Shown in pieces: positions 1 through 64,000 of a stretch of DNA of 64,000 nucleotides (position 1 is its first letter; each line of letters starts with the position of its first letter). Under the pieces are notes generated by a model, which had not been told where the DNA came from, did no database searches, and saw only the letters and a list, made by a program, of their open reading frames with translations. The stretch comes from Actinokineospora inagensis DSM 44258 (GTDB lineage Bacteria > Actinomycetota > Actinomycetes > Mycobacteriales > Pseudonocardiaceae), in assembly GCF_000482865.1 (NCBI RefSeq), contig NZ_AXWW01000037.1:1-64000 (forward strand), given 5' to 3'. Both the position numbers and the translations under genes were made by a program.

Positions 1-315
1 ATAGTGCACACCGACCGCGGATCGCAATTCCGATCAAGAAAATTCGTCCGCTCGCTCGCTCGCCACGGCCTGACCGGCTCCATGGGCCGGGTCGGCGCCG
101 CCGGAGACAACGCCGCGATGGAGAGCTTCTTCGCGTTGCTGCAGAACAATGTTCTCGACCGGCACACCTGGCCTGCCCGCGATGAACTGCGGATCGCGAT
201 CGTGACCTGGATCGAACGCACCTACCACCGCCGCAGACGCCAGACCGCCCTCGGCAGGTTGACCCCCGTCGAATACGAAGCAATCATGACCACGCCAGCC
301 AGCCAGGCTGCGTGA
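1..315 (+). pseudogene. IS3-family transposase (OrfB), C-terminal part, cut by the window edge
   Basis: This is the C-terminal third of an integrase-core (rve, DDE) transposase of the IS3 family. Visible are the HTDRGSQF motif carrying an active-site Asp near the left edge and the AMESFFALLQNN segment carrying the catalytic Glu, followed by the usual HRRRRQTALGRLTPVEYE tail. The N-terminal half and the companion OrfA lie outside the window, so whether the gene is intact cannot be told. The stop codon is followed after about 10 nt by a sequence like a right inverted repeat (roughly 318-347) that runs into the truncated lanthipeptide dehydratase on the other strand. It is therefore the element that ends that gene. 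Confidence 0.85.
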
Positions 316-317
316 CT

Positions 318-347
318 ACCACTGTCACCTACTCGTGCAGCAGACCC
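318..347. repeat. Probable right terminal inverted repeat of the IS3-family element
   Basis: The stretch after the transposase stop (ACCACTGTCACCTACTCG then TGCAGCAGACCC) resembles IS3-family right ends. The leftward dehydratase frame runs into it: its last residues (VCCTSR) are encoded by this DNA and not by dehydratase sequence. The exact outer base cannot be fixed without the left end, which is outside the window. Confidence 0.5.
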
Positions 348-3030
348 GGCCGCTCGCTTGGGGTAGGCAGCGGAGCAACGAGCGGTATCCGACCTGACGA
401 TCTGCCGCGAAGTATGCGGCCATGTCCGCCATCGAGACTGCCGCGAGGGCCTGGGCGGGGATATCGGAGTCCCTAGCTGATGCGATCTGGGCCAGGGCGG
501 CAGCGGTGTCCGCGGCGAAGACTCTCTCGGCCGCAGTTGCAGCAGGACCGTCGCCATAGCGGGCCGGATGCTGCGGTGTTGAGGTCAAGGTGAGTTGGCC
601 TGGTAGCCCGTTGCGCTCCAGCTCGGACGCGAACTCGGCGACACGAGTGGTGACGACGCTGAACTGGCCAGGGTCGGCGAGGCGCAGGAGCACGGCCAGG
701 TGGTGATCAGCGTCGAGACGGATCATGTCGCGGTGTCGCCGAACCCACCAGTGGTCGACCAACTCGCCGAGGCTCGTGGCGAAGGCCGGTAAGTGGGTGG
801 TCAGGATCTCGTCGAATCGCGCAGGGTTGCCGGTGATGCGGACTTGAACGAGCGTCGAGCCACCAGGCGTAAGGACCGCGGCCGGAGCGGTAGTGCTTGG
901 CAGTGGGCGCGGGACCGGGTTGGTGGCAGTGAGTGGGATCAGCAGTTCGGCGGGTCGCCCGATCCAACCGTCGCTGTTGGGCGGGCCGTCTTCGTGCAGT
1001 TCGACGCGGTCGGCTCGGTCTAGTCGGCCCTGTAGTAGTGAGCGGTCGAGTGCGTGGTCGAGGTTCAGTGGCAGGCGAAGTTCGCCATCGACCAGCACGA
1101 CGCGGTTCGGCACGCGCCAACGGTGTTGCCATGCCTGCAATGTGGTGTCGGTGAGATCCCTGGGGGTGAGTAGCCAGCGGGCGGAGGCGAGCACTGTGCG
1201 CCGGTAGCGGATGCGCGGAACGTAGGGCAGGGTCCGGGCGGCGCCGAGGTCGAAGCTGCGGAAGACCGCGGTGCGGGCGTTGGCGACTTCGGCGAGGAAC
1301 CTGGCTAACGGCGGCGTCTGCGCGGTGGTGTCGAGGGCGTGCGTGATCTGGGGAGCCACGCGGCGGCCGGTGGTTTGGTGGACCAGGTACAGCTGGTCGT
1401 CGTCCGCAGTGACCGCCAGCTCGTTGATGCTGACCGTCGCGACTGCTGCGGCAGGATGCTCGGTGAGGTGCAGGACGGTCGGGAGTTGTGGCGCGACGCG
1501 GGTGACGTTCTCGTTGTGGGGGCGTCGGGGTGGAAAGGACAGGTGCACGGCCAACGCGTCGTCGGTGGTGTAGGTGGCTGCCAGCCGGGCGCGGTCTTCC
1601 TTGTCGAGAAGGTGAGCGAAGCGACCGGCCATGCTGGTGTGGGCGCGAGGTGCGGCGGTGACGCGGAGTTGAAAGTCACCGCGGTTGATCGCCTCAGTGG
1701 AAGGAGCATGGATCGCGACTCCGAGTTCGACCCGTTCAGGGGGAACTGCGGTGGTGTGGTCGCCAACGGTCAGCGTGTTGACGTCGGCTTCGCTCAGGAC
1801 GACTTCGTCCGCGCCGGTGAGAGTGGCCTGTTGGATCAGGGCAAGTAGGGCGGCGTCGCGCTCGGTGAGGGTTCGCCAAGCCGGTCTGGCTCGTGGTGCA
1901 CCGAGGTATCCGGATGGGTAGCCCAGCCCGGCATCGGAGACCAGTTCGAGAACGGGAACCAGCGCGCCAGGGCCGTAGCGAGCGCGGAAGCGTGCGTGGT
2001 AATCGAGCCAGGATGCAGATCCGAACGGCTGTGTTGTGGTGCGCACGAGGACGCTGGCGGCTGAGGCGGCTTCAGTCAGCACCGTCGCGGGGATGACAAC
2101 TCGCGCGTCGAGTGCCACATCGACCGCCAGTACAGGCCCAGGCGTCCGCGCCACCATCCTGTCGGCGAGTTGCGCACGCAGCCCAGCGCAGTTCTGTTCG
2201 TTGTGGCTCCGTAGCAACTCATGGATCTCGCCCAGGCCAGAGTCCGCGCCTGCTGTGCGAAGTACCTGAACCAGGTGGGTCAGGCTGTCAACGGCGGTCA
2301 TCGGTGCTCGGAGACTGGTGATCAGCAGGCCGGTGTCTATCAGCCCATGAAGCAGCGTGCGCACCTTCTCCAAAGAGGCCGTAGGGAACCGCGCACTCAC
2401 CTCGTCGACGAGCGTTTCTAAGCCGATCGGTGTACCTGCCGCGGCGAGGGCGAACCCCACGGGCTGTGTCAGACGCACCGAGGATTCCCGCAGGGCACCA
2501 GGCGAGCTGGCGCCGATTGGGGCGCGCTTGTGGGTAATCACGCGGCCACTGCGAACGAAGCGGGTGTTGTCGGCGACCACTGTGAGGCGGTCGCGTAGCG
2601 CCGGGTGTTGTTCAAGCTGCTCGACCTGATTGAGGACCCACTCGGCGTCTGCTCGCAGTTCGACGCGGTGTTCGACCCCGACCTTGGCAACGGCCGGACC
2701 GATAGAGGCTGTGCCGACTCCCGCGAACAGACCGAACGGGGTAGCGCGGCGTTGCCAGCGGAGCAGGTACGAGGCCATGGACGTCACGGCCCGCCGGACC
2801 TGCTTGGGCGAACTGGGGCCTTGGAGAATCTGGTCAAGCCGGGCCGTCAAAGCCGGGCTCGCCAAGCGCAGGGCGTCTCGGACTTCGGAGCGAGCCCAGA
2901 CTGCGGCGAGCCAGGTGCGTCCGCGCTCGATTGCTGTCGGGTCGGACAGGTCCAGGTCTGGTGGCGGGTCGAGGTCTCCGGGGTAGGTGGTGGCGCGGAC
3001 CAGGACAACGCCGGTGTGCCGGTAGCGCAT
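325..3030 (-). pseudogene. Lanthipeptide dehydratase LanB, C-terminally truncated by an IS
   Basis: This is a class I lanthipeptide dehydratase. Such enzymes glutamylate Ser/Thr of the precursor using Glu-tRNA and then eliminate glutamate to give Dha/Dhb. The N-terminal Lant_dehydr_N domain fills about residues 40-720 (for example LLRWQRRATPFGLFAGV near residue 90). The glutamate-elimination (SpaB_C-like) domain starts near residue 739 (DHWWVRRHRDMIRL) but breaks off after about 150 residues, where the frame enters IS DNA. Intact enzymes need roughly another 100 residues or more. The missing part may lie beyond the IS, outside the window. It is the last visible gene of the FxLD operon, 80 nt after the precursor gene. 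No LanC cyclase or exporter is visible. The truncated enzyme would be expected to be inactive. Confidence 0.85.
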
Positions 3031-3060
3031 CGTTCGCTCCTCTCCGCTCGGCTGGTGGGA

Positions 3061-3100
3061 CCGCCGTTGGCGCCCGCGTGGTGCCGGGCGCCAACGGCGG
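3061..3100 (-). terminator. Strong stem-loop between precursor gene and lanB
   Basis: A perfect 16-bp stem (CCGCCGTTGGCGCCCG paired with its complement) closes an 8-nt loop in the 80-nt gap between the precursor stop and the dehydratase start. There is no clear T-run after it, so partial termination or mRNA stabilisation is more likely than full termination. Such hairpins are common after lanthipeptide precursor genes and allow more precursor than enzyme. Confidence 0.6.
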
Positions 3101-3110
3101 GGTCAGGGGG

Positions 3111-3335
3111 CTAGAACGGGTCGGCCGAGTTCGTGCTGCAGGCGCTGGTGCTGCAGGTGTTGCCGCACCCATCGCTGGTGTCGCAGGTGGTGATCACCAG
3201 ACGGGTAGCGGACTCCACGACGCGCATGTCCAGCTCGAACTCCGTGTCGTCGATGACCGGGGCGTCGTCGACAAGGGGTTGGGCAAGGTCGAGGCCGAGC
3301 GGGGCGGCGGGTCGGTCGAGGATCAGGACGGTCAT
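3111..3335 (-). CDS. FxLD-family lanthipeptide precursor peptide
   Basis: This is a 74-residue precursor. The leader contains FELD at residues 33-36, the motif that names the FxLD family. The C-terminal core (from about residue 47) is rich in Thr/Ser and has four Cys (51, 57, 61, 66), enough for up to four thioether rings, with an Asp-Gly step in SDGCGNTC (55-58). The ATG overlaps the stop of the upstream methyltransferase gene as ATGA, which decides the start; the same frame is open further upstream but there it is antisense to nothing and overlaps the methyltransferase. The Asp-Gly is the natural target for the neighbouring isoaspartate-type methyltransferase, as shown for other lanthipeptide LanS systems; here this is inference. 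Mature peptide and activity are unknown. Confidence 0.85.
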   Translation of the reverse strand: MTVLILDRPAAPLGLDLAQPLVDDAPVIDDTEFELDMRVVESATRLVITTCDTSDGCGNTCSTSACSTNSADPF

Positions 3336-4600
3336 CGGTTCACCTCTCGTGGGGTTGCCTGGTCGGGTGTCGGCCAGGTGATCGTGAGCAGGCCGTGGGT
3401 CTTCTCCAGCACGGCCGTGTCGTCGCTGGCCACGGGGCGGGTAACGCCGTGCGGCCAGTAGGCGTAGGTGGGTTCCGGGCCGCCGCGAGCGAGCCGGTCC
3501 CAAGCCTGGATCTGTTCGACCATCGCCGCGGCGACTTCGGTGCCGTTCGGCCCGTAGGCGCGGGCGCCGAACTCGACGCCACTGTCGAGGCGGCGGATGG
3601 CGAGGTAGGCGAAGGAGTCGCCGCGGACGACGCCGAAGGGGAACCAGTTCTTGCGGTCGGCGGCCATCTCGGTGCCCTCGTCGACGGCGATCTTGCAGAA
3701 GCCGGGCAGGAATCCGGCGAACCACAGGTACATGTCGGCGAAGGACACCCCGTGGCTGATGGTGACCTGCGACCACACCTCGGTTCGTTCGGTGGCCAGG
3801 ACGCCGTCGAGCTGGCTCATGTCCTGTGGCGGCTCTCCGTCGTCGAATCGCAGCTTGACGTTGTGTCCCTTGCCGTCCGGCAGCAGGAACACGCGCTCGT
3901 CCACCGCGCCAGCGCCTTGCATGGTGACGAACCCGCACACCTCCGACGAGGTGCTGACCAGGTGATCACCTTCGCGCCGGAAGGCGATCGACCGACTGAT
4001 CCCGTTCATCCGCAGCGGGAGCACGATCGTGCCCGTTGGCGCCAACTGCTCCAGCCAGGCAGGGGCGAAGTCCCAAGCACCGACGGTCACGAGGATCGTG
4101 TCGAACGGCTCGTCCAGCCCGACCATTGGCCGTTCGGCGTCGGCGTGCAGCACAACGACCCGGTCGTCGTAACCGGTGGCCTCCAGTGCCGCACGAGCGC
4201 GCTCGACCACGTCGGAGTCGATGTCGACGCTGATCACCCGGCCGCCCGGACCGGTGACCTCGGCGAGCAGGGCGGCGTTGTAGCCACCTGAACCGATCTC
4301 CAGCACGGTCATGTCCCGCCCGAGCCGGGCCTGCTCGATCATCCGGGCTTGGATGAATGGCGCGCTCGTGGAAGAGATGATCACGCCGTCGGAGTCGCGC
4401 TTGATCGCCACCGAGTCATCAGCGTTGTAGGCGACCTCCAGCGGCGTGCCCTCGGGCACGAACCGGTGCCGCGGCACCGCGCGGAACGCTTGTTCCACCA
4501 CCGGCAGGGTGATCATCCCCTGCGCCTTCAGCTTGTCGATCAGACCGTCGCGGAACTCATCCGCGCGCTCGTCGAGGTTGTCGTCTGGGAGTGTGTTCAC
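3332..4600 (-). CDS. FxLD-system protein-L-isoaspartate-type O-methyltransferase
   Basis: This is a 422-residue protein with a PCMT-like SAM-dependent methyltransferase domain in its first 220 residues. The SAM loop VLEIGSGGYN is at 99-108, preceded by the family-typical VPRHRFVPE near 42 and SSTSAPFIQ near 77. The C-terminal half is specific to the FxLD-system methyltransferases. In characterised relatives the enzyme methylates an Asp side chain of the modified peptide, giving an aspartimide and then isoaspartate. It sits directly upstream of, and translationally coupled to, the precursor gene (ATGA overlap). It begins 30 nt after the small Cys-rich gene and has a good GAAAGAGCAA-type ribosome site. 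Confidence 0.85.
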   Translation of the reverse strand: MNTLPDDNLDERADEFRDGLIDKLKAQGMITLPVVEQAFRAVPRHRFVPEGTPLEVAYNADDSVAIKRDSDGVIISSTSAPFIQARMIEQARLGRDMTVLEIGSGGYNAALLAEVTGPGGRVISVDIDSDVVERARAALEATGYDDRVVVLHADAERPMVGLDEPFDTILVTVGAWDFAPAWLEQLAPTGTIVLPLRMNGISRSIAFRREGDHLVSTSSEVCGFVTMQGAGAVDERVFLLPDGKGHNVKLRFDDGEPPQDMSQLDGVLATERTEVWSQVTISHGVSFADMYLWFAGFLPGFCKIAVDEGTEMAADRKNWFPFGVVRGDSFAYLAIRRLDSGVEFGARAYGPNGTEVAAAMVEQIQAWDRLARGGPEPTYAYWPHGVTRPVASDDTAVLEKTHGLLTITWPTPDQATPREVNR

Positions 4601-4630
4601 CTGTTGCTCTTTCAGGGATTGGTTTCGTGT

Positions 4631-4885
4631 CTAACTTTGCGGCCAGAGGAGGGGATGCAAGTCCGGGGGAATGAGCACTGCGAGGCGGACGCCGGCGGCC
4701 TGTACTTGGCTGGCCGCGTCGTGGAATCTGGCGCATGGCCATACCTCGGCAAGACACAATGGACATGTCCGAGGAGTGCTCGCAGCGGGCAGATGTGCGG
4801 CGAGATCGTCGATCCCGCGGACAACTTGGCCCATTGGGCTGTCGACCGCGACTATGACCACTCGGCTTTCCCGCCTGCCGGTCAC
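4631..4885 (-). CDS. Small Cys-containing hypothetical protein (84 aa)
   Basis: I do not recognise this family. The start ATG overlaps the stop of the upstream kinase gene (ATGA) and the gene fills the space up to the methyltransferase, which argues that it is real. The protein begins with a hydrophobic strand (RVVIVAVD) and contains CPLCLAEVWPC at about residues 41-51, a possible zinc or metal site. A role as an adaptor or small modification partner in the lanthipeptide operon is guesswork. Confidence 0.55.
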   Translation of the reverse strand: MTGRRESRVVIVAVDSPMGQVVRGIDDLAAHLPAASTPRTCPLCLAEVWPCARFHDAASQVQAAGVRLAVLIPPDLHPLLWPQS

Positions 4886-5493
4886 GGTCCCACCTGTAAG
4901 CCGGACAGGCGTGCGGTGGTGAACGCGACCGTGCGAGCCAGAGCGTGATCGTGGCCGTCGGCGGGGAGCAGTTCGTGGGGCAGGCGCATCTCGTGGAGTA
5001 CGCGGTTGACGTAGTGGTCGGCCAGCACGCGGAAGTCGCTGTTGGAGTCCCGTTCTTTGTTGTCACCTATCGGGATCTCGGGGTCCAGGGTGGTGCGCAG
5101 CATCAGGTCGTAGTGCAGGCTGTGTGCCTCGACCAGAGGCTCCAGAGACGACAACGCGGCGGGATCGGGCCGCTCGTGTCGATAGGCCAACGCCGCTCGG
5201 TAGTAGCCGAGTGCGTCGGGCACGGCGCGGTCTACCAGGACGACGTCAGCGTGCAACCACGCCTCCAGCTCGTTGCTGATGCCGCGGGTGATGATCCAGA
5301 GGGTGGAGGCGTAGGTGTGGTTGAACAGGATCGGTAGCCCGATTCGCTGGGCCTGTTCTCCGAGGTCGGCGACGGTAGCGACCTGGATGTCCTGGCGGCG
5401 CAGTTCGTGGGCGAGGCGGGCGAGGAAGGTGGATTTGCCGGTGGAGTGCGTGCCGAGCACCGCCACGGTGACCGGGCGTTCGACGGTCACCAC
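4882..5493 (-). CDS. P-loop ATPase/kinase of the AAA_28 (NadR/Ttd14-like) type
   Basis: This is a 203-residue single-domain P-loop NTPase. Walker A GTHSTGKST is at residues 14-22 and the lid and acceptor region includes VLVDRAVPDALGYYRAAL. The layout matches small kinase-like proteins related to NadR and Ttd14. The substrate is unknown. It overlaps the upstream exonuclease gene by 7 nt and the downstream 84-aa gene by 4 nt, so it is translated with the lanthipeptide operon. A phosphorylating role on a nucleotide or metabolite is possible. It could be a leader-independent tailoring enzyme or unrelated cargo of the operon. Confidence 0.7.
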   Translation of the reverse strand: MVTVERPVTVAVLGTHSTGKSTFLARLAHELRRQDIQVATVADLGEQAQRIGLPILFNHTYASTLWIITRGISNELEAWLHADVVLVDRAVPDALGYYRAALAYRHERPDPAALSSLEPLVEAHSLHYDLMLRTTLDPEIPIGDNKERDSNSDFRVLADHYVNRVLHEMRLPHELLPADGHDHALARTVAFTTARLSGLQVGP

Positions 5494-6119
5494 AATCCTT
5501 CCTCCTGTCGCTCGAATCCGGGCATCGCGGCGACTCGCACCAGTTCGGGCCAGTCGAGGTCGGCGTGACTGACGAGGGTGAACAGCAGTTGTGCGGTCAT
5601 CCAGGTGTCGTATCCGGCGCGGTGCCGCTGGCCGGGGTACTGGTGCGTGTCGAGTTGGACGTCGTCGATGAGCCGGTCAAGGCCGTAGCCGCTGGTCGAT
5701 CCGGGTCGGAGGTGCTTGGCCAGTCGAAGCGTGTCCAATACCAGGGAGGGTTGCCAGGTCGGCAGGTGAGCGGACAGAACGCGGTGTTCGACCGATGCGT
5801 TGTGCGCGATCAACACCCGGTCGGAGAGGGCTTCGGTGACCTGGTCGGCTACCTGGGACCACGTCGGGCAGTCGGTGACGTCGGCATTGCTGATGCCGTG
5901 CACCTTGCGGGTGACCAACGGGGTGATCGGAGATTGCGGGCGAATCAACCAGGTGGTGACGTGCTCGGGTTTCACGGGCTGGTCGAGGTGCAGGATGGCG
6001 ATCTCCACGATCTCCGGCGGCTGTCCGCCGTTGCCCTCCACGTCGACCACCGCCAGCCGCCGACCAGCCAATGCCGCGGGGATCATGAGGAGACGCCTTC
6101 CTACTGGTTGCTGGGCCAA
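5487..6119 (-). CDS. DEDDh-type 3'-5' exonuclease (DnaQ/RNase T family)
   Basis: A 210-residue exonuclease fold. The acidic motifs are DVEGNG (Exo I, about 25-30), AHNASVEHRVL (Exo II, about 105) and QRHRAGYDTW (Exo III, HxxxxD form), so this is the DEDDh class. Exo II has VE where FD is usual. It acts on DNA or RNA 3' ends or on nucleotides. It overlaps the radical SAM gene upstream by 19 nt and the kinase gene downstream by 7 nt. An exonuclease inside a peptide-modification operon is unusual; it may belong with the radical SAM and kinase genes as a nucleotide-handling sub-module. Confidence 0.8.
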   Translation of the reverse strand: MAQQPVGRRLLMIPAALAGRRLAVVDVEGNGGQPPEIVEIAILHLDQPVKPEHVTTWLIRPQSPITPLVTRKVHGISNADVTDCPTWSQVADQVTEALSDRVLIAHNASVEHRVLSAHLPTWQPSLVLDTLRLAKHLRPGSTSGYGLDRLIDDVQLDTHQYPGQRHRAGYDTWMTAQLLFTLVSHADLDWPELVRVAAMPGFERQEEGLW

Positions 6120-7285
6120 CCGATGTCGGCCCGTCCGTGCTGATGCCGGTGGTGGGGCTTCGTGAGGTCGTGGACCTGGTAGCCGAGGTGGTGCTGCATC
6201 CGGTACCGGCGCTGTTCGTCCAGCCCGTCGACCACCACCGCGCGATCGGTGATCTCCACCAGCCTGCCGCCCAGTGCCTCAGCCATCGGCGCGACCCGCC
6301 CGACCGCTGGCGGAGACCACGCGGTCGAGCACCGCTGGAGTTGGGCGGCGGGGCAGATGTCGCATAGCTCGCGGATGCCGAAGTGGCCGTTGTAGTCCGC
6401 CAGGCCGTGGGCGTAGGTGACCGCGCAACTGGTCTTGCGGAACAGCGGCGACCCGTGTCCCCGTGTGGCCGCCGCTGCGAGGATGCGTCGTTCCAGGTCG
6501 CGGGGGAAGATTTTGCGGCGGGCCTGGTCCTCGTAGGGTTCGGGCAGACCGTGGGCGCGGTAGTAGTCGCGGATCTGGTCCTTGAAGAACAGACCGGTGA
6601 ACACCGTCGCGTGTGCGTGTCTACTCAACTCCAGCGCCGACCGGATGTGGTGATCGGCGTCGTTGAGACCAGGCACGATCGGCCGCCAGTACAACACCAC
6701 TCGGTATCGCTCAGCGTGCTCGAACGCCGTCTGCAACGACGCCGCGGCGATATCGGAGTCGACCGGCTCGATCCGGTCGTCGGTGATTCCCGACCGGGTG
6801 ACCAGCAGGGTGACCTTGAGATGCCCGAACGAGTTGAGCACGGCGCAGTCCTCAGGCGTGACCCGCCACCGGGTGATCACCAGAACGTGGTTGGTCAACC
6901 CGCGCTCGTCCAGCAGCCGCAGAGTGTTGAACGTGTGCGGTTTGACCCGCGGCAACATCGGGTCGGTCGCCCGGTTGAACACCTGCACCGGCGTGACGTG
7001 CGGCTCGAAGAACCGGTGACCGACCAGCAGATCGACCGCGTCGGCGTCAGCCATCAACGCGCGGGGCACCTTCATCTCGTAGTTGCCGAACAGATGCCGC
7101 ACGCAGTACCCGCAGTCCAACGGGCACCCGACCACGTGATTCAGGCTCAACCCGCTCTTGCGGTACTCGACGACCTCCAGCAACTCCGGCCGCAGCCCCG
7201 CCTGCTGCGTCGTACTCAGGATGGGCAGCGGGTTCCGTACGAGGTCGGTCTGTCCGTCCGAGTCCTGGCTGGTGGAGATCGTCAC
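6101..7285 (-). CDS. Radical SAM protein (spore photoproduct lyase-like)
   Basis: A roughly 394-residue radical SAM enzyme. CPLDCGYC near residues 54-61 gives the CxxxCxxC that binds the 4Fe-4S cluster. A second Cys group near the C-terminus (LCDICPAAQLQRC) could bind another cluster. Architecture is closest to the SPL-like radical SAM group. I place the start at GTG 7285, which has AGGAGG 6 nt upstream; an in-frame GTG at 7309 lacks such a site. It is the first gene of the leftward lanthipeptide operon and overlaps the exonuclease gene. Its substrate may be the precursor peptide or a nucleic acid; sequence does not decide this. Confidence 0.75.
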   Translation of the reverse strand: MTISTSQDSDGQTDLVRNPLPILSTTQQAGLRPELLEVVEYRKSGLSLNHVVGCPLDCGYCVRHLFGNYEMKVPRALMADADAVDLLVGHRFFEPHVTPVQVFNRATDPMLPRVKPHTFNTLRLLDERGLTNHVLVITRWRVTPEDCAVLNSFGHLKVTLLVTRSGITDDRIEPVDSDIAAASLQTAFEHAERYRVVLYWRPIVPGLNDADHHIRSALELSRHAHATVFTGLFFKDQIRDYYRAHGLPEPYEDQARRKIFPRDLERRILAAAATRGHGSPLFRKTSCAVTYAHGLADYNGHFGIRELCDICPAAQLQRCSTAWSPPAVGRVAPMAEALGGRLVEITDRAVVVDGLDEQRRYRMQHHLGYQVHDLTKPHHRHQHGRADIGWPSNQ

Positions 7286-7358
7286 GGAAGCCTCCTGCTC
7301 CTCTGGCACGCAACCTTGCGTTGAGTGCCATCTGAACAGGGCTCACCGGGGCTCGGTC

Positions 7359-7408
7359 AGGGGGCAAACAGTCAAATGAGCGTGGACAGCATCGACTATT
7401 TGCCCCCT
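7359..7408. promoter_or_regulatory. 15-bp inverted repeat upstream of the lanthipeptide operon
   Basis: Arms AGGGGGCAAACAGTC (7359-7373) and GACTATTTGCCCCCT (7394-7408) match at 14 of 15 positions around a 20-nt spacer. They lie between the NUDIX stop and the radical SAM start, about 75-125 nt before the latter. No T-run follows on the minus strand, so an operator is more likely than a terminator. The nearby XRE regulator is a candidate binder. Confidence 0.5.
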
Positions 7409-7429
7409 ACCGACGATCAGGCAGGCCGG

Positions 7430-7900
7430 CTACCGGCCGGTGCGCGGCTGGCCATGTTCGAGGTACACAGGTGCGACTCCGCCGTGAGCCTGGAACGCCT
7501 CGGTCAAGCGGCGCTCCAGCCTCGGGATCACGAAGTCGCCGAGGCGGGAGACCGCGACCCACTCGACCTTGTCCAGCTCGACCTGGTCGAGCTGGATGCG
7601 TTGCTCGTCCTCGCCGAGGCCGCCGCAGTCGAACACGTAGAGGATCTTGTCGCCTTCTGCCCCGTTCGGCGCCCAGTCGTGGACCAGGAGGCGTTGGATC
7701 GATCTGGTCAGCCCCAGCTCCTCGCGGACCTCGCGCTCACACGCATCAGCGGGCGATTCACCGATGTCGACGTAGCCACCCGGGATGTCCCACCGATTCC
7801 CGTACGTCTTGCGCACCAGCAGGATCTTGTCGGCGTTGACGAACAACGCGCCCGCAGCGAGTCGGGGTGTGGCGAACTTGTCTGCTGGGCTGCCCATCAC
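7430..7900 (-). CDS. NUDIX hydrolase
   Basis: A 156-residue NUDIX protein with the complete box GGYVDIGESPADACEREV followed by REELGL (about residues 40-63). These enzymes hydrolyse nucleoside diphosphates linked to another moiety. Its start ATG overlaps the stop of the upstream XRE regulator (ATGA), so the two form a coupled pair. It is separated from the lanthipeptide operon by 144 nt containing a strong inverted repeat. Pairing of a TPR-containing XRE regulator with NUDIX proteins recurs in actinomycetes; the substrate here is unknown. Confidence 0.85.
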   Translation of the reverse strand: MMGSPADKFATPRLAAGALFVNADKILLVRKTYGNRWDIPGGYVDIGESPADACEREVREELGLTRSIQRLLVHDWAPNGAEGDKILYVFDCGGLGEDEQRIQLDQVELDKVEWVAVSRLGDFVIPRLERRLTEAFQAHGGVAPVYLEHGQPRTGR

Positions 7901-9213
7901 GCCATCCCGGTGATGTCGACTCGCTGCGCGAGCTTGTCGAGCTGCACCCCAGGCTTCCCCGGCGAGTTCTGGACCAACGTCATGACAACCCTTCTGGCTA
8001 CGTGGTGCTTGCGTACGTGTTCGGGAGCCATTCGCTCCGCGCCCAGGAGCGTGCCGAGCGCGTCATCGCCTCTGCCGGTCAAACTCTGCGCACGGGCGAA
8101 GTCCAGCAGATACCGCACGCGGCGCTCGACCGGCACGTTCGCGGTGTCGATCGGCAGTCTCGTGCTGAGAACTGTCTGGAGATCACCCAGTTCCGCCGCT
8201 GTGTTGACCCGGTGGATGGCCACGTTCGTCGGTCCGAACGCCGTCCAGAGATCGTTGCCATCGCGCCCGAGCCGTCGCGCGGCCTGGGCGGCTTCGTCCA
8301 GGTAGCCAGTGGTCCGGACACCGTCACCAAAGCGTGCTGCCGCCATGGACCCGGCGAGGAACAACATCCCGTACACGGACACCGCCGCACTGCCGCGGGC
8401 CAGCTCGCCTTCCACACCTCGCGCGCCAGACTCGATGACCCGCATCGCGGCCTCGAAGCGCCCGTTCGACAACATCGCGAAGGCCACCGAGCGCATCAGC
8501 GACCCCCTGATCACAGGGTCGTCGGCCTGCTCGGCAGCGTTCAAACCGCGTTCAGCGGCTATCCACGCCAAGTCCGGATCTTGCGTCTTCGTCAGCACCG
8601 AAGCCGCCACCTGGTACGACAACGCCAGCACACCCTGAGCCGCGGATCGCCCCGAAATCGACGCCTCATGAACGGCTCGTTGCGCGTCGCCGAGCACGAC
8701 CAAAGCTCTACCTGCCGCGACGGTAAAACGCGACTGCTGGTAAGCGTCGAACGCAGCTTTCAGGTCGTGCTTCACCGCCCCCAAAGTGGGTGGATCACGA
8801 TCGTCACCCTGTCGCTGAGCCGGGGATGTCGCGTAACTGGTCAACGCCTCGCACAGCTCGGCCACCGAACCTGACGAGCGCCCTGCCAGCCGGGGCATCG
8901 ATGAACCACGCCTGGGTTCCGAAGCGATGTACCCAACCAGCCGCGCACGCCGCTGGGTCTGGTCCTGCTTCGCCAGCTCACGGAGCCTGATCAACTCACC
9001 GCCGGCGCCCAGAGCCGCGTCCAGCGCACGAACAAGATCGACAGAGGGCAGGTTCCTCTGCGGTCGCTCAGCCAGCGACACATACTGGCGGGTGTACCCG
9101 ACACGCTGGGCAAGCTGCGGCTGGCTCAGCCCGGCTGCTTTGCGAAGCCTGCGGACCTCACCAGCAAGGCGAGCAGCAGTCTCACTGGCTTCGCCCTCAC
9201 TGCCGTGCGACAC
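7897..9213 (-). CDS. XRE-family regulator with TPR-like C-terminal region
   Basis: A 438-residue regulator. An N-terminal helix-turn-helix (about residues 13-70, LRKAAGLSQPQLAQRVGYTR followed by QYVSLAE) is followed by a long helical region with TPR-like repeats that often sense a peptide or small ligand in this family. It is the upstream gene of the XRE-NUDIX pair and is oriented with the lanthipeptide operon. It is therefore the obvious candidate for its regulator, but no binding data exist. Confidence 0.8.
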   Translation of the reverse strand: MSHGSEGEASETAARLAGEVRRLRKAAGLSQPQLAQRVGYTRQYVSLAERPQRNLPSVDLVRALDAALGAGGELIRLRELAKQDQTQRRARLVGYIASEPRRGSSMPRLAGRSSGSVAELCEALTSYATSPAQRQGDDRDPPTLGAVKHDLKAAFDAYQQSRFTVAAGRALVVLGDAQRAVHEASISGRSAAQGVLALSYQVAASVLTKTQDPDLAWIAAERGLNAAEQADDPVIRGSLMRSVAFAMLSNGRFEAAMRVIESGARGVEGELARGSAAVSVYGMLFLAGSMAAARFGDGVRTTGYLDEAAQAARRLGRDGNDLWTAFGPTNVAIHRVNTAAELGDLQTVLSTRLPIDTANVPVERRVRYLLDFARAQSLTGRGDDALGTLLGAERMAPEHVRKHHVARRVVMTLVQNSPGKPGVQLDKLAQRVDITGMA

Positions 9214-10734
9214 CCCGCCGACGCTACCAGCCGAGCCGCTACGGTCAGAAAGTCCGACAGACCTCTACGCGATCTCCAGCAGCGTCGAAGCGGCGGGGGC
9301 TACAGCGCTGCATGGGAGGGCTGCAACTCTTTAACCAGCGCTGAGCAAGATCGCGACCATCGCTCCTGCACCGAGGTAAGGCCCCAGAGGTATCGGTGAG
9401 GCTCGGTAGGCACATTTCGCCAAGCGGAGTACACCCCGGACAGCCGCCGCGATAAGCCAACCAAGGAGTGCAACAGTCAAACCGCCGTCCAGCCGTACCA
9501 CCCCAGCGCGAGGTCTAGGACGTCAGCGAGTTTGAAGTCTCCGGCGCCGAGTCCACCGGTTGCGAGGGCGAGGTAGGACGCGGCGAGGCCGCCCGTTCCG
9601 AGCAGGGCACCTGTCAAGTTGGCGTGCTGCGGGTCGAGGACGGTGACAGCAGTGAGGCCGCGCCGAGTCGAACGGCCCGTACTCGTCCAAGCCGTGATCG
9701 GCGGAGCGGTGGGTCTTGTCCCCGTTCTGGTCGAACTTGAACGTCGGTGGCTCAAAGCGGTTCGACCGCACCTGCCGGGCGGCGTTGGACGAGTCCACCG
9801 GCGGCTCCAGCGTCGCCAGCAGGCCGTGCGCGATTGTCAGCGGCCCCCGGTCCGCGAGCCGACCGGCAATGTCGACCGTCTTCTCGAACCGGCTGAACGC
9901 ACCGAGCAGTTCGAAGACCACAGCCTCTAACTCCTTGACGATTTGCGGCCGTCCGACCTCGCTAGCGTCATGACTACGTTGCTGAATGTCTCCCGGTGCC
10001 CCTCAACCACGCCTCAGCGAACGATATTCGCGGGTAGCGAACACCGTGGGCCTGCCGTGTGCGGCGACATCGGCGATCAACGTGACACCAGCGATCCCGG
10101 ATTACGTCCTGGATACGACGTGGGTGTCCGCCAACTCCACGCGGAGGGCGGTTGAGGTGGTCGTTCTACTCGTACTTGACCAGTCCCCCGTTGAAGGACC
10201 CGTCGAGAAGACGACCGGCATGAAGTCGGACACGACACCGACACCAAGACCAAAGTGCTGGCTCGAGATTCGAGTCACCAATAGATCGCAATGAGTGACT
10301 AAGAGAGGTCGAGTCGATGGCCTAGGGGCACGCCGTTCTCGTTCCATCCTTCGGCCGCGTCCTGGTGAACCTAGACCTACCGAAGGTGGCGATGGCCGGA
10401 TTGCGAGGTGTCGACCACGGTCGACGTGCCAGCAGTGTCGCCCCCAGTGAGCCGTTGTCATGATGAAGTCGAGCCCGTCGTGGCTGATCAACACCGCGTC
10501 CCCGCCTGGCCCGGCTCATCCACGGCCGCCGCCGCGACATCGACGACGACCACAGCCATATCACGAATCGCCTGGTCAAACACATGTTGATCACTTTGGA
10601 TCATTGCCGGGAGCAGGGTGTGGACTGGGGGTGACCCGGAAACGACGCTGTACCAACGAAGACGGCCTGACCTCTTCGGTATGCGCGTTGGGGTCAGATC
10701 ACGCTGCTCCCCACGTGCTCCCCGAAACGATCAA
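9214..10734. other. Degenerate stretch without an intact gene
   Basis: Apart from the prepilin peptidase relic (9331-9660) I see only broken frames. One leftward frame from 9921 (MVFELLGAFSRFEKTVD) looks gene-like for about 85 residues and then runs into the relic. Another leftward frame around 10590-10400 reads as protein only if a frameshift is allowed near 10495. These look like remains of an older integrated element next to tRNA-Val(CAC). Confidence 0.5.
9331..9660 (-). pseudogene. Prepilin peptidase (A24) C-terminal relic with frameshift
   Basis: Two leftward frames together give the C-terminal half of an A24 prepilin peptidase. The first contains GGLGAGDFKLADVL, the GxGDxK catalytic-Asp motif, and ends at a TGA near 9477 after GWYGWTAV. 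One base out of phase the protein continues as LTVALLGWLIAAAVRG and then PIPLGPYLGAGAMVAILL up to TAA at 9331. The N-terminal half is absent. It is about 42 kb from the Tad locus, which has its own peptidase, so it is a relic of another copy. Confidence 0.7.
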
Positions 10735-10765
10735 CGCCCCACCAACGTGATCCGTTGGCAGGGCG
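10735..10765. terminator. Hairpin on the 3' side of tRNA-Val(CAC)
   Basis: CGCCCCACCAACG, a 5-nt loop and CGTTGGCAGGGCG form a 13-bp stem with one mismatch pair. It lies about 20 nt beyond the 3' end of the leftward tRNA, where its transcript would end. Confidence 0.55.
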
Positions 10766-10786
10766 CTGACCTGCAAATATAACCAG

Positions 10787-10858
10787 TGGGCGATACTGGG
10801 ATCGAACCAGTGACCCCTTCGGTGTGAACGAAGTGCTCTCCCGCTGAGCTAATCGCCC
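10787..10858 (-). tRNA. tRNA-Val (anticodon CAC)
   Basis: The minus strand folds as a full cloverleaf: acceptor GGGCGAT/ATCGCCC, D arm GCTC-AGCGGGA-GAGC, anticodon arm CTTCG-TTCACAC-CGAAG with CAC at the wobble-to-third positions, and T arm ACTGG-TTCGATC-CCAGT. CCA is not encoded. Its 3' end faces the accessory island at 1-10.8 kb, as expected if that island entered here. Confidence 0.93.
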
Positions 10859-10908
10859 GGTGTGGCCGTGGGCCACATCGACAGGGGAAGAGTACAGGAT
10901 GGTCTTGG

Positions 10909-11319
10909 TCAGGTGAAAAGGGGGGACCCCAGCCACGGCCAGTGCACGCCGAACCAGCCGCCGACCAGGGAGAAGGTGTTGAGGAGCCAGAGGGTGGCCA
11001 GGACGACGGCGGCGGTAGCGGCGAGGACGAGGAGGCGGACGGCGAGGGGTTGGTGTTTGAGCCAGTCGGTCCAGGCGTTGTATTTGGTGCGGGCGTAGGT
11101 GAGGGCGCGGTGGGCCCAGGCGAACTCGGCGGCGAGGATGGCGAGGCCCGCGAAGACGATGAGCCAGCCGGGGCCGGGGTATGGGATCAAGACGACCCCC
11201 GCGACCAGCACGAGTCCACCGACGACGCCGACACCGGCGCGCCAGACGGTTCGGGTCGTGGGGTTGCGGTTAGCCCATTCGGGGCGCATGGCGCCTTTCT
11301 CACGGGTCCCTTCGGTCAC
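10909..11319 (-). CDS. TIGR02611-type small membrane protein
   Basis: A 136-residue protein with two or three hydrophobic segments. The segment after the N-terminus (GVGVVGGLVLVAGVVLIPYP) leads into the signature PGPGWLIVFAGLAIL, typical of the TIGR02611 family of conserved actinomycete membrane proteins of unknown function. It reads away from the divergent ssgB-like gene. Its presence here marks conserved core chromosome between two tRNA-Val genes. Confidence 0.8.
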   Translation of the reverse strand: MTEGTREKGAMRPEWANRNPTTRTVWRAGVGVVGGLVLVAGVVLIPYPGPGWLIVFAGLAILAAEFAWAHRALTYARTKYNAWTDWLKHQPLAVRLLVLAATAAVVLATLWLLNTFSLVGGWFGVHWPWLGSPLFT

Positions 11320-11714
11320 GCTGTCACCACCTCTCGCAGACTGTTTCCCATTCTGCCGTTGGGCCGTTCGTGCGGCACGATCAAGCGTCTTGACTCACCT
11401 GTGACCTGCGGGAAGGGTGGGTCACACCACAGTCCTGGGTCACCTCCGCAGGTCAGCGCGGCATTGCCACGGGCGTGGAAAACAGGGAAGGAACATTCGT
11501 GCTCAGGGCGCTACCACGGCGGCCGAAAACCAGCCAGTATGGAGAAGCCCTACGTAGAATCATCACTCTGCGCAGTGGTGAGACAGCCCTCCGCACAGGA
11601 GTGGTGCACCGGACGGGTGATGTACGCCTGTTCCGCGTCCCGCTTGGTGCGTGGTGCCGTCACATAGAAGGGACTCAGTCGTTTGGCTGGGAGGGGAGAA
11701 GAAGGGTAGCGACG
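11320..11714. promoter_or_regulatory. Divergent intergenic region of the TIGR02611 and ssgB-like genes
   Basis: No gene is convincing here. It must hold both promoters. A 9-bp inverted repeat GACCTGCGG (11403-11411) and CCGCAGGTC (11446-11454), spaced by 34 nt, is the only structured feature seen and may be an operator. A weak open frame from 11475 leads into the SsgB-like protein but lacks family similarity. Confidence 0.45.
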
Positions 11715-12140
11715 ATGCGAAACGATCACGTCACGCTGCGGTCGACCGCGGTGTTCGACCTCTTGGCACCGAGGACCCCCGCGGTCCCGGTGAAGGTCGA
11801 ACTGCGCTACGACACCCGTGATCCGTACGCGGTGGTCGCGGCCTTCCGCACCGGGCGCGCCGGTTGGGTCGAGTGGGTGTTCGCCCGCGACCTGCTCGCC
11901 GACGGCCTCATCGCCGAGGCGGGCGACGGCGACGTCCGCATCCGCCCGGCCGTCGACGACCCCGAGGTCGTGGTGATCGAGCTCAGCTCCCCGTCCGGCC
12001 ACGCCGTGTTCGAGGCCTCCGCCCAGGAACTCGCGGACTTCCTCGACCGCACCTATGACGTGGTCGTCCCCGGCAATGAACACCTCTGGGTCGACGTCGA
12101 CGAGGCCCTCACCCACCTGATCTCCACTGACCTGACCTGA
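11715..12140 (+). CDS. ssgB: SsgA-family sporulation/cell-division regulator (SsgB-like)
   Basis: A 141-residue SsgA-like protein. SsgB proteins recruit FtsZ to future septa in sporulating actinomycetes. The family core is clear: VELRYDTRDPYAVVAAF near residue 27, WVEWVFARDLLADGL near 50 and the ELSSPSGHAVFEA segment near 92. I start at ATG 11715, where family similarity begins, with GAAGGG about 8 nt upstream; longer readings add unrelated residues. The neighbouring tRNA cluster is the context of ssgB in many actinomycetes, which supports orthology with SsgB and not another SsgA-like paralogue. Confidence 0.85.
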   Translation: MRNDHVTLRSTAVFDLLAPRTPAVPVKVELRYDTRDPYAVVAAFRTGRAGWVEWVFARDLLADGLIAEAGDGDVRIRPAVDDPEVVVIELSSPSGHAVFEASAQELADFLDRTYDVVVPGNEHLWVDVDEALTHLISTDLT

Positions 12141-12248
12141 GCGAACGCCGAACCGCACCCCCCGATTTGGAACCCGGTTCGGCCGTCCGATAGAGTTCTG
12201 CTCACACCACGGGGGACAACCTGAAGGCCTGGGAGCTCTCGGTGGCGT

Positions 12249-12321
12249 GCGGACGTAGCGCAGCTGGTAGCGCATCACCTTGCCAAGGTGAGGGTCGCGG
12301 GTTCGAATCCCGTCGTCCGCT
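12249..12321 (+). tRNA. tRNA-Gly (anticodon GCC)
   Basis: Cloverleaf with acceptor GCGGACG/CGTCCGC, anticodon stem TCACC/GGTGA with loop TTGCCAA (GCC), and T arm CGCGGG-TTCGAAT-CCCG. It is the first of three closely spaced tRNA genes. Confidence 0.93.
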
Positions 12322-12373
12322 CGGAAGCGGTTCGGCCTCTGCGCCGGCCCCCCGGGGCCACCCCTCGGGATCC

Positions 12374-12445
12374 GGCGGAGTGGCCGAGTGGCTTAGGCAA
12401 GGGCCTGCAAAGCCCTGTACGCGGGTTCGATTCCCGCCTCCGCCT
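12374..12445 (+). tRNA. tRNA-Cys (anticodon GCA)
   Basis: Cloverleaf with acceptor GGCGGAG/CTCCGCC, anticodon stem AGGGC/GCCCT with loop CTGCAAA (GCA), and T arm GCGGG-TTCGATT-CCCGC. It starts 52 nt after tRNA-Gly and ends one base before tRNA-Val, so the two are probably cut from one transcript. Confidence 0.93.
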
Positions 12446-12446
12446 C

Positions 12447-12521
<75 letters not shown>

Positions 12522-12540
12522 GTTATATACACTGGTCACA

Positions 12541-12571
12541 AGCCCCGTCCTCCACCTCGGAGGGCGGGGCT
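12541..12571. terminator. Bidirectional terminator between tRNA-Val and integrase
   Basis: AGCCCCGTCCTCC and GGAGGGCGGGGCT pair over 13 positions (one G-U) around a 5-nt loop. It lies between the rightward tRNA cluster and the stop codon of the leftward integrase and can serve both. Confidence 0.75.
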
Positions 12572-13906
12572 TCAGTGATCAAATGGAGACGATTGGGAGA
12601 CGGCGGGATTCTTACCGTCGCGGTATTCGATCTCCAGCCTGGTGAACACCGGCTTCAGGTGCGGGAACCACGTCACCAACTGTGACCGCTCGGCGGTCGT
12701 CAACGCGATCAGGCTCGACTCCCATCGCGCCTCCAGCGCGTCGAGGATCTGCTTGCGCATGACCTCGGTCACGTGGTCGTAGGTGCGGCCGATGCCCTTC
12801 ATCTTCTGCCCCAACCTGGCTCGGCGAGCGACCTCGGGAACACCGTCCTCGGTCAGCCAGGTGGCGTGGGTGTGGCGACCTTCGTGGAAGGTGAACCACG
12901 GCAGGATCGCGGGAACGTGATTCTCCGCGGTCGGAGCGTCGGGGTTCACGCCGTCCCAGGCCCTGCGCCAGAAGCGCTGGCGGAAGTTGGACCGCCGCCA
13001 CGGGTGCCCTTCGGGAGTGGCGAAGGCGAACGCGCGACGGTTGCTGTCGAGCAGCAGTTCGTAGAACACCGCGATACTCGGCGGCAACTGCACCGATCGC
13101 ATTCCGGCCGGTGTCTTCGTCCTGCCCTTGCGGGCGGAGAGCCCGCGGCGACGCCTGGCCGGTTGCGGCGGCGGGACGTCGACCAACGCCGTGCCGTGCT
13201 TCTTCAGCGTCCCGCCGACCTCCTTCAGCGGCGCCTGAACACTGATCTCCTTGCTCTGGTCGTCGTACTCGTGCCGCTGCTGTCCGGCCAACTCGCCCCA
13301 CCGGGCGCCGGTGTAGACGTCGAGCAGGCAGAGCGTGAACCCGCCGACACCGAGGCCGGCCTCATACAGCCGCATCGCCGCCCGCAGCGCCTGCACCGGC
13401 GAGGCGACGAACCGCTCCAGCTCGTAGTCACCCGAGGACACCCGCACCCCGCTGCACGGACTGGCGGGGATGATCCGCTCCTTGACCGCCGCCTTCATGA
13501 AGGTCGAGAACGTGGCGAAGATCGACGACACCGTGGTCTGGGCGTACTCCTCGTGCAGCTCCGAAACCCACTTCTCGATCTCGACGTAGCTGTTGAAGAT
13601 GCCGATCAACGGCCAATCGCCCCACTGCGGGATCAGATGGGTATCGAGATGCGACCGGTACTTCGCCGCCGTGCCCTCGGCGAGCCGAGGCTTGATCGCG
13701 GCCAGGTACCCCTCCGCGAACACACCGAACGGCGTCTCGGCCTCACGCGGGTCGATCCACATGTTCCGCCGGATCAACGCCTCTTGCTCGTCGCCGTAGT
13801 CCAGCGCTGCCTTCTCGGAGGAGAAGCCGGACTGGCTGCCCCAGGTGCCGTCGGGGCGCTTGTACCGCGATCTCCATGTTTTGCCGATTAACTCGCCATA
13901 CGCCAT
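12572..13906 (-). CDS. int: Tyrosine site-specific integrase of the ICE
   Basis: A 444-residue phage-type integrase. An N-terminal arm and SAM-like core-binding domain (to about residue 165) are followed by the catalytic domain with Arg202 in TGARWGE, His341-Arg344-His345 in HEGRHTH, and the nucleophile Tyr376 in GRTYDHV. All key residues are present. It would recombine the element at the 3' end of the adjacent tRNA-Val(GAC). It overlaps the excisionase gene upstream by 19 nt. Confidence 0.9.
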   Translation of the reverse strand: MAYGELIGKTWRSRYKRPDGTWGSQSGFSSEKAALDYGDEQEALIRRNMWIDPREAETPFGVFAEGYLAAIKPRLAEGTAAKYRSHLDTHLIPQWGDWPLIGIFNSYVEIEKWVSELHEEYAQTTVSSIFATFSTFMKAAVKERIIPASPCSGVRVSSGDYELERFVASPVQALRAAMRLYEAGLGVGGFTLCLLDVYTGARWGELAGQQRHEYDDQSKEISVQAPLKEVGGTLKKHGTALVDVPPPQPARRRRGLSARKGRTKTPAGMRSVQLPPSIAVFYELLLDSNRRAFAFATPEGHPWRRSNFRQRFWRRAWDGVNPDAPTAENHVPAILPWFTFHEGRHTHATWLTEDGVPEVARRARLGQKMKGIGRTYDHVTEVMRKQILDALEARWESSLIALTTAERSQLVTWFPHLKPVFTRLEIEYRDGKNPAVSQSSPFDH

Positions 13907-14277
13907 GGGAGACCTCCCTTCCTTGTCGTTCCCGCTCTAGGTGATGCGGACTTTTGTGCTTGCTCCGCGAACCGGATGATCGCCGCGATGTCGTCGCGAC
14001 TGAATCTGTAGTGCTTGCCGATCCGGCGATGAGGGATCTGTCCAGAGGCGGCGAGATCTCGCAACGTCCGTGGTGACATGTGGAATAAGTCCCCGACCTG
14101 ATCGGCTGTGAGAAGTTCCTCCGCTGACACCGGTGATCTCGCCACGAGTGCGCGAACTGCCTTGGCCAACTCGTCGACACTGCTCACGAGTTCGTATCCC
14201 GTGGACTGCTCTCCCTTCTGTGTGGACGGACACGCGCAGGCATCGCTATCGGCACTGCCTTCCGGTGGTGTGGACAT
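13888..14277 (-). CDS. xis: Excisionase-like helix-turn-helix protein
   Basis: A small protein of about 129 residues whose C-terminal half is a MerR/HTH_17-type domain: LLTADQVGDLFHMSPRTL then AASGQIPHRRIGKHYRFSR. Such proteins bend attachment-site DNA and steer the integrase to excision. It overlaps the integrase start, so the two are co-expressed. The start is uncertain: ATG 14277 is preferred, while ATG 14340 gives 21 more residues but no better ribosome site. Confidence 0.7.
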   Translation of the reverse strand: MSTPPEGSADSDACACPSTQKGEQSTGYELVSSVDELAKAVRALVARSPVSAEELLTADQVGDLFHMSPRTLRDLAASGQIPHRRIGKHYRFSRDDIAAIIRFAEQAQKSASPRAGTTRKGGLPWRMAS

Positions 14278-14417
14278 GACTGACTCGCCCTCGTCGGTGA
14301 AGCATCTGAAAAGGGCTGCGCCTGTACGGGAATCCGTCATCGTGATGGCCGGATTGCCAGCTGTACCATCTGTTTACCGTGCAGCGCAAACCCCAGGACC
14401 TTGCCGCCGGTCTTCCC

Positions 14418-14912
14418 TCAGGCGGCTACTGTGTAATCCCCCGCGCGGATCTCCCAGCGCACCCTCGCGATCCCGTCGACACCTCGGTCTTGTCGCGGTC
14501 TGCCCGGAGTGGACCACCCTGAGCGGGGGCGCAGTTCGTCGACGGCGATCAGTCCAGCAGCACGGAGACTTGCCCCGGTCTCGCCGTGCTGGGTGTAGGT
14601 GATCATGCGGTGATAGCCCATGGCGCGGGCCGCACGCCAGCAGGCGCCGTACAGCTTGGAGTTGGCACCGTGGTGGCCGAGAGTGCAGGTCCTGGTGACC
14701 TCGACGGTGCTGTCGTCGTCGAGCAACCGGGCGACGGGCCTTCCCACGGTGGCCACTCCGACAAGCTTGCCTACACGCTCCACTCCGACGGCGAACTTCA
14801 TGCCCCGCGGCGGCCTGTGGTGACGGTGATGTGCCGCGATGAAGGCAGTCGCCTCCCGAAAGCTGACCGGGACGATCCGTAGCTGCAACGGTGCCGGTGC
14901 CAGGACACTCAT
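14418..14912 (-). CDS. XF1762-family protein
   Basis: A 164-residue protein of the XF1762 family found on phages and integrative elements. The signature is clear: AAHHRHHRPPRGMKFAVGV near residue 27, GVATVGRPVARLLDDDSTVE near 52, and YTQHGETGASLRAAG near 105. The fold resembles an acetyltransferase, but no reaction is established. The start ATG overlaps the stop of the upstream methyltransferase-like gene (ATGA). The operon continues towards excisionase and integrase after 78-140 nt. Confidence 0.75.
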   Translation of the reverse strand: MSVLAPAPLQLRIVPVSFREATAFIAAHHRHHRPPRGMKFAVGVERVGKLVGVATVGRPVARLLDDDSTVEVTRTCTLGHHGANSKLYGACWRAARAMGYHRMITYTQHGETGASLRAAGLIAVDELRPRSGWSTPGRPRQDRGVDGIARVRWEIRAGDYTVAA

Positions 14913-15817
14913 GCGGCGGCACTTTCGGTGATCGGCTCAGCGAGTCGTCCGCTTCGCAGTCCACTTCGGCGGGATCGCGCAGCCCCGATCGCTGGCCCGC
15001 CACCATCGCGGACATCGCGAGCGGCACACGCAAGTACAGCCACATGAGCGGGGCGGAAGATCAGTACGTGGCGGTGAGCTACCAATGCGATCGGTCGACC
15101 GCTGGGGTGCGCGCGGACTCGGCGTCGTTCGGTGAGGGTGGCACGGGTGTGGACGCGGTCGTGGTGGAGCGCGGCGGTGAGGGCGATGGCGTGGTGAACG
15201 GGGACCAACCCCGTGGTGCGTCCGGCGTCGAGGATGGCGGTGGCGAGGTCGACGAGTTCGCCGCGGTCGTTGCGGGTGGGTGTGGCGACGACGGCGATGT
15301 GGCCGCCGGGGTGCAGGACTGCACGGGTGTGGTTGAGCGTGGTGGTGAGGTCGGTGACGGCGTCCGGTCGTGTGGGGTTGCGGAGGGCGGTGATGGCGAG
15401 GGTGGCGGTGCCGCGGGTGCCCGTGGCACGGATGTGGGTGAGGGCGGTGGCAGGTTGGTCGAGGACGCCGCCGTCGGACCAGGCGCCTGCGTGCTTGGCG
15501 GCGGTGATGTTGGTGCGGGCGAGTCGCCACCAACGGCGGTTTCTGGTGAGGCCGAGGGCGGGGCGTTGGTGGTGGAGGGCTTCGACGAGGGTGGTGCCTG
15601 CGCCGCAGTCGGGGTCGAGGACGAGTTCGCCGGGCCAGGTGTAGCGGGTGATGATCTCCGCGGCGATGGCGGGCGGGATGAGGTCGGGGTCGGTGGCGGT
15701 GCTGGGGTGGTAGCCGCCGTCGGTGAGTTGGGTAGTGAGGTCGATCTGTCCGGTGAGCCAAACCGAGCCGCCGCCGGGGGCCTGGTGGTCGGATGGGTCG
15801 AGGGGGTTCGTGGTCAT
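14909..15817 (-). CDS. DNA-methyltransferase-like protein lacking the catalytic PPY motif
   Basis: A 302-residue Rossmann protein related to N4/N6 DNA methylases. Around residue 65-80 the SAM-binding motif reads GELVLDPDCGAGTTLVEAL, as in real methylases. Where the catalytic (N/D/S)PP(Y/F) should follow, the sequence is TLAITALRNPT, so the catalytic motif is missing. The N-terminus has a short Gly-rich lead. It overlaps the upstream, similarly degenerate gene by 4 nt. The pair may form a heterodimer, or may act as a DNA- or SAM-binding regulator of the element. Function unknown. Confidence 0.6.
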   Translation of the reverse strand: MTTNPLDPSDHQAPGGGSVWLTGQIDLTTQLTDGGYHPSTATDPDLIPPAIAAEIITRYTWPGELVLDPDCGAGTTLVEALHHQRPALGLTRNRRWWRLARTNITAAKHAGAWSDGGVLDQPATALTHIRATGTRGTATLAITALRNPTRPDAVTDLTTTLNHTRAVLHPGGHIAVVATPTRNDRGELVDLATAILDAGRTTGLVPVHHAIALTAALHHDRVHTRATLTERRRVRAHPSGRPIALVAHRHVLIFRPAHVAVLACAARDVRDGGGPAIGAARSRRSGLRSGRLAEPITESAAA

Positions 15818-16821
15818 CGGGCCTCGCCAGTGTCGGTCGTGGTGAACACGAGGAGGTCGGCGTGTTCGGTGGTGTCGGCGGGGCCAGCCGGGTCGAGGGT
15901 CCCGGGCCGGTGGCCGCGGCGTGCGGGGGCGCGTCGTGGGGTGGTGGTCAGGAGTACGACACGGTCCAGGAGGAGTAGTCCGGCGCGGATGGTCTGGGGG
16001 ATGACCGTGGTGGCGGGGTCGATGAGTCGCCCGCCGTGTCTGTGACTGTGGGTGAGGACGGCGAGGGTGCCGGTCGGGGTCAGCATGGGCGCCCAGTCGG
16101 CGGGTCGCAGCCAGTCGGTGGCGCTGGGCGGGACCGTGGTGATGATCAGGTCGTAGCGGTCGACGGACCTGTCGGTCTGATCTCCGGGGCGTTCGGTCCG
16201 AGGCTCGTCGGCGGTCCGAGTCGAGTTACCCCCGCCGGTACGGGGGAGGTCCGCAGCACTCGGTCCGGGTCCGAACTCGGACTCGCTCGGGCCATCCCCG
16301 GCAGAGGCCCGACGCGAGCCAGCAACGCTGTGGCGGGTCGACGTCTCCGGCGACTTGGTGAGGTCGGCAGAGGTTGGTCCGATGAGGTGGGTCCGGGTGC
16401 CGCGGCCGAGTCGGAGGACGATCCAGGCGGCTTCGGTCAGGCCCGACAACGGGCTCGGGCGGGCCGGGCGTGGGACGCCGAGGTGGGCCTGGCCGGTGGG
16501 GTCGAACAGGTCGACGGCGCCGACGAGCAGGACCCTTTGGCCGGGTGTGGTGTAGGTGGTGACGATCTTGGCGGTGGCGGTCAGCAGCCACGGCGCCAGC
16601 CGCCCGAGATCACCCGCGGCGGCGGGTTGGGTCGGGCTGGAGGCGCAGGGCCAGACGGTCGCTGGGCGGGGCGCACGGCCGCGGACGCGGCGTCGGTGTT
16701 CCGGTCGCCGCAGCCCGGGAGGATCGGGAAGGGCGCGGTTTCGGTGGTCGGCTCGGTGTCGGCCTTCGGCCGGTGTGCGGCGGCGACGCCGGGGGTGTTC
16801 GTTGTCGGACAAGGCGGCCAT
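15814..16821 (-). CDS. Second methyltransferase-like protein of the ICE
   Basis: A 335-residue protein with an Arg-rich N-terminus (to about 60), a Rossmann-like strand PGQRVLLVGAVDLFD near 105, a low-complexity linker rich in Ser, Arg and Asp, and RYDLIITTVPPSATDW near 240, which looks like a methylase motif IV (PP) without the Tyr. Thus this protein keeps the PP motif and its downstream partner keeps the SAM loop. I start at ATG 16821 because AGAGGA lies 9 nt upstream; an in-frame ATG at 16872 lacks such a site. No function is established. Confidence 0.55.
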   Translation of the reverse strand: MAALSDNEHPRRRRRTPAEGRHRADHRNRALPDPPGLRRPEHRRRVRGRAPRPATVWPCASSPTQPAAAGDLGRLAPWLLTATAKIVTTYTTPGQRVLLVGAVDLFDPTGQAHLGVPRPARPSPLSGLTEAAWIVLRLGRGTRTHLIGPTSADLTKSPETSTRHSVAGSRRASAGDGPSESEFGPGPSAADLPRTGGGNSTRTADEPRTERPGDQTDRSVDRYDLIITTVPPSATDWLRPADWAPMLTPTGTLAVLTHSHRHGGRLIDPATTVIPQTIRAGLLLLDRVVLLTTTPRRAPARRGHRPGTLDPAGPADTTEHADLLVFTTTDTGEAR

Positions 16822-17308
16822 GAGGATTCCTCTGCGGTGGGGTAGGTGAACGCCCCTGAACTCCGGAATCACCGCCGGTTTTGGACACGGCAGCCACGAA
16901 AATCTTGAACTATTTCAACCACGGGACACTTTGACCCGCCCAAGTAGTGCTTAGCGAACTCCCGGACCGGCCGACCGCGCCGGGACAATCTCAAGATTCT
17001 TTAGGACGTGGACGAACGATCTTGACGCGCCTGGTTGGACAGCGTGCTAGTGGGCAGTTCGACTGCGCATGAGTCGACTAGCGAGCTACTAGCGCCGCTG
17101 GTCAGCGGTGCTAGTCGGGGTGGCTGGGCGGTGCTGCCCTCGGTGGTGGGGTGATCTTGCCTGGTGGTCTGCGGTGGCGGGACTGGTCGTCTGCTAGTCG
17201 GGCGCTAAGCGTCTGCTATGCGATTGGTGGTTGTCGGCTAGCTGTTTGCTAGTAGTGGCCGTGGCTTGCTGGCGTCGTTGACTTCCTCTTCGACGCAAGG
17301 AGCCTCTG
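16822..17308. promoter_or_regulatory. Divergent control region with a cluster of CTAG sites
   Basis: There is no gene. The region separates the leftward integration operon from the rightward transfer operon. Seven CTAG tetramers (17047, 17078, 17089, 17111, 17194, 17238, 17249) occur in 206 bp, four of them as TGCTAGT. CTAG is very rare in high-GC actinomycete DNA, so this is a likely operator array for an ICE regulator, or an origin-type iteron set. An AAGGAG ribosome site stands before GTG 17309. Confidence 0.55.
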
Positions 17309-18304
17309 GTGTCAGACTCTCGACCCGGTTTTCGGCGGCGCTCGGGTGAGCGCAATTCACTCGATATCGCCCGTGAGACATTCGCCGCGTTGACCGCCGG
17401 ACCCGGCCCGGTGTCGGTGGACTGCCGTGGGTTCCGTGGGCTGCCGGGGCGGCTGGTGCCGGTGGACGAGCTGCGGGACCTGCTGCTGGCGCGGCACTGC
17501 CCGCAGTCCACCCGGGACGCGATGTGGATGTACCTGGCGGGCCGCGCGCGCCGTGAGGGCGGCACGTGGACGGTGGTCGCCACGGGGGTCGCGCTGCCCG
17601 CGCTGACGTCGGTGGCCGCGACCCTGTCCGCTCGTTTCGCGGGTGACCCGAGTGAGATCCACGCGGAGGTGTTGCGCGGCTTCCTGTCCGCGTTGGCGGG
17701 TGTGGACCTGACTCAGCCGCGGATCATGGTCCGGCTTCGGTGGGCCGCCTACCGCGCTGGGCACCGCGCTCTGCGGGAGGCGCTGGACCGTCCGACCCCG
17801 GTCCCCGCCGGGCGCGGTTCACGCCCGCCGACCCCGCCGTGGGGACACCCGGATCTGGTTCTCGCTCGCGTGGTCGAGGCCGGGGTTCTGATCCGGCTCG
17901 AAGCCGAGGTGATCGGTGCGACCCGGCTCGACGAGATCCCGATCGTGGACTGGGCGCGCGAGCGCGGGGTCGGCGAGTGGGCCGCCTACAAGTTCCGCAG
18001 CCGCGCCGAACACCGCCTCGCCGAGTACCTGCGCGAGACCACCGTCGCCACCGACTCCGCCGACCCGGTCGCCGACCTGGTCCTCACCCGGACCACCACC
18101 GAGCCGAAGCAGGATCCCACCGACACGGCCGGAGACGAACCTCCGCACCCCGCCCCACTGTCACGCGTGGTGACCGGCAGCGAGGGCAGGTCGGTCGAAA
18201 AAGTTGGACCCGGGCTGTCCAAAAACGACCCGAAATCCGGAGTTCAGGGCCGCGGCGAAAGTCCGCGCTCCATCGACTCGCCGGAGGTCCCCCGATGCGC
18301 CTGA
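17309..18304 (+). CDS. Conserved ICE protein of unknown function, possibly sigma/HTH-like
   Basis: A 331-residue protein starting at GTG with AAGGAG 6 nt upstream. The middle part is strongly helical and Arg-rich (MVRLRWAAYRAGHRALREAL near 145, then YKFRSRAEHRLAEYLRE near 230), resembling sigma-factor-like region 2/4 layouts. This is only a shape impression. The last 80 residues are low in complexity. It is the first gene of the transfer operon and overlaps the pilin gene, so it may be an activator of transfer. Confidence 0.6.
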   Translation: MSDSRPGFRRRSGERNSLDIARETFAALTAGPGPVSVDCRGFRGLPGRLVPVDELRDLLLARHCPQSTRDAMWMYLAGRARREGGTWTVVATGVALPALTSVAATLSARFAGDPSEIHAEVLRGFLSALAGVDLTQPRIMVRLRWAAYRAGHRALREALDRPTPVPAGRGSRPPTPPWGHPDLVLARVVEAGVLIRLEAEVIGATRLDEIPIVDWARERGVGEWAAYKFRSRAEHRLAEYLRETTVATDSADPVADLVLTRTTTEPKQDPTDTAGDEPPHPAPLSRVVTGSEGRSVEKVGPGLSKNDPKSGVQGRGESPRSIDSPEVPRCA

Positions 18305-18705
18305 CCAACCCCGCCAACACCCACTCCACCACGAGCCCAAGATCCACTCAGGACAGTGGTCGACCGACCGTGAAGTGCCGTCGCCTCGCCCGTGTCGCGG
18401 TCGTCGCGCTCGCTCTGCTCGTTCTGCTGGCTCCCGGTGTCGCGCACGCCGAGACGGTGGACATCGCGTTGGCGGCGAGCTTCACCGATGTGCTCAATAA
18501 CATCCGCAACTGGCTCATTGGGATCTTGGGCGGTATCGCCACGGTGTTCCTGACTCTCGGCGGTGTCCGGCGGAGCATGGCCGGGGGCGACCCGGGCGAG
18601 CACGAGAAGGCCAAGGACTGCTTCAAGGCTGCCGGTCTCGGCTACGGGCTCGCGGCGCTGGCGCCGTTGGTGGTCGAGGCGCTGAAGACCATCGTGGGGC
18701 TCTGA
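18295..18705 (+). CDS. VirB2/TrbC-like conjugative pilin
   Basis: A 136-residue protein. A long N-terminal signal region (VALALLVLLAPGVAHAE, cleavage near residue 56) is followed by two hydrophobic helices (LIGILGGIATVFLTLGGV and GLGYGLAALAPLVVEAL) separated by a charged loop, the VirB2/TrbC pilin plan. The start ATG has GGAGG 8 nt upstream and overlaps the end of the preceding gene. It is expected to form or anchor the surface structure of the T4SS-like transfer machine. Confidence 0.65.
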   Translation: MRLTNPANTHSTTSPRSTQDSGRPTVKCRRLARVAVVALALLVLLAPGVAHAETVDIALAASFTDVLNNIRNWLIGILGGIATVFLTLGGVRRSMAGGDPGEHEKAKDCFKAAGLGYGLAALAPLVVEALKTIVGL

Positions 18706-18707
18706 CG

Positions 18708-21146
18708 ATGGCCGATCCCGACAACGCCCCGAGCGTTGCACCCGGCGCGCGGACGATGCTCACGCCCCGCGGACCCGCCCGCGGTCGACATCTGACACAG
18801 GCACTGCGAGGTCACGCAGGCACCCGCAGACTGCGGTGGACGGCGCTGCTCGTGATCGTTCCCCTGGCCCTGGCAACGATCTTGCTGTTCTCCGCCGGGC
18901 AGGGCACCGCCGCCTCGTCGACACCCGCGGTGAGTCTGGCCGCGGTCGCGCAGCCCGGTGGTCCCACCACCGCGCCCGACCCGTGCAATCCGTGGACCCC
19001 GACCTGCATGTTGCAGCCGCTGCCGACTTGTTCCCCGGACCTGCCGCTGCCGTCGGTGGATTGTGTTCAGCCACCGGCACCGAGCACCACGACCCGCCCG
19101 CCGTGCATCGGCCAGGACTGCATTCCCGATCCCACCGCGACCACCGCGCCGAGTGGTCCGAATCAGCCGGGACAACCCGGCACCGGCGAGCAGCCCAGCG
19201 ATGACTGTGGCATTACCGATATCGGCGCGTGTATCAGTGAGGCGATCGACGGGTTCTTCCGCGGAATCGTCACCACGGCATTGAACCCGTTGTTCGACCT
19301 TCTAGGTCAGACGTTGTTGTCCACGCCGACGCCGTCGTCGATTCCTCGGGTCGGGGAGCTGTGGGCGCAGTCATGGGAAATCCTGCTTGCCTGCTACGTG
19401 GTCCTGGTGCTCATCGGCGGCATCATCGTCATGAGCTACCAGACCGTCCAAACCCGATACTCCATCAAGGAGATCGCGCCGCGGATGGCGGTCGGTTTCC
19501 TGATGGGCGCGTTGTCGCTGTTCCTGGCGACCAAGGCCATCGACATCGCCAACGGTCTCGCTGTCGCGATCCTTGACGGCGGTGTCGACCCGGGCTCGGC
19601 CGCCGGGACGTTGAAGACGTTGGTCATCAACAGTCTCACCGGCGGGTTGTGGATCATCCTGCTCGGGATGGTCCTGGCCGGGATCTTGATCGCGCTGCTG
19701 GTGACCTACGCGGTGCGGGTCGCGATCACGATCATGCTCATCGCCTCGGCCCCGCTCGCCCACATGCTCCACGCTCTCCCACAGACCGAGAGCGTCCCGC
19801 GTACCTGGTGGAAAGCCTTCGCCGGATGCCTGGCCATCCAGATCGGGCAGAGCTTCACCCTGGTCACCGGCCTGCGTGTGTTCCTCGCCCCGGGCGGGTT
19901 CACCGTGTTCGGGCCGACGGCGAGCGGGTTGGTCAACATCCTGGTCTGCCTGGCGCTGTTCTACGTGCTGTTCCGCATCCCGTTCTGGTGCCTGCGCCCC
20001 GCCCGCGGCGGTGGCGGTCGGTCGATGCTCGGCAGCCTGGCCCGCGCTTACGTCATGGGCAAAGCCTTCGGCCTGCTCCGCGGCGGCAGCTCTGCCGGCG
20101 GGCGACCGGGTCGAGGTGGACGCACGCCGGTCGGCTACGGCAGACCCCAGCAATCGGGCTCCGCGCGGACCAGTCCCGCCAGAGGTACAGCCCGGCCGCG
20201 CCGGGACCCGATCGAACGACTTGGTGCGCGGTTGACCGCGCAGCAGGCCCGGGAACGCCGCCGCGCTGGTCGACACACCGCGCCCGCGCAGCCGCGGTTC
20301 CTGCAATCCAGCCCCCAGACCCCGACCCGCGACCACGCCGCGTGGACCCCGCACCAGGACGACGCCGTGCTCACCTTCCGCCCCGCCACCCCCGACGACC
20401 CCACCACCAGCACACCCCTGTCCCCGCCCACCACCACGCCGAAACCGGCCGGGTTCAGCGCCGAGGTTCCCCCCGACATCGCCCGCCGCGCGAACCGACC
20501 GGCCACCCCGACCCGGTTCCGGCCAGAGCAGCCCCCGGTCGTGCCTCGCCCGGTCAAGGCCGACGGCGCACCCGCTGTGACCCGGTTCAGCACCGCCGTC
20601 CCCGATCACGGGCGTGAGCGCCGCGGCCACACCGCCGAGGCGGCCCCGGTGCTGTTCCAGTCCCCGGGCGGCCAGGCACGCCTGTCCCATTCCCCCGTCG
20701 ATCCCACCCGCCCGGCTCGCCGAGTCGCCGCACGCAGGAACCCGGCCACGCCTCCCGTCACCCCGGCGCCCCCATGGGCCGCGGCACCTGCACCGCCCAA
20801 CTCGAAGCCCATCCGCCAGGCCCCCGTCGCACCGGCACGACCTGCGGCAACCACGGCCCGACGTACGCCCCAGTCGACCAAGCCTCCAGCACAGCCGCCC
20901 ACGCCCGCGGCCCCGCGGAGCCGACCGGCACCTGCCATACCTGCGGTAACCGCAGCCCGGAGCACACCCCCACCAGCCAAGCCAGCAGTACGGGCACCCA
21001 AGCCCGCGCCCCGGAACCGGCAGGCACCCCCGCCACCCACCTTCAGTTCACCCACGTCCGTCGCACCCACCCCGCCGCCAACGCACCCGGCACCCAAGCC
21101 CGCGTCCCCGACGTCGTCTCGCCCCACTGGAGGTGAACCCACATGA
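18708..21146 (+). CDS. TrbL/VirB6-like polytopic membrane protein with Pro-rich tail
   Basis: An 812-residue protein. After a signal-anchor (TALLVIVPLALATILLF near 48) and a Pro/Thr/Cys-rich external segment come about six transmembrane helices between residues 195 and 425 (for example ILLACYVVLVLIGGIIVMSY). The final 360 residues are a cytoplasmic Pro/Ala/Arg-rich low-complexity tail. VirB6/TrbL proteins form the inner-membrane part of the T4SS channel. The long tail is typical of Gram-positive versions and may bind the ATPases. The stop overlaps the next start (ATGA). Confidence 0.75.
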   Translation: MADPDNAPSVAPGARTMLTPRGPARGRHLTQALRGHAGTRRLRWTALLVIVPLALATILLFSAGQGTAASSTPAVSLAAVAQPGGPTTAPDPCNPWTPTCMLQPLPTCSPDLPLPSVDCVQPPAPSTTTRPPCIGQDCIPDPTATTAPSGPNQPGQPGTGEQPSDDCGITDIGACISEAIDGFFRGIVTTALNPLFDLLGQTLLSTPTPSSIPRVGELWAQSWEILLACYVVLVLIGGIIVMSYQTVQTRYSIKEIAPRMAVGFLMGALSLFLATKAIDIANGLAVAILDGGVDPGSAAGTLKTLVINSLTGGLWIILLGMVLAGILIALLVTYAVRVAITIMLIASAPLAHMLHALPQTESVPRTWWKAFAGCLAIQIGQSFTLVTGLRVFLAPGGFTVFGPTASGLVNILVCLALFYVLFRIPFWCLRPARGGGGRSMLGSLARAYVMGKAFGLLRGGSSAGGRPGRGGRTPVGYGRPQQSGSARTSPARGTARPRRDPIERLGARLTAQQARERRRAGRHTAPAQPRFLQSSPQTPTRDHAAWTPHQDDAVLTFRPATPDDPTTSTPLSPPTTTPKPAGFSAEVPPDIARRANRPATPTRFRPEQPPVVPRPVKADGAPAVTRFSTAVPDHGRERRGHTAEAAPVLFQSPGGQARLSHSPVDPTRPARRVAARRNPATPPVTPAPPWAAAPAPPNSKPIRQAPVAPARPAATTARRTPQSTKPPAQPPTPAAPRSRPAPAIPAVTAARSTPPPAKPAVRAPKPAPRNRQAPPPPTFSSPTSVAPTPPPTHPAPKPASPTSSRPTGGEPT

Positions 21147-22246
21147 GCCAGGTCGTGCGTATCCCCGCTGATGTCGAGATGGCGGACAAGGTCCTCGGAC
21201 CGTTCACCGCCCGCCAACTCCTGCTGCTGACCGTGCCCGGCCTCTTGCTGTACGTCTCCTATGGGGCCACCAGGTCGTGGTTGCCGCTGCCGATCTTCCT
21301 GGCGTTCGCCATCCCGGTCGCCGGGGCCGCGGCGCTGCTGGCCCTCGGTCGTCGGGACGGCATCGGCATGGACGCGTTCGTTCTGGCCGCGATCCGGCAG
21401 CGGATGAGCCCATCCCGCCGGGTCGCCGCCCCCGAGGGGGTGCGCCCGGCACCGGAGTGGGTGACCGCGTCCCAGGGGGACGACGCCGTGCCCGCGGTGT
21501 CGCCCGCGCCGCTGCGGCTACCGGCCGAGGCGGTGACCGATACCGGGGTCATCGACCTGGGTCGGGACGGGTTGGCCGTGGTGGCGGTGTGCGGATCGGT
21601 GAACTTCAGCCTCCGCACCGGCACCGAGCAGGAAGCTCTCGTGGCCACGTTCGGCCGCTACCTGCACAGCCTCACTGCCCCCGTGCAGATCCTCATCCGC
21701 GCTGAACGCCTGGACCTGTCCGGACAGATCAGCGAGCTGCACGAGCGGGCGGGTGCGTTGCCGCACCCGTCGCTGGAGGCCGCCGCCCGCGAACATGCCG
21801 ACTACCTCGCCCACCTGTCCGCGACTACCGACCTGCTGCGCAGGCAGATCCTCCTGGTGCTGCGCGAACCCCTCGGCACCCTCGCCCAGGCCGACACCGA
21901 CGGCCGGTCCGTGCTGGCCGTCCTCGGCGCCAGGCGGCGCAAGCGTTTGGCGCAGCAGTCCGAACAGGACGACGCGGTGCGCCGCGCCGCCGAGACGCGG
22001 TTGGCTCGCCGGTTGGCCGAGGCCGCGGAACTGCTCACTCCGGCGGGGATCACGGTGACGGTGCTGGACGCGGGGCAGGCCACCAGCGTGCTCTCCGCTG
22101 CGCTCAACCCGGACTCGCTACTCCCACCCTCCAGCGGCCTCGCCGGGGCCGACGAGGTCATCACCACCGCCGCGGGCAGCGACTGGGACGACCACGACGA
22201 GCACCAGGCGCACGGCGACTACGAGGGGAAGTACGGCCATGGCTAA
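21143..22246 (+). CDS. PrgI-family T4SS protein (VirB3-like)
   Basis: A 367-residue protein. The first 85 residues match PrgI: VRIPADVEMADKVLGPFTAR, then two transmembrane helices (LLLLTVPGLLLYVSYGA and LPIFLAFAIPVAGAAALLAL). The rest is a soluble domain with a SCO6880-like start (LRTGTEQEALVATFGRYLHS) of the type that joins VirB3-like and VirB4-like proteins. It overlaps the TrbL-like gene by 4 nt and the VirB4 gene by 8 nt. It is expected to dock the VirB4 ATPase to the membrane channel. Confidence 0.75.
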   Translation: MSQVVRIPADVEMADKVLGPFTARQLLLLTVPGLLLYVSYGATRSWLPLPIFLAFAIPVAGAAALLALGRRDGIGMDAFVLAAIRQRMSPSRRVAAPEGVRPAPEWVTASQGDDAVPAVSPAPLRLPAEAVTDTGVIDLGRDGLAVVAVCGSVNFSLRTGTEQEALVATFGRYLHSLTAPVQILIRAERLDLSGQISELHERAGALPHPSLEAAAREHADYLAHLSATTDLLRRQILLVLREPLGTLAQADTDGRSVLAVLGARRRKRLAQQSEQDDAVRRAAETRLARRLAEAAELLTPAGITVTVLDAGQATSVLSAALNPDSLLPPSSGLAGADEVITTAAGSDWDDHDEHQAHGDYEGKYGHG

Positions 22247-24083
22247 GCGACACGGCAACACCACCAGACAGCAGCCTGCCAGCAGTGCGAGTGCGTTCAC
22301 CCCGGACGCCATCTCGGTCGGTCCCCGGCACCTAGAGGTCGGGGGTGGTGACTTCGTAGCGAGCTTCGCCATCACCGGCTACCCCCGCGAAGTCCACGCC
22401 GGATGGCTCTCCCCGCTGCTGACCTACCCGGGCCGAGTCGACGTGAGCCTGCACATCGACCCGATCGACCCCGCCACCGCCGCGACCCGCCTGCGTAAGC
22501 AACTGGCCAAGCTGGAGTCCGGCCGACGGCACACCGCGGACAAGGGCAGACTGCTCGACCCCTACGTGGAAGCCGCGACCGAGGACGCCCACGACCTGTC
22601 CCACCGAGTCGCGCGCGGTGAGGGGCGGTTGTTCCGGCTCGGGCTCTACCTGACCGTGCACGCCGCCACCGAACAAGCCCTCGCCACCGAGGTCGCCGCG
22701 GTCCGCTCGCTGGCCGCGTCCCTGCTGCTCGACGCCAAGCCGACCACCTACCGCAGCGTCCAGGGCTGGGTCACCTGCCTGCCCATGGGCCTGGACCTGG
22801 TGGGCATGAAGCGCACCTTCGACACCGCCGCGCTCAGCGCGTCCTTCCCGTTCACGTCGCCCGATCTCCCGCCGCCGGACCCGACCTCGGTCGCCGCACC
22901 TGCGGGGGTGCTCTACGGCTACAACCTCGGCTCCTCGGGACTGGTCCACCACGACCGGTGGGCCTTGGACAACCACAACGGCGTCGTTCTCGGCCGATCC
23001 GGCGCGGGCAAGAGCTACCTGACCAAGCTGGAGATCCTGCGCTCGCTCTACCGCGGCGTCGAGATCCACGTGATCGACCCCGAGGACGAGTACGCCCGCT
23101 TGGCCCACGCCGTCGGCGGCACCTACGTGCACCTCGGCGCCGAGGGGGTACATGTCAACCCGCTTGATCTGCCCATCCACACCCGCGCCGACGGCAGGCG
23201 CACCGCGCCCCGGGATGCACTGCTGCGCCGGAGCCTGTTCCTACACACCGTGCTGGCCGTGCTGTTCGGCGAGGAACTGTCCGCGTCCGAGCGCGCCGCG
23301 CTGGACCGAGCGGTCGCGGCCACCTACCAGCAGGCCGGGATCACCGCGGACCCCCGCACCTGGACGCGCCAAGCGCCCCTGCTCGCCGACCTCGCCGCCG
23401 CCCTTGCCTCCAGAACCGAGCCGGGGGCGCACGAGCTGGCGGCGCGGCTGGCCCCGTTCACCGAGGGCGCGTTCTCCGGCCTCTTCGCTGGGCCGACCAC
23501 CACCCGCCCGGAAGGGCACCTGGTCGTGCACTCCTTGCGGGATCTGCCCGAGGAGCTGAAGCCGATCGGGACTCTGCTGACGCTGGACACGGTGTGGCGG
23601 CAGGTGTCCAACCCTGCCATCCGCAAGCCCCGCCTGGTTGTGGTCGACGAGACGTGGTTGCTCATGGCCACCGAGGCGGGCGCCCGATTCCTCTACCAGA
23701 TGGCCAAAGCCGCCCGGAAACGCTGGGCCGGTCTGCTTCTGGCCACACAGGACATCCTCGACTTCCTCCGCTCCCCGCTGGGTAAAGCCGTGATCGCCAA
23801 CGCCGCGACCACCGTCCTGCTCCGCCAAGCGCCACAGGCCATCGACGAGATCGCCGAGGTCTTCAACCTCAGCAAAGGCGAACGCCAGTTCCTCCTCGCC
23901 GCCGACCGCGGCCAAGGCTTGCTCTCCGCCGGCCTGCAACGAGTCGCGTTCCAGTCACTCGCATCACCCACAGAGGACTACCTGATCACCACCGACCCCG
24001 CGCAGCTCGCCGCGTTCACCGACGGCGATGCGGAGTCCGAGTACATCGACGTCGCCGACGACGTCGAACTCGACGCCGCCTGA
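22239..24083 (+). CDS. VirB4/TraE-type T4SS ATPase
   Basis: A 614-residue ATPase. Walker A GRSGAGKS is at residues 252-259, Walker B LVVVDETWLLM near 470, and the C-terminal LLRQAPQAIDEIAEVF and the following LSKGE segment match the VirB4 helicase-like core. These ATPases power assembly of the channel and substrate passage. It follows the PrgI gene with an 8-nt overlap, in the usual order of Gram-positive conjugation operons. Confidence 0.88.
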   Translation: MAKRHGNTTRQQPASSASAFTPDAISVGPRHLEVGGGDFVASFAITGYPREVHAGWLSPLLTYPGRVDVSLHIDPIDPATAATRLRKQLAKLESGRRHTADKGRLLDPYVEAATEDAHDLSHRVARGEGRLFRLGLYLTVHAATEQALATEVAAVRSLAASLLLDAKPTTYRSVQGWVTCLPMGLDLVGMKRTFDTAALSASFPFTSPDLPPPDPTSVAAPAGVLYGYNLGSSGLVHHDRWALDNHNGVVLGRSGAGKSYLTKLEILRSLYRGVEIHVIDPEDEYARLAHAVGGTYVHLGAEGVHVNPLDLPIHTRADGRRTAPRDALLRRSLFLHTVLAVLFGEELSASERAALDRAVAATYQQAGITADPRTWTRQAPLLADLAAALASRTEPGAHELAARLAPFTEGAFSGLFAGPTTTRPEGHLVVHSLRDLPEELKPIGTLLTLDTVWRQVSNPAIRKPRLVVVDETWLLMATEAGARFLYQMAKAARKRWAGLLLATQDILDFLRSPLGKAVIANAATTVLLRQAPQAIDEIAEVFNLSKGERQFLLAADRGQGLLSAGLQRVAFQSLASPTEDYLITTDPAQLAAFTDGDAESEYIDVADDVELDAA

Positions 24084-24131
24084 CACCAGGCTCCTTCACT
24101 CCACTCTGCTTGCTCACTCCCGGGAGACTCC

Positions 24132-24884
24132 TTGCCACACGACGCCGCCCCACCACGGTTACTCACCCAGAACCGCCGCCTGCGCGCCGTCGGCGTGCAC
24201 AACTGGACCCTGCCCGCCTGGGCCGGGCGGCTACCCGACGGGCGCACCTACAACACCTGCCCGTCCGCCGGGGTGTGCCGGCAGGTCTGCTACGCCCGCC
24301 ACGGCACCTACACCTGGCCGGTCGTCCGCGCCCGCCACCAAGCCAACCTGTCGCTGGTGCTCGATGACCTGACCGGGTGGGAAGCCCGGATGATTGCCGA
24401 ACTCGGCCACTTGCGCTTCGCCGCGGGCGCGTGGGTGCGTATCCACGACTCGGGCGACTTCTTCTCCGACCATTACCTCGCCGCCTGGCTGCGCGTCTGC
24501 CGCGCCAGGCCCGCGGTGACTTTCTACACCTACACCAAGGAGGTCGACCGATTCCGCAGGCTCGTCGAACCCGACCCGCCCCCGAACCTGCGATGGGTGT
24601 ACTCCCTCGGCGGCACCCAGGACGCCGCGATCGACCCCGCGGTGGACAGGGTCGCCGACGTCTTCCCCGACGAAGCCGCCATCACCGACGCCGGGTGGCA
24701 CTCCCAGAGTTCATCCGACCTGCACGCGGTCCAAGGGCCGCGACTGGTCGGCATCCCGGCAAACCGCATTCCCGCTGCCGTGAACCGCATGAACCGACGC
24801 AGGTTCAGCGAGTGGCAAGCCGAATCAGGCACGGGACACCTGCGGATCGTCCCCACCGAGAGCACCGAGCGGGAGGCCGCGTGA
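24132..24884 (+). CDS. GP88-family protein
   Basis: A 250-residue protein of the phage gene-product-88 family. Visible signatures are NTCPSAGVCRQVCYARHGTY (near 37, three Cys as in a metal site), VRIHDSGDFFSDHYLAAW (near 98) and the FYTYTKEVDRF segment near 130. The Cys set recalls radical SAM-like proteins but function is unestablished. TTG start with GGGAGAC upstream. It lies between VirB4 and VirD4 genes, so it travels with the transfer module; its stop overlaps the next GTG start. Confidence 0.75.
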   Translation: MPHDAAPPRLLTQNRRLRAVGVHNWTLPAWAGRLPDGRTYNTCPSAGVCRQVCYARHGTYTWPVVRARHQANLSLVLDDLTGWEARMIAELGHLRFAAGAWVRIHDSGDFFSDHYLAAWLRVCRARPAVTFYTYTKEVDRFRRLVEPDPPPNLRWVYSLGGTQDAAIDPAVDRVADVFPDEAAITDAGWHSQSSSDLHAVQGPRLVGIPANRIPAAVNRMNRRRFSEWQAESGTGHLRIVPTESTEREAA

Positions 24885-27307
24885 ACTCCTGGCTGGGGCG
24901 CTACCTGCGCGACCCGTTCGGCGCTATGCAGCTCGTGCTGGCCCACCTGCGGGCGTGGGCGGTGGTATGGGGGCCGATCGCCGGTCCCGCGTTGGTCATC
25001 GCGGTCACCATCCTGGTCGCGGTCCGACGGCGGATGCGCGAGCGGTTCCACCAACGCCTGGTCGCCGACGCCCGGGTGATCACCATCCTCGCGCCACCCG
25101 TGGTCGACCCGCACGGCGCGACCGCCCTGTGGTCCAACCTCCTCGGCCTCATCCGCCCCGGCTGGCGCAGGGCACTGCGCGGGCAACCACACCTCGCGTT
25201 CGAGTACCGCTTCCGCGCCGACCAGGTCGACATCCGCGTCTGGGTACCCGGTGTCATCCCGCCCGGCATGGTCGAGCGCGCGATCGAAGCGGCCTGGCCC
25301 GGCGCCCACACCTCCACCACCCCCGCGAACCCGCCGCTCACCCACGGCACCGAGACCATCGCCGCGGGCGGCGAGCTGCGCCTCGCCCGACACGAGGGCT
25401 TGCCGTTGCGGGTCGATCACCCGGTGGACCCGATCCGCGCGCTGCTGGGCGCCCCGGTCGGTATGGCACCTGGTGAGCAGGCGTGCGTGCAGATCCTGGC
25501 CCGCCCGGTCGCCGGTCGACGGGTCACCCGAGCTCGTGTCCAGGCTCGCCGACTGCACCCTGGCCGCTCCACCAGCCGAGCGCGCAGAGTCCTGGACCTG
25601 ATCACCCCAGGCGCCCGGCGCCATCCGGGCGCCCGGTCGACAAGCATCGTGGACGCGCAATCGCGGCTGGAGTTCGGCGCGCAGGACCGGGCGATCGTCG
25701 ACAAACTCCGCGGCGCCCAATGGGAAACCCGTGTCCGCTACGCCGTCACCACCACCGCCCACGACCCCGACGCCGTCACCGCCGCCCGAGAGGTGACGGC
25801 AGGGCGAGCGCACGCCATCGCCTCGGCGTTCGCCGCCTATAGCGGCCACAACCGCTACCGCCGCGCCCGCCTCACCCACCCCTCCACCACCCTCGCCGCC
25901 CGCCGGATGAACCGCGGCGACCTGCTGTCGGTGCCCGAGCTGGCCGCGCTCGCCCACCTACCCACAGACGACGCCACCCCCGGCCTGCAACGCGCCGGAG
26001 CACGCGCTGTGCCCCCGCCGCCCGGTATCCCCACCACCGGGGAGCTGATCAAGCCGATCGGTCGCAGCGACTCTGGGCACTCCCGGCCTGTCGGCCTGCA
26101 CGTCGCCGACGCCCGCCACCACGTCCACATCCTCGGCGCCACCGGCTCCGGCAAGTCCGAGCTGATGGCCCGGATGATCCTCGCCGACGCCGAGGCAGGC
26201 CGCGGAGTGGTCGTCATCGACCCCAAAGGCGACCTGGTCAACGACGTCCTCGCCCGGCTGCCCGAACACCTCGGGTCGAAGGTGACCCTGTTCGACGCCG
26301 ACTCCCGTTCGCGCCCGCCGGTGATCAATCCGCTCCAGGGCGCCGACCGGGAGCGCACCGTCGACAACCTCGTGTCCATCTTCAGCCGCATCTACAGCTC
26401 GTCGTGGGGACCTCGCACCGAGGACATCCTGCGCTCCGGACTGCTCACCCTCACCGCCATGCCCGGCACCCCCGGACTCATCGACCTGCCTGGTCTGCTC
26501 ACTGTCGAGTCCACCCGGGCCCGCGCCATCGCCCAAATCGACGACCCCGTCCTCGCCGGATTCTGGCAGTGGTACGACAGCCTCTCCGAATCCTACCGAG
26601 CACAAATCATCGCCCCGTTGATGAACAAACTCCGCGGCCTGCTACTACGCCCGTTCGTCCGCGCCGCCATCGCCCAGGGACAATCCACAGTCGACTTCGA
26701 CCACGTTCTCGACGGCGGCATCTGCCTGGTCCGCATCGGCAAAGACGCACTCGGCATCGAAACCGCCTGCCTCATCGGCTCCATCATCGTCGCCCACACC
26801 TGGCAAGCCGCCACCCGCCGCGCCCGCCTACCCCAACACCAACGCCGCGACGCGAGCATCTACATCGACGAGTGCCACAACTTCCTCAACCTCCCCTACA
26901 GCCTCGAAGACATGCTCGCCGAAGCCCGCGGCTACCGACTCGGCTTCACCATCGCCCACCAATACCTCAACCAACTCACCCGCGACCTCGAAGAAGGCAT
27001 CAGCACCAACGCCCGCTCCAAAATCATCTTCAACGCCTCCCCAGAAGATGCCCGCACCCTCGCCCGGCACACCACCCCACGACTCGGTGACCACGACCTG
27101 TCCCACCTCGACGCCTTCCACATCGCCGCCCGCCTAGTCGTCAACGGCGCCGAAACCCCCACCTTCACCGCCATCACCGAGAAGTTGCCGCCCGCCATTC
27201 CCAAGCGAGCCCATGCCATCCGCGCCGTTGCCAACAGGAGCAACCTACAGCCTGTACCGCCAGCCAACACACCTCAGAACATCAACGACCCACGCCGTGT
27301 TGCGTAG
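24881..27307 (+). CDS. VirD4/TraG-type coupling protein
   Basis: An 808-residue protein. It has an N-terminal membrane anchor (GPALVIAVTILVAVRRR near 40), a long variable region, then the FtsK/TraG ATPase core: Walker A GATGSGKSE near residue 417, VVVIDPKGDLVND near 445, and Walker B IYIDECHNF near 660. Coupling proteins select the DNA-relaxase complex and pump it into the channel. I place the start at GTG 24881, overlapping the GP88 stop as GTGA; the frame is open upstream but there it is a shadow of GP88. Confidence 0.87.
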   Translation: MNSWLGRYLRDPFGAMQLVLAHLRAWAVVWGPIAGPALVIAVTILVAVRRRMRERFHQRLVADARVITILAPPVVDPHGATALWSNLLGLIRPGWRRALRGQPHLAFEYRFRADQVDIRVWVPGVIPPGMVERAIEAAWPGAHTSTTPANPPLTHGTETIAAGGELRLARHEGLPLRVDHPVDPIRALLGAPVGMAPGEQACVQILARPVAGRRVTRARVQARRLHPGRSTSRARRVLDLITPGARRHPGARSTSIVDAQSRLEFGAQDRAIVDKLRGAQWETRVRYAVTTTAHDPDAVTAAREVTAGRAHAIASAFAAYSGHNRYRRARLTHPSTTLAARRMNRGDLLSVPELAALAHLPTDDATPGLQRAGARAVPPPPGIPTTGELIKPIGRSDSGHSRPVGLHVADARHHVHILGATGSGKSELMARMILADAEAGRGVVVIDPKGDLVNDVLARLPEHLGSKVTLFDADSRSRPPVINPLQGADRERTVDNLVSIFSRIYSSSWGPRTEDILRSGLLTLTAMPGTPGLIDLPGLLTVESTRARAIAQIDDPVLAGFWQWYDSLSESYRAQIIAPLMNKLRGLLLRPFVRAAIAQGQSTVDFDHVLDGGICLVRIGKDALGIETACLIGSIIVAHTWQAATRRARLPQHQRRDASIYIDECHNFLNLPYSLEDMLAEARGYRLGFTIAHQYLNQLTRDLEEGISTNARSKIIFNASPEDARTLARHTTPRLGDHDLSHLDAFHIAARLVVNGAETPTFTAITEKLPPAIPKRAHAIRAVANRSNLQPVPPANTPQNINDPRRVA

Positions 27308-27353
27308 GAAAATTGCCCAGGGCGGTCGTGCCTTGGCGCTCGCGTCAAGCAGT

Positions 27354-28688
27354 TCATAGCGGTCGCGTCAGCCAGTCAAGACGTTGTGTCCATTGTGGGC
27401 CGAGATGTTCATTCAGAAGTACTGCCAGCCCAGAGCCGTCTACAAAGTCGAATCGAGCGTTCTCCTGGGCCAGGACGTGAACACCTCTCGTGCCGCGTCC
27501 GGTTGTGATGAGCACGCCACCCGTGGCGCCTTCGTTGGACACGACTCCCAATAGGGCTCGCGCCTCTCTGACTGCAACCTTGCCGCTGTACTGCTTGCAT
27601 TCGATGAGCAAGTTTTGCTTACCGCCAGGTATCGCCTTTTCTGCCTCAATATCTCGTCCGCCGTCACGGCTTGGCGGCGTCAAAACAACTTCAAAGCCCA
27701 TCGAGGAGTAGAGTCTGGCGACCAAGCATTCGAACTGTCGCGGAGTGATGCCGAATAGAGCCTCGCGCCATGGCGTCGCACAGTTGCCGATGTAATACGC
27801 GTTGATGACTGCCACGGCATCCAACAACCCCTCGACTCGCCCTTGTGGTAGACGGCCTTCGTGTGCTCGCACGTAAGACTCCGCAACGGAGGCGGCGCGA
27901 GACGGCGCTTCTGGGAGCAGGTCGATTATCCACCGGACGCCAGCATGGGCGCGCGTGTTGGGTCTTATCAGGTTTGAAAGTCGCCGGAAATACTCGGACC
28001 TCTCTTGGAGTTCTTCAAATTTGTTCCAATCCTTCGTCAACTCCATTAAGAGGTCCTCGTCAAACCCGAACGTGCTGACGTCGAAAAGGAGATGTCGAAG
28101 TATATTTCGGACATCACTTTCTGGGCGGCCGGCGATTGATTTCAAGTACTCGTCCAGTAGTCGACGGGTCGGAAATGACCATGCTTGGAAGTCTGTTGTC
28201 GCGCGAGGGTGGTCTGGATCTACTTCTAGAATAGTGGACAGCCATTCCTCTAACTTTCCGTCCCAGTAGACGCCGATGCGCATGGGTTTGGTTCCATCGG
28301 AGTCGTCAGGTCCCTGCCCAAGCCTGATTCCCCTCGTCCTTGAGGCCCGTATCGAACCAAGCTGACGACGGATCGGCCAGTCCTTGACCGCAGTCGGGGG
28401 CGTTCCCTCGATCCACCTCTGAAAGTCTTCATCGTCACTACAGTCTGAACAGATATGTGGGAAATCTTTGATCTGTTCGCTTCTGGCATGCGACATTGCT
28501 GGATACTGCTTCGTTCTACGTCCGCATCTAGGGCAGGCCCAGGATTTGCCTGCATCCAGAAGCCTGTACACATCCACTTCCGTTTCGGACATGTCGCAAG
28601 TCTGGCATATGCCCCCGACAGCCCCTGCTAGGCGGATGTCTGGTGCGCGATCGCCGAGTCCGTGGAATCTTCCTGCCCTTGTCCGCAA
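27354..28688 (-). CDS. Mrr-type restriction endonuclease with zinc fingers
   Basis: A 444-residue protein. The C-terminal domain is an Mrr_cat nuclease: SRDGGRDIEAEK with the active-site Asp, then LLIECKQYSGKV (the ExK-like ECK) and ATGGVLITTGRG (about 345-415). The N-terminal 100 residues carry CPRCGRR and HICSDCSDD, a zinc-ribbon, plus CQTC near 28. Mrr-like enzymes cleave modified or foreign DNA. It is opposite in orientation to the transfer operon and visibly lower in GC than its neighbours, so it is probably a later defence insertion. ATG near 28592 is an alternative start. Confidence 0.75.
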   Translation of the reverse strand: MRTRAGRFHGLGDRAPDIRLAGAVGGICQTCDMSETEVDVYRLLDAGKSWACPRCGRRTKQYPAMSHARSEQIKDFPHICSDCSDDEDFQRWIEGTPPTAVKDWPIRRQLGSIRASRTRGIRLGQGPDDSDGTKPMRIGVYWDGKLEEWLSTILEVDPDHPRATTDFQAWSFPTRRLLDEYLKSIAGRPESDVRNILRHLLFDVSTFGFDEDLLMELTKDWNKFEELQERSEYFRRLSNLIRPNTRAHAGVRWIIDLLPEAPSRAASVAESYVRAHEGRLPQGRVEGLLDAVAVINAYYIGNCATPWREALFGITPRQFECLVARLYSSMGFEVVLTPPSRDGGRDIEAEKAIPGGKQNLLIECKQYSGKVAVREARALLGVVSNEGATGGVLITTGRGTRGVHVLAQENARFDFVDGSGLAVLLNEHLGPQWTQRLDWLTRPL

Positions 28689-28706
28689 CGTCTATACGGA
28701 GGAACC

Positions 28707-29756
28707 TTGATCACCAACGCCACGCCCCAACGCGCTCTGCGTGGCCACATGCTTCAACGACCGACACCCCGAACCGCGACCAGCGGCGAACATCACGCCC
28801 GATTGGCTAGACACCTCACCCTCCGCGACCGGTGGCTGACCCACATGTTGTGGGAGCACAAGGTCCTCACCACCCACCAGATCGTCGAGTTGGCCTGGAG
28901 CACCGCTGCCCGCCGCACTGCCAACGAGCGGCTCCGCAAGCTCTACCAGTGGCGTGTGCTTGACCGGTTCCAGCCGTTCGTCACAACCGGGTCGGCGCCG
29001 ATGCACTACGTGCTCGACATCGCCGGAGCCGCCGCGCTCGCCTACGAACACGGCCTCGATCCCAAGGAACTGGGCTACCGCCACGATGCCGCGATCGGCA
29101 TCGCCCACTCCCTGCGCCTGGCGCACACCGTCGGCTGTAACGGCTTCTTCACCAGCCTCAGCAACGCCGGCCGTACCAACGCCGACACCGGCCTGCTCAC
29201 CGCCTGGTGGTCCGAGACCCGATGCAGGCGGCTGTGGGGAGACATCGTCCGCCCCGACGGCTACGGCCGCTGGGCCGAACACGGCACGGAGGTCGAGTTC
29301 TTCGTCGAGTTCGACTTCGGCACCGAGGCCCACCGCATCCTGGCCGCCAAACTCCACGACTACCACCGCCTCGCGGTCAGCACCGGCATCATCACCCCGC
29401 TGCTGCTCTGGCTGCCCACCGCACAACGTGAAGCCACCGTCCGGCGCGCACTCGCCGACGCCCACGCCACCCTGCCCCGGCCCGAACTCGTCCCGATGGC
29501 CACCAGTTCACCGCAGCAACCAGCCACCAGCGACGACCCCGCCGCCGACCGGTGGCTCCCCCTGCCCGCCACCGTCGGCTCCAGCAGGCGAGTCCGGCTC
29601 GCAGAGTTCGCCAGTCGGTGGCCCCGCCGGACTCCCGCCGCCGACCTGGTGCACCGGCTGACCACCGCGGTACCGAACCCGGCTCGGTCACGACTCGACA
29701 GCCCACCGCCCACCCCACCGGACGGCCAAGACCGCCAACACTGGAGTGCTGCTTGA
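28707..29756 (+). CDS. Replication-relaxation family protein
   Basis: A 349-residue Replic_Relax protein. After a short lead it has a winged-helix-like region (LTLRDRWLTHMLWEHKVLTT then HQIVELAWS) followed by the family domain (VEFFVEFDFGTEAHRILAAK near 205). Members are linked to plasmid replication and relaxation, and are the best candidate DNA-processing protein of this ICE. I choose TTG 28707, which has GGAGGAA 5 nt upstream. Its TTG-encoded partner follows with a 4-nt overlap. Confidence 0.75.
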   Translation: MITNATPQRALRGHMLQRPTPRTATSGEHHARLARHLTLRDRWLTHMLWEHKVLTTHQIVELAWSTAARRTANERLRKLYQWRVLDRFQPFVTTGSAPMHYVLDIAGAAALAYEHGLDPKELGYRHDAAIGIAHSLRLAHTVGCNGFFTSLSNAGRTNADTGLLTAWWSETRCRRLWGDIVRPDGYGRWAEHGTEVEFFVEFDFGTEAHRILAAKLHDYHRLAVSTGIITPLLLWLPTAQREATVRRALADAHATLPRPELVPMATSSPQQPATSDDPAADRWLPLPATVGSSRRVRLAEFASRWPRRTPAADLVHRLTTAVPNPARSRLDSPPPTPPDGQDRQHWSAA

Positions 29757-30718
29757 GGTTGGCGCTTATCGGGGCCGCAGCCGTCATCGCCATCCCCGCG
29801 ATCATCGGCGCCATCGGCAACGGCCTGGTCACCGCCCTGTTCGGCGGCGACGACCAGCCCAACCAGCAAGCCATCGTCGACATCCCGTCCGACTACCTCG
29901 ACCTCTACCTCGCCGCCGCCCCCACCTGCCCTGGGCTGAGCTGGAGCATCCTTGCCGCGATCGGCAAGATCGAAACCGACCACGGCCGCAGCCGACTGCC
30001 CGGCGTGCGAGAAGGAGAAGAGAACAACAAGGGTGCGGGCGGCCCGATGCAGTTCCTCCAAGCCACCTTCAGCAGCGTCACTGCCCGCTACACCCTGCCC
30101 CCAGGCGGCGCCACACCACCCTCCCGCTACAACCCCCACGACGCCGTCTTCGCCGCCGCCCACCTGCTCTGCGACAACGGCATCAACCGCGGCGACCTCA
30201 ACGCCGCCATCTACTCCTACAACCACGCAGACTGGTACGTCGCCCAAGTCCTCGCCCAAGCCCAGACCTACTCCAGCACCATCGGCCGCGGAGCCGACAC
30301 CTCACCAGCTTCCGCCGCCCAACAGGCCATCAACTACGCCACTGGCCAGCTCGGCCTGCCCTACCAATGGGGCGGCAACGGACCAGACGCAGGCGACGCT
30401 GGATTCGACTGCTCGGGTCTCACCACCGCCGCCTACGCCTCCGCCGGGATCACCCTGCCCAGAACCGCCGCCACTCAGTACCGCGCAGGCCCTCGCGTCC
30501 CCGACGGAGAACCCCTCATCCCCGGCGACCTCGTTTTCTACGGCACCCCCAGCCGCATCCACCACGTCGGCCTCTACATCGGCAACGGCCAGATGATCCA
30601 CGCGCCAGACTTCGGGCAGAAGATCAAAACTGCTCCGTATCGCTGGCGAGGAGACGACTATGCTGGCGCTACTCGACCGCAGGCGCCAAGGCCATCGGCC
30701 AACACCGCACGTGATTGA
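29753..30718 (+). CDS. Lytic transglycosylase / NlpC-P60 (C40) cell-wall hydrolase
   Basis: A 321-residue bifunctional hydrolase, the VirB1-like wall-opening enzyme of conjugation. It has an N-terminal membrane anchor (LIGAAAVIAIPAIIGAIG), a transglycosylase domain with Glu in IGKIETDHG near residue 70, and a C40 domain with the Cys nucleophile in FDCSGLTTAAY near 220 and His in HHVGLYIGNGQMIHAP near 270. TTG 29753 overlaps the stop of the previous gene, giving a coupled start. It would cut peptidoglycan locally for channel assembly. Confidence 0.85.
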   Translation: MRLALIGAAAVIAIPAIIGAIGNGLVTALFGGDDQPNQQAIVDIPSDYLDLYLAAAPTCPGLSWSILAAIGKIETDHGRSRLPGVREGEENNKGAGGPMQFLQATFSSVTARYTLPPGGATPPSRYNPHDAVFAAAHLLCDNGINRGDLNAAIYSYNHADWYVAQVLAQAQTYSSTIGRGADTSPASAAQQAINYATGQLGLPYQWGGNGPDAGDAGFDCSGLTTAAYASAGITLPRTAATQYRAGPRVPDGEPLIPGDLVFYGTPSRIHHVGLYIGNGQMIHAPDFGQKIKTAPYRWRGDDYAGATRPQAPRPSANTARD

Positions 30719-30779
30719 GTGATCGACAGGACGACGTCGACTGAACCGCAAAATGTCAGACGCTAAGAGCACTTGTCTT

Positions 30780-32210
30780 CTACGGCTTCGGCCTGACTTG
30801 CGGCGGGTTGGCCATCTGCATGATTCGGACGTTCGACCGTAGCTCATGGGGACGCCCAGGGAACTCTCTCACAGCATCAAACAAGTCGCGGTCTTCACGC
30901 CGAGTCAACTTTGGCTCAAGCAGAGTGAGTAGTTCCTGCCATTTCCCTTGGGCGACGGTTGTCTGTAGCCGACTGGAGATGGTCTGATCGGTGAAGGCTC
31001 GCAACGCTAAACGAGCCTGACGGGTATCCAGCCGCTCCAGCAGTCGCCGGTAGATTGGGTCCGCCTCCCACGATACGCCGCTTCCGTTGCTGAGAAATAC
31101 TTCAACCAGCGCCTTTGCATACTTTGTCGACACGGGAAGGGGGACCAGTCCTAGGTCGCCAACCAACGCCTCTAGCTGTCGAGCCGGTCCAGGTTCGGTG
31201 GAGAAGTTGTTCCAGCCGTGATGCGCCTCCAACAATGCGCCTAGTGCCATGTCGATTTCGGCTGCACGTACCGGCTCGGGCAGATAGGAAGCACCGTCCA
31301 CCAAGTCGAACAGTTGACGACCCCGTGCAGACTGCGCGAGGTCCGCATTCGCGACGAAACGACCGATGCGCACTCCAAAGCCGTATCGAGTGTCATCAGA
31401 CATGTACGGCCATAGTTCAGGCCATAGCGTTCGGACATTGTCGGCGATATCGGGCGTAGTCGATGGGTTGGTGTAAATGCCGAACAGTCCGGCCGCCAGG
31501 GCGTGTGCTCGGTCGCCTGGAAGCTGGTCGAAGAACGCCGAGGTGGCCGCCACTTCGTCTGCGCTGAGACGTTGCTGCTTGATGTTTCGCAGCAACTTCC
31601 CGGTTTCGGCAGTCACGGTGTCAAGCGGGAGGGTGATGACCTGGAGAATGCAGGTCTCCAGCCAAGTGACGAGTTGCAATCCAGATATTTCGGCCTGGTT
31701 CGGATGCGCGGCACTAGCGTGGTTGCGCATGTAGCGCACGCCATCCAATTGTGCGTGACCGATGTCGCTGAGCAGCCCAATGTCGCGAGCTGCACGCAGC
31801 AGGTCGATATCCTGAACCAAGGCAAGGTCGTGGGCATTGCTCAGATGCTTGCGCTTCTCCGGCGCGGGGACAGCCACATCGAAAAAGTAGGACAGATCGT
31901 AGTCGGCAACTCGCCGTCGAAGCTCTGCGATCGTCTCGTCCCACAGATAATTGAGTGCTGCGTCGAATAGGCCAGCAGCAGCGACGGCGATCATTTTGCT
32001 GATGTAGTAGGAGCGCGCACGTTCTGCATCGCCCAGTCGATCCAAGGCGCCGTCCAGGTTGGCGAGAACTCGCCGACGCTGAGTCATCTCCACGAGAACA
32101 CCGTTGGTAGGAAGTCCTACTGCCTCAATGTTCGCCAGCAACGCATTCTCGAACCGTTCTAGGCCCGCGACAAGGGCACCAGTGTCGGCGGGGTGCTCCA
32201 ACTCGCTCAT
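30780..32210 (-). CDS. HEPN-like protein, possible defence ribonuclease
   Basis: A 476-residue protein, largely helical. Near residue 165 it reads RYMRNHASAAHPN, an RN-containing Rx6H motif as in HEPN ribonucleases, followed by a helix that often accompanies it. The rest is not recognised. GC is visibly lower than in the transfer genes and it opposes them. HEPN proteins often act in abortive infection or toxin systems, but no partner antitoxin is seen. ATG 32210 is preferred over TTG 32234. Confidence 0.5.
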   Translation of the reverse strand: MSELEHPADTGALVAGLERFENALLANIEAVGLPTNGVLVEMTQRRRVLANLDGALDRLGDAERARSYYISKMIAVAAAGLFDAALNYLWDETIAELRRRVADYDLSYFFDVAVPAPEKRKHLSNAHDLALVQDIDLLRAARDIGLLSDIGHAQLDGVRYMRNHASAAHPNQAEISGLQLVTWLETCILQVITLPLDTVTAETGKLLRNIKQQRLSADEVAATSAFFDQLPGDRAHALAAGLFGIYTNPSTTPDIADNVRTLWPELWPYMSDDTRYGFGVRIGRFVANADLAQSARGRQLFDLVDGASYLPEPVRAAEIDMALGALLEAHHGWNNFSTEPGPARQLEALVGDLGLVPLPVSTKYAKALVEVFLSNGSGVSWEADPIYRRLLERLDTRQARLALRAFTDQTISSRLQTTVAQGKWQELLTLLEPKLTRREDRDLFDAVREFPGRPHELRSNVRIMQMANPPQVRPKP

Positions 32211-32372
32211 GGGGACATGATAGCCGTCGATCAAGCCGAGAAGGCCGAATTACGCTCATTAGAACGACTAGCAACGGGCCCGGTCAAGCTGGTGATAGGC
32301 TTCACCATCGCGAACCAGGCCAGTGCCACCGCGAACGGTGAGGTGCGCAGAGGTCGCCGTAGCTGCGTTCGC

Positions 32373-32678
32373 TTAGGTGTCTTTGCCTTCGAGCAGCTTG
32401 TAGAGATTGGTGCGGTCCATGCCCAATCGGCTGGCTGCGTGGGACTTGGGAATCTTGGCGTCGAGAGCTGCGGTCAGACGCTTGTACCGCAAGTCGCGTG
32501 CCTCCTTGAGGTCAGCGTGGATCTCAACCCGCTCAGCCTGAAGCGCTGCTTCCTTCTTGCGGATCCTGTCCAACCGGTCCAGGAGCGTCTTGATCTCGGC
32601 TGCGCTCGTTTCGAGCAGTACGAGGTGCTGGTCCTTGGTCAGCTCGTGCTCGTCGGGGTCGTTCGCAGAGCTGGTCAT
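32373..32678 (-). CDS. Small coiled-coil/HTH protein
   Basis: A 101-residue protein. A charged helical region with heptad character (LLETSAAEIKTLLDRLDRI, continuing through about residue 75) is followed by a C-terminal helix-turn-helix-like end (SHAASRLGMDRTNLYKLLEG). It resembles small DNA-binding proteins of mobile elements. It is the last gene of the leftward accessory operon. ATG 32678 is chosen over 32732 because the earlier residues have no family look. Confidence 0.55.
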   Translation of the reverse strand: MTSSANDPDEHELTKDQHLVLLETSAAEIKTLLDRLDRIRKKEAALQAERVEIHADLKEARDLRYKRLTAALDAKIPKSHAASRLGMDRTNLYKLLEGKDT

Positions 32679-32812
32679 GCATCCCTCACACCGTGTCGAA
32701 CCATGCCGTTGACGACAACACTCCCGTTCCACACGTGGCGGGCCTCGTGCCGAACCAGTCCGATGCTATCTCGTTCGGCCCGAGACCCGCCTGGATGGGC
32801 AGTCCGTATGGC

Positions 32813-33592
32813 TTATGACCTGCGGTTCCAGTTGCCGAGCCACGCGTGGCGGCCCACCTCCTCCAGCTCAGACTGGCGCAGTTGCCAGTCGGGCATCCAC
32901 AGGCTCATCCGTCGTTGCCATGGGCGCCCGTGGGCCGTGCCTGCGGGCTGGGTGGCGTGGGCTTGCTCGTGGACCAGCACGTACTCGATCAGCCTGGTCG
33001 GCAGGCCGAATGCCGCCCAGTGCAGAGTGGTGGTGTGGACGGAGGACGAGGTGTAGATGCCCCAGCGACGGCGTCCGAGGTCGCGGACGGCGTAGCTGAG
33101 GCCGATGATCCGGCCGTTGACCTCGTAGCGACGACCCTCGCGACGCAGCCACGCGAGTCCGACCTGCCGGTACAGGCCGATGACCGCGCGACGCACCAGC
33201 TCCGGGCGCTGCGTCCGCGCGTACAGGACACCATCCGCGGTGATCGCCGGGAGCTGGTCGACGCCCGGGGGCGGCGTTGTGACGAGACGGAGTCGGTAGC
33301 TGCGCCCGAGTAGGTTGAACTCCTCTCCGTCGATGAAGTCCTTCACCGCGTGGTTGGGAGCGAGACGCGTGGCTGTGTCGACGTGCTCGGAGATCCGGTG
33401 GCGGTGCCGGTCGACGAACCGGGCGATGTCGTCCGGTTCGGCCGTCGGTGGGACCAGGATGACGACGGTGCCTCCGGGGTGGATTTGGATTGCCGCAGTG
33501 CGGCGCCGTGGGCGGATCGTCACGTCCATCCGCCATGCGGCGGGCAGGTCGAGCGCTGCTAGCGCGGTGTGGAAGTGGTGGGGGTTGGTCAT
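32813..33592 (-). CDS. YgjP-like metallopeptidase (DUF45)
   Basis: A 259-residue protein. The C-terminal half has the zinc motif VLVHEQAHATQ (HExxH) with a third ligand candidate in TAHGRPWQRRM about 20 residues on, as in YgjP/DUF45 metallopeptidases. The substrate is unknown; SprT/YgjP-type proteases often act on DNA-bound proteins. ATG 33592 overlaps the stop of dprA (ATGA), which fixes the start; the frame is open further but is antisense-like shadow there. Confidence 0.75.
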   Translation of the reverse strand: MTNPHHFHTALAALDLPAAWRMDVTIRPRRRTAAIQIHPGGTVVILVPPTAEPDDIARFVDRHRHRISEHVDTATRLAPNHAVKDFIDGEEFNLLGRSYRLRLVTTPPPGVDQLPAITADGVLYARTQRPELVRRAVIGLYRQVGLAWLRREGRRYEVNGRIIGLSYAVRDLGRRRWGIYTSSSVHTTTLHWAAFGLPTRLIEYVLVHEQAHATQPAGTAHGRPWQRRMSLWMPDWQLRQSELEEVGRHAWLGNWNRRS

Positions 33593-34467
33593 CGGAGTCC
33601 GTCCTGGTAGTTGATGTGTTCGACGGAGCTGGCCAGGGTTGCGGCGCCGGTGCGCAGCAGCTCGTGGACGCCTACCGACGTGGCCGAGTTGATGGGGCCG
33701 GGCACGCCGTAGGCCCGGCGGCCGAACTGGGTGGCGGCTCGGACGACGGCGAAGGCACCGCTGCGCTGGCCCGCTTCGACGATCACGGTCGCCGCGGTGA
33801 GGGCGGCCAGCAGTCGGCACCGGGTGTGGAGTCGGACGCGAGATGGTCGCGCACCGAGCGGGTACTCGCTGACCAGTAGCCCGCCGTTGTCGATCACGGA
33901 CTGGAACAACTGGGCGTGTGCGGAGGGGTAGGTCTGGTCGACCCCGTGGGCCAGGACGACGATGGTCGGCCCGTGGGCTGCGAGGGCGCCGCGGTGGGCG
34001 GCGGCGTCCACACCGAACCCGCCGCCGCTGATCACGGTCACCCCTGCTTCGGCGAGGTCGTAGCTCATCTCCGCCGCGATCGTCTCCCCGTAGGAGGAGG
34101 CGGCGCGGGCGCCGGTGATGGTGACGGCGTGGTGGGTGAGTGCGGCAAGGGATGCGTCGCCGCGCATCCAGAGGGCCAGCGGGGCGCCGCCACCTGGCAA
34201 GGAGGTCAGGCGACCGGTGGGCCAGTCGTTGTCCTCGGGGGTAATGACGCGTGCCGTGCCCGCGTCGAGTGCGCGTAGGTCGTCGCCTATCTGCGCTGCC
34301 GGGCGGGTGATCTCGTTGAGGACCGCGGCGGGGGCGCTGCGATCCCAGATGTGTTCGACCGTTTCGACCACTCCGTGAACGGCAACGTACTGGTGAAGGG
34401 CAGGCGCCGGTGGTTCGGCAGCCCGGAGGAGAAACAGGCGGGCGCGTAGGTCGTCGAGAACGGTCAT
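33589..34467 (-). CDS. DprA/Smf-like DNA-processing protein
   Basis: A 292-residue Rossmann-like DprA protein. Typical segments are SYGETIAAEMSYDLAEAGVT, VISGGGFGVDAAAHRGAL (about 150), IVVLAHGVDQTYPSAHAQLF and the VIVEAGQRSGAF helix near 235. DprA loads RecA on single-stranded DNA entering the cell; copies on mobile elements may protect or process transferred single strands. It lacks the N-terminal SAM and C-terminal winged-helix domains of the largest forms. Coupled to the metallopeptidase gene downstream. Confidence 0.85.
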   Translation of the reverse strand: MTVLDDLRARLFLLRAAEPPAPALHQYVAVHGVVETVEHIWDRSAPAAVLNEITRPAAQIGDDLRALDAGTARVITPEDNDWPTGRLTSLPGGGAPLALWMRGDASLAALTHHAVTITGARAASSYGETIAAEMSYDLAEAGVTVISGGGFGVDAAAHRGALAAHGPTIVVLAHGVDQTYPSAHAQLFQSVIDNGGLLVSEYPLGARPSRVRLHTRCRLLAALTAATVIVEAGQRSGAFAVVRAATQFGRRAYGVPGPINSATSVGVHELLRTGAATLASSVEHINYQDGLR

Positions 34468-34489
34468 GGTCGGTTCCTTGCTGGGTGTT

Positions 34490-35699
34490 TCAGGCCGCGG
34501 TATGGCGGGCTTGATGTACGGCGGTGATGGCCACGTCCGCGCGGTGTTCCAGCCGCGCGAGGACGGGGTCGGTGTGGTTGGCCCACGTGGCGGCGAAGGT
34601 GGGCAGCTCCTTGTCCTGCGCTAGGGCGGGAGCGACGGTGTAGAACTCCTCCAAGGTGGGGAAGGTGCTCTCGCTGCGTCTGCGCAGCCAGAGGCGCGGG
34701 TGGATGTCGCGATCACCGTCACGGACGGGTGCTCCGGCGATCTGTTCGTTCCTGGTCAACGCGATACCCGCGAGTCGGCCGATCTCAGCCAGTTCGGTGT
34801 GGATGGTGCAGTGTCCCGCGAACAGAACCCGGTCGACGGACCGGATCGCATTCGCGGGAGCGTGGTAGAGGCGGCGCACGCGGTAGATCGCCCACGGCAT
34901 CGTCTTCATTCGCGCGACAGCAAGGGTGATGGGCTCTGTCACCTGGTCGCGGCGGAGCCGCGTGATGAGCGACTTGCCGGGGCCGAACAGGCCCGACCGC
35001 GGGTTGAGGGCCAGGCACACGTACTCGTCGATGACGTGCTGCGCCGCTTCCGCGGGCAGCGCGGCGAACCGGGCACGTTGTTCGGGCCAGCCGAGTCGGT
35101 TGCCCGCGTACGGGCAATGGCGGCAGCAACTCTTCGGCCACACCACCCCCAGCTCTCGCAGGAGGTAGTCGACACAGTCCTGTCGGGTCCATCCCCACTC
35201 GTGAATCGGATAAGTCGGGATGCGCTGTCCGCCCATGGAGTACGCGGCATCGCGCGTGATCCTGGCGCCTTCATCGGCGTTGAACCCGATGGCGTGGAGG
35301 TAGGGCTGGTCGCCGAACTCGCGGGCGCGCCACGCGTCCAGCGGGGAGCCCTTGGCCTTCTGGCTGCATTTCCGAACCCCTCCGAGCTGAGGCATGGTGC
35401 CGGTGACGCGGTTCTCGCGCGAGAGCTTGTAGAACCCATCAAGGTGCAGCCGGTAGGGCTGGCGGGTGTCCTGGAGAACTGCGACACCGTCCGCCTTCCT
35501 GGGGCCGCTGCGGGCGACCTCGACCAGGCGGACGTGGCGACGGCGCAGCAACGGCAGGATGTAGTGCTGCACGAGCCTGCCCGTGGTGCTCCACTCGTCC
35601 CCGGTTTGGGCGATCACGACGATCAGGTTCGAGAAGTCCGGCGCGATCGTGTCGGGTCGCGCGGTGGGATCGGTGAGCATCCGCAGGAGTCCCGCTGTT
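34490..35699 (-). pseudogene. 3' part of an interrupted PP-loop ATPase (PAPS-reductase-like) gene
   Basis: This holds all but the first 27 codons of a PAPS-reductase-like PP-loop protein. It begins within AGLLRMLTDP and keeps DFSNLIVVIAQTGDEW, GTMPQLGGVRKCSQKAKG, YPIHEWGWTRQDCVDYLL and WPKSCCRHCPYAGN. The ATP-binding loop itself is missing because a transposon entered at 35700; it is found at 45516-45596. The frame stays open into the transposon (to 35833) but those residues are antisense to the YkvA gene and not homologous. The gene was part of the leftward operon ahead of dprA. Relatives on actinomycete elements are uncharacterised. The truncated protein cannot bind ATP normally. Confidence 0.8.
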
Positions 35700-35726
35700 G
35701 TTATGTAAACAGTCAAGCTGTCGCAG
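35700..35726 (+). repeat. Left terminal inverted repeat of the transposon
   Basis: Reads GTTATG, 11 variable bases (TAAACAGTCAA), then GCTGTCGCAG. The outer 6 and inner 10 bases are identical to the right end. A second TGTCGCAG follows about 16 nt further in. Confidence 0.8.
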
Positions 35727-35771
35727 TTGAGTCGGTGTCGCAGTGCGGCCAGCGCCGCCGGGTAGTCGCGA

Positions 35772-36200
35772 TTATTCGGAGTCGACGGGCCGGGCCAAGC
35801 CGGTGAGTCTGACCAGGGCGGTGAAGCCGTCATCGGTGCCGGGCCAGTGTGCGTGGACGGCGTCGAGTCCGGCTCGGCGGACGACGCCGCGCAGGACGGC
35901 GGTGACGATGATGGCGTCGTCGGCGTAGCCGAGCACGGGGATGAAGTCAGGAATCAGGTCGATGGGCATCGCCAGGTAAGCCAGTAGCAGCCCGAATCGG
36001 AGCCGGACACCACGCGGCAGGGTCTTGTCTCCGGCGAGCTGGTGGATCAGGCGCAGCACGTCGGGCAAGATCCGTAGCGCTTCACGCAGCAGGCCGTCGC
36101 GGGGCCGAATGATGGCCAGCACGGCCACGAGGACCAGCCATGTGAGCAACAAGGCGACGGCGATCCCGATGAGCAGATCCAGCCAAGGCAGACCGGTCAC
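35772..36200 (-). CDS. YkvA-like (DUF1232) small membrane protein
   Basis: A 142-residue protein with an N-terminal transmembrane helix (LIGIAVALLLTWLVLVAVLA) and the DUF1232 signature LLAYLAMPIDLIPDFIPVLG followed by YADDAIIV near residue 90. Function of the family is unknown. It starts 3 nt after the ArsR stop, so it is co-transcribed with the metal sensor. Its 3' end lies just inside the transposon's left end. Confidence 0.8.
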   Translation of the reverse strand: MTGLPWLDLLIGIAVALLLTWLVLVAVLAIIRPRDGLLREALRILPDVLRLIHQLAGDKTLPRGVRLRFGLLLAYLAMPIDLIPDFIPVLGYADDAIIVTAVLRGVVRRAGLDAVHAHWPGTDDGFTALVRLTGLARPVDSE

Positions 36201-36203
36201 GAC

Positions 36204-36593
36204 TCAGGTCCCGGTCGGGCGGTGCGGCAGGGCCTGCGCCGCGGCATGCTCGGAGGGGATGTCGCGGTCGATGTGGTCGGCGTGGAACAGCGCCTGCGCC
36301 AGCAGTGTCCGCACGTGGTTGTTCGCGGCGGAGTAGTAGACGAAGGTGCCCTCGCGGCGGCCTTTGACCAGGCCGGCGAGCCGGAGTTTCGCGAGATGCT
36401 GGCTGACCGCGGTCGGGGCAGCGCCCGCGAGCTCGGCCAGACACGCGACCGAGGATTCCCCTTGCAGCAGCGCCCAAAGGACCTTGATGCGGGTCGGGTC
36501 GGCCAGCAGCCGGAACGATTCGGCCGCGAGGTGGACCTGTTCGTCTCCGGGCATGTCGAACTCCGGCAGCGACGTGTGCATGTCAGCGAGCAT
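36204..36593 (-). CDS. ArsR/SmtB-family metal sensor repressor (alpha5 site)
   Basis: A 129-residue winged-helix repressor. Motif ESFRLLADPTRIKVLWALLQ, recognition helix PTAVSQHLAKLRLAGLV, wing RREGTFVYYSA. The last helix has H-x10-H-x2-H (NNHVRTLLAQALFHADH), the metal site of CzrA/NmtR-type Zn, Co or Ni sensors, with Asn in place of the usual first Asp ligand. Metal binding would release it from DNA. It is divergent from the CDF exporter, with a 9-bp-arm palindrome between them as the likely operator. Confidence 0.85.
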   Translation of the reverse strand: MLADMHTSLPEFDMPGDEQVHLAAESFRLLADPTRIKVLWALLQGESSVACLAELAGAAPTAVSQHLAKLRLAGLVKGRREGTFVYYSAANNHVRTLLAQALFHADHIDRDIPSEHAAAQALPHRPTGT

Positions 36594-36614
36594 ACCTGCT
36601 TGCCCTGCTGACTA

Positions 36615-36640
36615 CGTATCTGCATGCCTACGCAGATACG
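36615..36640. promoter_or_regulatory. Probable ArsR operator
   Basis: Perfect inverted repeat CGTATCTGC (36615-36623), 8-nt spacer, GCAGATACG (36632-36640). It lies 22 nt before the arsR start and 68 nt before the exporter start, the expected place for one operator controlling both promoters. Confidence 0.7.
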
Positions 36641-36707
36641 ATGCTAGCCTGGTCGTTGGCTGTCGTGTTTGTCGGCGCCGTCACGTGAGCACGAGGTAGG
36701 GACATTC

Positions 36708-37772
36708 ATGACCGAGCAGCACGACCACGCCGAGCACCACGGCCACGGTCATGGCCACGCGCACGGACACGGTCATACCGGCCGGTCGGGTGTGCTGGCG
36801 TCGGTGTGGAGGCATGTGCGGCATGCGGTCACCCCGCACAGCCACGACAGCGCCGATCGGCTCGACACCGCCCTGGAGACCAGCAAACGCGGCACACGCA
36901 CGCTGATCTGGTCGTTCGCCGCGTTGTTCGTCACCGCGATCGCGCAGCTGGTGATCGTGGTGTTCACCGGCTCGGTGGCGTTGCTGGGCGACACTATCCA
37001 CAACTTCGCCGACGCCCTGACTGCCGTGCCGATCGGTATCGCGTTCGTCCTCGGTCGCCGCGTGGCGACCCGGCGCTATACCTACGGCCTGGGTCGTGCC
37101 GAGGACCTCGCCGGCGTGGTCGTGGTCCTGATCATCGCCGGGTCGGCCGCGTTCGCCGGGTACGAATCGGTGCTGCGCCTGATCAATCCGCAACCGGTGA
37201 GCCATCTCTGGGTGGTCGCCGCGGCCGGGGTGATCGGGTTCGCGGGCAACGAGATCGTCGCCCGCTATCGGATCACTGTCGGGCGCGAGATCGGCTCGGC
37301 CGCGCTGGTTGCCGATGGCCTGCACGCCCGCACCGACGGGTTCACCTCGCTCGCGGTGGTCCTGGGTGCCGCCGGGGTCGCGCTCGGGTTCCCGCTCGCC
37401 GACCCGATCATCGGATTGGGGATCACGGTGGCGATCCTGTTCGTGCTGCGCGACGCCGCGAAGGAGGTGTTCCGGCGCCTGATGGACGCCGTCGACCCCG
37501 CCACCGTCGACCTCGTCGAGCGCACGGCCGGTGAGGTCGACGGCGTGCTGGGCGCGGGGCAGGTCCGGATGCGGTGGATCGGGCACAGCCTGCGCGCCGA
37601 ACTCGCCGTCACCGTCGACGCCGCACTGACCGTGGACCGGGCGCACCATCTCGCCCATGAGGTCGAGCATCGCCTGGTGCACACCGTGCCGCGACTGACC
37701 GCCGCGATCGTGCACACCGAACCCGGCGACGGAGCACAGGAAGCACACGACACCCTGGCCCGTCACCAGTGA
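36708..37772 (+). CDS. Cation diffusion facilitator (CDF) metal exporter
   Basis: A 354-residue CDF protein, a proton/metal antiporter of the cytoplasmic membrane. The His-rich N-terminus (HHGHGHGHAHGHGH) precedes six transmembrane helices. The metal site residues are in LLGDTIHNFADAL (DxxHNxxD, helix 2) and ADGLHARTDGF (HxxxD, helix 5). A cytoplasmic C-terminal domain follows. Start ATG 36708 is preceded by a GAGGTAGGG site. The neighbouring alpha5-type ArsR suggests Zn, Co or Ni as substrate. Confidence 0.88.
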   Translation: MTEQHDHAEHHGHGHGHAHGHGHTGRSGVLASVWRHVRHAVTPHSHDSADRLDTALETSKRGTRTLIWSFAALFVTAIAQLVIVVFTGSVALLGDTIHNFADALTAVPIGIAFVLGRRVATRRYTYGLGRAEDLAGVVVVLIIAGSAAFAGYESVLRLINPQPVSHLWVVAAAGVIGFAGNEIVARYRITVGREIGSAALVADGLHARTDGFTSLAVVLGAAGVALGFPLADPIIGLGITVAILFVLRDAAKEVFRRLMDAVDPATVDLVERTAGEVDGVLGAGQVRMRWIGHSLRAELAVTVDAALTVDRAHHLAHEVEHRLVHTVPRLTAAIVHTEPGDGAQEAHDTLARHQ

Positions 37773-37849
37773 GCGACTGATCGGGCCGACCCAGCGCCGG
37801 ATACGGAGACACGGGGTGGATTCTCCCGGCGCCGGGCCGCCCCCGATGC

Positions 37850-38764
37850 TCAGGCGGTCAGGGTGACCGTCGCGGTGCGCAGGGTGCCCCCGGTCTGGAA
37901 CTGCACGAACAACCGCCAGTTCCCCGCCCTCGGAAGTTCGGCGTGGAAGGACAGCGTCGGGCCGCCGTGATCCCCGTTGACCGTGCCTTGCGGGTGCAGG
38001 TGGGCGAAGGCGAGATCGCCCTCGTGGAAGGCGGTCAGGTGCGCGTAGGTGTCCAGGTAGGGCTGCAGGTCGGTGACCGGCTTCCCGCCCTGGGACACCG
38101 CCACGGTCAATGTGCCGGCCATGCCGCTCTTGACGTCACCGGACAGCGTCAGGGTGTAGCCGTCGACCTGGGTGGTGGTCGATGCCGCTGGCACAGGCTG
38201 TGTCGAGGCTGACCCGGGCACGGTGATCTGCTCGCTGAGCACCAGCGGCACCGCCTTGCCCGTGCTGTCCTTGGTGATGAACGACGTGTAGGCCCGGTAG
38301 GTACCGGCTTGCAGCGGCGCGACCGGCGCGGTCCAGGTGCCGTCCGCGGCCATCTCCGGGTGGATGTGCTGGAAGCCGGTCAGGTCCGACCGGACGAGGT
38401 AGAAGTGCATCAGCTTCGTCTGATCCGACTCGAAGGCGGTCACCGGCTTGCCGTCGGCGCCCTGGATCTGGAACCGCACCGACGCCGCCTGGTTCGCGGG
38501 CAGCGACGACACGCTGGGAGCGAAGCGGAAGCCGGACGCTGAGGCGGTCAGCCCATCTCCGGTCGGCATGTCGCCGTCCATGCCAGGCATTCCGGGCATG
38601 GAGTGCTGGCTGGCGGAGGTGGAGGGGTTTGTCGAGCCGTGGTCCATGCCGGACATCCCGGTGGACGAGTCGCTGCCGCAGGCGACCGCGGCCAGGCCGA
38701 CGACGGCTGCGAGGGTGGTCGTGGTGATCGCGCGGCGAACGCGCAGGGGTGATGACGTGTGCAT
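37850..38764 (-). CDS. Met/His-rich secreted lipoprotein, metal-associated
   Basis: A 304-residue lipoprotein with a lipobox near residue 28 (VVGLAAVACGS), then a Met/His-rich stretch (MSGMDHG, HSMPGMPGMDGDMP) like extracytoplasmic copper-binding segments. Two beta-sandwich-like domains follow, each ending in a His motif (FQHIHPEMAADG and LAFAHLHPQGTV). This layout is common beside DUF6153 genes in actinomycete metal clusters. Start ATG 38764 is preferred; the frame is open to 38794. Confidence 0.7.
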   Translation of the reverse strand: MHTSSPLRVRRAITTTTLAAVVGLAAVACGSDSSTGMSGMDHGSTNPSTSASQHSMPGMPGMDGDMPTGDGLTASASGFRFAPSVSSLPANQAASVRFQIQGADGKPVTAFESDQTKLMHFYLVRSDLTGFQHIHPEMAADGTWTAPVAPLQAGTYRAYTSFITKDSTGKAVPLVLSEQITVPGSASTQPVPAASTTTQVDGYTLTLSGDVKSGMAGTLTVAVSQGGKPVTDLQPYLDTYAHLTAFHEGDLAFAHLHPQGTVNGDHGGPTLSFHAELPRAGNWRLFVQFQTGGTLRTATVTLTA

Positions 38765-38863
38765 CAGATCAGTGCTCTCTCGGACGGCGCGCAACAGACG
38801 CGCGCAGTGAACGGGGGACGTCGTGGTTGCCCGGCCGGAGAAGGCCGGGTCACCGAGTCCCTG

Positions 38864-39340
38864 TCACGTCCGAGACACGCACAGGCTGATCAGCAGGGCG
38901 GGACCGGCACGGGGTACCGCGCCGCCCACTCGCGGCATCCCCAGGTTGGATTGTCCGAGGACGATCGGTTCCGTCAACGCGGTGGCAGAGGGCGCCGCTG
39001 GGGCGGCCAGCTCGCCCCGCGGGGGTGTGGAGACACACACCGCGCCGTGCCCGCCCAGGTGGGGCGTCGTCGCCAGGAGAGCGGGACCAGGCGCGGTCGA
39101 GGTGGTCTCGGCCATCAGTGCCTGGTGCCCGGCCGCTGGTGCGGCGGCCGGGTTCATCGGGGCGGTACCGCCGGAGCAGCCGGTGCCCATTGCCGGGCCG
39201 AGACTGTGCATGAACACGAGCCCGAGCAGCACGGCACACGCGGTCAGCGCGCGGGCTGTCACCCGCGCCACCGCGCTCACCTCGCCCACCGCGTCGCTCC
39301 GCTCATCACTTGGCCGGGTTTCTCCCGCCACCCTAGCCAC
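38864..39340 (-). CDS. DUF6153-family membrane protein
   Basis: A 158-residue protein with an N-terminal transmembrane helix (LTACAVLLGLVFMHSLGP), a small HQALM-containing segment and a Cys-His-containing C-terminal half, matching DUF6153. Such genes occur next to copper or other metal export genes, with no defined activity. It is read before the lipoprotein gene, 100 nt apart, and probably shares its promoter in the 263-nt gap at 39341-39603, in which I see no other gene. Confidence 0.65.
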   Translation of the reverse strand: MARVAGETRPSDERSDAVGEVSAVARVTARALTACAVLLGLVFMHSLGPAMGTGCSGGTAPMNPAAAPAAGHQALMAETTSTAPGPALLATTPHLGGHGAVCVSTPPRGELAAPAAPSATALTEPIVLGQSNLGMPRVGGAVPRAGPALLISLCVSRT

Positions 39341-39603
39341 GAGGAGGTGTTACCACTGGCCAGGGCGTCCCTCTGTGACGGCGGGGACGCGACGACCATT
39401 CCCCGCTGGCAGGCTCCCTGACGAGCACACCGTGTTGTCACTGACACGATTCGCTGCGGTCCGTGGTTGACCTTCTCGGCCCCGGGGGTTGCCGAGCCGC
39501 TGCCACGAACAGGGGCAGCGCAACGAAGATTCGAGCGCTGGTCCATCGACTCGCTGCGGGTCTCCTCGCACGAGTTGATGTGGTGATCGTTCTGTCGATG
39601 TGG

Positions 39604-40038
39604 TCAGGAACGGTCGGGCAGTGGGATCACATCGGGATCGGCGTCGGCCAGCCGGCGGTGGAGTTGCCGGGCCTGATCCTCCAACTCCGAGTTGCGCAGG
39701 GCAAGGACCTGGATCTGGTTGGCGTAGACCCTGTTCGTCTCCTCCAGTTCCCGCGCGGTCGCGGCGTGGTCGCTGGCAGCCTGTTTGCGTTCCCGCTTGA
39801 GGGCGGCGATCTCCTCGCGCAGCGCGACGAGTTCAGGTTGCTGGGCTTCTCGGTTCGCTTGTGCCGCAACAACGGCGTCCTTGAACTCCGGGGGCGAGCG
39901 GTAGAACGAGTCACGGCCCACTCCGGCTTCCCGGCAGAGGTTGGAGACCGTCAGCTCGCCGTCGGACGCGGTCGGCTGGCCGGCGAGCAGCCGGGTCAGC
40001 GCCTGCTCCAGGCGGGCTTGGGTGGCGGCGCGGGTCAC
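39604..40038 (-). CDS. DUF6262/TnpC-like transposition accessory protein
   Basis: A 144-residue protein. The N-terminal third is a helix-turn-helix (TVSNLCREAGVGRDSFYRSP), followed by a coiled coil (about 65-135: LREEIAALKRERKQAASDHA and on). Proteins of this plan follow the recombinases in Tn554-like and trio elements and fix insertion orientation in Tn554. Overlaps the third recombinase by 4 nt. Confidence 0.75.
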   Translation of the reverse strand: MTRAATQARLEQALTRLLAGQPTASDGELTVSNLCREAGVGRDSFYRSPPEFKDAVVAAQANREAQQPELVALREEIAALKRERKQAASDHAATARELEETNRVYANQIQVLALRNSELEDQARQLHRRLADADPDVIPLPDRS

Positions 40039-42146
40039 GCCTGCGCCTCCTCGCTGTCGAGATCACCGATGAGCTGGTCGAGCTCGGTGATGTAGCCGGT
40101 GAGTGCGACCTGCTGGAGTTTCGGGACCGGACCGGCCTTCTCGCAGGACGACTGGAGATCCAGGGCCTGATCGCGGGCGGCGGCCAGCCGGGGACGGTGC
40201 ACTGTGGACCGTCGGGCGTTCGGACAGCGCAGGCACATGTTGTGCTGCGGAACGGGCTGGCCGACGATCTTGGCGCGCTTGACGCAGACCGCGGTCGCCG
40301 CGTTGAAGAAGCAGTCGTTGAGCACGCCGGGATGCAGCGTCTTGGTGAGGTGGCGCAACATCGTCCGCAGCCGCAGCTCGTCGGACACGACGCCGGCCAG
40401 GTCACCCAGTTCGCGTCGGATGCGCTGGAATTCGGCGTTGATCCGCTCGGCGGCCCCACCGCCGGACTGGGCGCCGGTGTTCCAATCCCGGTAGAGATCC
40501 TCCACGTAGTCGAGCATGGCGACCGCCTCCTCGGCGGCGACCTCGGCGGCGAACCCGGAGGCTGAGGTTCCGGCATAGCCCTCGAACATGGTCACCTTGG
40601 CGTGGTGGTACTGCCGGGCACCGGCGACCACACCGAAGGGCTGGTGTGCGATATGCCAGGCCAGACTTCGCCGGAACTGCCTGGTGGTGAACACCCACTG
40701 CTGATCCCCGTCGGCGGGGATGAACGCTTCGGCCACCCCGCCGGACGAGTGGGTGCCGAACAGGTCGTTGACGTGGTCTCGGAAACCACCGAGGCGCTCG
40801 GTGAGCTTGTTCGCCAGCCGTGGCTTGCTGGTGGGCCAGAGCCGGTAGCCGAATAGATGCGTGGGGTCGTCGTTGATCTGCAGCAGGACGTCGATCGCCT
40901 CGTGAACGTGGTCGAGCACGACCCACTCGGCCTCGTCACCGGTGAGCTTGCGGCCCTTGAAGACCCGGCCGCGCAGCTTGTGACGGGTCCGGCCGTCCAC
41001 AGCGGTGGTGGTGACCGCGCAGTCCCGCGCCAGCTCCAGGACCTCCATGTCCCGAAGTCCTGACAAGTACGCCACCAGCACCCAGCAGGCGGTGCGCAGG
41101 TGGTGCAACTCGTCATGCAGGCTGCGGTGGTTCAGCCGCCCTCGCCAGGGCCGCCCGGTGTCCGGCCACGTCGAGATCGGTGTGTCCAGGCCACCCTCTT
41201 CGTAGCCGAGCTCGGCGCCGGCCTGCTCCATCAGTCGTGTCGGATGTCCCTGGAAGCTGTTGGTTCCGCTCATCAGGGCGACGAGTGCGGCGTTCGGGGC
41301 TTGCACGACGCCGTCGACAACCGGCGCGGTCGGGCGCTGAGCCAGGCAATACGGCGGCAGTGCGGGAACGCCCCGTCCCTGCTGGCGGCGGCGGTCCAGG
41401 AACGCCTCGATCTTGGTGACGGCCTCGCCGTGCCAGCACCGGCCGCCTGCTCGGGCCTGTTCCAGGTCTGCGATTTCCCGTTGGGCGGCCAGGAGGTCCC
41501 GGCTGGCGGTCTGGACGTAGAACAGGGCGGCGCGCAGCAGTGGAGCCATGATCGGCTCGGGGATGCGCGGGGTGCTGTTCTCCTCGTCCGGTCCCCGCCC
41601 GGCGACCTAGGTGGCCGGGCGTCCCTTCCAGGGTACGACGGTGAGGCGGTCCGCGGTCAGGTGCGGGCTGTGCGCCTCCAGGTGCTGGATGACGCCGATC
41701 CGGACGGCCAGCGTGTTCGGCACACAGGTCTCACCCCAGGCGCGTGCGGTCGCGTCCAGGTGGGATTGGCGGGCCTGCGCCAAGCGCGTCACGCCCTGCT
41801 TGCCGAGCTCGGCGAACAGTTGACGCACGATGATGAAGTCCTTGTAGGTGTTGGTGATCTTCATCGGCCGGGCGGTCCGCGATCCGTAGGACAGCGGGAC
41901 CACGCGATGGATGCGGGAGTAGATGAACTCCTTGGCCGTGAGCGTCGCGATCTCGTCGGGTAACTCGGTGAAGTCCAGCCGGAGGTAGCCGTTGCTGCGC
42001 GGCGCGAACGGCCGGAAGTCCCAGATGTCGTCGCTGAACCGGGGGCCTCGGCCGGTTGTCTCGGTGGTCAGGGACTCGGGCAGCACCCAGGGATCGGCCG
42101 AGGGCTCCGGCGCGGCGGACGGGCGTGGTGCGGGGGCGCGGGTCAC
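40035..42146 (-). pseudogene. Third tyrosine recombinase of the trio, interrupted by an amber codon
   Basis: A 703-codon recombinase gene. GTG 42146 overlaps the second recombinase (GTGA). The first 179 codons encode the N-terminal domain ending VVPWKGRPAT, then TAG at 41607-41609. The same frame continues without any shift: VAGRGPDEENSTPRIPEPIM, then APLLRAAL and the catalytic domain (Arg in YLSGLRDMEVLEL, RQFRRSLAWHI, C-terminal FEGYAG). The ENSTPRIPEP segment is conserved in the family, so the stop falls inside real coding sequence. A downstream ATG (41549) gives a 504-residue fragment lacking the DNA-binding domain. Confidence 0.85.
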
Positions 42147-43981
42147 GCGACGGCCTCCCAGAACTCGGGCGGCAGCAGCAACCGTGCCCCGCCGCTTTCG
42201 GCGATCGTTTGCGCGGTGGTGATCTGCTCGTCTCGGAACTTGGCCCGGATGCCGCGCACGATCCGGTCCCAGGCCAGGCCGTAGCGCACGTTCCACTCGG
42301 CGACGGGGTACTCCTCCCGCTGACGCTCGATGAAGTCCAGGAAGGTCAGCACCTGCGGCAGATGCCGGGTGGTGAACACCGCGTTCGGGCACTCCAGGCA
42401 GCCCCACAGCGACACCGGGCACGGCTTGCCCTTCGCCCCGAAGGGCGAGTCGTAGAAGTCGCGGCAGGAGGCCAGGAACACGTCGCTCTCGCGCGACAGC
42501 AGCGCCTGCACCTGCTCGGGCGGCAAGTCCTCTCCGCCGGCATCGAGGCGGGTGCCGTCCTCGTCGAGTACCACCGGCGGCGGCAGCGCGACATCCAGCG
42601 CTTCGCGCAGGCCGTTCTCCACGGCCTGGTCGTGCACCTCGTCGTGGGCGGGGATGTTGGCGTAGTGCTGGGCGGCGACGTCGGTGGTGTGGCCCTGGGT
42701 GAAGTCGGCGAGCACACCGGTGGCTTTGAGGTATTGCTGGGACTTGTAGGTCTTGCGCAGCCGCCGCAGATCCAGCCGTACCAGGGTGCCGTCGGTGTCG
42801 GTCATCTGGTCGATGCCGTGTCGTTTCTGCCAGTTGTCCACGTGACCCCACGGCCCTTGCCCGCCGAGCGGGAAGGAGTCGCGCAGGCCCTTGTCTCCGT
42901 AGTCGACCCACAGATCGGTGCTGCCACTGAACTCGCGGGCTCGCGCGGTGAGCCGCAGCGCCAGTCGGATCAGGCCGCCGGGATGGTGCAGGGCACCGCC
43001 ATCGCTGACCCGCGTGGATTTGGAGATCCGGCGCCCGTGTGCTCGTCGTTTGACGTAGTTGATGCTCACGAACCCGCGGGCGGGGTTGGTCAGGCAGTCG
43101 GCCTGCAACCGCTTGGCGCATTCCGGCTCAAGCCCGGTCATGCAGATGAGCAGGATCAGGAACACGACGTTGTCCTCGCGGGTGAGGAGGAGCGCCGCGT
43201 TGAGCGGGCGCCCGTTGCCCAGTCTCTTGCCGACCATGGGGCGCAGGAACTGCATCGTGACGGGCCCGTGACGGGCGATGTGCCACAGCACGTTCTCGAT
43301 CACGTCCCAACCGCCGACGTTCGGGTCCTGGCCCGTGGCGGCACGAGCTTCGCCATCCTGTATCCGGCGCGCGATCGCGCGGACATCCGCCAGCGCCGCG
43401 TTGCGGATCGCCTGGAAGACGTTCTGCGGGTAGGCATCCAAGGGTCTGATCTGACGGGCACGGGTTTCCCGTCCGAGGAACCTCAGCCTGATAGCCAGGT
43501 CGGGATCGAACGTCGTGGGGCTGGCGTCGAACGCCACGCGGAGCAGCCGGACCACCACGCCGATACTGATGCGCGGCTGGTCGCTGTCCGATCCGTACTC
43601 GGCGAGCAACGCCTGCTCGAAAGCGTCGATGTGCTCGGCCTCCAGGTCACTGAACTCGACCTCGGTGGCGTTCTGCGATTCGGCTCCGGCGATGAACCGC
43701 ACGAACTTCCGCACCGAGAACAGGTTCACCTTGAACGCCTGGTAACTCGATCCGGGTCCGTCGGCGGCCACCGTGCGCAGCGTCTCGGCGAGCTGGCGGG
43801 TCAGCCGCGGGCACGGCCACGCGGACATGTCGAACGTGCGGTCGTCGCCATCCAGGTGCAGCCGGAGCACCAGCGGACCGATGTCCGGGACAGGAGCGGG
43901 TGGCGCGGGCATCTGCTCCTCGGTCGGGAAGGACGCCCAGCGGCCACGGCGACCGGAGCCGGCTCCCTCGATGCGGCTCAC
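42143..43981 (-). CDS. Second tyrosine recombinase of the trio
   Basis: A 612-residue recombinase. The core-binding region is near 95-170. The catalytic domain contains RRLRKTYKSQQYL and QGHTTDVAAQHYANIP (His and nucleophile Tyr), and a Cys-rich end (CLECPNAVFTTRHLPQVLTF). At the place of the first catalytic Arg the sequence is MTGLEPEC, with Glu instead of Arg, so it may depend on its partners. It overlaps the genes on both sides by 4 nt. Confidence 0.8.
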   Translation of the reverse strand: MSRIEGAGSGRRGRWASFPTEEQMPAPPAPVPDIGPLVLRLHLDGDDRTFDMSAWPCPRLTRQLAETLRTVAADGPGSSYQAFKVNLFSVRKFVRFIAGAESQNATEVEFSDLEAEHIDAFEQALLAEYGSDSDQPRISIGVVVRLLRVAFDASPTTFDPDLAIRLRFLGRETRARQIRPLDAYPQNVFQAIRNAALADVRAIARRIQDGEARAATGQDPNVGGWDVIENVLWHIARHGPVTMQFLRPMVGKRLGNGRPLNAALLLTREDNVVFLILLICMTGLEPECAKRLQADCLTNPARGFVSINYVKRRAHGRRISKSTRVSDGGALHHPGGLIRLALRLTARAREFSGSTDLWVDYGDKGLRDSFPLGGQGPWGHVDNWQKRHGIDQMTDTDGTLVRLDLRRLRKTYKSQQYLKATGVLADFTQGHTTDVAAQHYANIPAHDEVHDQAVENGLREALDVALPPPVVLDEDGTRLDAGGEDLPPEQVQALLSRESDVFLASCRDFYDSPFGAKGKPCPVSLWGCLECPNAVFTTRHLPQVLTFLDFIERQREEYPVAEWNVRYGLAWDRIVRGIRAKFRDEQITTAQTIAESGGARLLLPPEFWEAVA

Positions 43982-45417
43982 GCGGCAGCACCGTCGGAAA
44001 GCCGGACCCTGCTCAGCGCCTCGGCTTGTTCATCCCATTCGCGCAGCGCGGACAGCACGATCTCCTGCGCCTCGTCCAGGACGTCGAGGTAGACGAAGAC
44101 CGTCTCGCGCTGGCGATGGCCGAGCAGTAGCTGCAACTTGCGCAGCGGGTCGCCGACCAGCAGACGTTTCACCTGCTGGCTCATCAGGGTCTCGCCGGGC
44201 TCCATGCGCAACGCGCGGACGGTCTGGCGCAGCAGCAGCCCGAGCATGTGCACGGCGAAGGTGTGACGCAGGGCGTGGGGATGGACCACCAGGTCAAGGC
44301 CGAACCGGGCGCACCGTTCGTTGGCTCGTCGAAACACCGCCTGCCAGGTCGACCGCGACAGCGGCAGACCGTCCTCACCAAGCCATAGCCACAAAGGACC
44401 ACCCAGACCGTCATCGCCAACCCGGCACAGTCGCTGCCGTTCCTCGATCGTCACCCGCGAGTACGGCCGCGAGCGGCCATCCTCGACGAGGGTCAGTGCA
44501 GTCTTGCCGGCGGAGCGAACTCCCATCCAGTCGTCCGCACACCCGTAAGCCCCTGCTGCCCGGCGGCGCTCGACCAGCTCGTCGCGTTCGATGTCGACGT
44601 AGTGGTGCAGGTCGCGCAGCACGCGCCGTGACACGAACACCGTCCTCGGCCGGCTGCGCTTGGTGATCGTCGCGGGCAGGTTCAGGTCTCCGGTCAGCCG
44701 CCGCTGCGCCAGCGGCGGCACCTCGGTGACCAGCAGGCTCGACGCCTCCCTCAGCCGCATCCCGGTGCAGACCAACAGGTCGGCGAACACCGCGTTGCGT
44801 TCGCCGTGCCGACCGCGCCAACTCGGGTCCGGCGAGCCGTCGGGTAGTTGGCCACGCAACCCGACGTCCCGCCACGCCAGGTAGTCCTCGTAGGCCAGGA
44901 ACCGCACCGGCCCGGCGCTGTCCTCGACCTCGCGCTCGGCATTGAACAGCACCCGTACCAACCCGCGGGGCGTCAACACCGTCTTCTCCACCATGCGGAA
45001 CGGCTGGGCCTCGATCAGCTCCTCGTGCATCGCCCACTTGACCCACTTGTCCAGCGCCGCGATGAACCTGTTCCAGGTCGACGCGGACACCGTGAAACCC
45101 TTCGTCCGCCGACGCGCCCGCTTGTAGGCGCGCAGATCGTCCTGGCTTGCGTCCCTGATGGACCGTCCACCACGGTGCTCATGGAGAAAGCGGCCGAACA
45201 GCATCAGATCACGCGCGTACGCCTCCCTCGTGTGCTCCGAGCGCACACCCCACCCATCCAACTCGCGCACGAACCGGTTCAACTCCAGGTCGTACGAGCC
45301 GTCGGGGCCGAGCAGGAACGGCAGCCCGTCGCCTACACCGGCACGACGGAGCACTTGGGCTTCGTCACCGCCGAGCCCAGGCACGTCGAGAGCTCTCACC
45401 GGTGACGTCTTGTACAT
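43978..45417 (-). CDS. First tyrosine recombinase of the trio
   Basis: A 479-residue recombinase with an intact catalytic set: Arg in CTGMRLREAS (near 235), HPHALRHTF (near 385) and LLGHRQRETVFVYLDV with the nucleophile Tyr near 445. It has an N-terminal core-binding domain (EHTREAYARDLMLFGRFL). I start at ATG 45417; the frame is open to 45759 but crosses the transposon end at 45515, so the longer form cannot be native. It leads the recombinase operon; its promoter must lie in the 98 nt to the right end. Confidence 0.85.
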   Translation of the reverse strand: MYKTSPVRALDVPGLGGDEAQVLRRAGVGDGLPFLLGPDGSYDLELNRFVRELDGWGVRSEHTREAYARDLMLFGRFLHEHRGGRSIRDASQDDLRAYKRARRRTKGFTVSASTWNRFIAALDKWVKWAMHEELIEAQPFRMVEKTVLTPRGLVRVLFNAEREVEDSAGPVRFLAYEDYLAWRDVGLRGQLPDGSPDPSWRGRHGERNAVFADLLVCTGMRLREASSLLVTEVPPLAQRRLTGDLNLPATITKRSRPRTVFVSRRVLRDLHHYVDIERDELVERRRAAGAYGCADDWMGVRSAGKTALTLVEDGRSRPYSRVTIEERQRLCRVGDDGLGGPLWLWLGEDGLPLSRSTWQAVFRRANERCARFGLDLVVHPHALRHTFAVHMLGLLLRQTVRALRMEPGETLMSQQVKRLLVGDPLRKLQLLLGHRQRETVFVYLDVLDEAQEIVLSALREWDEQAEALSRVRLSDGAAA

Positions 45418-45486
45418 GAGCAAAGTCGAGATCCTCCAGGATCTAAACACGCCGAACACGCCGAACCTGGCGTTGGCTAGGGACTT

Positions 45487-45515
45487 CTGCGACAGCAGTG
45501 AAGTGTCACCATAAC
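45487..45515 (-). repeat. Right terminal inverted repeat of the transposon
   Basis: On the minus strand it reads GTTATG, 13 variable bases, GCTGTCGCAG, matching the left end. Two direct copies of ACGCCGAAC lie just inside (about 45449-45467). Confidence 0.8.
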
Positions 45516-45596
45516 TGTCGACTCGGCGCCCATCCCGTAGGACCAGACGTAGAACCTCGGGTAGCAGCGGCTGGCGGGTGTTCGAGTACAGGTCAT
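45516..45596 (-). pseudogene. 5' end (27 codons) of the interrupted PP-loop ATPase gene
   Basis: From ATG 45596 (GGAGAG 5 nt upstream) the frame encodes 27 residues ending FYVWSYGMGAEST, the ATP-binding PP-loop of PAPS-reductase-like proteins. The transposon starts at the next base. The continuation, AGLLRMLTDP, is at 35.7 kb. It sits 36 nt after the previous gene of the operon. Confidence 0.8.
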
Positions 45597-45632
45597 GCCG
45601 CTCTCCGCGGTGATGTCGTTGTGGTTCAGCGG

Positions 45633-46159
45633 CTAGAGCATCGGCGGGAATCGCCAGGTGATGGGCCGGAACCGCAGGGGTGTCGTGCCCGCGTAGGAGG
45701 CGGCGAGGTTCCCGTGGTCGGTGATCACTCGGTATCCGGCGATCCACACCGCGAACCACGGTTCCGCGGCGGCGCCGTGGCGAGCCGCCGCGTCGGGGGC
45801 GGACACCATGTTGGTGTCCAGCCGGGGCGCGGACGAGCGGTAGTGGTCAGGCGGCCGTTGATCATGGGGCAGGCTTGGATGGTGTAGGCCGCGCACCAGG
45901 GGTGCAGGGCGGGTTCACTGGAGCACTGGCGGACCACGTCGGACATGCGCATCATCAGCACCGCGCGGTGTTCCAGCGGCAGGCCGCAGACCCCGCACAG
46001 CCGTCCGTGTAGGGCGTGGTCCACGCGGTCGCGATCGACCGATCCGAACAGGAATCGCCCATCGGCTGTGCGGGGCGTAACCCAGGGAACCACCAGCCCG
46101 CCCACGGTGGGGAGCTGTCGCAAGGGCTCAGGGATAGGCGGGACGGCAGAGGTAGTCAT
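45633..46159 (-). pseudogene. ICE/phage-type protein of unknown function with a one-base frameshift
   Basis: ATG 46159 opens a frame for a conserved but uncharacterised actinomycete-element protein: PLRQLPTVGGLVVPWVTPRT, then RLCGVCGLPLEHRAVLMMRM and EPALHPWCAAYTIQACPMIN, with paired Cys suggesting a metal site. After NGRLT (near 45846) the natural continuation HYRSSAPRLDTNMVSAP then PWFAVWIAGYRVITDHG lies one base out of phase. CTGACCACTAC instead of CTGACCCACTAC points to loss of one C. The second part ends at 45633. A sequencing error would look the same. Confidence 0.65.
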
Positions 46160-46292
46160 GATCTTCTTCTTGCTGTGTAGTTGGTCGACCACGTGCACTG
46201 ACGCGGACGAGCCCGGAACGTGTCGGGTCAGGTCCGCGGCCTGACCCCGGTGTTCGACACCCGGGGGCCAAGCCGCGGAGGTGGGACCCGTG

Positions 46293-46604
46293 TCAGTCGG
46301 GCCAGGAGGGTTGAAACTCGCGCGGTAGCCCGTCGAACCGCCAGCGCCCGAAAACCTCGTGCCGACCGTCGCGCCATCGGACATGCGCGCGTGGCACGCA
46401 GTAGTTCGGCCCGGAGGTCGTTTCATCGCCGTGCTGGTGGCGACGTCGGGTGGCGGTGATCGTGATCTCGATGTTGCCGTGAGCCGTGTAGCCGGTCACC
46501 TTGGCAGGCACGAGACCGACCAGGTACGCGTCAAGGAACACCAGGTCCCCGACCCGCACCACGGTGGGCTCGACCGGCCCCGCGTCGCGACCGGACGCGC
46601 TCAC
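46293..46604 (-). CDS. Hypothetical protein (103 aa)
   Basis: Not recognised. It looks like a small beta-rich protein (VVRVGDLVFLDAYLVGLVPA, then ARVRWRDGRHEVFGRWRF-like end) without Cys clusters or membrane segments. Its start overlaps the stop of the upstream gene (ATGA), which supports it as a real operon member. Confidence 0.55.
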   Translation of the reverse strand: MSASGRDAGPVEPTVVRVGDLVFLDAYLVGLVPAKVTGYTAHGNIEITITATRRRHQHGDETTSGPNYCVPRAHVRWRDGRHEVFGRWRFDGLPREFQPSWPD

Positions 46605-47182
46605 GGAGTCTCCTCCGCTCGCTGGTGGGCGAGCATGAGGTACACGACGGGGGATTCCCCTACGTGGTGCCGCTGTCCGGTGTCATCCGTCCAGACCGGG
46701 CCGTCGAACAGTGGGGCCGTGCCGTGTCTGGTGATGTGTGAGGCGAGCGCGGTGAGCGTCGCCTCGAATCGGTCCCACGGCGCCAGGTAGCCCTGCGCTC
46801 TGCGCAGCAGCAGGTCATACCGCGCCCGCGTGCCCTCATCGAGTTGGTCGTACAAGCCCATGAGCCGGAACCGGGCGTCAGCGACCGGCGTGATGTGCTC
46901 GGACACGTGGAACGACCGGACGTGTTCCTCGGAGTTCAGGAACATGACCACCAGCTCGGTGTACGTGCTGGCTTTCGGGTTGTTCCAATACAGGTAGTCC
47001 CGTTGGGGGTCGGTGGTCTGCGACATGAAGCGTTGCAGCCTCCGATGCTTGCCTCTCTTCCCGTTCTCGACCCAGTAACGGATCTGGCACCGCAACGTGC
47101 GTCCGTAGGGGTAGTCGTCGACCAGGTATGCGGTGTCCGGGCTGGTGTGGCCACGGAGAATGTTGACGCGCTGGATATCCAT
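46601..47182 (-). CDS. Hypothetical ICE protein (193 aa)
   Basis: Not assigned to a known family by eye. The protein is mixed alpha/beta (RTLRCQIRYWVENGKRGKHR near 25, FRLMGLYDQLDEGTRARYDL near 105) with no signal, membrane segment or motif. ATG 47182 is preferred; the frame is open 20 codons further. It is coupled to the next gene and lies between the amidotransferase and PP-loop genes in the leftward operon. Confidence 0.6.
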   Translation of the reverse strand: MDIQRVNILRGHTSPDTAYLVDDYPYGRTLRCQIRYWVENGKRGKHRRLQRFMSQTTDPQRDYLYWNNPKASTYTELVVMFLNSEEHVRSFHVSEHITPVADARFRLMGLYDQLDEGTRARYDLLLRRAQGYLAPWDRFEATLTALASHITRHGTAPLFDGPVWTDDTGQRHHVGESPVVYLMLAHQRAEETP

Positions 47183-47299
47183 ACTTGCGACTTTCTTTCG
47201 AGCGGCGTGCCGGACGCCCCGCGCACGGGACGTCCGGCACACGAATACAACACTGTGAGAGAAGAACGGACGTCCTATGAGGACTGGCTAGTGGGCGGC

Positions 47300-48100
47300 T
47301 CAATCGAAGAGGGATGGCGGCTGGTCGAAGGTCTCCCACGCTTGGCCGCCCACATCGTCGGAGCTGGTCGCCCAGCCAACGGGGAGATAGCACACGCAGT
47401 GGCCGTCCAATTCTTCGCAGTCCATACAGGTTCCGCAGACCCGGCAGAAGCCGGTCACGAAGTCGACGGTGTCGAGTTCAAGGCATCCTGTGCACTGGCC
47501 ATCCAACAGGAACGGGTGGTCCGAGTCCGGTTCCGCCTGATAGCTGCCGTTCGAGTACCAGATGCCGCCATCCCACGTCCCGCTGTCCTCACCGAGGATG
47601 TAGGCGGACCTGCGGTATCGGGGGTTCACGGTCAGGATCACGACCTTGTTGGACGCGCCTAGCCACCGTTGGAACGCCGTTCGCCCCTGCCGGGTCGTCA
47701 ACGAACCGAACGGTTGGCGAGGTAGGAAGTCCTCCGCCGCGATCCGGGTATCGCACCGCCCGTCACGGCCCCGCGGCCACAGCTCCGACGGAAGAACCCC
47801 GTTGTGCGCCAACACCGTGCGGGGGTCGTTCCCCAGGGGGAACGGGTGGCAGTTACGGGTACCTCTCGTGCCCCCGGTCGACAGGCGGGAGTGGAACAGC
47901 GCCGGACCGCCGGGATGTTGTGCCCGGTCGCTTTGGAACTCGCCGATCAGTGCATCGGGGTTCATCCCGTGCCGCACGATCAGGTGCCGGTCGGCTGTGA
48001 CGATGGCGTAGCCGTGCCCATCCTCGTTCGCTTGCGCTCCGCGTGCCAGTGCGGCGACGTCGGGTTGGACCCCTTCCGGGAAGAACGTCAGCAGGCACAC
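47300..48100 (-). CDS. Class II glutamine amidotransferase-like protein (Ntn hydrolase)
   Basis: A 266-residue protein. GTG 48100 makes Cys the second residue (M-CLLTFFPEG), as required for the N-terminal nucleophile of class II amidotransferases. Further signatures are HGYAIV near 32, the FHSRLSTGGTRG segment near 75 and VLAHNGVLPSE near 98. The C-terminus adds a Cys-rich zinc-ribbon (CTGCLELD, CRVCGTCMDCEELDGHCVC). It overlaps the amidoligase gene by 13 nt, so glutamine-derived ammonia could feed that enzyme. Confidence 0.8.
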   Translation of the reverse strand: MCLLTFFPEGVQPDVAALARGAQANEDGHGYAIVTADRHLIVRHGMNPDALIGEFQSDRAQHPGGPALFHSRLSTGGTRGTRNCHPFPLGNDPRTVLAHNGVLPSELWPRGRDGRCDTRIAAEDFLPRQPFGSLTTRQGRTAFQRWLGASNKVVILTVNPRYRRSAYILGEDSGTWDGGIWYSNGSYQAEPDSDHPFLLDGQCTGCLELDTVDFVTGFCRVCGTCMDCEELDGHCVCYLPVGWATSSDDVGGQAWETFDQPPSLFD

Positions 48101-49212
48101 GCCAGGGCCTCCATCTCCGACGCGAGATCCGGGTAGATGCCCTGTCCGGCAACCCATGCGGCGAAGGTCTCCCACTCCCACCCCTTGCCGTCCACGATGT
48201 CCCGGACGGCAAGGGCGCGGGTGTACTCGACCGACGCGGCTGCCAGTGCCAGCGCGGCTTTCACCTCGGTTTTGTTGACCGTGCCGGCGAAGATGCGCAG
48301 CTCGAAGGTGTGTTCGTTCTGCACGTTGATCGCCTGGTACCTGTTGGTGCATTTGCCGCCCTTGGCCGCGTGCTTGGCGTATCGCCGTCCCTCGGGTGAG
48401 AAGGGCGCCCACTGGTTGGACTCGCGGCGCGCGATGCCGATGACCTCGGTTTGGTTGCGGTAGATCAGTTTCAGCCACCGGAACACGTGGGCCGGTTCGT
48501 CGAACGCGGCGCGGCTGACGTGGACGTGCAGCCCGTTCCCGTCACCGCTTGCACCCAGTGCGGCCAGTTCGTCCAACATGCCCCATGGAAAGTGGCCCAT
48601 GGCCCAGTCGTAGGACATCGGGTGAGTCACGATCTCAAAGCCGCGACCGATCGAGCAGTCTTCCTTGAGGTAGCCCACCGACCCGAGATGATCAGTCGCT
48701 GTCTCGGCACAGTAGCCAAGATCCGGAGTGTTGATCTCCAGTTCGACCCCGAGGTACAGCGGTCCGGTGCCGTGAAACTCCGGCGCCGGACGGTAGTCGT
48801 AGCAGTGGACGTAGTCGGACCCACCGTCCGCCTGCTCCGGCTCGCACGACTCGCAGTAGTCGCCATTCCGGGTGAGGACGTAGCAGTTCTCGCACGACCA
48901 GTACGCATCACTGCACGGGTCGCACACCTCGCCACCACTGTCGGTTGATCGCGAGTCTTCGGAGAGCGTGTCACATTCGACGCATGTCGACATGCCGTAC
49001 GCGCACTCATCGCAGACCGAACGGCTAATGTCCGTCTCAGTCAGCGACGATGCGTATTCACCGCATCGGTCGCACTTTTCATAGCCGGTGAGGCAACCGG
49101 CACAGACTTCACTGCCGTCCACCGTGACGGTGGTGCGACCGGTCTCAACACCGCACCCGTCGCACTGGACTACGGGCACGGGCGGGGCAAAGGGTAGAGT
49201 TAACGTAGGCAT
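48088..49212 (-). CDS. Amidoligase-family protein with N-terminal zinc ribbons
   Basis: A 374-residue protein. The first 130 residues are a run of Cys pairs (CDGC, CAGC, CDRC, CDEC, CVEC, CDPC, CENC, CESC), several zinc ribbons in tandem. The rest is an Amidoligase_2 (glutamine synthetase-like COOH-NH2 ligase) domain: GPLYLGVELEINTPDLGY, FEIVTHPMSY, GNGLHVHVS and NEHTFELRIFAGT with the Glu/Arg expected in the family. Such enzymes form amide bonds from carboxylates and amines and are often paired with class II amidotransferases, as here. ATG 49212 is chosen; 22 more codons are open upstream without a clear ribosome site. Confidence 0.75.
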   Translation of the reverse strand: MPTLTLPFAPPVPVVQCDGCGVETGRTTVTVDGSEVCAGCLTGYEKCDRCGEYASSLTETDISRSVCDECAYGMSTCVECDTLSEDSRSTDSGGEVCDPCSDAYWSCENCYVLTRNGDYCESCEPEQADGGSDYVHCYDYRPAPEFHGTGPLYLGVELEINTPDLGYCAETATDHLGSVGYLKEDCSIGRGFEIVTHPMSYDWAMGHFPWGMLDELAALGASGDGNGLHVHVSRAAFDEPAHVFRWLKLIYRNQTEVIGIARRESNQWAPFSPEGRRYAKHAAKGGKCTNRYQAINVQNEHTFELRIFAGTVNKTEVKAALALAAASVEYTRALAVRDIVDGKGWEWETFAAWVAGQGIYPDLASEMEALACAC

Positions 49213-49391
49213 AGCGGGCTTACTCCCGTGGTGCCAAGAGGCCGGTAGTGGGCGGCAACCCGCTACCGGCCTCGCCAACGCAAGCTAGGGGCCAGAACGC
49301 GCCCCAGACAACGGCAGGCAGCCAAGACTCGGCGTGCCTGCCGGTCTGGCATCAGGCCAGACCCGTATACGCATGTGTTCGCCTAAGCAGG

Positions 49392-49438
49392 CGTGGCCAC
49401 ACACGGTCACCCACAAGGGAAGACCGTGTATGACCACG
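49392..49438. repeat. 17-bp inverted repeat upstream of the amidoligase operon
   Basis: CGTGGCCACACACGGTC (49392-49408) and GACCGTGTATGACCACG (49422-49438) match at 15 of 17 positions with a 13-nt loop. It is 180 nt upstream of the amidoligase start, so it may be an operator, a terminator or a nick-site hairpin. Confidence 0.5.
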
Positions 49439-49639
49439 CGCACTCAGAAGTGCACGAATCAAGAGATAAAGAAGTGACGTTGTGTCTAGCGCGCAATGCA
49501 GGGAACTATGCCCGTAAGGGTGTGGCGTGCTATAGGCACGTGAGAGCGAAGCCCTCAGCATCGAATGCCCAATGTCGGCAACCGCCTGAGACAACCCCGA
49601 ACGCCCACGCATCGCGACGTCTGTCGGTGCTAGACCACC

Positions 49640-49990
49640 ATGGAGTTATCTTGGGACACACCTGTAGTAGGTATGCGTTTATGCGCGCTACTCCGCTCTA
49701 TAGCAAGAGCTTTACGTAGTGAAGCTGCAAGCGCAGGTACTATACATCCCAGACTAGGAATGCGCGTTTGGCTACGCGTCGTTCTTCACGCTGCTCTGCA
49801 CGGTTTCGCTGCTGTCCGCACGGCCCAAGCCGCTGCCCGCGCTATGCGGGACTTTGCATCACCTGAACATCGAAGAGGCGATCAACCGCCCGGAAAGGCT
49901 CACGGGGACGTTGCGCCCCGGTCTTTCGCCTTCCCGCTCGGAGTGTTGCCTAGTTTCTGTTGTGGATACACGTATAAGTACACCCTGTAG
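49640..49990 (+). CDS. Possible small hypothetical protein (116 aa)
   Basis: An Arg/Ala-rich helical protein (MRLCALLRSIARALRSEAAS, AVRTAQAAARAMRDF). Codon use is lower in GC than elsewhere in the window. There is no recognised family, no strong ribosome site and no coupled neighbour, so it may be chance. Confidence 0.25.
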   Translation: MELSWDTPVVGMRLCALLRSIARALRSEAASAGTIHPRLGMRVWLRVVLHAALHGFAAVRTAQAAARAMRDFASPEHRRGDQPPGKAHGDVAPRSFAFPLGVLPSFCCGYTYKYTL

Positions 49991-50194
49991 GTCTACACAT
50001 CGCAAGACCTTCGCTGCCGCCGTTACTTAGCTGTTACTTGCGGGCCGTGCTGGCTGTTTCCTTATCTGACGCGAAGAAACTGCCAAGATCGACCGGCCCG
50101 GCTGTCGTTGCGCAGGCGGCGTGAAGGTCGGAGGCTGGCGGAGGCAATTGCGCGGCATTGTGGAGCGGCGGCGCCAGGCGCCAACATTCATGAA

Positions 50195-50265
50195 GCGCGC
50201 CGCGCCCGCGGCGCGCCGTCCGCATGGGTTTCTCGGCAGAATTGTCGAGAAACCCCATGCGGACG
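50195..50265. repeat. Adjacent palindromes, candidate oriT/origin structure
   Basis: First palindrome: GCGCGCCGC (50195-50203), 4-nt loop, GCGGCGCGC (50208-50216). Directly next: CGTCCGCATGGGTTTCTCG (50217-50235), 10-nt loop, and its complement with one extra C (50246-50265). A third pair, GGCGCC-A-GGCGCC, lies near 50170. Such stacked hairpins are typical of transfer or replication origins. Confidence 0.5.
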
Positions 50266-50739
50266 ACTTCGGCAGCCAGGCAGCAAGCCACGCCGGGGAC
50301 GGCGGGGACCGGTCATGCACTGCCTAGCCGACTTGCACCATGCTGGCTTGCTGCCGAGTTGGCCGACATGCAGGAGGACTCGGGACGCCTCTCACCAGCG
50401 GGGACACGACTTGCGGCCTCCCCCTGCCTAGTGGGGGGAGCCGCGAGCGTAGGTGCGAGGGGAGGGGGTGCGTCGACAACTGCCCGGATCGACTCGGTCA
50501 CGTTCTGCTGAGATCCCACCGCTCCTGTCACTCAGGGAGATCGAGCGTCTACGCAAGTAGAGAATTGTTCTCGAAAAGGATCATTATCCATAGTATGTTG
50601 ACGGCCACGCCCGGTGAGGATGCATCTCGCAACCTCCGAAACCGGAGCCGAGAGGAGATGTCGATATTGATGCCGTCACGCCCGCGAGCGGTCGACCAGT
50701 CGATACGGCTGGGCGTTTATTGATCACGGAGTGAGAGAG

Positions 50740-51168
50740 ATGACGATGGGGGATATGGATATTCTGCGCAGGTCGAGAGACCTCAAGCATATCCTCGAAT
50801 ACGATTGGCTGAGTGATGTTCTTGTCGCACTCAAGCCAGGTCGGCTCAACTATTCGGTGTTGTTGAAGCGTATTCAGGCGGATGCGCCGTTCGATCCGTG
50901 GTCGGGGCGGAAGGCGGTCATCCAGCCGCGGAGCTTGGCACGGACGTTGCTGCGGATGGTGGAGAACGGGTTGATCGTCCGCCACGAGGTGCAGCGGACG
51001 TTCCCGCGGTCGGTGTCCTACGAGCTGACGCGGGCCGGGGACGACCTGCTGTCCGAGTTGAGCGCGCTGGCCGGATGGGCGGTCCGGCACGACGAGGTGA
51101 TCGCCGAGGCGCGGACGCGGTATCGGCAGCGTCGGGGGCTCGTCGACGACGGCAGCGAAGCCCGCTGA
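50740..51168 (+). CDS. HxlR-type winged-helix regulator
   Basis: A 142-residue winged-helix protein: EYDWLSDVLVALKPGRLNYS, IQPRSLARTLLRMVENGLIV and SYELTRAGDDLLSELSAL match the HxlR plan, though the first Cys of classical HxlR proteins is absent. ATG 50740 has GGAG 8 nt upstream; GTG 50731 is an alternative. It converges on the LysM/BTAD gene, with only 18 nt between stops, and may regulate the long region upstream or the Tad genes. Confidence 0.7.
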   Translation: MTMGDMDILRRSRDLKHILEYDWLSDVLVALKPGRLNYSVLLKRIQADAPFDPWSGRKAVIQPRSLARTLLRMVENGLIVRHEVQRTFPRSVSYELTRAGDDLLSELSALAGWAVRHDEVIAEARTRYRQRRGLVDDGSEAR

Positions 51169-51186
51169 CTCAACTCGGGTAGTCGG

Positions 51187-53820
51187 TCAGCTTGCCTCTG
51201 CGTCGGGTTGGGCGCGGCGTTGCTGGAGGAACCGCATCAGGTTGAGCGTGTCGGGGCTGGGGCGTTGGTCGATGTCGGCGAGTGTGGTGCGTAGCAGGGC
51301 GAAGGTGCGGGCGACGGCGTCGTGTTGGCCGAGGGTGGCCTGGAGGCGGGCGATCTGGCAGTACAGGGCTTCGTTGACCGGGTCGAGTGTGCGGGCTTGT
51401 TCGAGGGTGGCCAGGGCGGTGTGGGGCTGGTCTGCGTGGTGGAGTGCGCGCCTGCTGAGGGCGTCGAGGACGTCGCGGCGGAGGCGTTCGCGGATGGGCT
51501 CGATCCAGTCGGTGCTGATGTCGTGGGCGAGGTCGCCGCGGTAGAGAGCGGCGAGGTCGGTGTCGGGCTCGGGGTGGGCCAGCGCGTGTCGGAGCTGGTG
51601 GTAGTCGATGTGGACGAGGGCGGGGTCGAGTCGGTAGCGGCCGTCGTCGGTGAGCACGAGCTGGCCGAGCTGGTCGTCGCTGGCTTCGACCAGGCGTTTA
51701 CGCAAGGTGGACACGGCGTTGTGTAGGGCGTTGAACGGGCGGGCGCGGGGAGCGTCGGGCCACAGGGCGTCGTTGAGGACGTCGCGGCGCACGCCGTCGG
51801 GGTGGATGGCGAGGTAGGCGAGGATTTCGCGGTGCTTGGGGCTGATCGCCGGGACGAGTTCGTCGCCAGCGGTATGCAGGCGTAGGTCGGTGTTGCCCAG
51901 CACGGCGAGCCGCCATTGGGCCACAACGGCGTCGCGCTGCTGGTGTTCGGGGAGAGCCACCAGCGGTGGCGGAGTGTCGTAAGAGATGGGTTCGGATGGC
52001 GGCCTTGTCTCGGTGGCGGGCTTCTCGGTGAGGTGGTCGGGTTCCTCGGTGTCGTCGAGTTCGTCGGCTGCTTCGGCGAGGAGCTGGAGGAGGGCGGCGG
52101 TGTCAGTGGAGTCAAGGTGGTAGAGCCGGGTGCCGGTGAGCGTGGTGGCGGGGCCTGCGCTGGTGGCGCCCACGGTGCCGTCGGAGTGGACGCGCAGGGT
52201 GATGCCGGGGCGCCAGTGGCCGATGAGGATGGCCGCGATCCCCACGGTGGAACCGAGGTCGATGATGTTCTGCGCGCGCCGCTCGGTGTGCGGTGCCGGG
52301 GTGGCGAGCAGGACCAGCGGCGGGAGGTCAGCGCGGTCGCCGGGGTGCTGGTGGGTGCGGGTCAGCAGTTCGGTCTCGGCTTCGTCGAGGACGTCGTCCA
52401 GGGTCGGCAGCACGCACAGCGAGGCAGGTGCCGCGGCGGGCGGGAGGCCGAGCAGGGCCAGGTCGGGCTCGGGGATCAGGACCCTCGTGGCGCGACCGCG
52501 GTGCTGGGCGAGCAGGTGCAGGAGCATCGCTCGTGCGGTCGCCGCCGCGCCCGGCCCGGTCAGGCCGATGCCGCGGGTTCGCGCGAGGTCGATGGTGAGG
52601 TCCAGGCTGCGGCCTGGCGGTGCCGTTCGGGCTGTCGGCACGAGCATCGCCGTTGACGGTGCGGACTCGTCGGGAACCGCGGGCAGCAGGCCGACCTGGG
52701 CCTCGGCGGCGTCCGGCCCTGGGGCCAGATCGTGGTGGGTGCGCATCGCGCGGACGACCGGGGCGATGGGGCGGGCGAGGTCCGAGCGGTCCCCGCTGCC
52801 GGGCCGGTACCGGCGTCGACGAGACATCCGGAGCGCCACCACCAGCGTGCTGATCGCGGCGATCAACCCCAGGCTGACGTAGGCGCCGGTGGTCAGGGTG
52901 CCGACAGGTTCAGTCGACTCCGAGGATTCGAGGTCCGCAGGCGCGCGCGGAGTTGTCGCGGGCGCGTTGGGGGTGGGGGTGGGTCGGGCGTGGGTGGACT
53001 CTGTGGTCACTGGCGCCGGAGGTGTGGACGGTGTGTGGGGTGTCGTCGGCGCGGGCACCGGTTGCTTGGGGACAAGGGGCGGCGGGTCCACTGGCGTTGC
53101 CTGGGGCTGGTTGGCCGGCTCGTGGGCGGGGATGAAGGCGGTGATGATCCAGCCGGGTCGGATCACGCCGGGGTTGGTGAGGGCGCGGCCGTCGGCTTGG
53201 CGGACGCCGCGGTTGGTGGTGAGCAGTTCGGGCCAGCGGTTGCCGTCGCCCAGGAGGCGGTCGGCGACGCGCCAGAGGCTGTCGTGCACACCGTGTTGCG
53301 GGAGGCGCACGGTGTCGGCGATGGCCACCATGCCCGGCGGCGGCGCGACCAGCGGGACCGGCGTGGCGGGCGCCGGCTGGATGGGGGTGGCCGCGGCGCT
53401 GATCGAGGTCGCGGGGGTCGCCAAGGCGGTGAGGGCGACGTGCGTGGGTGCTGCGGGCGTGCGGGTGGCGAACAGGGGCACCAGGAGGCTGCCGACCAGC
53501 ACGACCGCGGCGGCGCGCATCGGGCCCGCGGGTGGGAGGTCGGGCAACGACAGTCCGCGGAGCACGTCCCGGGCGGCGCGCAGGACGTCGAGGGTGAACA
53601 GGGCCCAGATCCACCAGGCGAGGCAGGCGAGGATGTCCAGGACGAGGCCGGTGCTCATCGGGGCCAACAGGGTCCCGGTGATGTCGTTCCAGGTCGGGAC
53701 CCGGGTGGGCAGGGGCCAGCCGATGTAGTGGGCCAGCGCCCAGGGCAGGCCACCGAGGACCAGTGCGAGCACCTCGGCGGCGGCGACGCTGCGAGCGAGA
53801 GCGGACATCCGGTTGGTCAT
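51187..53820 (-). CDS. LysM and BTAD-domain membrane protein, putative Tad-locus regulator
   Basis: An 877-residue protein. Three N-terminal hydrophobic segments (to about 125) are followed by a LysM-like domain (HGVHDSLWRVADRLLGDGNR near 180), a Pro/Thr-rich linker, another transmembrane helix (AYVSLGLIAAISTLVVAL) and a cytoplasmic part that ends in a winged-helix plus BTAD region (LAYLAIHPDGVRRDVLNDAL, ALHNAVSTLRKRLVEA). It could link wall sensing to Tad expression. ATG 53820 has GAGG 7 nt upstream. It is the last gene of the Tad operon. Confidence 0.75.
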   Translation of the reverse strand: MTNRMSALARSVAAAEVLALVLGGLPWALAHYIGWPLPTRVPTWNDITGTLLAPMSTGLVLDILACLAWWIWALFTLDVLRAARDVLRGLSLPDLPPAGPMRAAAVVLVGSLLVPLFATRTPAAPTHVALTALATPATSISAAATPIQPAPATPVPLVAPPPGMVAIADTVRLPQHGVHDSLWRVADRLLGDGNRWPELLTTNRGVRQADGRALTNPGVIRPGWIITAFIPAHEPANQPQATPVDPPPLVPKQPVPAPTTPHTPSTPPAPVTTESTHARPTPTPNAPATTPRAPADLESSESTEPVGTLTTGAYVSLGLIAAISTLVVALRMSRRRRYRPGSGDRSDLARPIAPVVRAMRTHHDLAPGPDAAEAQVGLLPAVPDESAPSTAMLVPTARTAPPGRSLDLTIDLARTRGIGLTGPGAAATARAMLLHLLAQHRGRATRVLIPEPDLALLGLPPAAAPASLCVLPTLDDVLDEAETELLTRTHQHPGDRADLPPLVLLATPAPHTERRAQNIIDLGSTVGIAAILIGHWRPGITLRVHSDGTVGATSAGPATTLTGTRLYHLDSTDTAALLQLLAEAADELDDTEEPDHLTEKPATETRPPSEPISYDTPPPLVALPEHQQRDAVVAQWRLAVLGNTDLRLHTAGDELVPAISPKHREILAYLAIHPDGVRRDVLNDALWPDAPRARPFNALHNAVSTLRKRLVEASDDQLGQLVLTDDGRYRLDPALVHIDYHQLRHALAHPEPDTDLAALYRGDLAHDISTDWIEPIRERLRRDVLDALSRRALHHADQPHTALATLEQARTLDPVNEALYCQIARLQATLGQHDAVARTFALLRTTLADIDQRPSPDTLNLMRFLQQRRAQPDAEAS

Positions 53821-53834
53821 GGGTGCCTCGTGGT

Positions 53835-54293
53835 TCACGGGTCGGCGCGGGTGACGCCGCGTTCGGCCTCGGCGGTGCCGGTCGCGGTCGCGGTGACCGA
53901 TCCGACGCCGAGGAGACCGAGCAGTTGGGTGGGGCGGGTGATCGTGACGGTCACGGTGACCCGGTTCCCGGCGACGGTCACCGTGCCGCTGTGGCCTGCG
54001 GTGGCGAGGAAGGTGCGGGCGGCTTGATCGGCCCTGCCCGGGTCCAGGCGCAGGACGCCGCCGCGGTAGGCACCGAGGTCGACCTGTTGGGCTCCGGCGC
54101 GGGCGGCTTCCTGGGCTTGGCCGAGGGCGTCGACCTTGGCGGTGAGGGCGATGCCGCCGTCGAGGACTAGTCCGGCGACGAACAGGCAGGCATTGACCAT
54201 GACCACGGCGAACGCGGTGACGCGCCCGCGGTCGTCGTGGCGCAACCGGCGGGCGTTGGCGGCCAGCCTGCGGAGGGTGGCGGGTGGGGGCAT
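53835..54293 (-). CDS. TadG-like pseudopilin/pilus assembly protein
   Basis: A 152-residue protein with an N-terminal basic stretch, DDRGRVTAFAVVMVNACLFV and one transmembrane helix, then a secreted domain (VDALGQAQEAARAGAQQVDL). This matches small TadG/TadE-like proteins. ATG 54293 lies 2 nt after the preceding stop. Longer frames upstream are shadows. Confidence 0.65.
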   Translation of the reverse strand: MPPPATLRRLAANARRLRHDDRGRVTAFAVVMVNACLFVAGLVLDGGIALTAKVDALGQAQEAARAGAQQVDLGAYRGGVLRLDPGRADQAARTFLATAGHSGTVTVAGNRVTVTVTITRPTQLLGLLGVGSVTATATGTAEAERGVTRADP

Positions 54294-54295
54294 GG

Positions 54296-54736
54296 TCAGG
54301 TTCCGCGGTAGGTGTCGATGGTGGAGGTGTAGGTGGCGGTGACCGTGCGGTTGCCGGGCACGCCGAGGAGTCCGAGGTCGGACAGGCCGACGGTGCACGA
54401 GACGGTGACGGTGACCGCGGCGCCGGGGCGCAGGCCCTGGGTGTCGGTGGCGACCGTGAGGTTCTGGCAGGTCACCCCGGCTTGGGCGAGCGCGGTCGCG
54501 GCGGTGGTGCGGGCGTTCTGGTCGGCTTGGCCTGGTGTGCGGGAGATGGAGGCGGAGCGTGCGGCCTGGTGCGCGGCGTCGGTCACCCGCATCTCGGAGG
54601 CGGCCAGCCGTCCGCAGAACACGACGAACAGCACCAGCATCACGGCCACCGGGGTGAACAAGGTCAGTTCCGCTGCGGCCGATCCGCGCTCGTCGAGCCG
54701 CAACCGCTGCCACCGTGATCTCAGCAGGACGTGCAT
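54296..54736 (-). CDS. TadE-like pseudopilin
   Basis: A 146-residue protein with the prepilin-type motif DERGSAAAELTLFTPVAVML (Gly followed by Glu at +5), one transmembrane helix and a secreted beta-rich domain with two Cys. TadE-like pseudopilins are cut by the prepilin peptidase and help Flp pilus assembly. Its start overlaps the previous stop by one base. Confidence 0.75.
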   Translation of the reverse strand: MHVLLRSRWQRLRLDERGSAAAELTLFTPVAVMLVLFVVFCGRLAASEMRVTDAAHQAARSASISRTPGQADQNARTTAATALAQAGVTCQNLTVATDTQGLRPGAAVTVTVSCTVGLSDLGLLGVPGNRTVTATYTSTIDTYRGT

Positions 54737-55170
54737 CAGCCGCCTCCTCGGAAGACCTCGACCGGGCCGTGGGCCTCGGCGTGCACGGTCAGGGCCAGGA
54801 AGGGCACCACCTGCACGGCTGTACCGGTGATCGCGACCGACACGTCTGCGGCGGTCCGCGTGGACGTGATCGTGGTTCCGCCGAGGACACCGCCGCCGAG
54901 AAGATCAAGCGCGCGCCGCGTCTCGGTAGAACCGGACTCGGCCGTGCCGCCCGACACGCGAGCCGCCGAGAGCCCCTGCGCCGCAGCGCTTTGCGCGACG
55001 TGGCAGGCGTGCAAGTACAGGCCGAACTGGATCACCGTGAGCAGCAACAGGATCAGCACCGGCGTCGCCATCACGAGTTCTACCGAGACCGCGCCGCGGT
55101 CATCCCGAGCGAGTCGCCGCAGACGTGCCCGCAGAGTGTGGGTTGGGGTTGTGGTCATGGGCGGGGTCAC
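54736..55170 (-). CDS. TadE-like pseudopilin
   Basis: A 144-residue protein: DDRGAVSVELVMATPVLILL carries the Gly-x4-Glu cleavage motif and a transmembrane helix, followed by a short secreted domain. GTG 55170 overlaps the pilin stop; ATG 55158 is the alternative. Two TadE paralogues and one TadG-like gene in a row is the usual actinomycete layout. Confidence 0.75.
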   Translation of the reverse strand: MTPPMTTTPTHTLRARLRRLARDDRGAVSVELVMATPVLILLLLTVIQFGLYLHACHVAQSAAAQGLSAARVSGGTAESGSTETRRALDLLGGGVLGGTTITSTRTAADVSVAITGTAVQVVPFLALTVHAEAHGPVEVFRGGG

Positions 55171-55352
55171 ATCGTGATGCCGTTCGCCTTCTCGGTCACT
55201 TTCGTGGCGATGATGGCGAGCACGGCGAGGGCCAGGACCACGAGCAGAGCGGTGACGAGGACGGTTTCGGTGCTGTAGCCGTTCTCGTCCTCGCGTAGGC
55301 GCTGCCAGTTGGCGCGGATTCGGGCGATGAGGACGATCAGGTTGGAGTTCAT
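55167..55352 (-). CDS. Small Flp-type pilin candidate
   Basis: A 61-residue protein: a charged N-terminal segment (to DENGY), then a single hydrophobic helix (TVLVTALLVVLALAVLAIIA). A Gly followed by Glu at +4 (GYSTE) replaces the usual +5 spacing, so cleavage by the prepilin peptidase is likely but not certain. Position between TadC and TadE genes supports its role as the main pilin. Confidence 0.65.
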   Translation of the reverse strand: MNSNLIVLIARIRANWQRLREDENGYSTETVLVTALLVVLALAVLAIIATKVTEKANGITM

Positions 55353-55371
55353 GGGTTCTCTCTTGGTGGGT

Positions 55372-56265
55372 TCAGAGTCCGATGAGGACGCGGGACATGG
55401 CGGGGAATCCGAGGAAGATCAGGAATCCGAGGAACAGGATCAGGACGGGCAGGCTCATGCGTTCGGTCGCGGACTGGGCCTCCCCTTCGGCGTGGGTGAG
55501 TTCCCGAGTGCGCATCCCGCTGGCCTTGGCGGCCAGGGACGCGCGGACCCGAGCGCCTTCGGTACCCGCCAGCGACAGCGAAGCGGCCAGTTCGGACAGC
55601 TCGGAGACGTCGAGTTCCGTGCCGAGCTGCCCGAGACGGGCCCACGGTGTGGTGCGGGTCGCAGCGGCGGTGGTCAACGCGCGCCGGATCTGCGCGAACG
55701 CCCATCCGTTGCCGACCTTGACCGCGTCGGTGAGCGCGCCGTCGACACCCGCGCCACCGGCGAGCAGGACGCGCAGCAGGTTGAGGTAGGCGCCCAGCGA
55801 GTGCCGGAACGCGTCGCGGCGACGGGCGGCCTCCTGCCGGACGGTGAGGTCGGGGACGAGGAGTCCGACGATGCCGAGGATGAGTCCGGCCAGGGCGGGC
55901 ATCTGCCACGGCATCGGGATGTCGGCGACCAGCAGTAGCGCTTGGGCGAGGGTGGGAAGGACCAGGCCGGCGATGCCGTAGACGGCCATCTCGGCGAGGT
56001 GGTGCTGCGGGGACTTGCCGATCACCGCGAGATCCCGCCGCAGCCGCGGTGTCGGCAGGCCGAGCGAGGCCAACGGGCGGACGAACGGCTTGCCGATGCG
56101 CAGGCTCCAGCCCGCGGAGTCCGCGGTCAGCAGCGGTACCGGGGCGGGTCCGGCGGTGATCGCGGTCAGCGTCGCGTGCAGTCCGGGCCGCGGTGGCGCG
56201 ATCCAGGCGACAAGAGCCCACAGCCCTGTGCCGAGTCCGGCGCCGAGGAGGAGTCCGGTGATCAT
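55372..56265 (-). CDS. TadC-like type II secretion F-domain protein
   Basis: A 297-residue inner-membrane platform protein with transmembrane helices near the N-terminus, residues 110-160 and the C-terminus (LPVLILFLGFLIFLGFP), and the T2SSF core (AYLNLLRVLLAGGAGVDGAL, ELSELAASLSLAGTEGARVR). It overlaps TadB by 4 nt. TadB and TadC together anchor pilus assembly. Confidence 0.85.
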   Translation of the reverse strand: MITGLLLGAGLGTGLWALVAWIAPPRPGLHATLTAITAGPAPVPLLTADSAGWSLRIGKPFVRPLASLGLPTPRLRRDLAVIGKSPQHHLAEMAVYGIAGLVLPTLAQALLLVADIPMPWQMPALAGLILGIVGLLVPDLTVRQEAARRRDAFRHSLGAYLNLLRVLLAGGAGVDGALTDAVKVGNGWAFAQIRRALTTAAATRTTPWARLGQLGTELDVSELSELAASLSLAGTEGARVRASLAAKASGMRTRELTHAEGEAQSATERMSLPVLILFLGFLIFLGFPAMSRVLIGL

Positions 56266-57149
56266 GGTTGGGCCTCCGTCGCACCGGTCGGGAGTTGGGT
56301 GAGACCAGTGAGGACCCGCGCGGCGGGGCGGAGCCGGGCGATGCGCCCGAGCCAGACGAACGACACGGCGAACAGGGCACCGACGAGCAGCAGCATGAGC
56401 TGGCCGAACGCGGTGTCGTAGGGCTCCAGGTAGGAGCGGTTGAACACCACCAGGCCACCGGCGAAGGCGAGGGTGGTGATCAGGATGACCCGCACGCTGG
56501 TCCTGGTGCGCGCACGCCCGGCTTCCACGCGCATCCGCATCGCGGCCTGCTCCCGAGCCTCGGCGGCGAGTTCGCCGAGGAGTTCGGCGAGCTGGCGGGC
56601 CTGGTGGTCGGCGGCGAGCACGAGCGCGGCGAGCACCAGGTCCGCGGTCGGGTCGGCCAGGTCATCGGCCAGCAGCCGCAGGGAGGGGCCGAGCCGGTCA
56701 CCGCGGTCCAGCCGCTTCGCCAGGTCCTCGATCTCGGCGCGGATGGCTTCCGGGGCGGTGGCGGCGGTGGCGAGGATGGCTTGCTCCAGCCCGGCCGCGG
56801 CGGCGATGACATCGCGCAGCATCTCCGTCCACGACGCGATCCCCTCGATCCGCGCCAAGGCCCGGTCGTGCCCGCGGGTGCCGCCGAGCACCTGCGGCAA
56901 CCCGGCCACAGCCAGCGCGGTCAACACCCCGCCGACCAGCCACCCGGTGACCATTCCCGCGACCAGCCCGGCCAGCACCGCGGCGGCGAGCAGGCGAGCG
57001 TGGCCGTGCCGGCGCAGGCTCGCGATCCAGAGCTGGGCCTTGGAAGGGGTGTCCGCAGTTGTGACGCCGCGGGCCCCGGCGATGATCAGCAACACACCCG
57101 CGGCGGTGCCGACGCCGAGCAGCGCGAGTAGTGCGGTGGTGGCGGTCAT
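56262..57149 (-). CDS. TadB-like type II secretion F-domain protein
   Basis: A 295-residue membrane protein with N-terminal helices (LLALLGVGTAAGVLLIIAGA), the T2SSF core (SWTEMLRDVIAAAAGLEQAI, VLAADHQARQLAELLGELA) and C-terminal helices (VRVILITTLAFAGGLVVF). ATG 57149 overlaps the CpaF stop; the frame is open 4 codons further. Confidence 0.85.
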   Translation of the reverse strand: MTATTALLALLGVGTAAGVLLIIAGARGVTTADTPSKAQLWIASLRRHGHARLLAAAVLAGLVAGMVTGWLVGGVLTALAVAGLPQVLGGTRGHDRALARIEGIASWTEMLRDVIAAAAGLEQAILATAATAPEAIRAEIEDLAKRLDRGDRLGPSLRLLADDLADPTADLVLAALVLAADHQARQLAELLGELAAEAREQAAMRMRVEAGRARTRTSVRVILITTLAFAGGLVVFNRSYLEPYDTAFGQLMLLLVGALFAVSFVWLGRIARLRPAARVLTGLTQLPTGATEAQP

Positions 57150-58516
57150 GGCTGCCACCACCCGTCCGGGTTGTCGAGCAGATCCGGCTCGAACCCGGCG
57201 TCCACCAACAGCTCCATGGTCTCGGTGCGGATCGGGGCACCGGGGACCGCGCGGCGGTCGCTGCCGGGCCGCCAGATCTCGTTCGAGACGACCTGGGAGC
57301 CCTCGGCGTCGACGACTTCGCGGATGGAGGACACGACCCGGCGGTGGGGTTCGCCGCGGGGCTTGTCCAGGAACACCACCAGGTGCAGGGCGGAGGCGAT
57401 GAGGATGTTGGTCTGGTGGATGTCCAGCCGCTCCGGGGACTGCACGGCGTAGGCGGCGAGCTTGGTGAACACGCCCTTGCTGCTACTGGCGTGGATGGTG
57501 CCCATCGAGCCGTCGTTGCCCTGGCTCATGGCGTTGGTCAGCGGGATGACCTCGCGTCCGCGGACCTCGCCGACGATCACCCGGTCCGGCGACATCCGCA
57601 GCGCCTGCCACACCAGATCGGCCAGGCTCACCGCGCCCTGGCCCTCGATGTTCGCCTCGCGCGCCTGCAACGCGACCACGTCGGGGTGGGCGTGTTCGTC
57701 GTCGCCGAACCCGAGTTCGGCGACATCCTCGATCGTGATCAACCGCTCCTCGGGCGGGATCGCCGACGCCAAGCCGCGCAGCATCGTCGTCTTCCCGATC
57801 GCCGTGCCGCCGGCGACCAGGATGTTGCGCCGCGCCCGGACCGCGGCGGCGAAGAACGACTCCAGCGCCACGTCCAGGGTGCCCATCTCGCGCAGCTCGG
57901 CCAGAGTGACCGTGCTGTAGCGGTGCCGCCGGATCGACACCGACGGCCGCTCGGTCACCGACATCACGGCGGAGACACGGGCACCGTCGGGGAGCCGGAA
58001 GTTCACGATCGGCGAGCCACGGTCGAACCGGCGCTCCTCCATCCCCGAGCGGGCGGCAAGGTCCCGGATCAGGTCGATCAGATCGCTGTCGGTCGGAACC
58101 ACCGGTGCCAGTCGGGCGCGGCGGCCGTCGGCGTAGCGGACGAACACCCGGTCCCCGTTGACGTTGATGTTCTCGATCGACTCGTCATCCAACAGCGGCT
58201 GAAGACCACCCATCCCCACCAGGTCATCCACCACCGCGGCGGTGACCCGGGCCTCGACCTCGGGAGACAGCAGCGTGCCGCCGCGCTCCAGCTCGCCGTT
58301 GGCATAGGCGTCCGCGGCCTCCTGCACCAGCACAGCGGCGAGCGCGCGGCGCTCAGGCGGGGTCATGGGCGTTCGCCCGGCTGCGTCGTCTGCGCTGACC
58401 CGGTCACCGAGCTGCGCCGCCACGGCCAGGCGCAGCGACTCCCGCATCCGGCCGATGGCCTCGACCTCGCTGCCCGGCTCGATGCCTGCTCGCGTGAAGG
58501 TGGTGGTTTCGGTCAT
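57146..58516 (-). CDS. CpaF/TadA-type pilus assembly ATPase
   Basis: A 456-residue secretion ATPase. It has Walker A GGTAIGKTT near 234 (Ala-Ile where most family members have Gly-Ser), the Asp/His boxes (LITIEDVAELGFGDDEHAHP) and Walker B-like RMSPDRVIVGEVRGREVIPL. It powers Tad pilus assembly. Coupled to the CpaE-like gene upstream and TadB downstream (ATGA overlaps). Confidence 0.9.
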   Translation of the reverse strand: MTETTTFTRAGIEPGSEVEAIGRMRESLRLAVAAQLGDRVSADDAAGRTPMTPPERRALAAVLVQEAADAYANGELERGGTLLSPEVEARVTAAVVDDLVGMGGLQPLLDDESIENINVNGDRVFVRYADGRRARLAPVVPTDSDLIDLIRDLAARSGMEERRFDRGSPIVNFRLPDGARVSAVMSVTERPSVSIRRHRYSTVTLAELREMGTLDVALESFFAAAVRARRNILVAGGTAIGKTTMLRGLASAIPPEERLITIEDVAELGFGDDEHAHPDVVALQAREANIEGQGAVSLADLVWQALRMSPDRVIVGEVRGREVIPLTNAMSQGNDGSMGTIHASSSKGVFTKLAAYAVQSPERLDIHQTNILIASALHLVVFLDKPRGEPHRRVVSSIREVVDAEGSQVVSNEIWRPGSDRRAVPGAPIRTETMELLVDAGFEPDLLDNPDGWWQP

Positions 58517-59292
58517 GGGCGGGTTCCGTTCAGGTGGACATCGGGAGCGGGGAGATCAGCGGGCAGGTCGTCCTGCGAGGCGGGGGCTTGGGCGCGCAGG
58601 AGGTCCGCCAAGGACGCGGCGGCCTTGCCCAGCGCGGACCGCGACGGAGAGCGGCGCCCCGGCTGCCCGCCCAGCACCGCGGCACCGCGAGGGTCATGAG
58701 GCAGCCGGGCGAGCACGTCGACCCCCAGCTCGCGCTCCACTTCCCTGGTTGGATAGCCCTCGCCGACCAGCACCAGAGCGGGGTGCGGTGTCCACTTCGC
58801 CACGGTGTCGAGCTTCTGCGCGACGTGCGCCAGCTCGTCGTCGCGCGCCCGCGCCAGCAGGACGGTCACCTCGGCGGTGCGCAGCAGCGGCAGTGCCGGG
58901 GACTGGGCGTCGATCCGCCCGACATCGCAGATCACCACCTGCCCCGCCACCTCCGCCGAGGCACGCACCACTGACGACGACCCACCCGCCAACACCGCCA
59001 ACGCCGACCGGGCCTGCTCCGCGCCGACCGGCCCCGCCACCACCCGCAACCCACCCGGCAACACCTGGACGTGCTGGGCCAACAGACCGGGATCGCTGTC
59101 GCGCCGCGCCGCCGCGGCCAGCGACTTGAGCCCCGGGTTCTCCTCCAGCCGCCACCGCGCCAGCAGATCCCCGCCCCCCGGATCGGCCTCGACCACGACC
59201 GGCTCCTCCGGGCCGGTCCACCGCGCGCCCAACGCCACCGACAGGGTCGTCGCCCCCGGGGAACCCTTGACCGAACAGACCACGACCAACAT
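58513..59292 (-). CDS. CpaE/TadZ-like ParA-type ATPase
   Basis: A 259-residue protein with a deviant Walker A (VCSVKGSPGATTLSVALGAR), a Walker-like VVVEADPGGGDL and the C-terminal ParA-type core; it lacks the receiver domain of full CpaE. Such proteins place the Tad machine in the cell. ATG 59292 shares one base with the previous stop. Confidence 0.75.
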   Translation of the reverse strand: MLVVVCSVKGSPGATTLSVALGARWTGPEEPVVVEADPGGGDLLARWRLEENPGLKSLAAAARRDSDPGLLAQHVQVLPGGLRVVAGPVGAEQARSALAVLAGGSSSVVRASAEVAGQVVICDVGRIDAQSPALPLLRTAEVTVLLARARDDELAHVAQKLDTVAKWTPHPALVLVGEGYPTREVERELGVDVLARLPHDPRGAAVLGGQPGRRSPSRSALGKAAASLADLLRAQAPASQDDLPADLPAPDVHLNGTRP

Positions 59293-59996
59293 CACCGACC
59301 ACCCCCGACCGCGACCACCGACACCTGCGCCGCGGACGCACCCGCCAACTCACGGGCACCGGCCTCCGGCAGCTCCAGCGACATCACCGTGGTCTGCTCG
59401 CTCTGCCGCGCCTGGACATCGGTCACCACCGCACGAACCGTGCGCGGCGCCGCTACCGACGCCGTCGAAGTCCCGGTGGAGGCTGGTGGGCTGATGAGCA
59501 CCAGGACGTGCGTGCCAGGTGTCAGCGACGGCGGGAACTGACCGTCCTTCAACCCCACCGCGGTGATCGCCGACCCCGCGGCAGGAACCTCTGCGACGCC
59601 GAGAAGCCCTCTGCTGAGCAGCGTCCCCGCGGGCGCCGGGTAGGCCATCGTCGTCCCCACCACCGTGGTCGACTCCGACGCGGTCACTACGTCCAGTCCA
59701 CTGTCGACGGAGATGCTGACCTGCCGCAGATCCTGCCCCGCAAGCACCTGGCCGACCGTCACCGCCCGCGCCAACGCCAACACCGTGACCCGGTTGCCCG
59801 CCTGCGTGGCCACATAGACCCCCGCACCCGCGCACGCCACCACCAACAGAACCCCGAGCAACAGATACGGCGCACGCCGCCGCACAGCCCCATTGACCCG
59901 CGAACCCGTCGCCGCGCGTCCCGCCCGCCCGGTGCTCGACCAGCCACGCGGACCGGATCTCTCGTCCGCGGCCGACCGCGATGTCACAGTTGCCAC
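59292..59996 (-). CDS. SAF-domain (CpaB/RcpC-like) pilus assembly protein
   Basis: A 234-residue protein with one N-terminal transmembrane helix (YLLLGVLLVVACAGAGVYVA) and a secreted SAF domain (ALARAVTVGQVLAGQDLRQV, PAPAGTLLSRGLLGVAEVPA). GTG 59996 has AAGGAGGG 7 nt upstream, better than GTG 60017. RcpC/CpaB proteins work in the outer parts of the Tad system. Confidence 0.75.
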   Translation of the reverse strand: MATVTSRSAADERSGPRGWSSTGRAGRAATGSRVNGAVRRRAPYLLLGVLLVVACAGAGVYVATQAGNRVTVLALARAVTVGQVLAGQDLRQVSISVDSGLDVVTASESTTVVGTTMAYPAPAGTLLSRGLLGVAEVPAAGSAITAVGLKDGQFPPSLTPGTHVLVLISPPASTGTSTASVAAPRTVRAVVTDVQARQSEQTTVMSLELPEAGARELAGASAAQVSVVAVGGGR

Positions 59997-60095
59997 CCGA
60001 TGCCCTCCTTCAGGCACAGCTCCGCCCCGGCACGCATTCGGAGAAACAGCGCACCCAGCAAGAAGAATGAGATTGAAACGTCTACACAGGATTGA

Positions 60096-60914
60096 TCAGC
60101 GCGAGCCGAGAGCCTGGATCTCCACCACACGGAACGCCGTCGTGGTCGACGTGGTCAACTCGGGAAACGTCCCACCCGCTCCGGCACCCGCCCACGACAC
60201 CGACCAATGAATCGTCGCGGTCACCGGATATCGCTCATTCGCCCGCCGAAAGGTATGCCCACACGTCGGCGACGCCGCCCGCGGATCACCACCGAGCAGC
60301 GGGTCACCGGGCCCGTTGCACGTGACCGTCGCCCCGTCACCCATCGACCAGGTCACCGCCGTCGGCCGCGCAGTCGCGGTCACCGACACCCCCGGCACCG
60401 ACGCGGTCACCGACACCGGCACCCAAGCGCCACGGTCCACCCACAACCACGTCGGCAGGTTCACAAGCTGGTTCTGCGCCGGACTCGCCAAGATCGACGG
60501 CCGCGGCAACGACAACCGATTCCGCGCCGTCTCCGCCAACACCTGTGGCGACACCGGCGCGGGAGCGGCATCCGCCACCCAGAACGGACCGTCCTGGAAG
60601 TCCGGTAAGCAAGTCAGCAGGTACCAACCACCGCCCGTGGTCGGCTGCCCCGGCTCCGAGTAGTCGTCGACCTTGTCCCACCGACACGCCGAATTGTCCG
60701 GACCGACCGCAGAATCACCACTCCCACCGCTCCCGGGGAGGTGAACGCTACCTTCGTTATGTCCCCCACCATTCCCTGCGCCCACATCGCACCCGGCCTC
60801 TGGTAGGTCGCCGCATTCCGCGCCACCCCAGCCACCATCCGCCATAGCCGCCGGAGCAGTGATTGTCAGCACCGCCGCAGCTAGTCCGGCTGCGATGCCC
60901 ACCAGCCTCAACAT
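60096..60914 (-). CDS. Secreted protein of unknown function in the Tad operon
   Basis: A 272-residue protein with a signal peptide (GIAAGLAAAVLTITAPAAMA), a Gly/Asp-rich segment and a C-terminal beta domain resembling a PKD fold (VSVTATARPTAVTWSMGDGA, CGHTFRRANERYPVTATI). It is conserved beside Tad genes in actinomycetes without a known job; a surface or adhesin role is a guess. ATG 60914 overlaps the lipoprotein stop by 7 nt. Confidence 0.6.
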   Translation of the reverse strand: MLRLVGIAAGLAAAVLTITAPAAMADGGWGGAECGDLPEAGCDVGAGNGGGHNEGSVHLPGSGGSGDSAVGPDNSACRWDKVDDYSEPGQPTTGGGWYLLTCLPDFQDGPFWVADAAPAPVSPQVLAETARNRLSLPRPSILASPAQNQLVNLPTWLWVDRGAWVPVSVTASVPGVSVTATARPTAVTWSMGDGATVTCNGPGDPLLGGDPRAASPTCGHTFRRANERYPVTATIHWSVSWAGAGAGGTFPELTTSTTTAFRVVEIQALGSR

Positions 60915-61465
60915 GTCCCCACCGCCTGGATGGCGAACCGGGTCACCCTCCATGACCCGTCCTCTTGGCGAACTACCTCCGCGGTGATCGCCTGACGACC
61001 ACCCGGCACGTTGTCTTTCAACTCACCTGTCGTCTTGTACTTCAACCAGTTCGTGCTGTCACCACAGTCCCCGATCATCGCGGTATTGCCCTGGAGACTC
61101 GTGACTCGTGGATCGTTCTTCGGCGTACCCTTGGTCACCACCTGGCTCGCGTGATCCCGGTACAGACTCCGAGTGATCGTGTTCAACGCCTCGCCCTTGG
61201 CATACTTCGCCAGCTCCACGGACTGCCAGTCCGAGGTCAATCCGGCCTGCGCCATCGCCCGCCACATGCCGAGATAGGTGTCCGAGGCAGCACGTCCATC
61301 GCGCTCGTCCGCCGACTCAGTGGTCGTCGCTACCGCGGCGCTCGGTGTCGAACTTGTCGGCTGTCTGGCCGAGGTCGGCGGCGGACCGGCAGACGAGCCA
61401 CCGCACCCCGCCGTCAGCACCACCACCGCCACGCCAGCAACGGCCGGGATCGTCTTCGGAGACAT
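60908..61465 (-). CDS. Lipoprotein of the Tad operon
   Basis: A 185-residue lipoprotein: lipobox VVLTAGCGG near residue 18, a Thr/Ser/Pro-rich spacer, then an NTF2-like small domain (YLGMWRAMAQAGLTSDWQSV, WLKYKTTGELKDNVPGGRQA). It heads the leftward Tad operon and faces the divergent prepilin peptidase across 284 nt, in which I see no other gene. Confidence 0.7.
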   Translation of the reverse strand: MSPKTIPAVAGVAVVVLTAGCGGSSAGPPPTSARQPTSSTPSAAVATTTESADERDGRAASDTYLGMWRAMAQAGLTSDWQSVELAKYAKGEALNTITRSLYRDHASQVVTKGTPKNDPRVTSLQGNTAMIGDCGDSTNWLKYKTTGELKDNVPGGRQAITAEVVRQEDGSWRVTRFAIQAVGTC

Positions 61466-61749
61466 AAGAACCCCCAGGGTGAGAGTCAGTTCGCCCCTAA
61501 CGGGCTCACCAGCATCGTCCTCCGAGTTCTACAGCCACTCACCCAGGAGACATCAACGTCTCCAAGGTGGAGTCACCGATGACGCAATGCCACTAAGCCT
61601 CAAACATAACCCGATTGGCCTACCGAGAGGATGTCTATCTAGGTCAACTCCACACAGCGTGACAATACTCGGAGCTATTGACTGGCGGGCGCTCGTATGG
61701 AGAATCCGATTTCAACCGTTCGAGTGACAGCGAAGACCGGAGAGACACG

Positions 61750-62382
61750 GTGGCGAACTGGATCTTTATCGGATCGTGGGCGTTGATCGGAGCGGTGCTG
61801 GCCGTGCCGGCCGCGGCACTTGTGCGGTTGTTGGATCACGCCGAGACCACCGCTTTGCGCGGACATTGGAAGCAGGTCATTTGGTCGACAGCGACGTTCA
61901 CCCTGCTCGCTACGCGCCTCGGGTCAAGCTCCGCTCTGCTCATCTACTCGGCTCTGGCGGCGTTCGTCGTCCCGCTCATATTCGTTGATCTGCGCAACCA
62001 CCGGCTTCCCACTAAGCCCATCCTCGTGGCGGCCATCACGACCACGGTCATGCTCGTTGTCATCGCCGTGGTCGGCAGTCAGCTCAGTGGCCTGCTCCAC
62101 GCCTTGGCGGCCGCAGCTATCTCCCTGGTTCTACTCACCGCCATCTACTTGATCGCCCCAGGTTTCGTCGGCGGTGGCGACATACGTCTGGCGACGCTGC
62201 TAGTCCTTGGTCTCGGCTGGACGAGCTGGGCAGCGGCTGCCCGCGGCATCTTTCTTGGCCTGATCATCAGCTCCGTATACGGGATGTGTTGTCTGCTGCT
62301 GCGGAAAGTGGATCGACGAGGTCATATAGCGCTCGGCCCGGCACTTGCCATAGGTGCGCTGGGCTCGATTCTCATGGCCTGA
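61750..62382 (+). CDS. Prepilin peptidase (A24 family)
   Basis: A 210-residue polytopic peptidase with about six transmembrane helices. The two catalytic Asp motifs are FVDLRNHRLP (near 80) and GGGDIRLATLL (near 140). It lacks the N-terminal Cys domain, as in Tad-type TadV enzymes. GTG 61750 has GGAGAG 7 nt upstream. It would cut the pilin and TadE-like proteins. It is divergent from the Tad operon. Confidence 0.85.
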   Translation: MANWIFIGSWALIGAVLAVPAAALVRLLDHAETTALRGHWKQVIWSTATFTLLATRLGSSSALLIYSALAAFVVPLIFVDLRNHRLPTKPILVAAITTTVMLVVIAVVGSQLSGLLHALAAAAISLVLLTAIYLIAPGFVGGGDIRLATLLVLGLGWTSWAAAARGIFLGLIISSVYGMCCLLLRKVDRRGHIALGPALAIGALGSILMA

Positions 62383-62749
62383 CGAGGCCGTAACCCGTTG
62401 AGTCTGGCGAAGGGGAAGTCAGGGCGAACTCGCCATCGACGACTCCAGCGACGAAGGCGGACCATTCGTCCGCATCGAAGCGTAGCTCGGTCTCGCTTGC
62501 GAGGGACGTGACGACCGTGTCGTCACCGGCTTTGCTGATAGTGGCCACTCCATTCGCACTCTTTGACCCACCTTCCGCCTCGCGGAGGAAGTCGGGCCAG
62601 ACTTCGTAGGGGAACGTGATTGTGCCGCCAGAGCGGTGCTTGCTGTGTCGAATGACCACGCCGTTGTGCGCTGGGGCGACTTCGACGCAGTTCTCGCCGT
62701 TGCTGCTGCGAGTGGAGGTCCGCCATGCGAGACCGTCGATAAGAGCCAT
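62372..62749 (-). CDS. DUF397-family protein
   Basis: A 125-residue protein made of two DUF397-like halves: WRTSTRSSNGENCVEVAPAH, then VIRHSKHRSGGTITFPYEVW and DFLREAEGG. DUF397 genes lie next to DUF5753 regulators in actinomycetes; the pairs influence development and antibiotic production and have been likened to toxin-antitoxin couples. It follows the regulator by a single base. It overlaps the prepilin peptidase end by 11 nt on the other strand. Confidence 0.85.
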   Translation of the reverse strand: MALIDGLAWRTSTRSSNGENCVEVAPAHNGVVIRHSKHRSGGTITFPYEVWPDFLREAEGGSKSANGVATISKAGDDTVVTSLASETELRFDADEWSAFVAGVVDGEFALTSPSPDSTGYGLVRP

Positions 62750-62750
62750 G

Positions 62751-63617
62751 TCAGTCCTCCGAGTTGGTTGCCAGGGCCTCGATGCGTGCGGCGATGGCCG
62801 CGGCGGAGTCGGACTCCGACAACGCGGTGGCGCACAACCGGTCCGCGGACAGCACGTAGGCCCCGACCTGGTCTTGATCTTGGATGTAGATCGCCCCAGT
62901 GGGGTATTCGATGTAGCCGATGCTCTGGGCCTCGTCGAAGTCCAGTAGCAGGAAGTCTCCGTCGAGACCGTCATGGACAGTGACGTCAACCGGCATGACG
63001 TGAAGTTCGACGTTGCCGCGCTCCATCAGCACGAGCAGATGCTCCAGTTGTCCTCGCATGACCCGCGGGCCGCCGACAACACGCTCAAGGACGTACTGCT
63101 CGATGACGGTTCGCAGTCGCAGCGGGTTGGCCTCGTCGGTTAGCCGTTGTCGAGCCATTCGCGCTCGGACGACGTGCGGGGCGTCCATCGGTGGAACGCG
63201 GAGGTTGCCCACCAGCAGCGCAGCGGCGTAGTCGGGTGTTTGGAGTTGGCCAGGCAACAGCATCGACTCGTAGGAGAACTCGGTGGCGGCTAGGCCCTCA
63301 AGACCGACGAAAGTCTTGAACCAGTTGGGCAGCACGTCGCTGAACGGTGCCCACCAGGTGCCCTGGTCGGCCCGTCCTGCCAACGAAGCCATGCGGTCAA
63401 CATGTTCAACATCGGCGCCGTATGACCGAAGCAGCGCGGTGACCTCATCGGGCTTCTGCTGAGTCTTCCCGCTCTCCAGGTAGTTGATCTTCGCCTGGCT
63501 ACAGCCGAGCACGTTCGCGGCCTCGGTCTGCTTCCGGTTCACCCGCTCGCGGGTCGCCTTGAGATCGTGCCCGATCAGGAAGCGCAACGCGGACGGGTCC
63601 GCGCGATGGTCGGCCAC
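62751..63617 (-). CDS. Scr1-family HTH regulator (DUF5753)
   Basis: A 288-residue regulator. N-terminal XRE helix-turn-helix (VNRKQTEAANVLGCSQAKIN, YLESGKTQQK) and DUF5753 domain (WWAPFSDVLPNWFKTFVGLE, MLLPGQLQTPDYAAALL, HVMPVDVTVHDGLDGDFLLL). GTG start. With the following DUF397 gene it forms the standard actinomycete pair. A perfect 18-bp palindrome lies 90 nt upstream. Confidence 0.88.
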   Translation of the reverse strand: MADHRADPSALRFLIGHDLKATRERVNRKQTEAANVLGCSQAKINYLESGKTQQKPDEVTALLRSYGADVEHVDRMASLAGRADQGTWWAPFSDVLPNWFKTFVGLEGLAATEFSYESMLLPGQLQTPDYAAALLVGNLRVPPMDAPHVVRARMARQRLTDEANPLRLRTVIEQYVLERVVGGPRVMRGQLEHLLVLMERGNVELHVMPVDVTVHDGLDGDFLLLDFDEAQSIGYIEYPTGAIYIQDQDQVGAYVLSADRLCATALSESDSAAAIAARIEALATNSED

Positions 63618-63706
63618 TGGTGCCCTCCCGTATGCCAGTCAGATCGCGCACAGTCTCGCACCGACCATGTCATACAGTCGCAGGGCCACCTGGTTGGCGT
63701 ATAGCT

Positions 63707-63724
63707 GCCTGTATATATACAGGC
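63707..63724. promoter_or_regulatory. 18-bp perfect palindrome, probable operator
   Basis: GCCTGTATATATACAGGC is perfectly self-complementary. It lies between the Scr1-type regulator (leftward, start 63617) and the small rightward genes from 63794 and overlaps TA-rich promoter-like sequence. The regulator itself or a GntR-type protein may bind it. Confidence 0.6.
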
Positions 63725-63793
63725 TAGCCTACGACTGTGGCACCCCACGCTGGCACGCGTGTTGGACGGACCACGAACCGCAGGTAGGCGATC

Positions 63794-63907
63794 ATGTTCG
63801 GTCTTCTTGACGCACCGAGCCCGATCGGCCGCACGCGGGCCGATGCAGCGAGCGGAGAAGCGGTCATGTGGTGCAGACGACGCAAGGTCGGTCGGTGGGT
63901 GACATGA
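63794..63907 (+). CDS. Possible small protein (37 aa)
   Basis: ATG 63794 opens a 37-codon frame (ending RRRKVGRWVT) whose stop overlaps the start of the next frame (ATGA). The overlap and the AGGTAGG upstream make it plausible. No family recognised. Confidence 0.35.
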   Translation: MFGLLDAPSPIGRTRADAASGEAVMWCRRRKVGRWVT

Positions 63908-64000
63908 ACGCACGCCCCGGACTTGGAACCCGACGGGTCGTTCATCCACGTCGCACGTGGACCGAGGTTGTGGATCAGCACGCCACCTGGATCGCGGTGA
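63904..64000 (+). CDS. Start of an unknown gene, cut by the window edge
   Basis: ATG 63904 opens a frame (MNARPGLGTRRVVHPRR, TWTEVVDQHATWIAV) that stays open to the right edge. It is coupled to the preceding small frame. Only 32 codons are visible, so no assignment is possible. Confidence 0.4.
   Translation, partial: MNARPGLGTRRVVHPRRTWTEVVDQHATWIAV

Follow-up and report, generated by a model that had tools for sequence, protein, structure and literature searches.

GInts (Genomic Islands with three Integrases) carry a ginABCD operon, in which three recombinase-like genes are joined by one for a small helix-containing protein (Bardaji et al. 2017, PMC5385486), and SEs (strand-biased circularizing integrative elements) have the gene order intA-tfp-intB-srap (PMC10214605). 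An insert in the window, the 64,000-nucleotide stretch of Actinokineospora inagensis DSM 44258 that was analyzed, very probably represents an actinobacterial subfamily of such GInt/SE-like elements, with one preferred target in PP-loop genes and an attR that serves as a fingerprint of the previous site. Judging by the descriptions of these systems, the likeness would lie in anatomy and in spacer pattern. In the parts of the GInt report drawn upon (PMC5385486), it includes a four-gene operon at one end, cargo that sets in where the fourth gene ends (as in the window copy), a short and conserved 3' end, insertion at specific sites, imperfect repeats, hybrid att sites, and a 6-nt exchange, which appears here in 13 copies and whose mechanism is read from sequence. 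The GInt targets named in those parts are an ABC transporter gene, ssb, and a ribonucleotide reductase gene, in contrast to the PP-loop gene motif here; the box I arginine is missing from the third GInt protein but from the second protein here; and Actinobacteria are not among the phyla they name. Furthermore, here only gene A is recognized as a recombinase by models, whereas genes B and C are so read by motif.

As far as the SE account goes (PMC10214605), the shared traits are a gene order with a degenerate recombinase in second place (in our case a motif reading), retention at attL of the attB 6 bp, a 6-bp fingerprint at attR, and imperfect terminal repeats. However, SEs use a different target and are reported in that account only from Gammaproteobacteria, whereas the close family described here occurs in Actinomycetota. 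Tn554 and Tn554-related actinobacterial elements, as outlined in PMC3414803, are similar in their TnpC/DUF6262-like small protein, 6-bp footprint, and site-specific insertion in Actinobacteria. The comparison given in PMC10214605 assigns Tn554 no counterpart of the extra protein, whereas here two large proteins accompany that of gene A; the Tn554 set of exactly TnpA, TnpB, and TnpC is not matched, given the additional large gene between A and D.

Chemically, the system belongs to a type already known. Neither the PP-loop target nor the element as a named transposon was found in the open-licence literature searched, which does not prove that no description exists. The SE rule for the placement of donor and target bases rests on three laboratory insertions in the account cited (PMC10214605); the 13 natural copies bear on this rule because uninterrupted genes provide a reference for reading both their target and their donor spacers.

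Insertion into a PP-loop gene

The target is a PP-loop (PAPS-reductase-like) gene on a conjugative element, and its codons 1 to 27 now lie 9.8 kb from the remainder (Table 1). In a genome of the same genus (G244), both flanks are contiguous and the gene is whole, which proves the insertion. Window positions 32814-35698 and 45515-49855 align to G244 with 95.4% and 93.3% identity, respectively, the two alignments overlapping by 4 bases (ACAG), and the G244 gene is open from MTKTRTPVSRRYPMFYVWSYGMGAESTAGLLRM onward. The first-pass annotation had described a mobile element splitting the gene at SYGMGxEST, a later arrival than the gene itself, and had suggested a search for the empty site; the gene halves, the terminal repeats, and ACA are all seen in the sequence where it placed them, and the G244 site bears out both the split and the order of events. 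Neither of the two observations that it named as refuting this reading was made: the close family has the loop, with SYGMGAEST present in all 12 close relatives that are uninterrupted at this point (L003-L009, L011-L014, and L016), and copies with this arrangement elsewhere carry recombinase genes between the halves. At 11 more distant loci, the motif is variant or absent from the stretch examined.

On the minus strand, the left end reads GAGTCGACA|GTTATGGTGACACTTCACTGCTGTCGCAG, from 45515 downward; the right end, on the plus strand at 35700-35726, reads GTTATGTAAACAGTCAAGCTGTCGCAG. TGT/ACA is shared at 45516-45518 and 35696-35698, with a single extra base at 35699. In pattern searches allowing up to 3 mismatches, both terminal motifs were free of mismatches in all matches listed, and the genome to which the window belongs has a single occurrence of the left motif. 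Both halves of the target gene in the window are in frame and free of stops, and the open frame of the 3' fragment extends into the element end (34490-35833). The insertion thus cuts the ATP-binding loop and gives the downstream half a new N terminus read from the element end. Within the window, a border of the integrative and conjugative element in the form of a repeat of the tRNA-Val 3' region was not found, the only match being one of 16 to 17 bases to the other tRNA-Val gene. A search of 50,697 phage records for relatives of the target gene returned a single weak match.

Table 1. Coordinates of the split gene, the element ends, the core genes, and the cargo in the window
Feature	Position	Strand	Evidence
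Target gene 5' fragment, 27 codons, ends SYGMGAEST	45516..45596	-	Translation and uninterrupted homologue in G244
Target gene 3' fragment, starts AGLLRMLTDP	34490..35695	-	PHROG phrog_424 match, E=1.1e-11
Insert of 9,814 bp, bounded by the two 6-bp spacers	35701..45514	-	Empty-site comparison, compared ends
attL 6-bp spacer CGACAG, same as G244 empty-site spacer	45515..45520	-	End comparison
attR 6-bp spacer CAACAG, type seen in genes L004-L008 and L014	35695..35700	-	End comparison
Left terminal repeat TTATGGTGACACTTCACTGCTGTCGCAG	45487..45514	-	
Right terminal repeat TTATGTAAACAGTCAAGCTGTCGCAG	35701..35726	+	
Gene A, 479-aa tyrosine recombinase (HxLRH, LGH...Y)	43978..45417	-	Pfam PF02899 and PF00589, NCBIfam
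Gene B, 612 aa, conserved TGxEPEC and GHT..VA..HY	42143..43981	-	No Pfam, NCBIfam, or PHROGs match
Gene C, about 703 codons, in-frame stop at 41607-41609	40035..42146	-	
Gene D, 144 aa, TnpC/GinD/Srap-like position	39604..40038	-	Weak matches to DUF6262 and to a transposase helix-turn-helix, below Pfam cut-offs
Cargo: DUF6153-like protein	38864..39340	-	Match below cut-off
Cargo: Met/His-rich lipoprotein-like protein	37850..38794	-	Weak matches to YtkA and cupredoxin, below cut-off
Cargo: cation diffusion facilitator (Cation_efflux)	36669..37772	+	
Cargo: ArsR-family regulator	36204..36593	-	
Cargo: DUF1232 protein	35772..36200	-	

Core genes and cargo

The core consists, in order, of a tyrosine recombinase (gene A, its start set by comparison with the annotated Mycolicibacterium chubuense gene), two large proteins (B and C), and a DUF6262/TnpC-like protein (D), with 4-bp overlaps between the genes; metal-related cargo follows, and then the short right end. 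DUF6262 is presumably linked to TnpC. Gene C is open in the relatives examined (703 to 704 aa), and through its in-frame stop the window copy has probably lost autonomy.

At the level of motifs, B and C can be read as recombinases, B as a putatively degenerate tyrosine recombinase: the box I arginine is absent from B (TGxEPEC) and present in C (SGMRDxEV). Other sequence routes to this identity gave no support. Neither protein, as a single sequence or through the members of its alignment, matched Pfam, and no NCBIfam model was hit; B and C profiles had no credible match among PDB sequences; and profile-profile comparison was of no help with the whole profiles and, once these were trimmed to the cores of A, B, and C, did no better than shuffled controls (6, 11, and 7 of 40 shuffles per pair reached the observed score). 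The exception is an alignment between the N-terminal regions of B and C (hhalign probability 62, E=7.5e-5), which identifies no fold.

Copies in other actinomycetes and their spacers

Both ends were located for 13 copies in 11 genomes. All but one of these copies (12/13) occupy the same Ser-Thr codon pair within a PP-loop gene, with left flanks ending in S[YW]G[ML]Gx[ED]ST, a figure valid for this close family only because the copies were located through their own close-family ends. The M. novocastrense copy, and a deleted copy in the genome G085, do not lie at a PP-loop motif. A scan of the 3 kb upstream of gene B at 45 more distant loci showed the motif at none (30 of 80 loci lay outside the scan), and we accordingly make no claim of exact-motif targeting beyond the close family. 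Where the host of a close-family copy is named, it belongs to the Actinomycetota. In mycobacteria, other recombinase-bearing inserts were observed at a Cys motif of the PP-loop gene family.

Cargo is exchanged on one core. In Amycolatopsis sp. 2-2 and in A. echigonensis, the same core (5.88 kb, 95%) is found at this codon too but with different cargo, and the similarity of the window to mercury-cargo copies stops at position 39673, inside gene D, and is regained only over the final ∼55 bp. The element has recently crossed families: between Amycolatopsis sp. 2-2 and M. chubuense, the mercury-cargo copies (14.26 kb) are 99.96% identical.

The spacers at attL and attR are identical in only 2 of the 13 copies, which marks the boundary as one of 6-bp spacer exchange, as in Tn554, GInts, and SEs. 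By eye, the three bases in the ACA position differ between the ends in 6/13 copies, and the differences span three to four of the six positions in 4/13. Four of the 13 sites could be set against an empty relative whose downstream sequence is at least 90% identical (33 of 46 uninterrupted genes entered the comparison): attL equals its spacer at three of these sites and departs by one base at the fourth (Amycolatopsis sp. 2-2 against its best empty relative), whereas attR equals it at none. The Amycolatopsis sp. 2-2 spacers are CAACGG at attL and CGGTCG at attR. In all, 11 of the 13 attR spacers (five of six kinds) are present among the 46 uninterrupted PP-loop genes, which include near-identical and hence nonindependent genes, compared with 1.3% of background 6-mers. 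The remaining two read GCACCG, which is also the attL spacer in the M. vinylchloridicum copy. The attR of the off-target M. novocastrense copy, GCACGG, is also a PP-loop spacer. In the window, CAACAG is accordingly a candidate donor fingerprint.

Proposed mechanism and alternatives

We propose that the element prefers the codons for the final two motif residues (Ser-Thr, or Ser-Val in one putative donor) in a PP-loop gene family that is common on plasmids. The A to D proteins would cut a 6-bp spacer in the target, leaving the target's own 6 bp beside the gene A end (attL) and depositing at the opposite end (attR) the 6 bp that the circular form brings. With the incoming bases laid down there, attR would record the previous site, and donor and target would often differ at third positions because the spacer spans two codons. 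The recombinase activity of B and C, the circular intermediate, and the strand bias are predictions of this model. A broader reading, which we favor with some reserve, is that of a homing element that moves between PP-loop genes across actinobacterial families, mainly via plasmids and integrative and conjugative elements, recognizes the conserved coding motif, and tolerates up to four mismatches in the six crossover-spacer positions; the six-base barcode of each copy would name the codons of the gene it left, and the gene family would be a shared landing pad. For the latter speak the Cys-motif inserts in mycobacteria and three inserts in Amycolatopsis sp. 2-2 that split one gene at three separate places, with gene B relatives 96, 30, and 28% identical to that of the window. 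The element offers a clear example of target choice by a transposon at a conserved coding motif, here in a gene common on plasmids, and the PP-loop family seems to attract several such elements.

ACA is present at both ends in the window, and the wording of the first-pass annotation, in which the flanks share ACA, suggests a plain transposon with an ACA duplication. Its end positions stand, but a duplication rule gives way to the 6-bp spacer, and the insert appears instead to be a four-gene GInt/SE-like element. A Tn554-type or other transposon with a 3-bp (ACA) target duplication is highly improbable, given how rarely the two spacers agree and how often the ACA-position bases themselves differ; moreover, attR matches other PP-loop genes and not the local target, and ACA largely reflects the AC that is conserved in the Thr codon. 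Also unlikely, though less so, is a conventional tyrosine-recombinase island that exchanges both strands, its spacer differences arising later by mutation or heteroduplex repair: heteroduplex repair and hybrid att sites are known from the GInt work, as described in the parts of PMC5385486 drawn upon, and the one-base attL departure in Amycolatopsis sp. 2-2 could be of this origin. However, the copies that differ at three to four positions retain an attR of the PP-loop spacer type, which is not expected from random mutation.

The consecutive, overlapping, codirectional recombinase-like genes also recall a RIT element (recombinases in trio), an assignment that we consider very unlikely because RITs have three genes, ritABC, in the account of PMC3414803, whereas here there are a fourth, TnpC-like gene, cargo, and the 6-bp spacer signature. 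Finally, the in-frame, stop-free halves in the window would suit a reversible switch, in which precise excision restores the PP-loop gene and the element regulates it. This explanation is highly improbable in view of the stop in gene C of the window copy and the variation of cargo among copies. Besides, the downstream half of the target is frame-shifted or shortened in two M. chubuense copies and in the genome G524 and contains a stop in A. echigonensis, and in Amycolatopsis sp. 2-2 it is split again by two further inserts with distant gene B relatives.

An element inserted in a PP-loop gene

The target gene lies on the minus strand, and its two halves are separated by 9.8 kb of foreign DNA, an element resembling the GInt (Genomic Island with three Integrases) and the SE (strand-biased circularizing integrative element). 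The first-pass annotation had proposed that the gene was split by a transposon, with both halves readable, had suggested looking for the empty site in related ICEs, and had named a family that normally lacks the SYGMGxEST loop as a refuting case; the split is confirmed, an empty site exists, and close relatives have the loop. In G244, a genome of the same genus, the two flanks adjoin with an overlap of ACAG and the gene is an uninterrupted open frame. SYGMGAEST is present in all 12 close relatives that are uninterrupted at the insertion point, some of which contain a stop or frameshift further downstream. The contiguous, open gene in G244 and the conserved loop establish the insertion. Among the 11 more distant loci printed, the motif is variant or absent. 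SYGMGAEST is presumably the PP-loop motif; the gene is named PP-loop/PAPS-reductase-like because its 3′ half matches phrog_424 (PHROG search, E = 1.1e-11), and Pfam returned nothing useful for it.

Since the loop itself is lost, insertion would be expected to inactivate the target. About 20 codons ahead of the right junction are stop-free in the target frame in 13/13 copies, and the M. chubuense annotation places a protein start at a TTG within the repeat. The earlier label "ICE gene" is reasonable, given the conjugation-type matches and the integrase in the window; ICE borders were not found.

Coordinates of features in the window and in Amycolatopsis sp. 2-2 (G318, contig C1)
Feature	Sequence	Position	Remark
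Integrase	window	12.6-13.9 kb	
PrgI, TraG/VirB4-type, and coupling-protein matches	window	21-27 kb	
DprA-like and YgjP-like metallopeptidase genes	window	32813-34467	adjoin PP-loop gene
Flank beside element right end	window	32814-35698	95.4% to G244
Target 3′ part	window	35695-34490 (minus)	from AGLLRMLTDP to stop
Open frame with a start codon, supplied by element right end	window	35700-35833	open frame continues into target 3′ half
Element	window	35701-45514	genes A-D and cargo
Stop in gene C	window	41607-41609	in frame
Flank beside element left (gene-A) end	window	45515-49855	93.3% to G244
Target 5′ part	window	45596-45516 (minus)	27 codons, ends SYGMGAEST
Second insert	G318:C1	895261-910464	about 15 kb
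Gene-B relative in second insert	G318:C1	897086-898573	30% identical
Third insert	G318:C1	910566-930455	about 20 kb
Gene-B relative in third insert	G318:C1	912161-913903	28% identical

Core genes, cargo, and distribution

Gene A (479 aa) is a tyrosine recombinase gene and is followed by genes B (612 aa), C (about 703 codons), and D (144 aa), each overlapping the preceding gene by 4 bp; the overlaps are identical in the annotated M. chubuense copy. No recombinase model in Pfam or NCBIfam matched B or C, profile comparison of the core regions of A, B, and C gave no support over shuffled controls, and B and C aligned only in their N-terminal parts. In the alignments, gene B shows a conserved TGxEPEC...HY and gene C SGMRDxEV...FRR...GYAGTS; the former may be interpreted as a degenerate recombinase motif, the latter as a near-canonical one. 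For gene D, Pfam gives weak matches to DUF6262 and to a helix-turn-helix, all under its cut-offs. Because gene C carries an in-frame stop in the window copy, at a position that is open in the relatives read (Amycolatopsis sp. 2-2 and A. echigonensis), this copy may be unable to move on its own; a sequencing error is a possible source of the stop. Among Alphaproteobacteria, relatives of gene B with 35-38% identity are frequent (loci L091-L153 and L193, the latter pNL1); in several loci checked and in pNL1, B and C are present without a following D of the actinobacterial kind.

The window cargo comprises a cation-efflux transporter, an ArsR regulator, a Met/His-rich protein, a DUF6153-like protein, and a DUF1232 protein. 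One M. chubuense copy resembles the window copy only over the initial 5.84 kb (95.2%) and again over the final ~55 bp, which indicates one core with cargo exchanged between copies.

Pattern searches for the ends identified 13 copies with both ends in 11 genomes, the window counted; these are defined by paired end patterns irrespective of gene A-D content, and for M. vinylchloridicum, whose ends lie on separate contigs, pairing is assumed. A deleted copy in G085, in which no right end was found, is additional. One M. chubuense plasmid holds three copies of the element ends. Gene-B relatives were detected in 41/390 genomes of the family (E ≤ 0.001) and in 7/397 of the order (E ≤ 1e-60), the latter including the window's own copy, the broken G085 copy, and two at 38-39% identity; the left-end pattern occurs in 8/396 genomes of one mycobacterial genus. 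The 14,258-bp mercury-cargo copies of M. chubuense (L154, plasmid pMYCCH.01; merA and merB annotated) and Amycolatopsis sp. 2-2 (L062/L072) are 99.96% identical, showing that the transfer between families was recent.

Target choice and spacers

The left flank stops at the Ser-Thr of the PP-loop motif in 12/13 copies, all but M. novocastrense, a figure valid for the close family only; a scan of 45 loci of more distant relatives revealed no upstream PP-loop motif. Among 72,556 plasmid records, 112 contain relatives of the target gene, always at less than 60% identity. Contig size was seen for 15 of the 18 listed mycobacterial genomes with a match and at most 10 contigs: 12 matches are on contigs below 700 kb, among them one of 48 kb from an assembly of ten contigs, and the other 3 on contigs of chromosome size. 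Choosing a target that is frequent on plasmids would aid the element's spread. No description of a PP-loop target for such an element was found in one open-licence literature library, including the consulted parts of PMC5385486, PMC10214605, and PMC3414803.

The 6-bp spacers at the gene-A (left) end, attL, and at the right end, attR, were compared with 46 native spacers (25 kinds) of uninterrupted genes, from 26/26 mycobacterial and 20/21 Pseudonocardiaceae loci given (L029 yielded no motif); L022 and loci without the N-terminal half were left out. Four of the 13 copies could be paired with an empty relative sharing at least 90% identity downstream, in a comparison that used 33 of the 46 genes. 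attL equals the empty-site spacer in three (window, A. echigonensis, and Mycobacterium MAG) and is one base off in Amycolatopsis sp. 2-2; attR equals it in none. attR is among the native spacers in 11/13 copies (5 of 6 kinds; background 6-mers, 1.3%), and the sixth kind, GCACCG, is the attL of the M. vinylchloridicum copy. CGGTCG, the unusual attR of Amycolatopsis sp. 2-2, is native to a Ser-Val subfamily (L024, L026, and L027), and GCACGG, the attR of the off-target M. novocastrense copy, is native in five similar genes. This pattern agrees with the SE rule (PMC10214605), target 6 bp at attL and fingerprint at attR; a circular form and strand bias are predicted for the present element. Accordingly read, the previous site of the window copy would have been a TCA-ACA-G gene like L004-L008 and L014, unlike its present host gene. 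By eye, between 0 and 4 of the 6 bases are mismatched in donor and target spacers; insertion therefore seems not to depend on spacer identity.

Spacers of the 13 copies
Copy	attL	attR
Window	CGACAG	CAACAG
Amycolatopsis sp. 2-2	CAACGG	CGGTCG
A. echigonensis	CAACCG	CCACCG
M. chubuense plasmid, one of three	CCACGG	CGACTG
M. chubuense plasmid, another	CCACGG	CCACCG
M. chubuense plasmid, remaining	CCACCG	CCACCG
G563	CCACCG	CCACCG
M. iranicum	CAACGT	GCACGG
G524	CGACCG	GCACGG
M. novocastrense (not at PP-loop motif)	GCGGGG	GCACGG
G972	GCACGG	GCACCG
Mycobacterium MAG	CAACCT	GCACCG
M. vinylchloridicum	GCACCG	CCACCG

Further inserts in PP-loop genes

Compared with locus L011, the target gene of Amycolatopsis sp. 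2-2 is in four pieces. The first gap is the element found in the window. The second insert, at which TGTC is repeated, interrupts the Cys-Pro motif, and the third follows Glu-Tyr-Val, with ends TTATGTAGGG and CACATAA; both, located in L072 and L073, contain distant gene-B relatives. In the third, the right-end 6 bp, CACCGC, equal those of L011, whereas the left-end GCTGGC differs, opposite to the rule that attL is the target; either end may be native. In G041, G065, G022, and G179, too, pieces of PP-loop-like genes have a gene-B relative less than 30 kb away (21 gene-B and 16 PP-loop places, hand-picked). The two further inserts in Amycolatopsis sp. 2-2 strengthen the joint reading, which we moderately favor, that the element homes among PP-loop genes and that this gene family is a shared landing pad.

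A large insert also interrupts mycobacterial PP-loop genes at Cys-Pro-Phe, between SYC and PF, in G966 (contig C33, L225/L224; ends TTATGTGGAAT / ATTCGCAATAA) and G1070 (contig C32, L227/L226; ends TTATGTGGAAT / TATTCGCAATAA). Just inside is a ~350-codon HxLRH recombinase-like frame, then an open frame of 614-657 codons. G759 (contig C3; L228, L229) shares this right junction.
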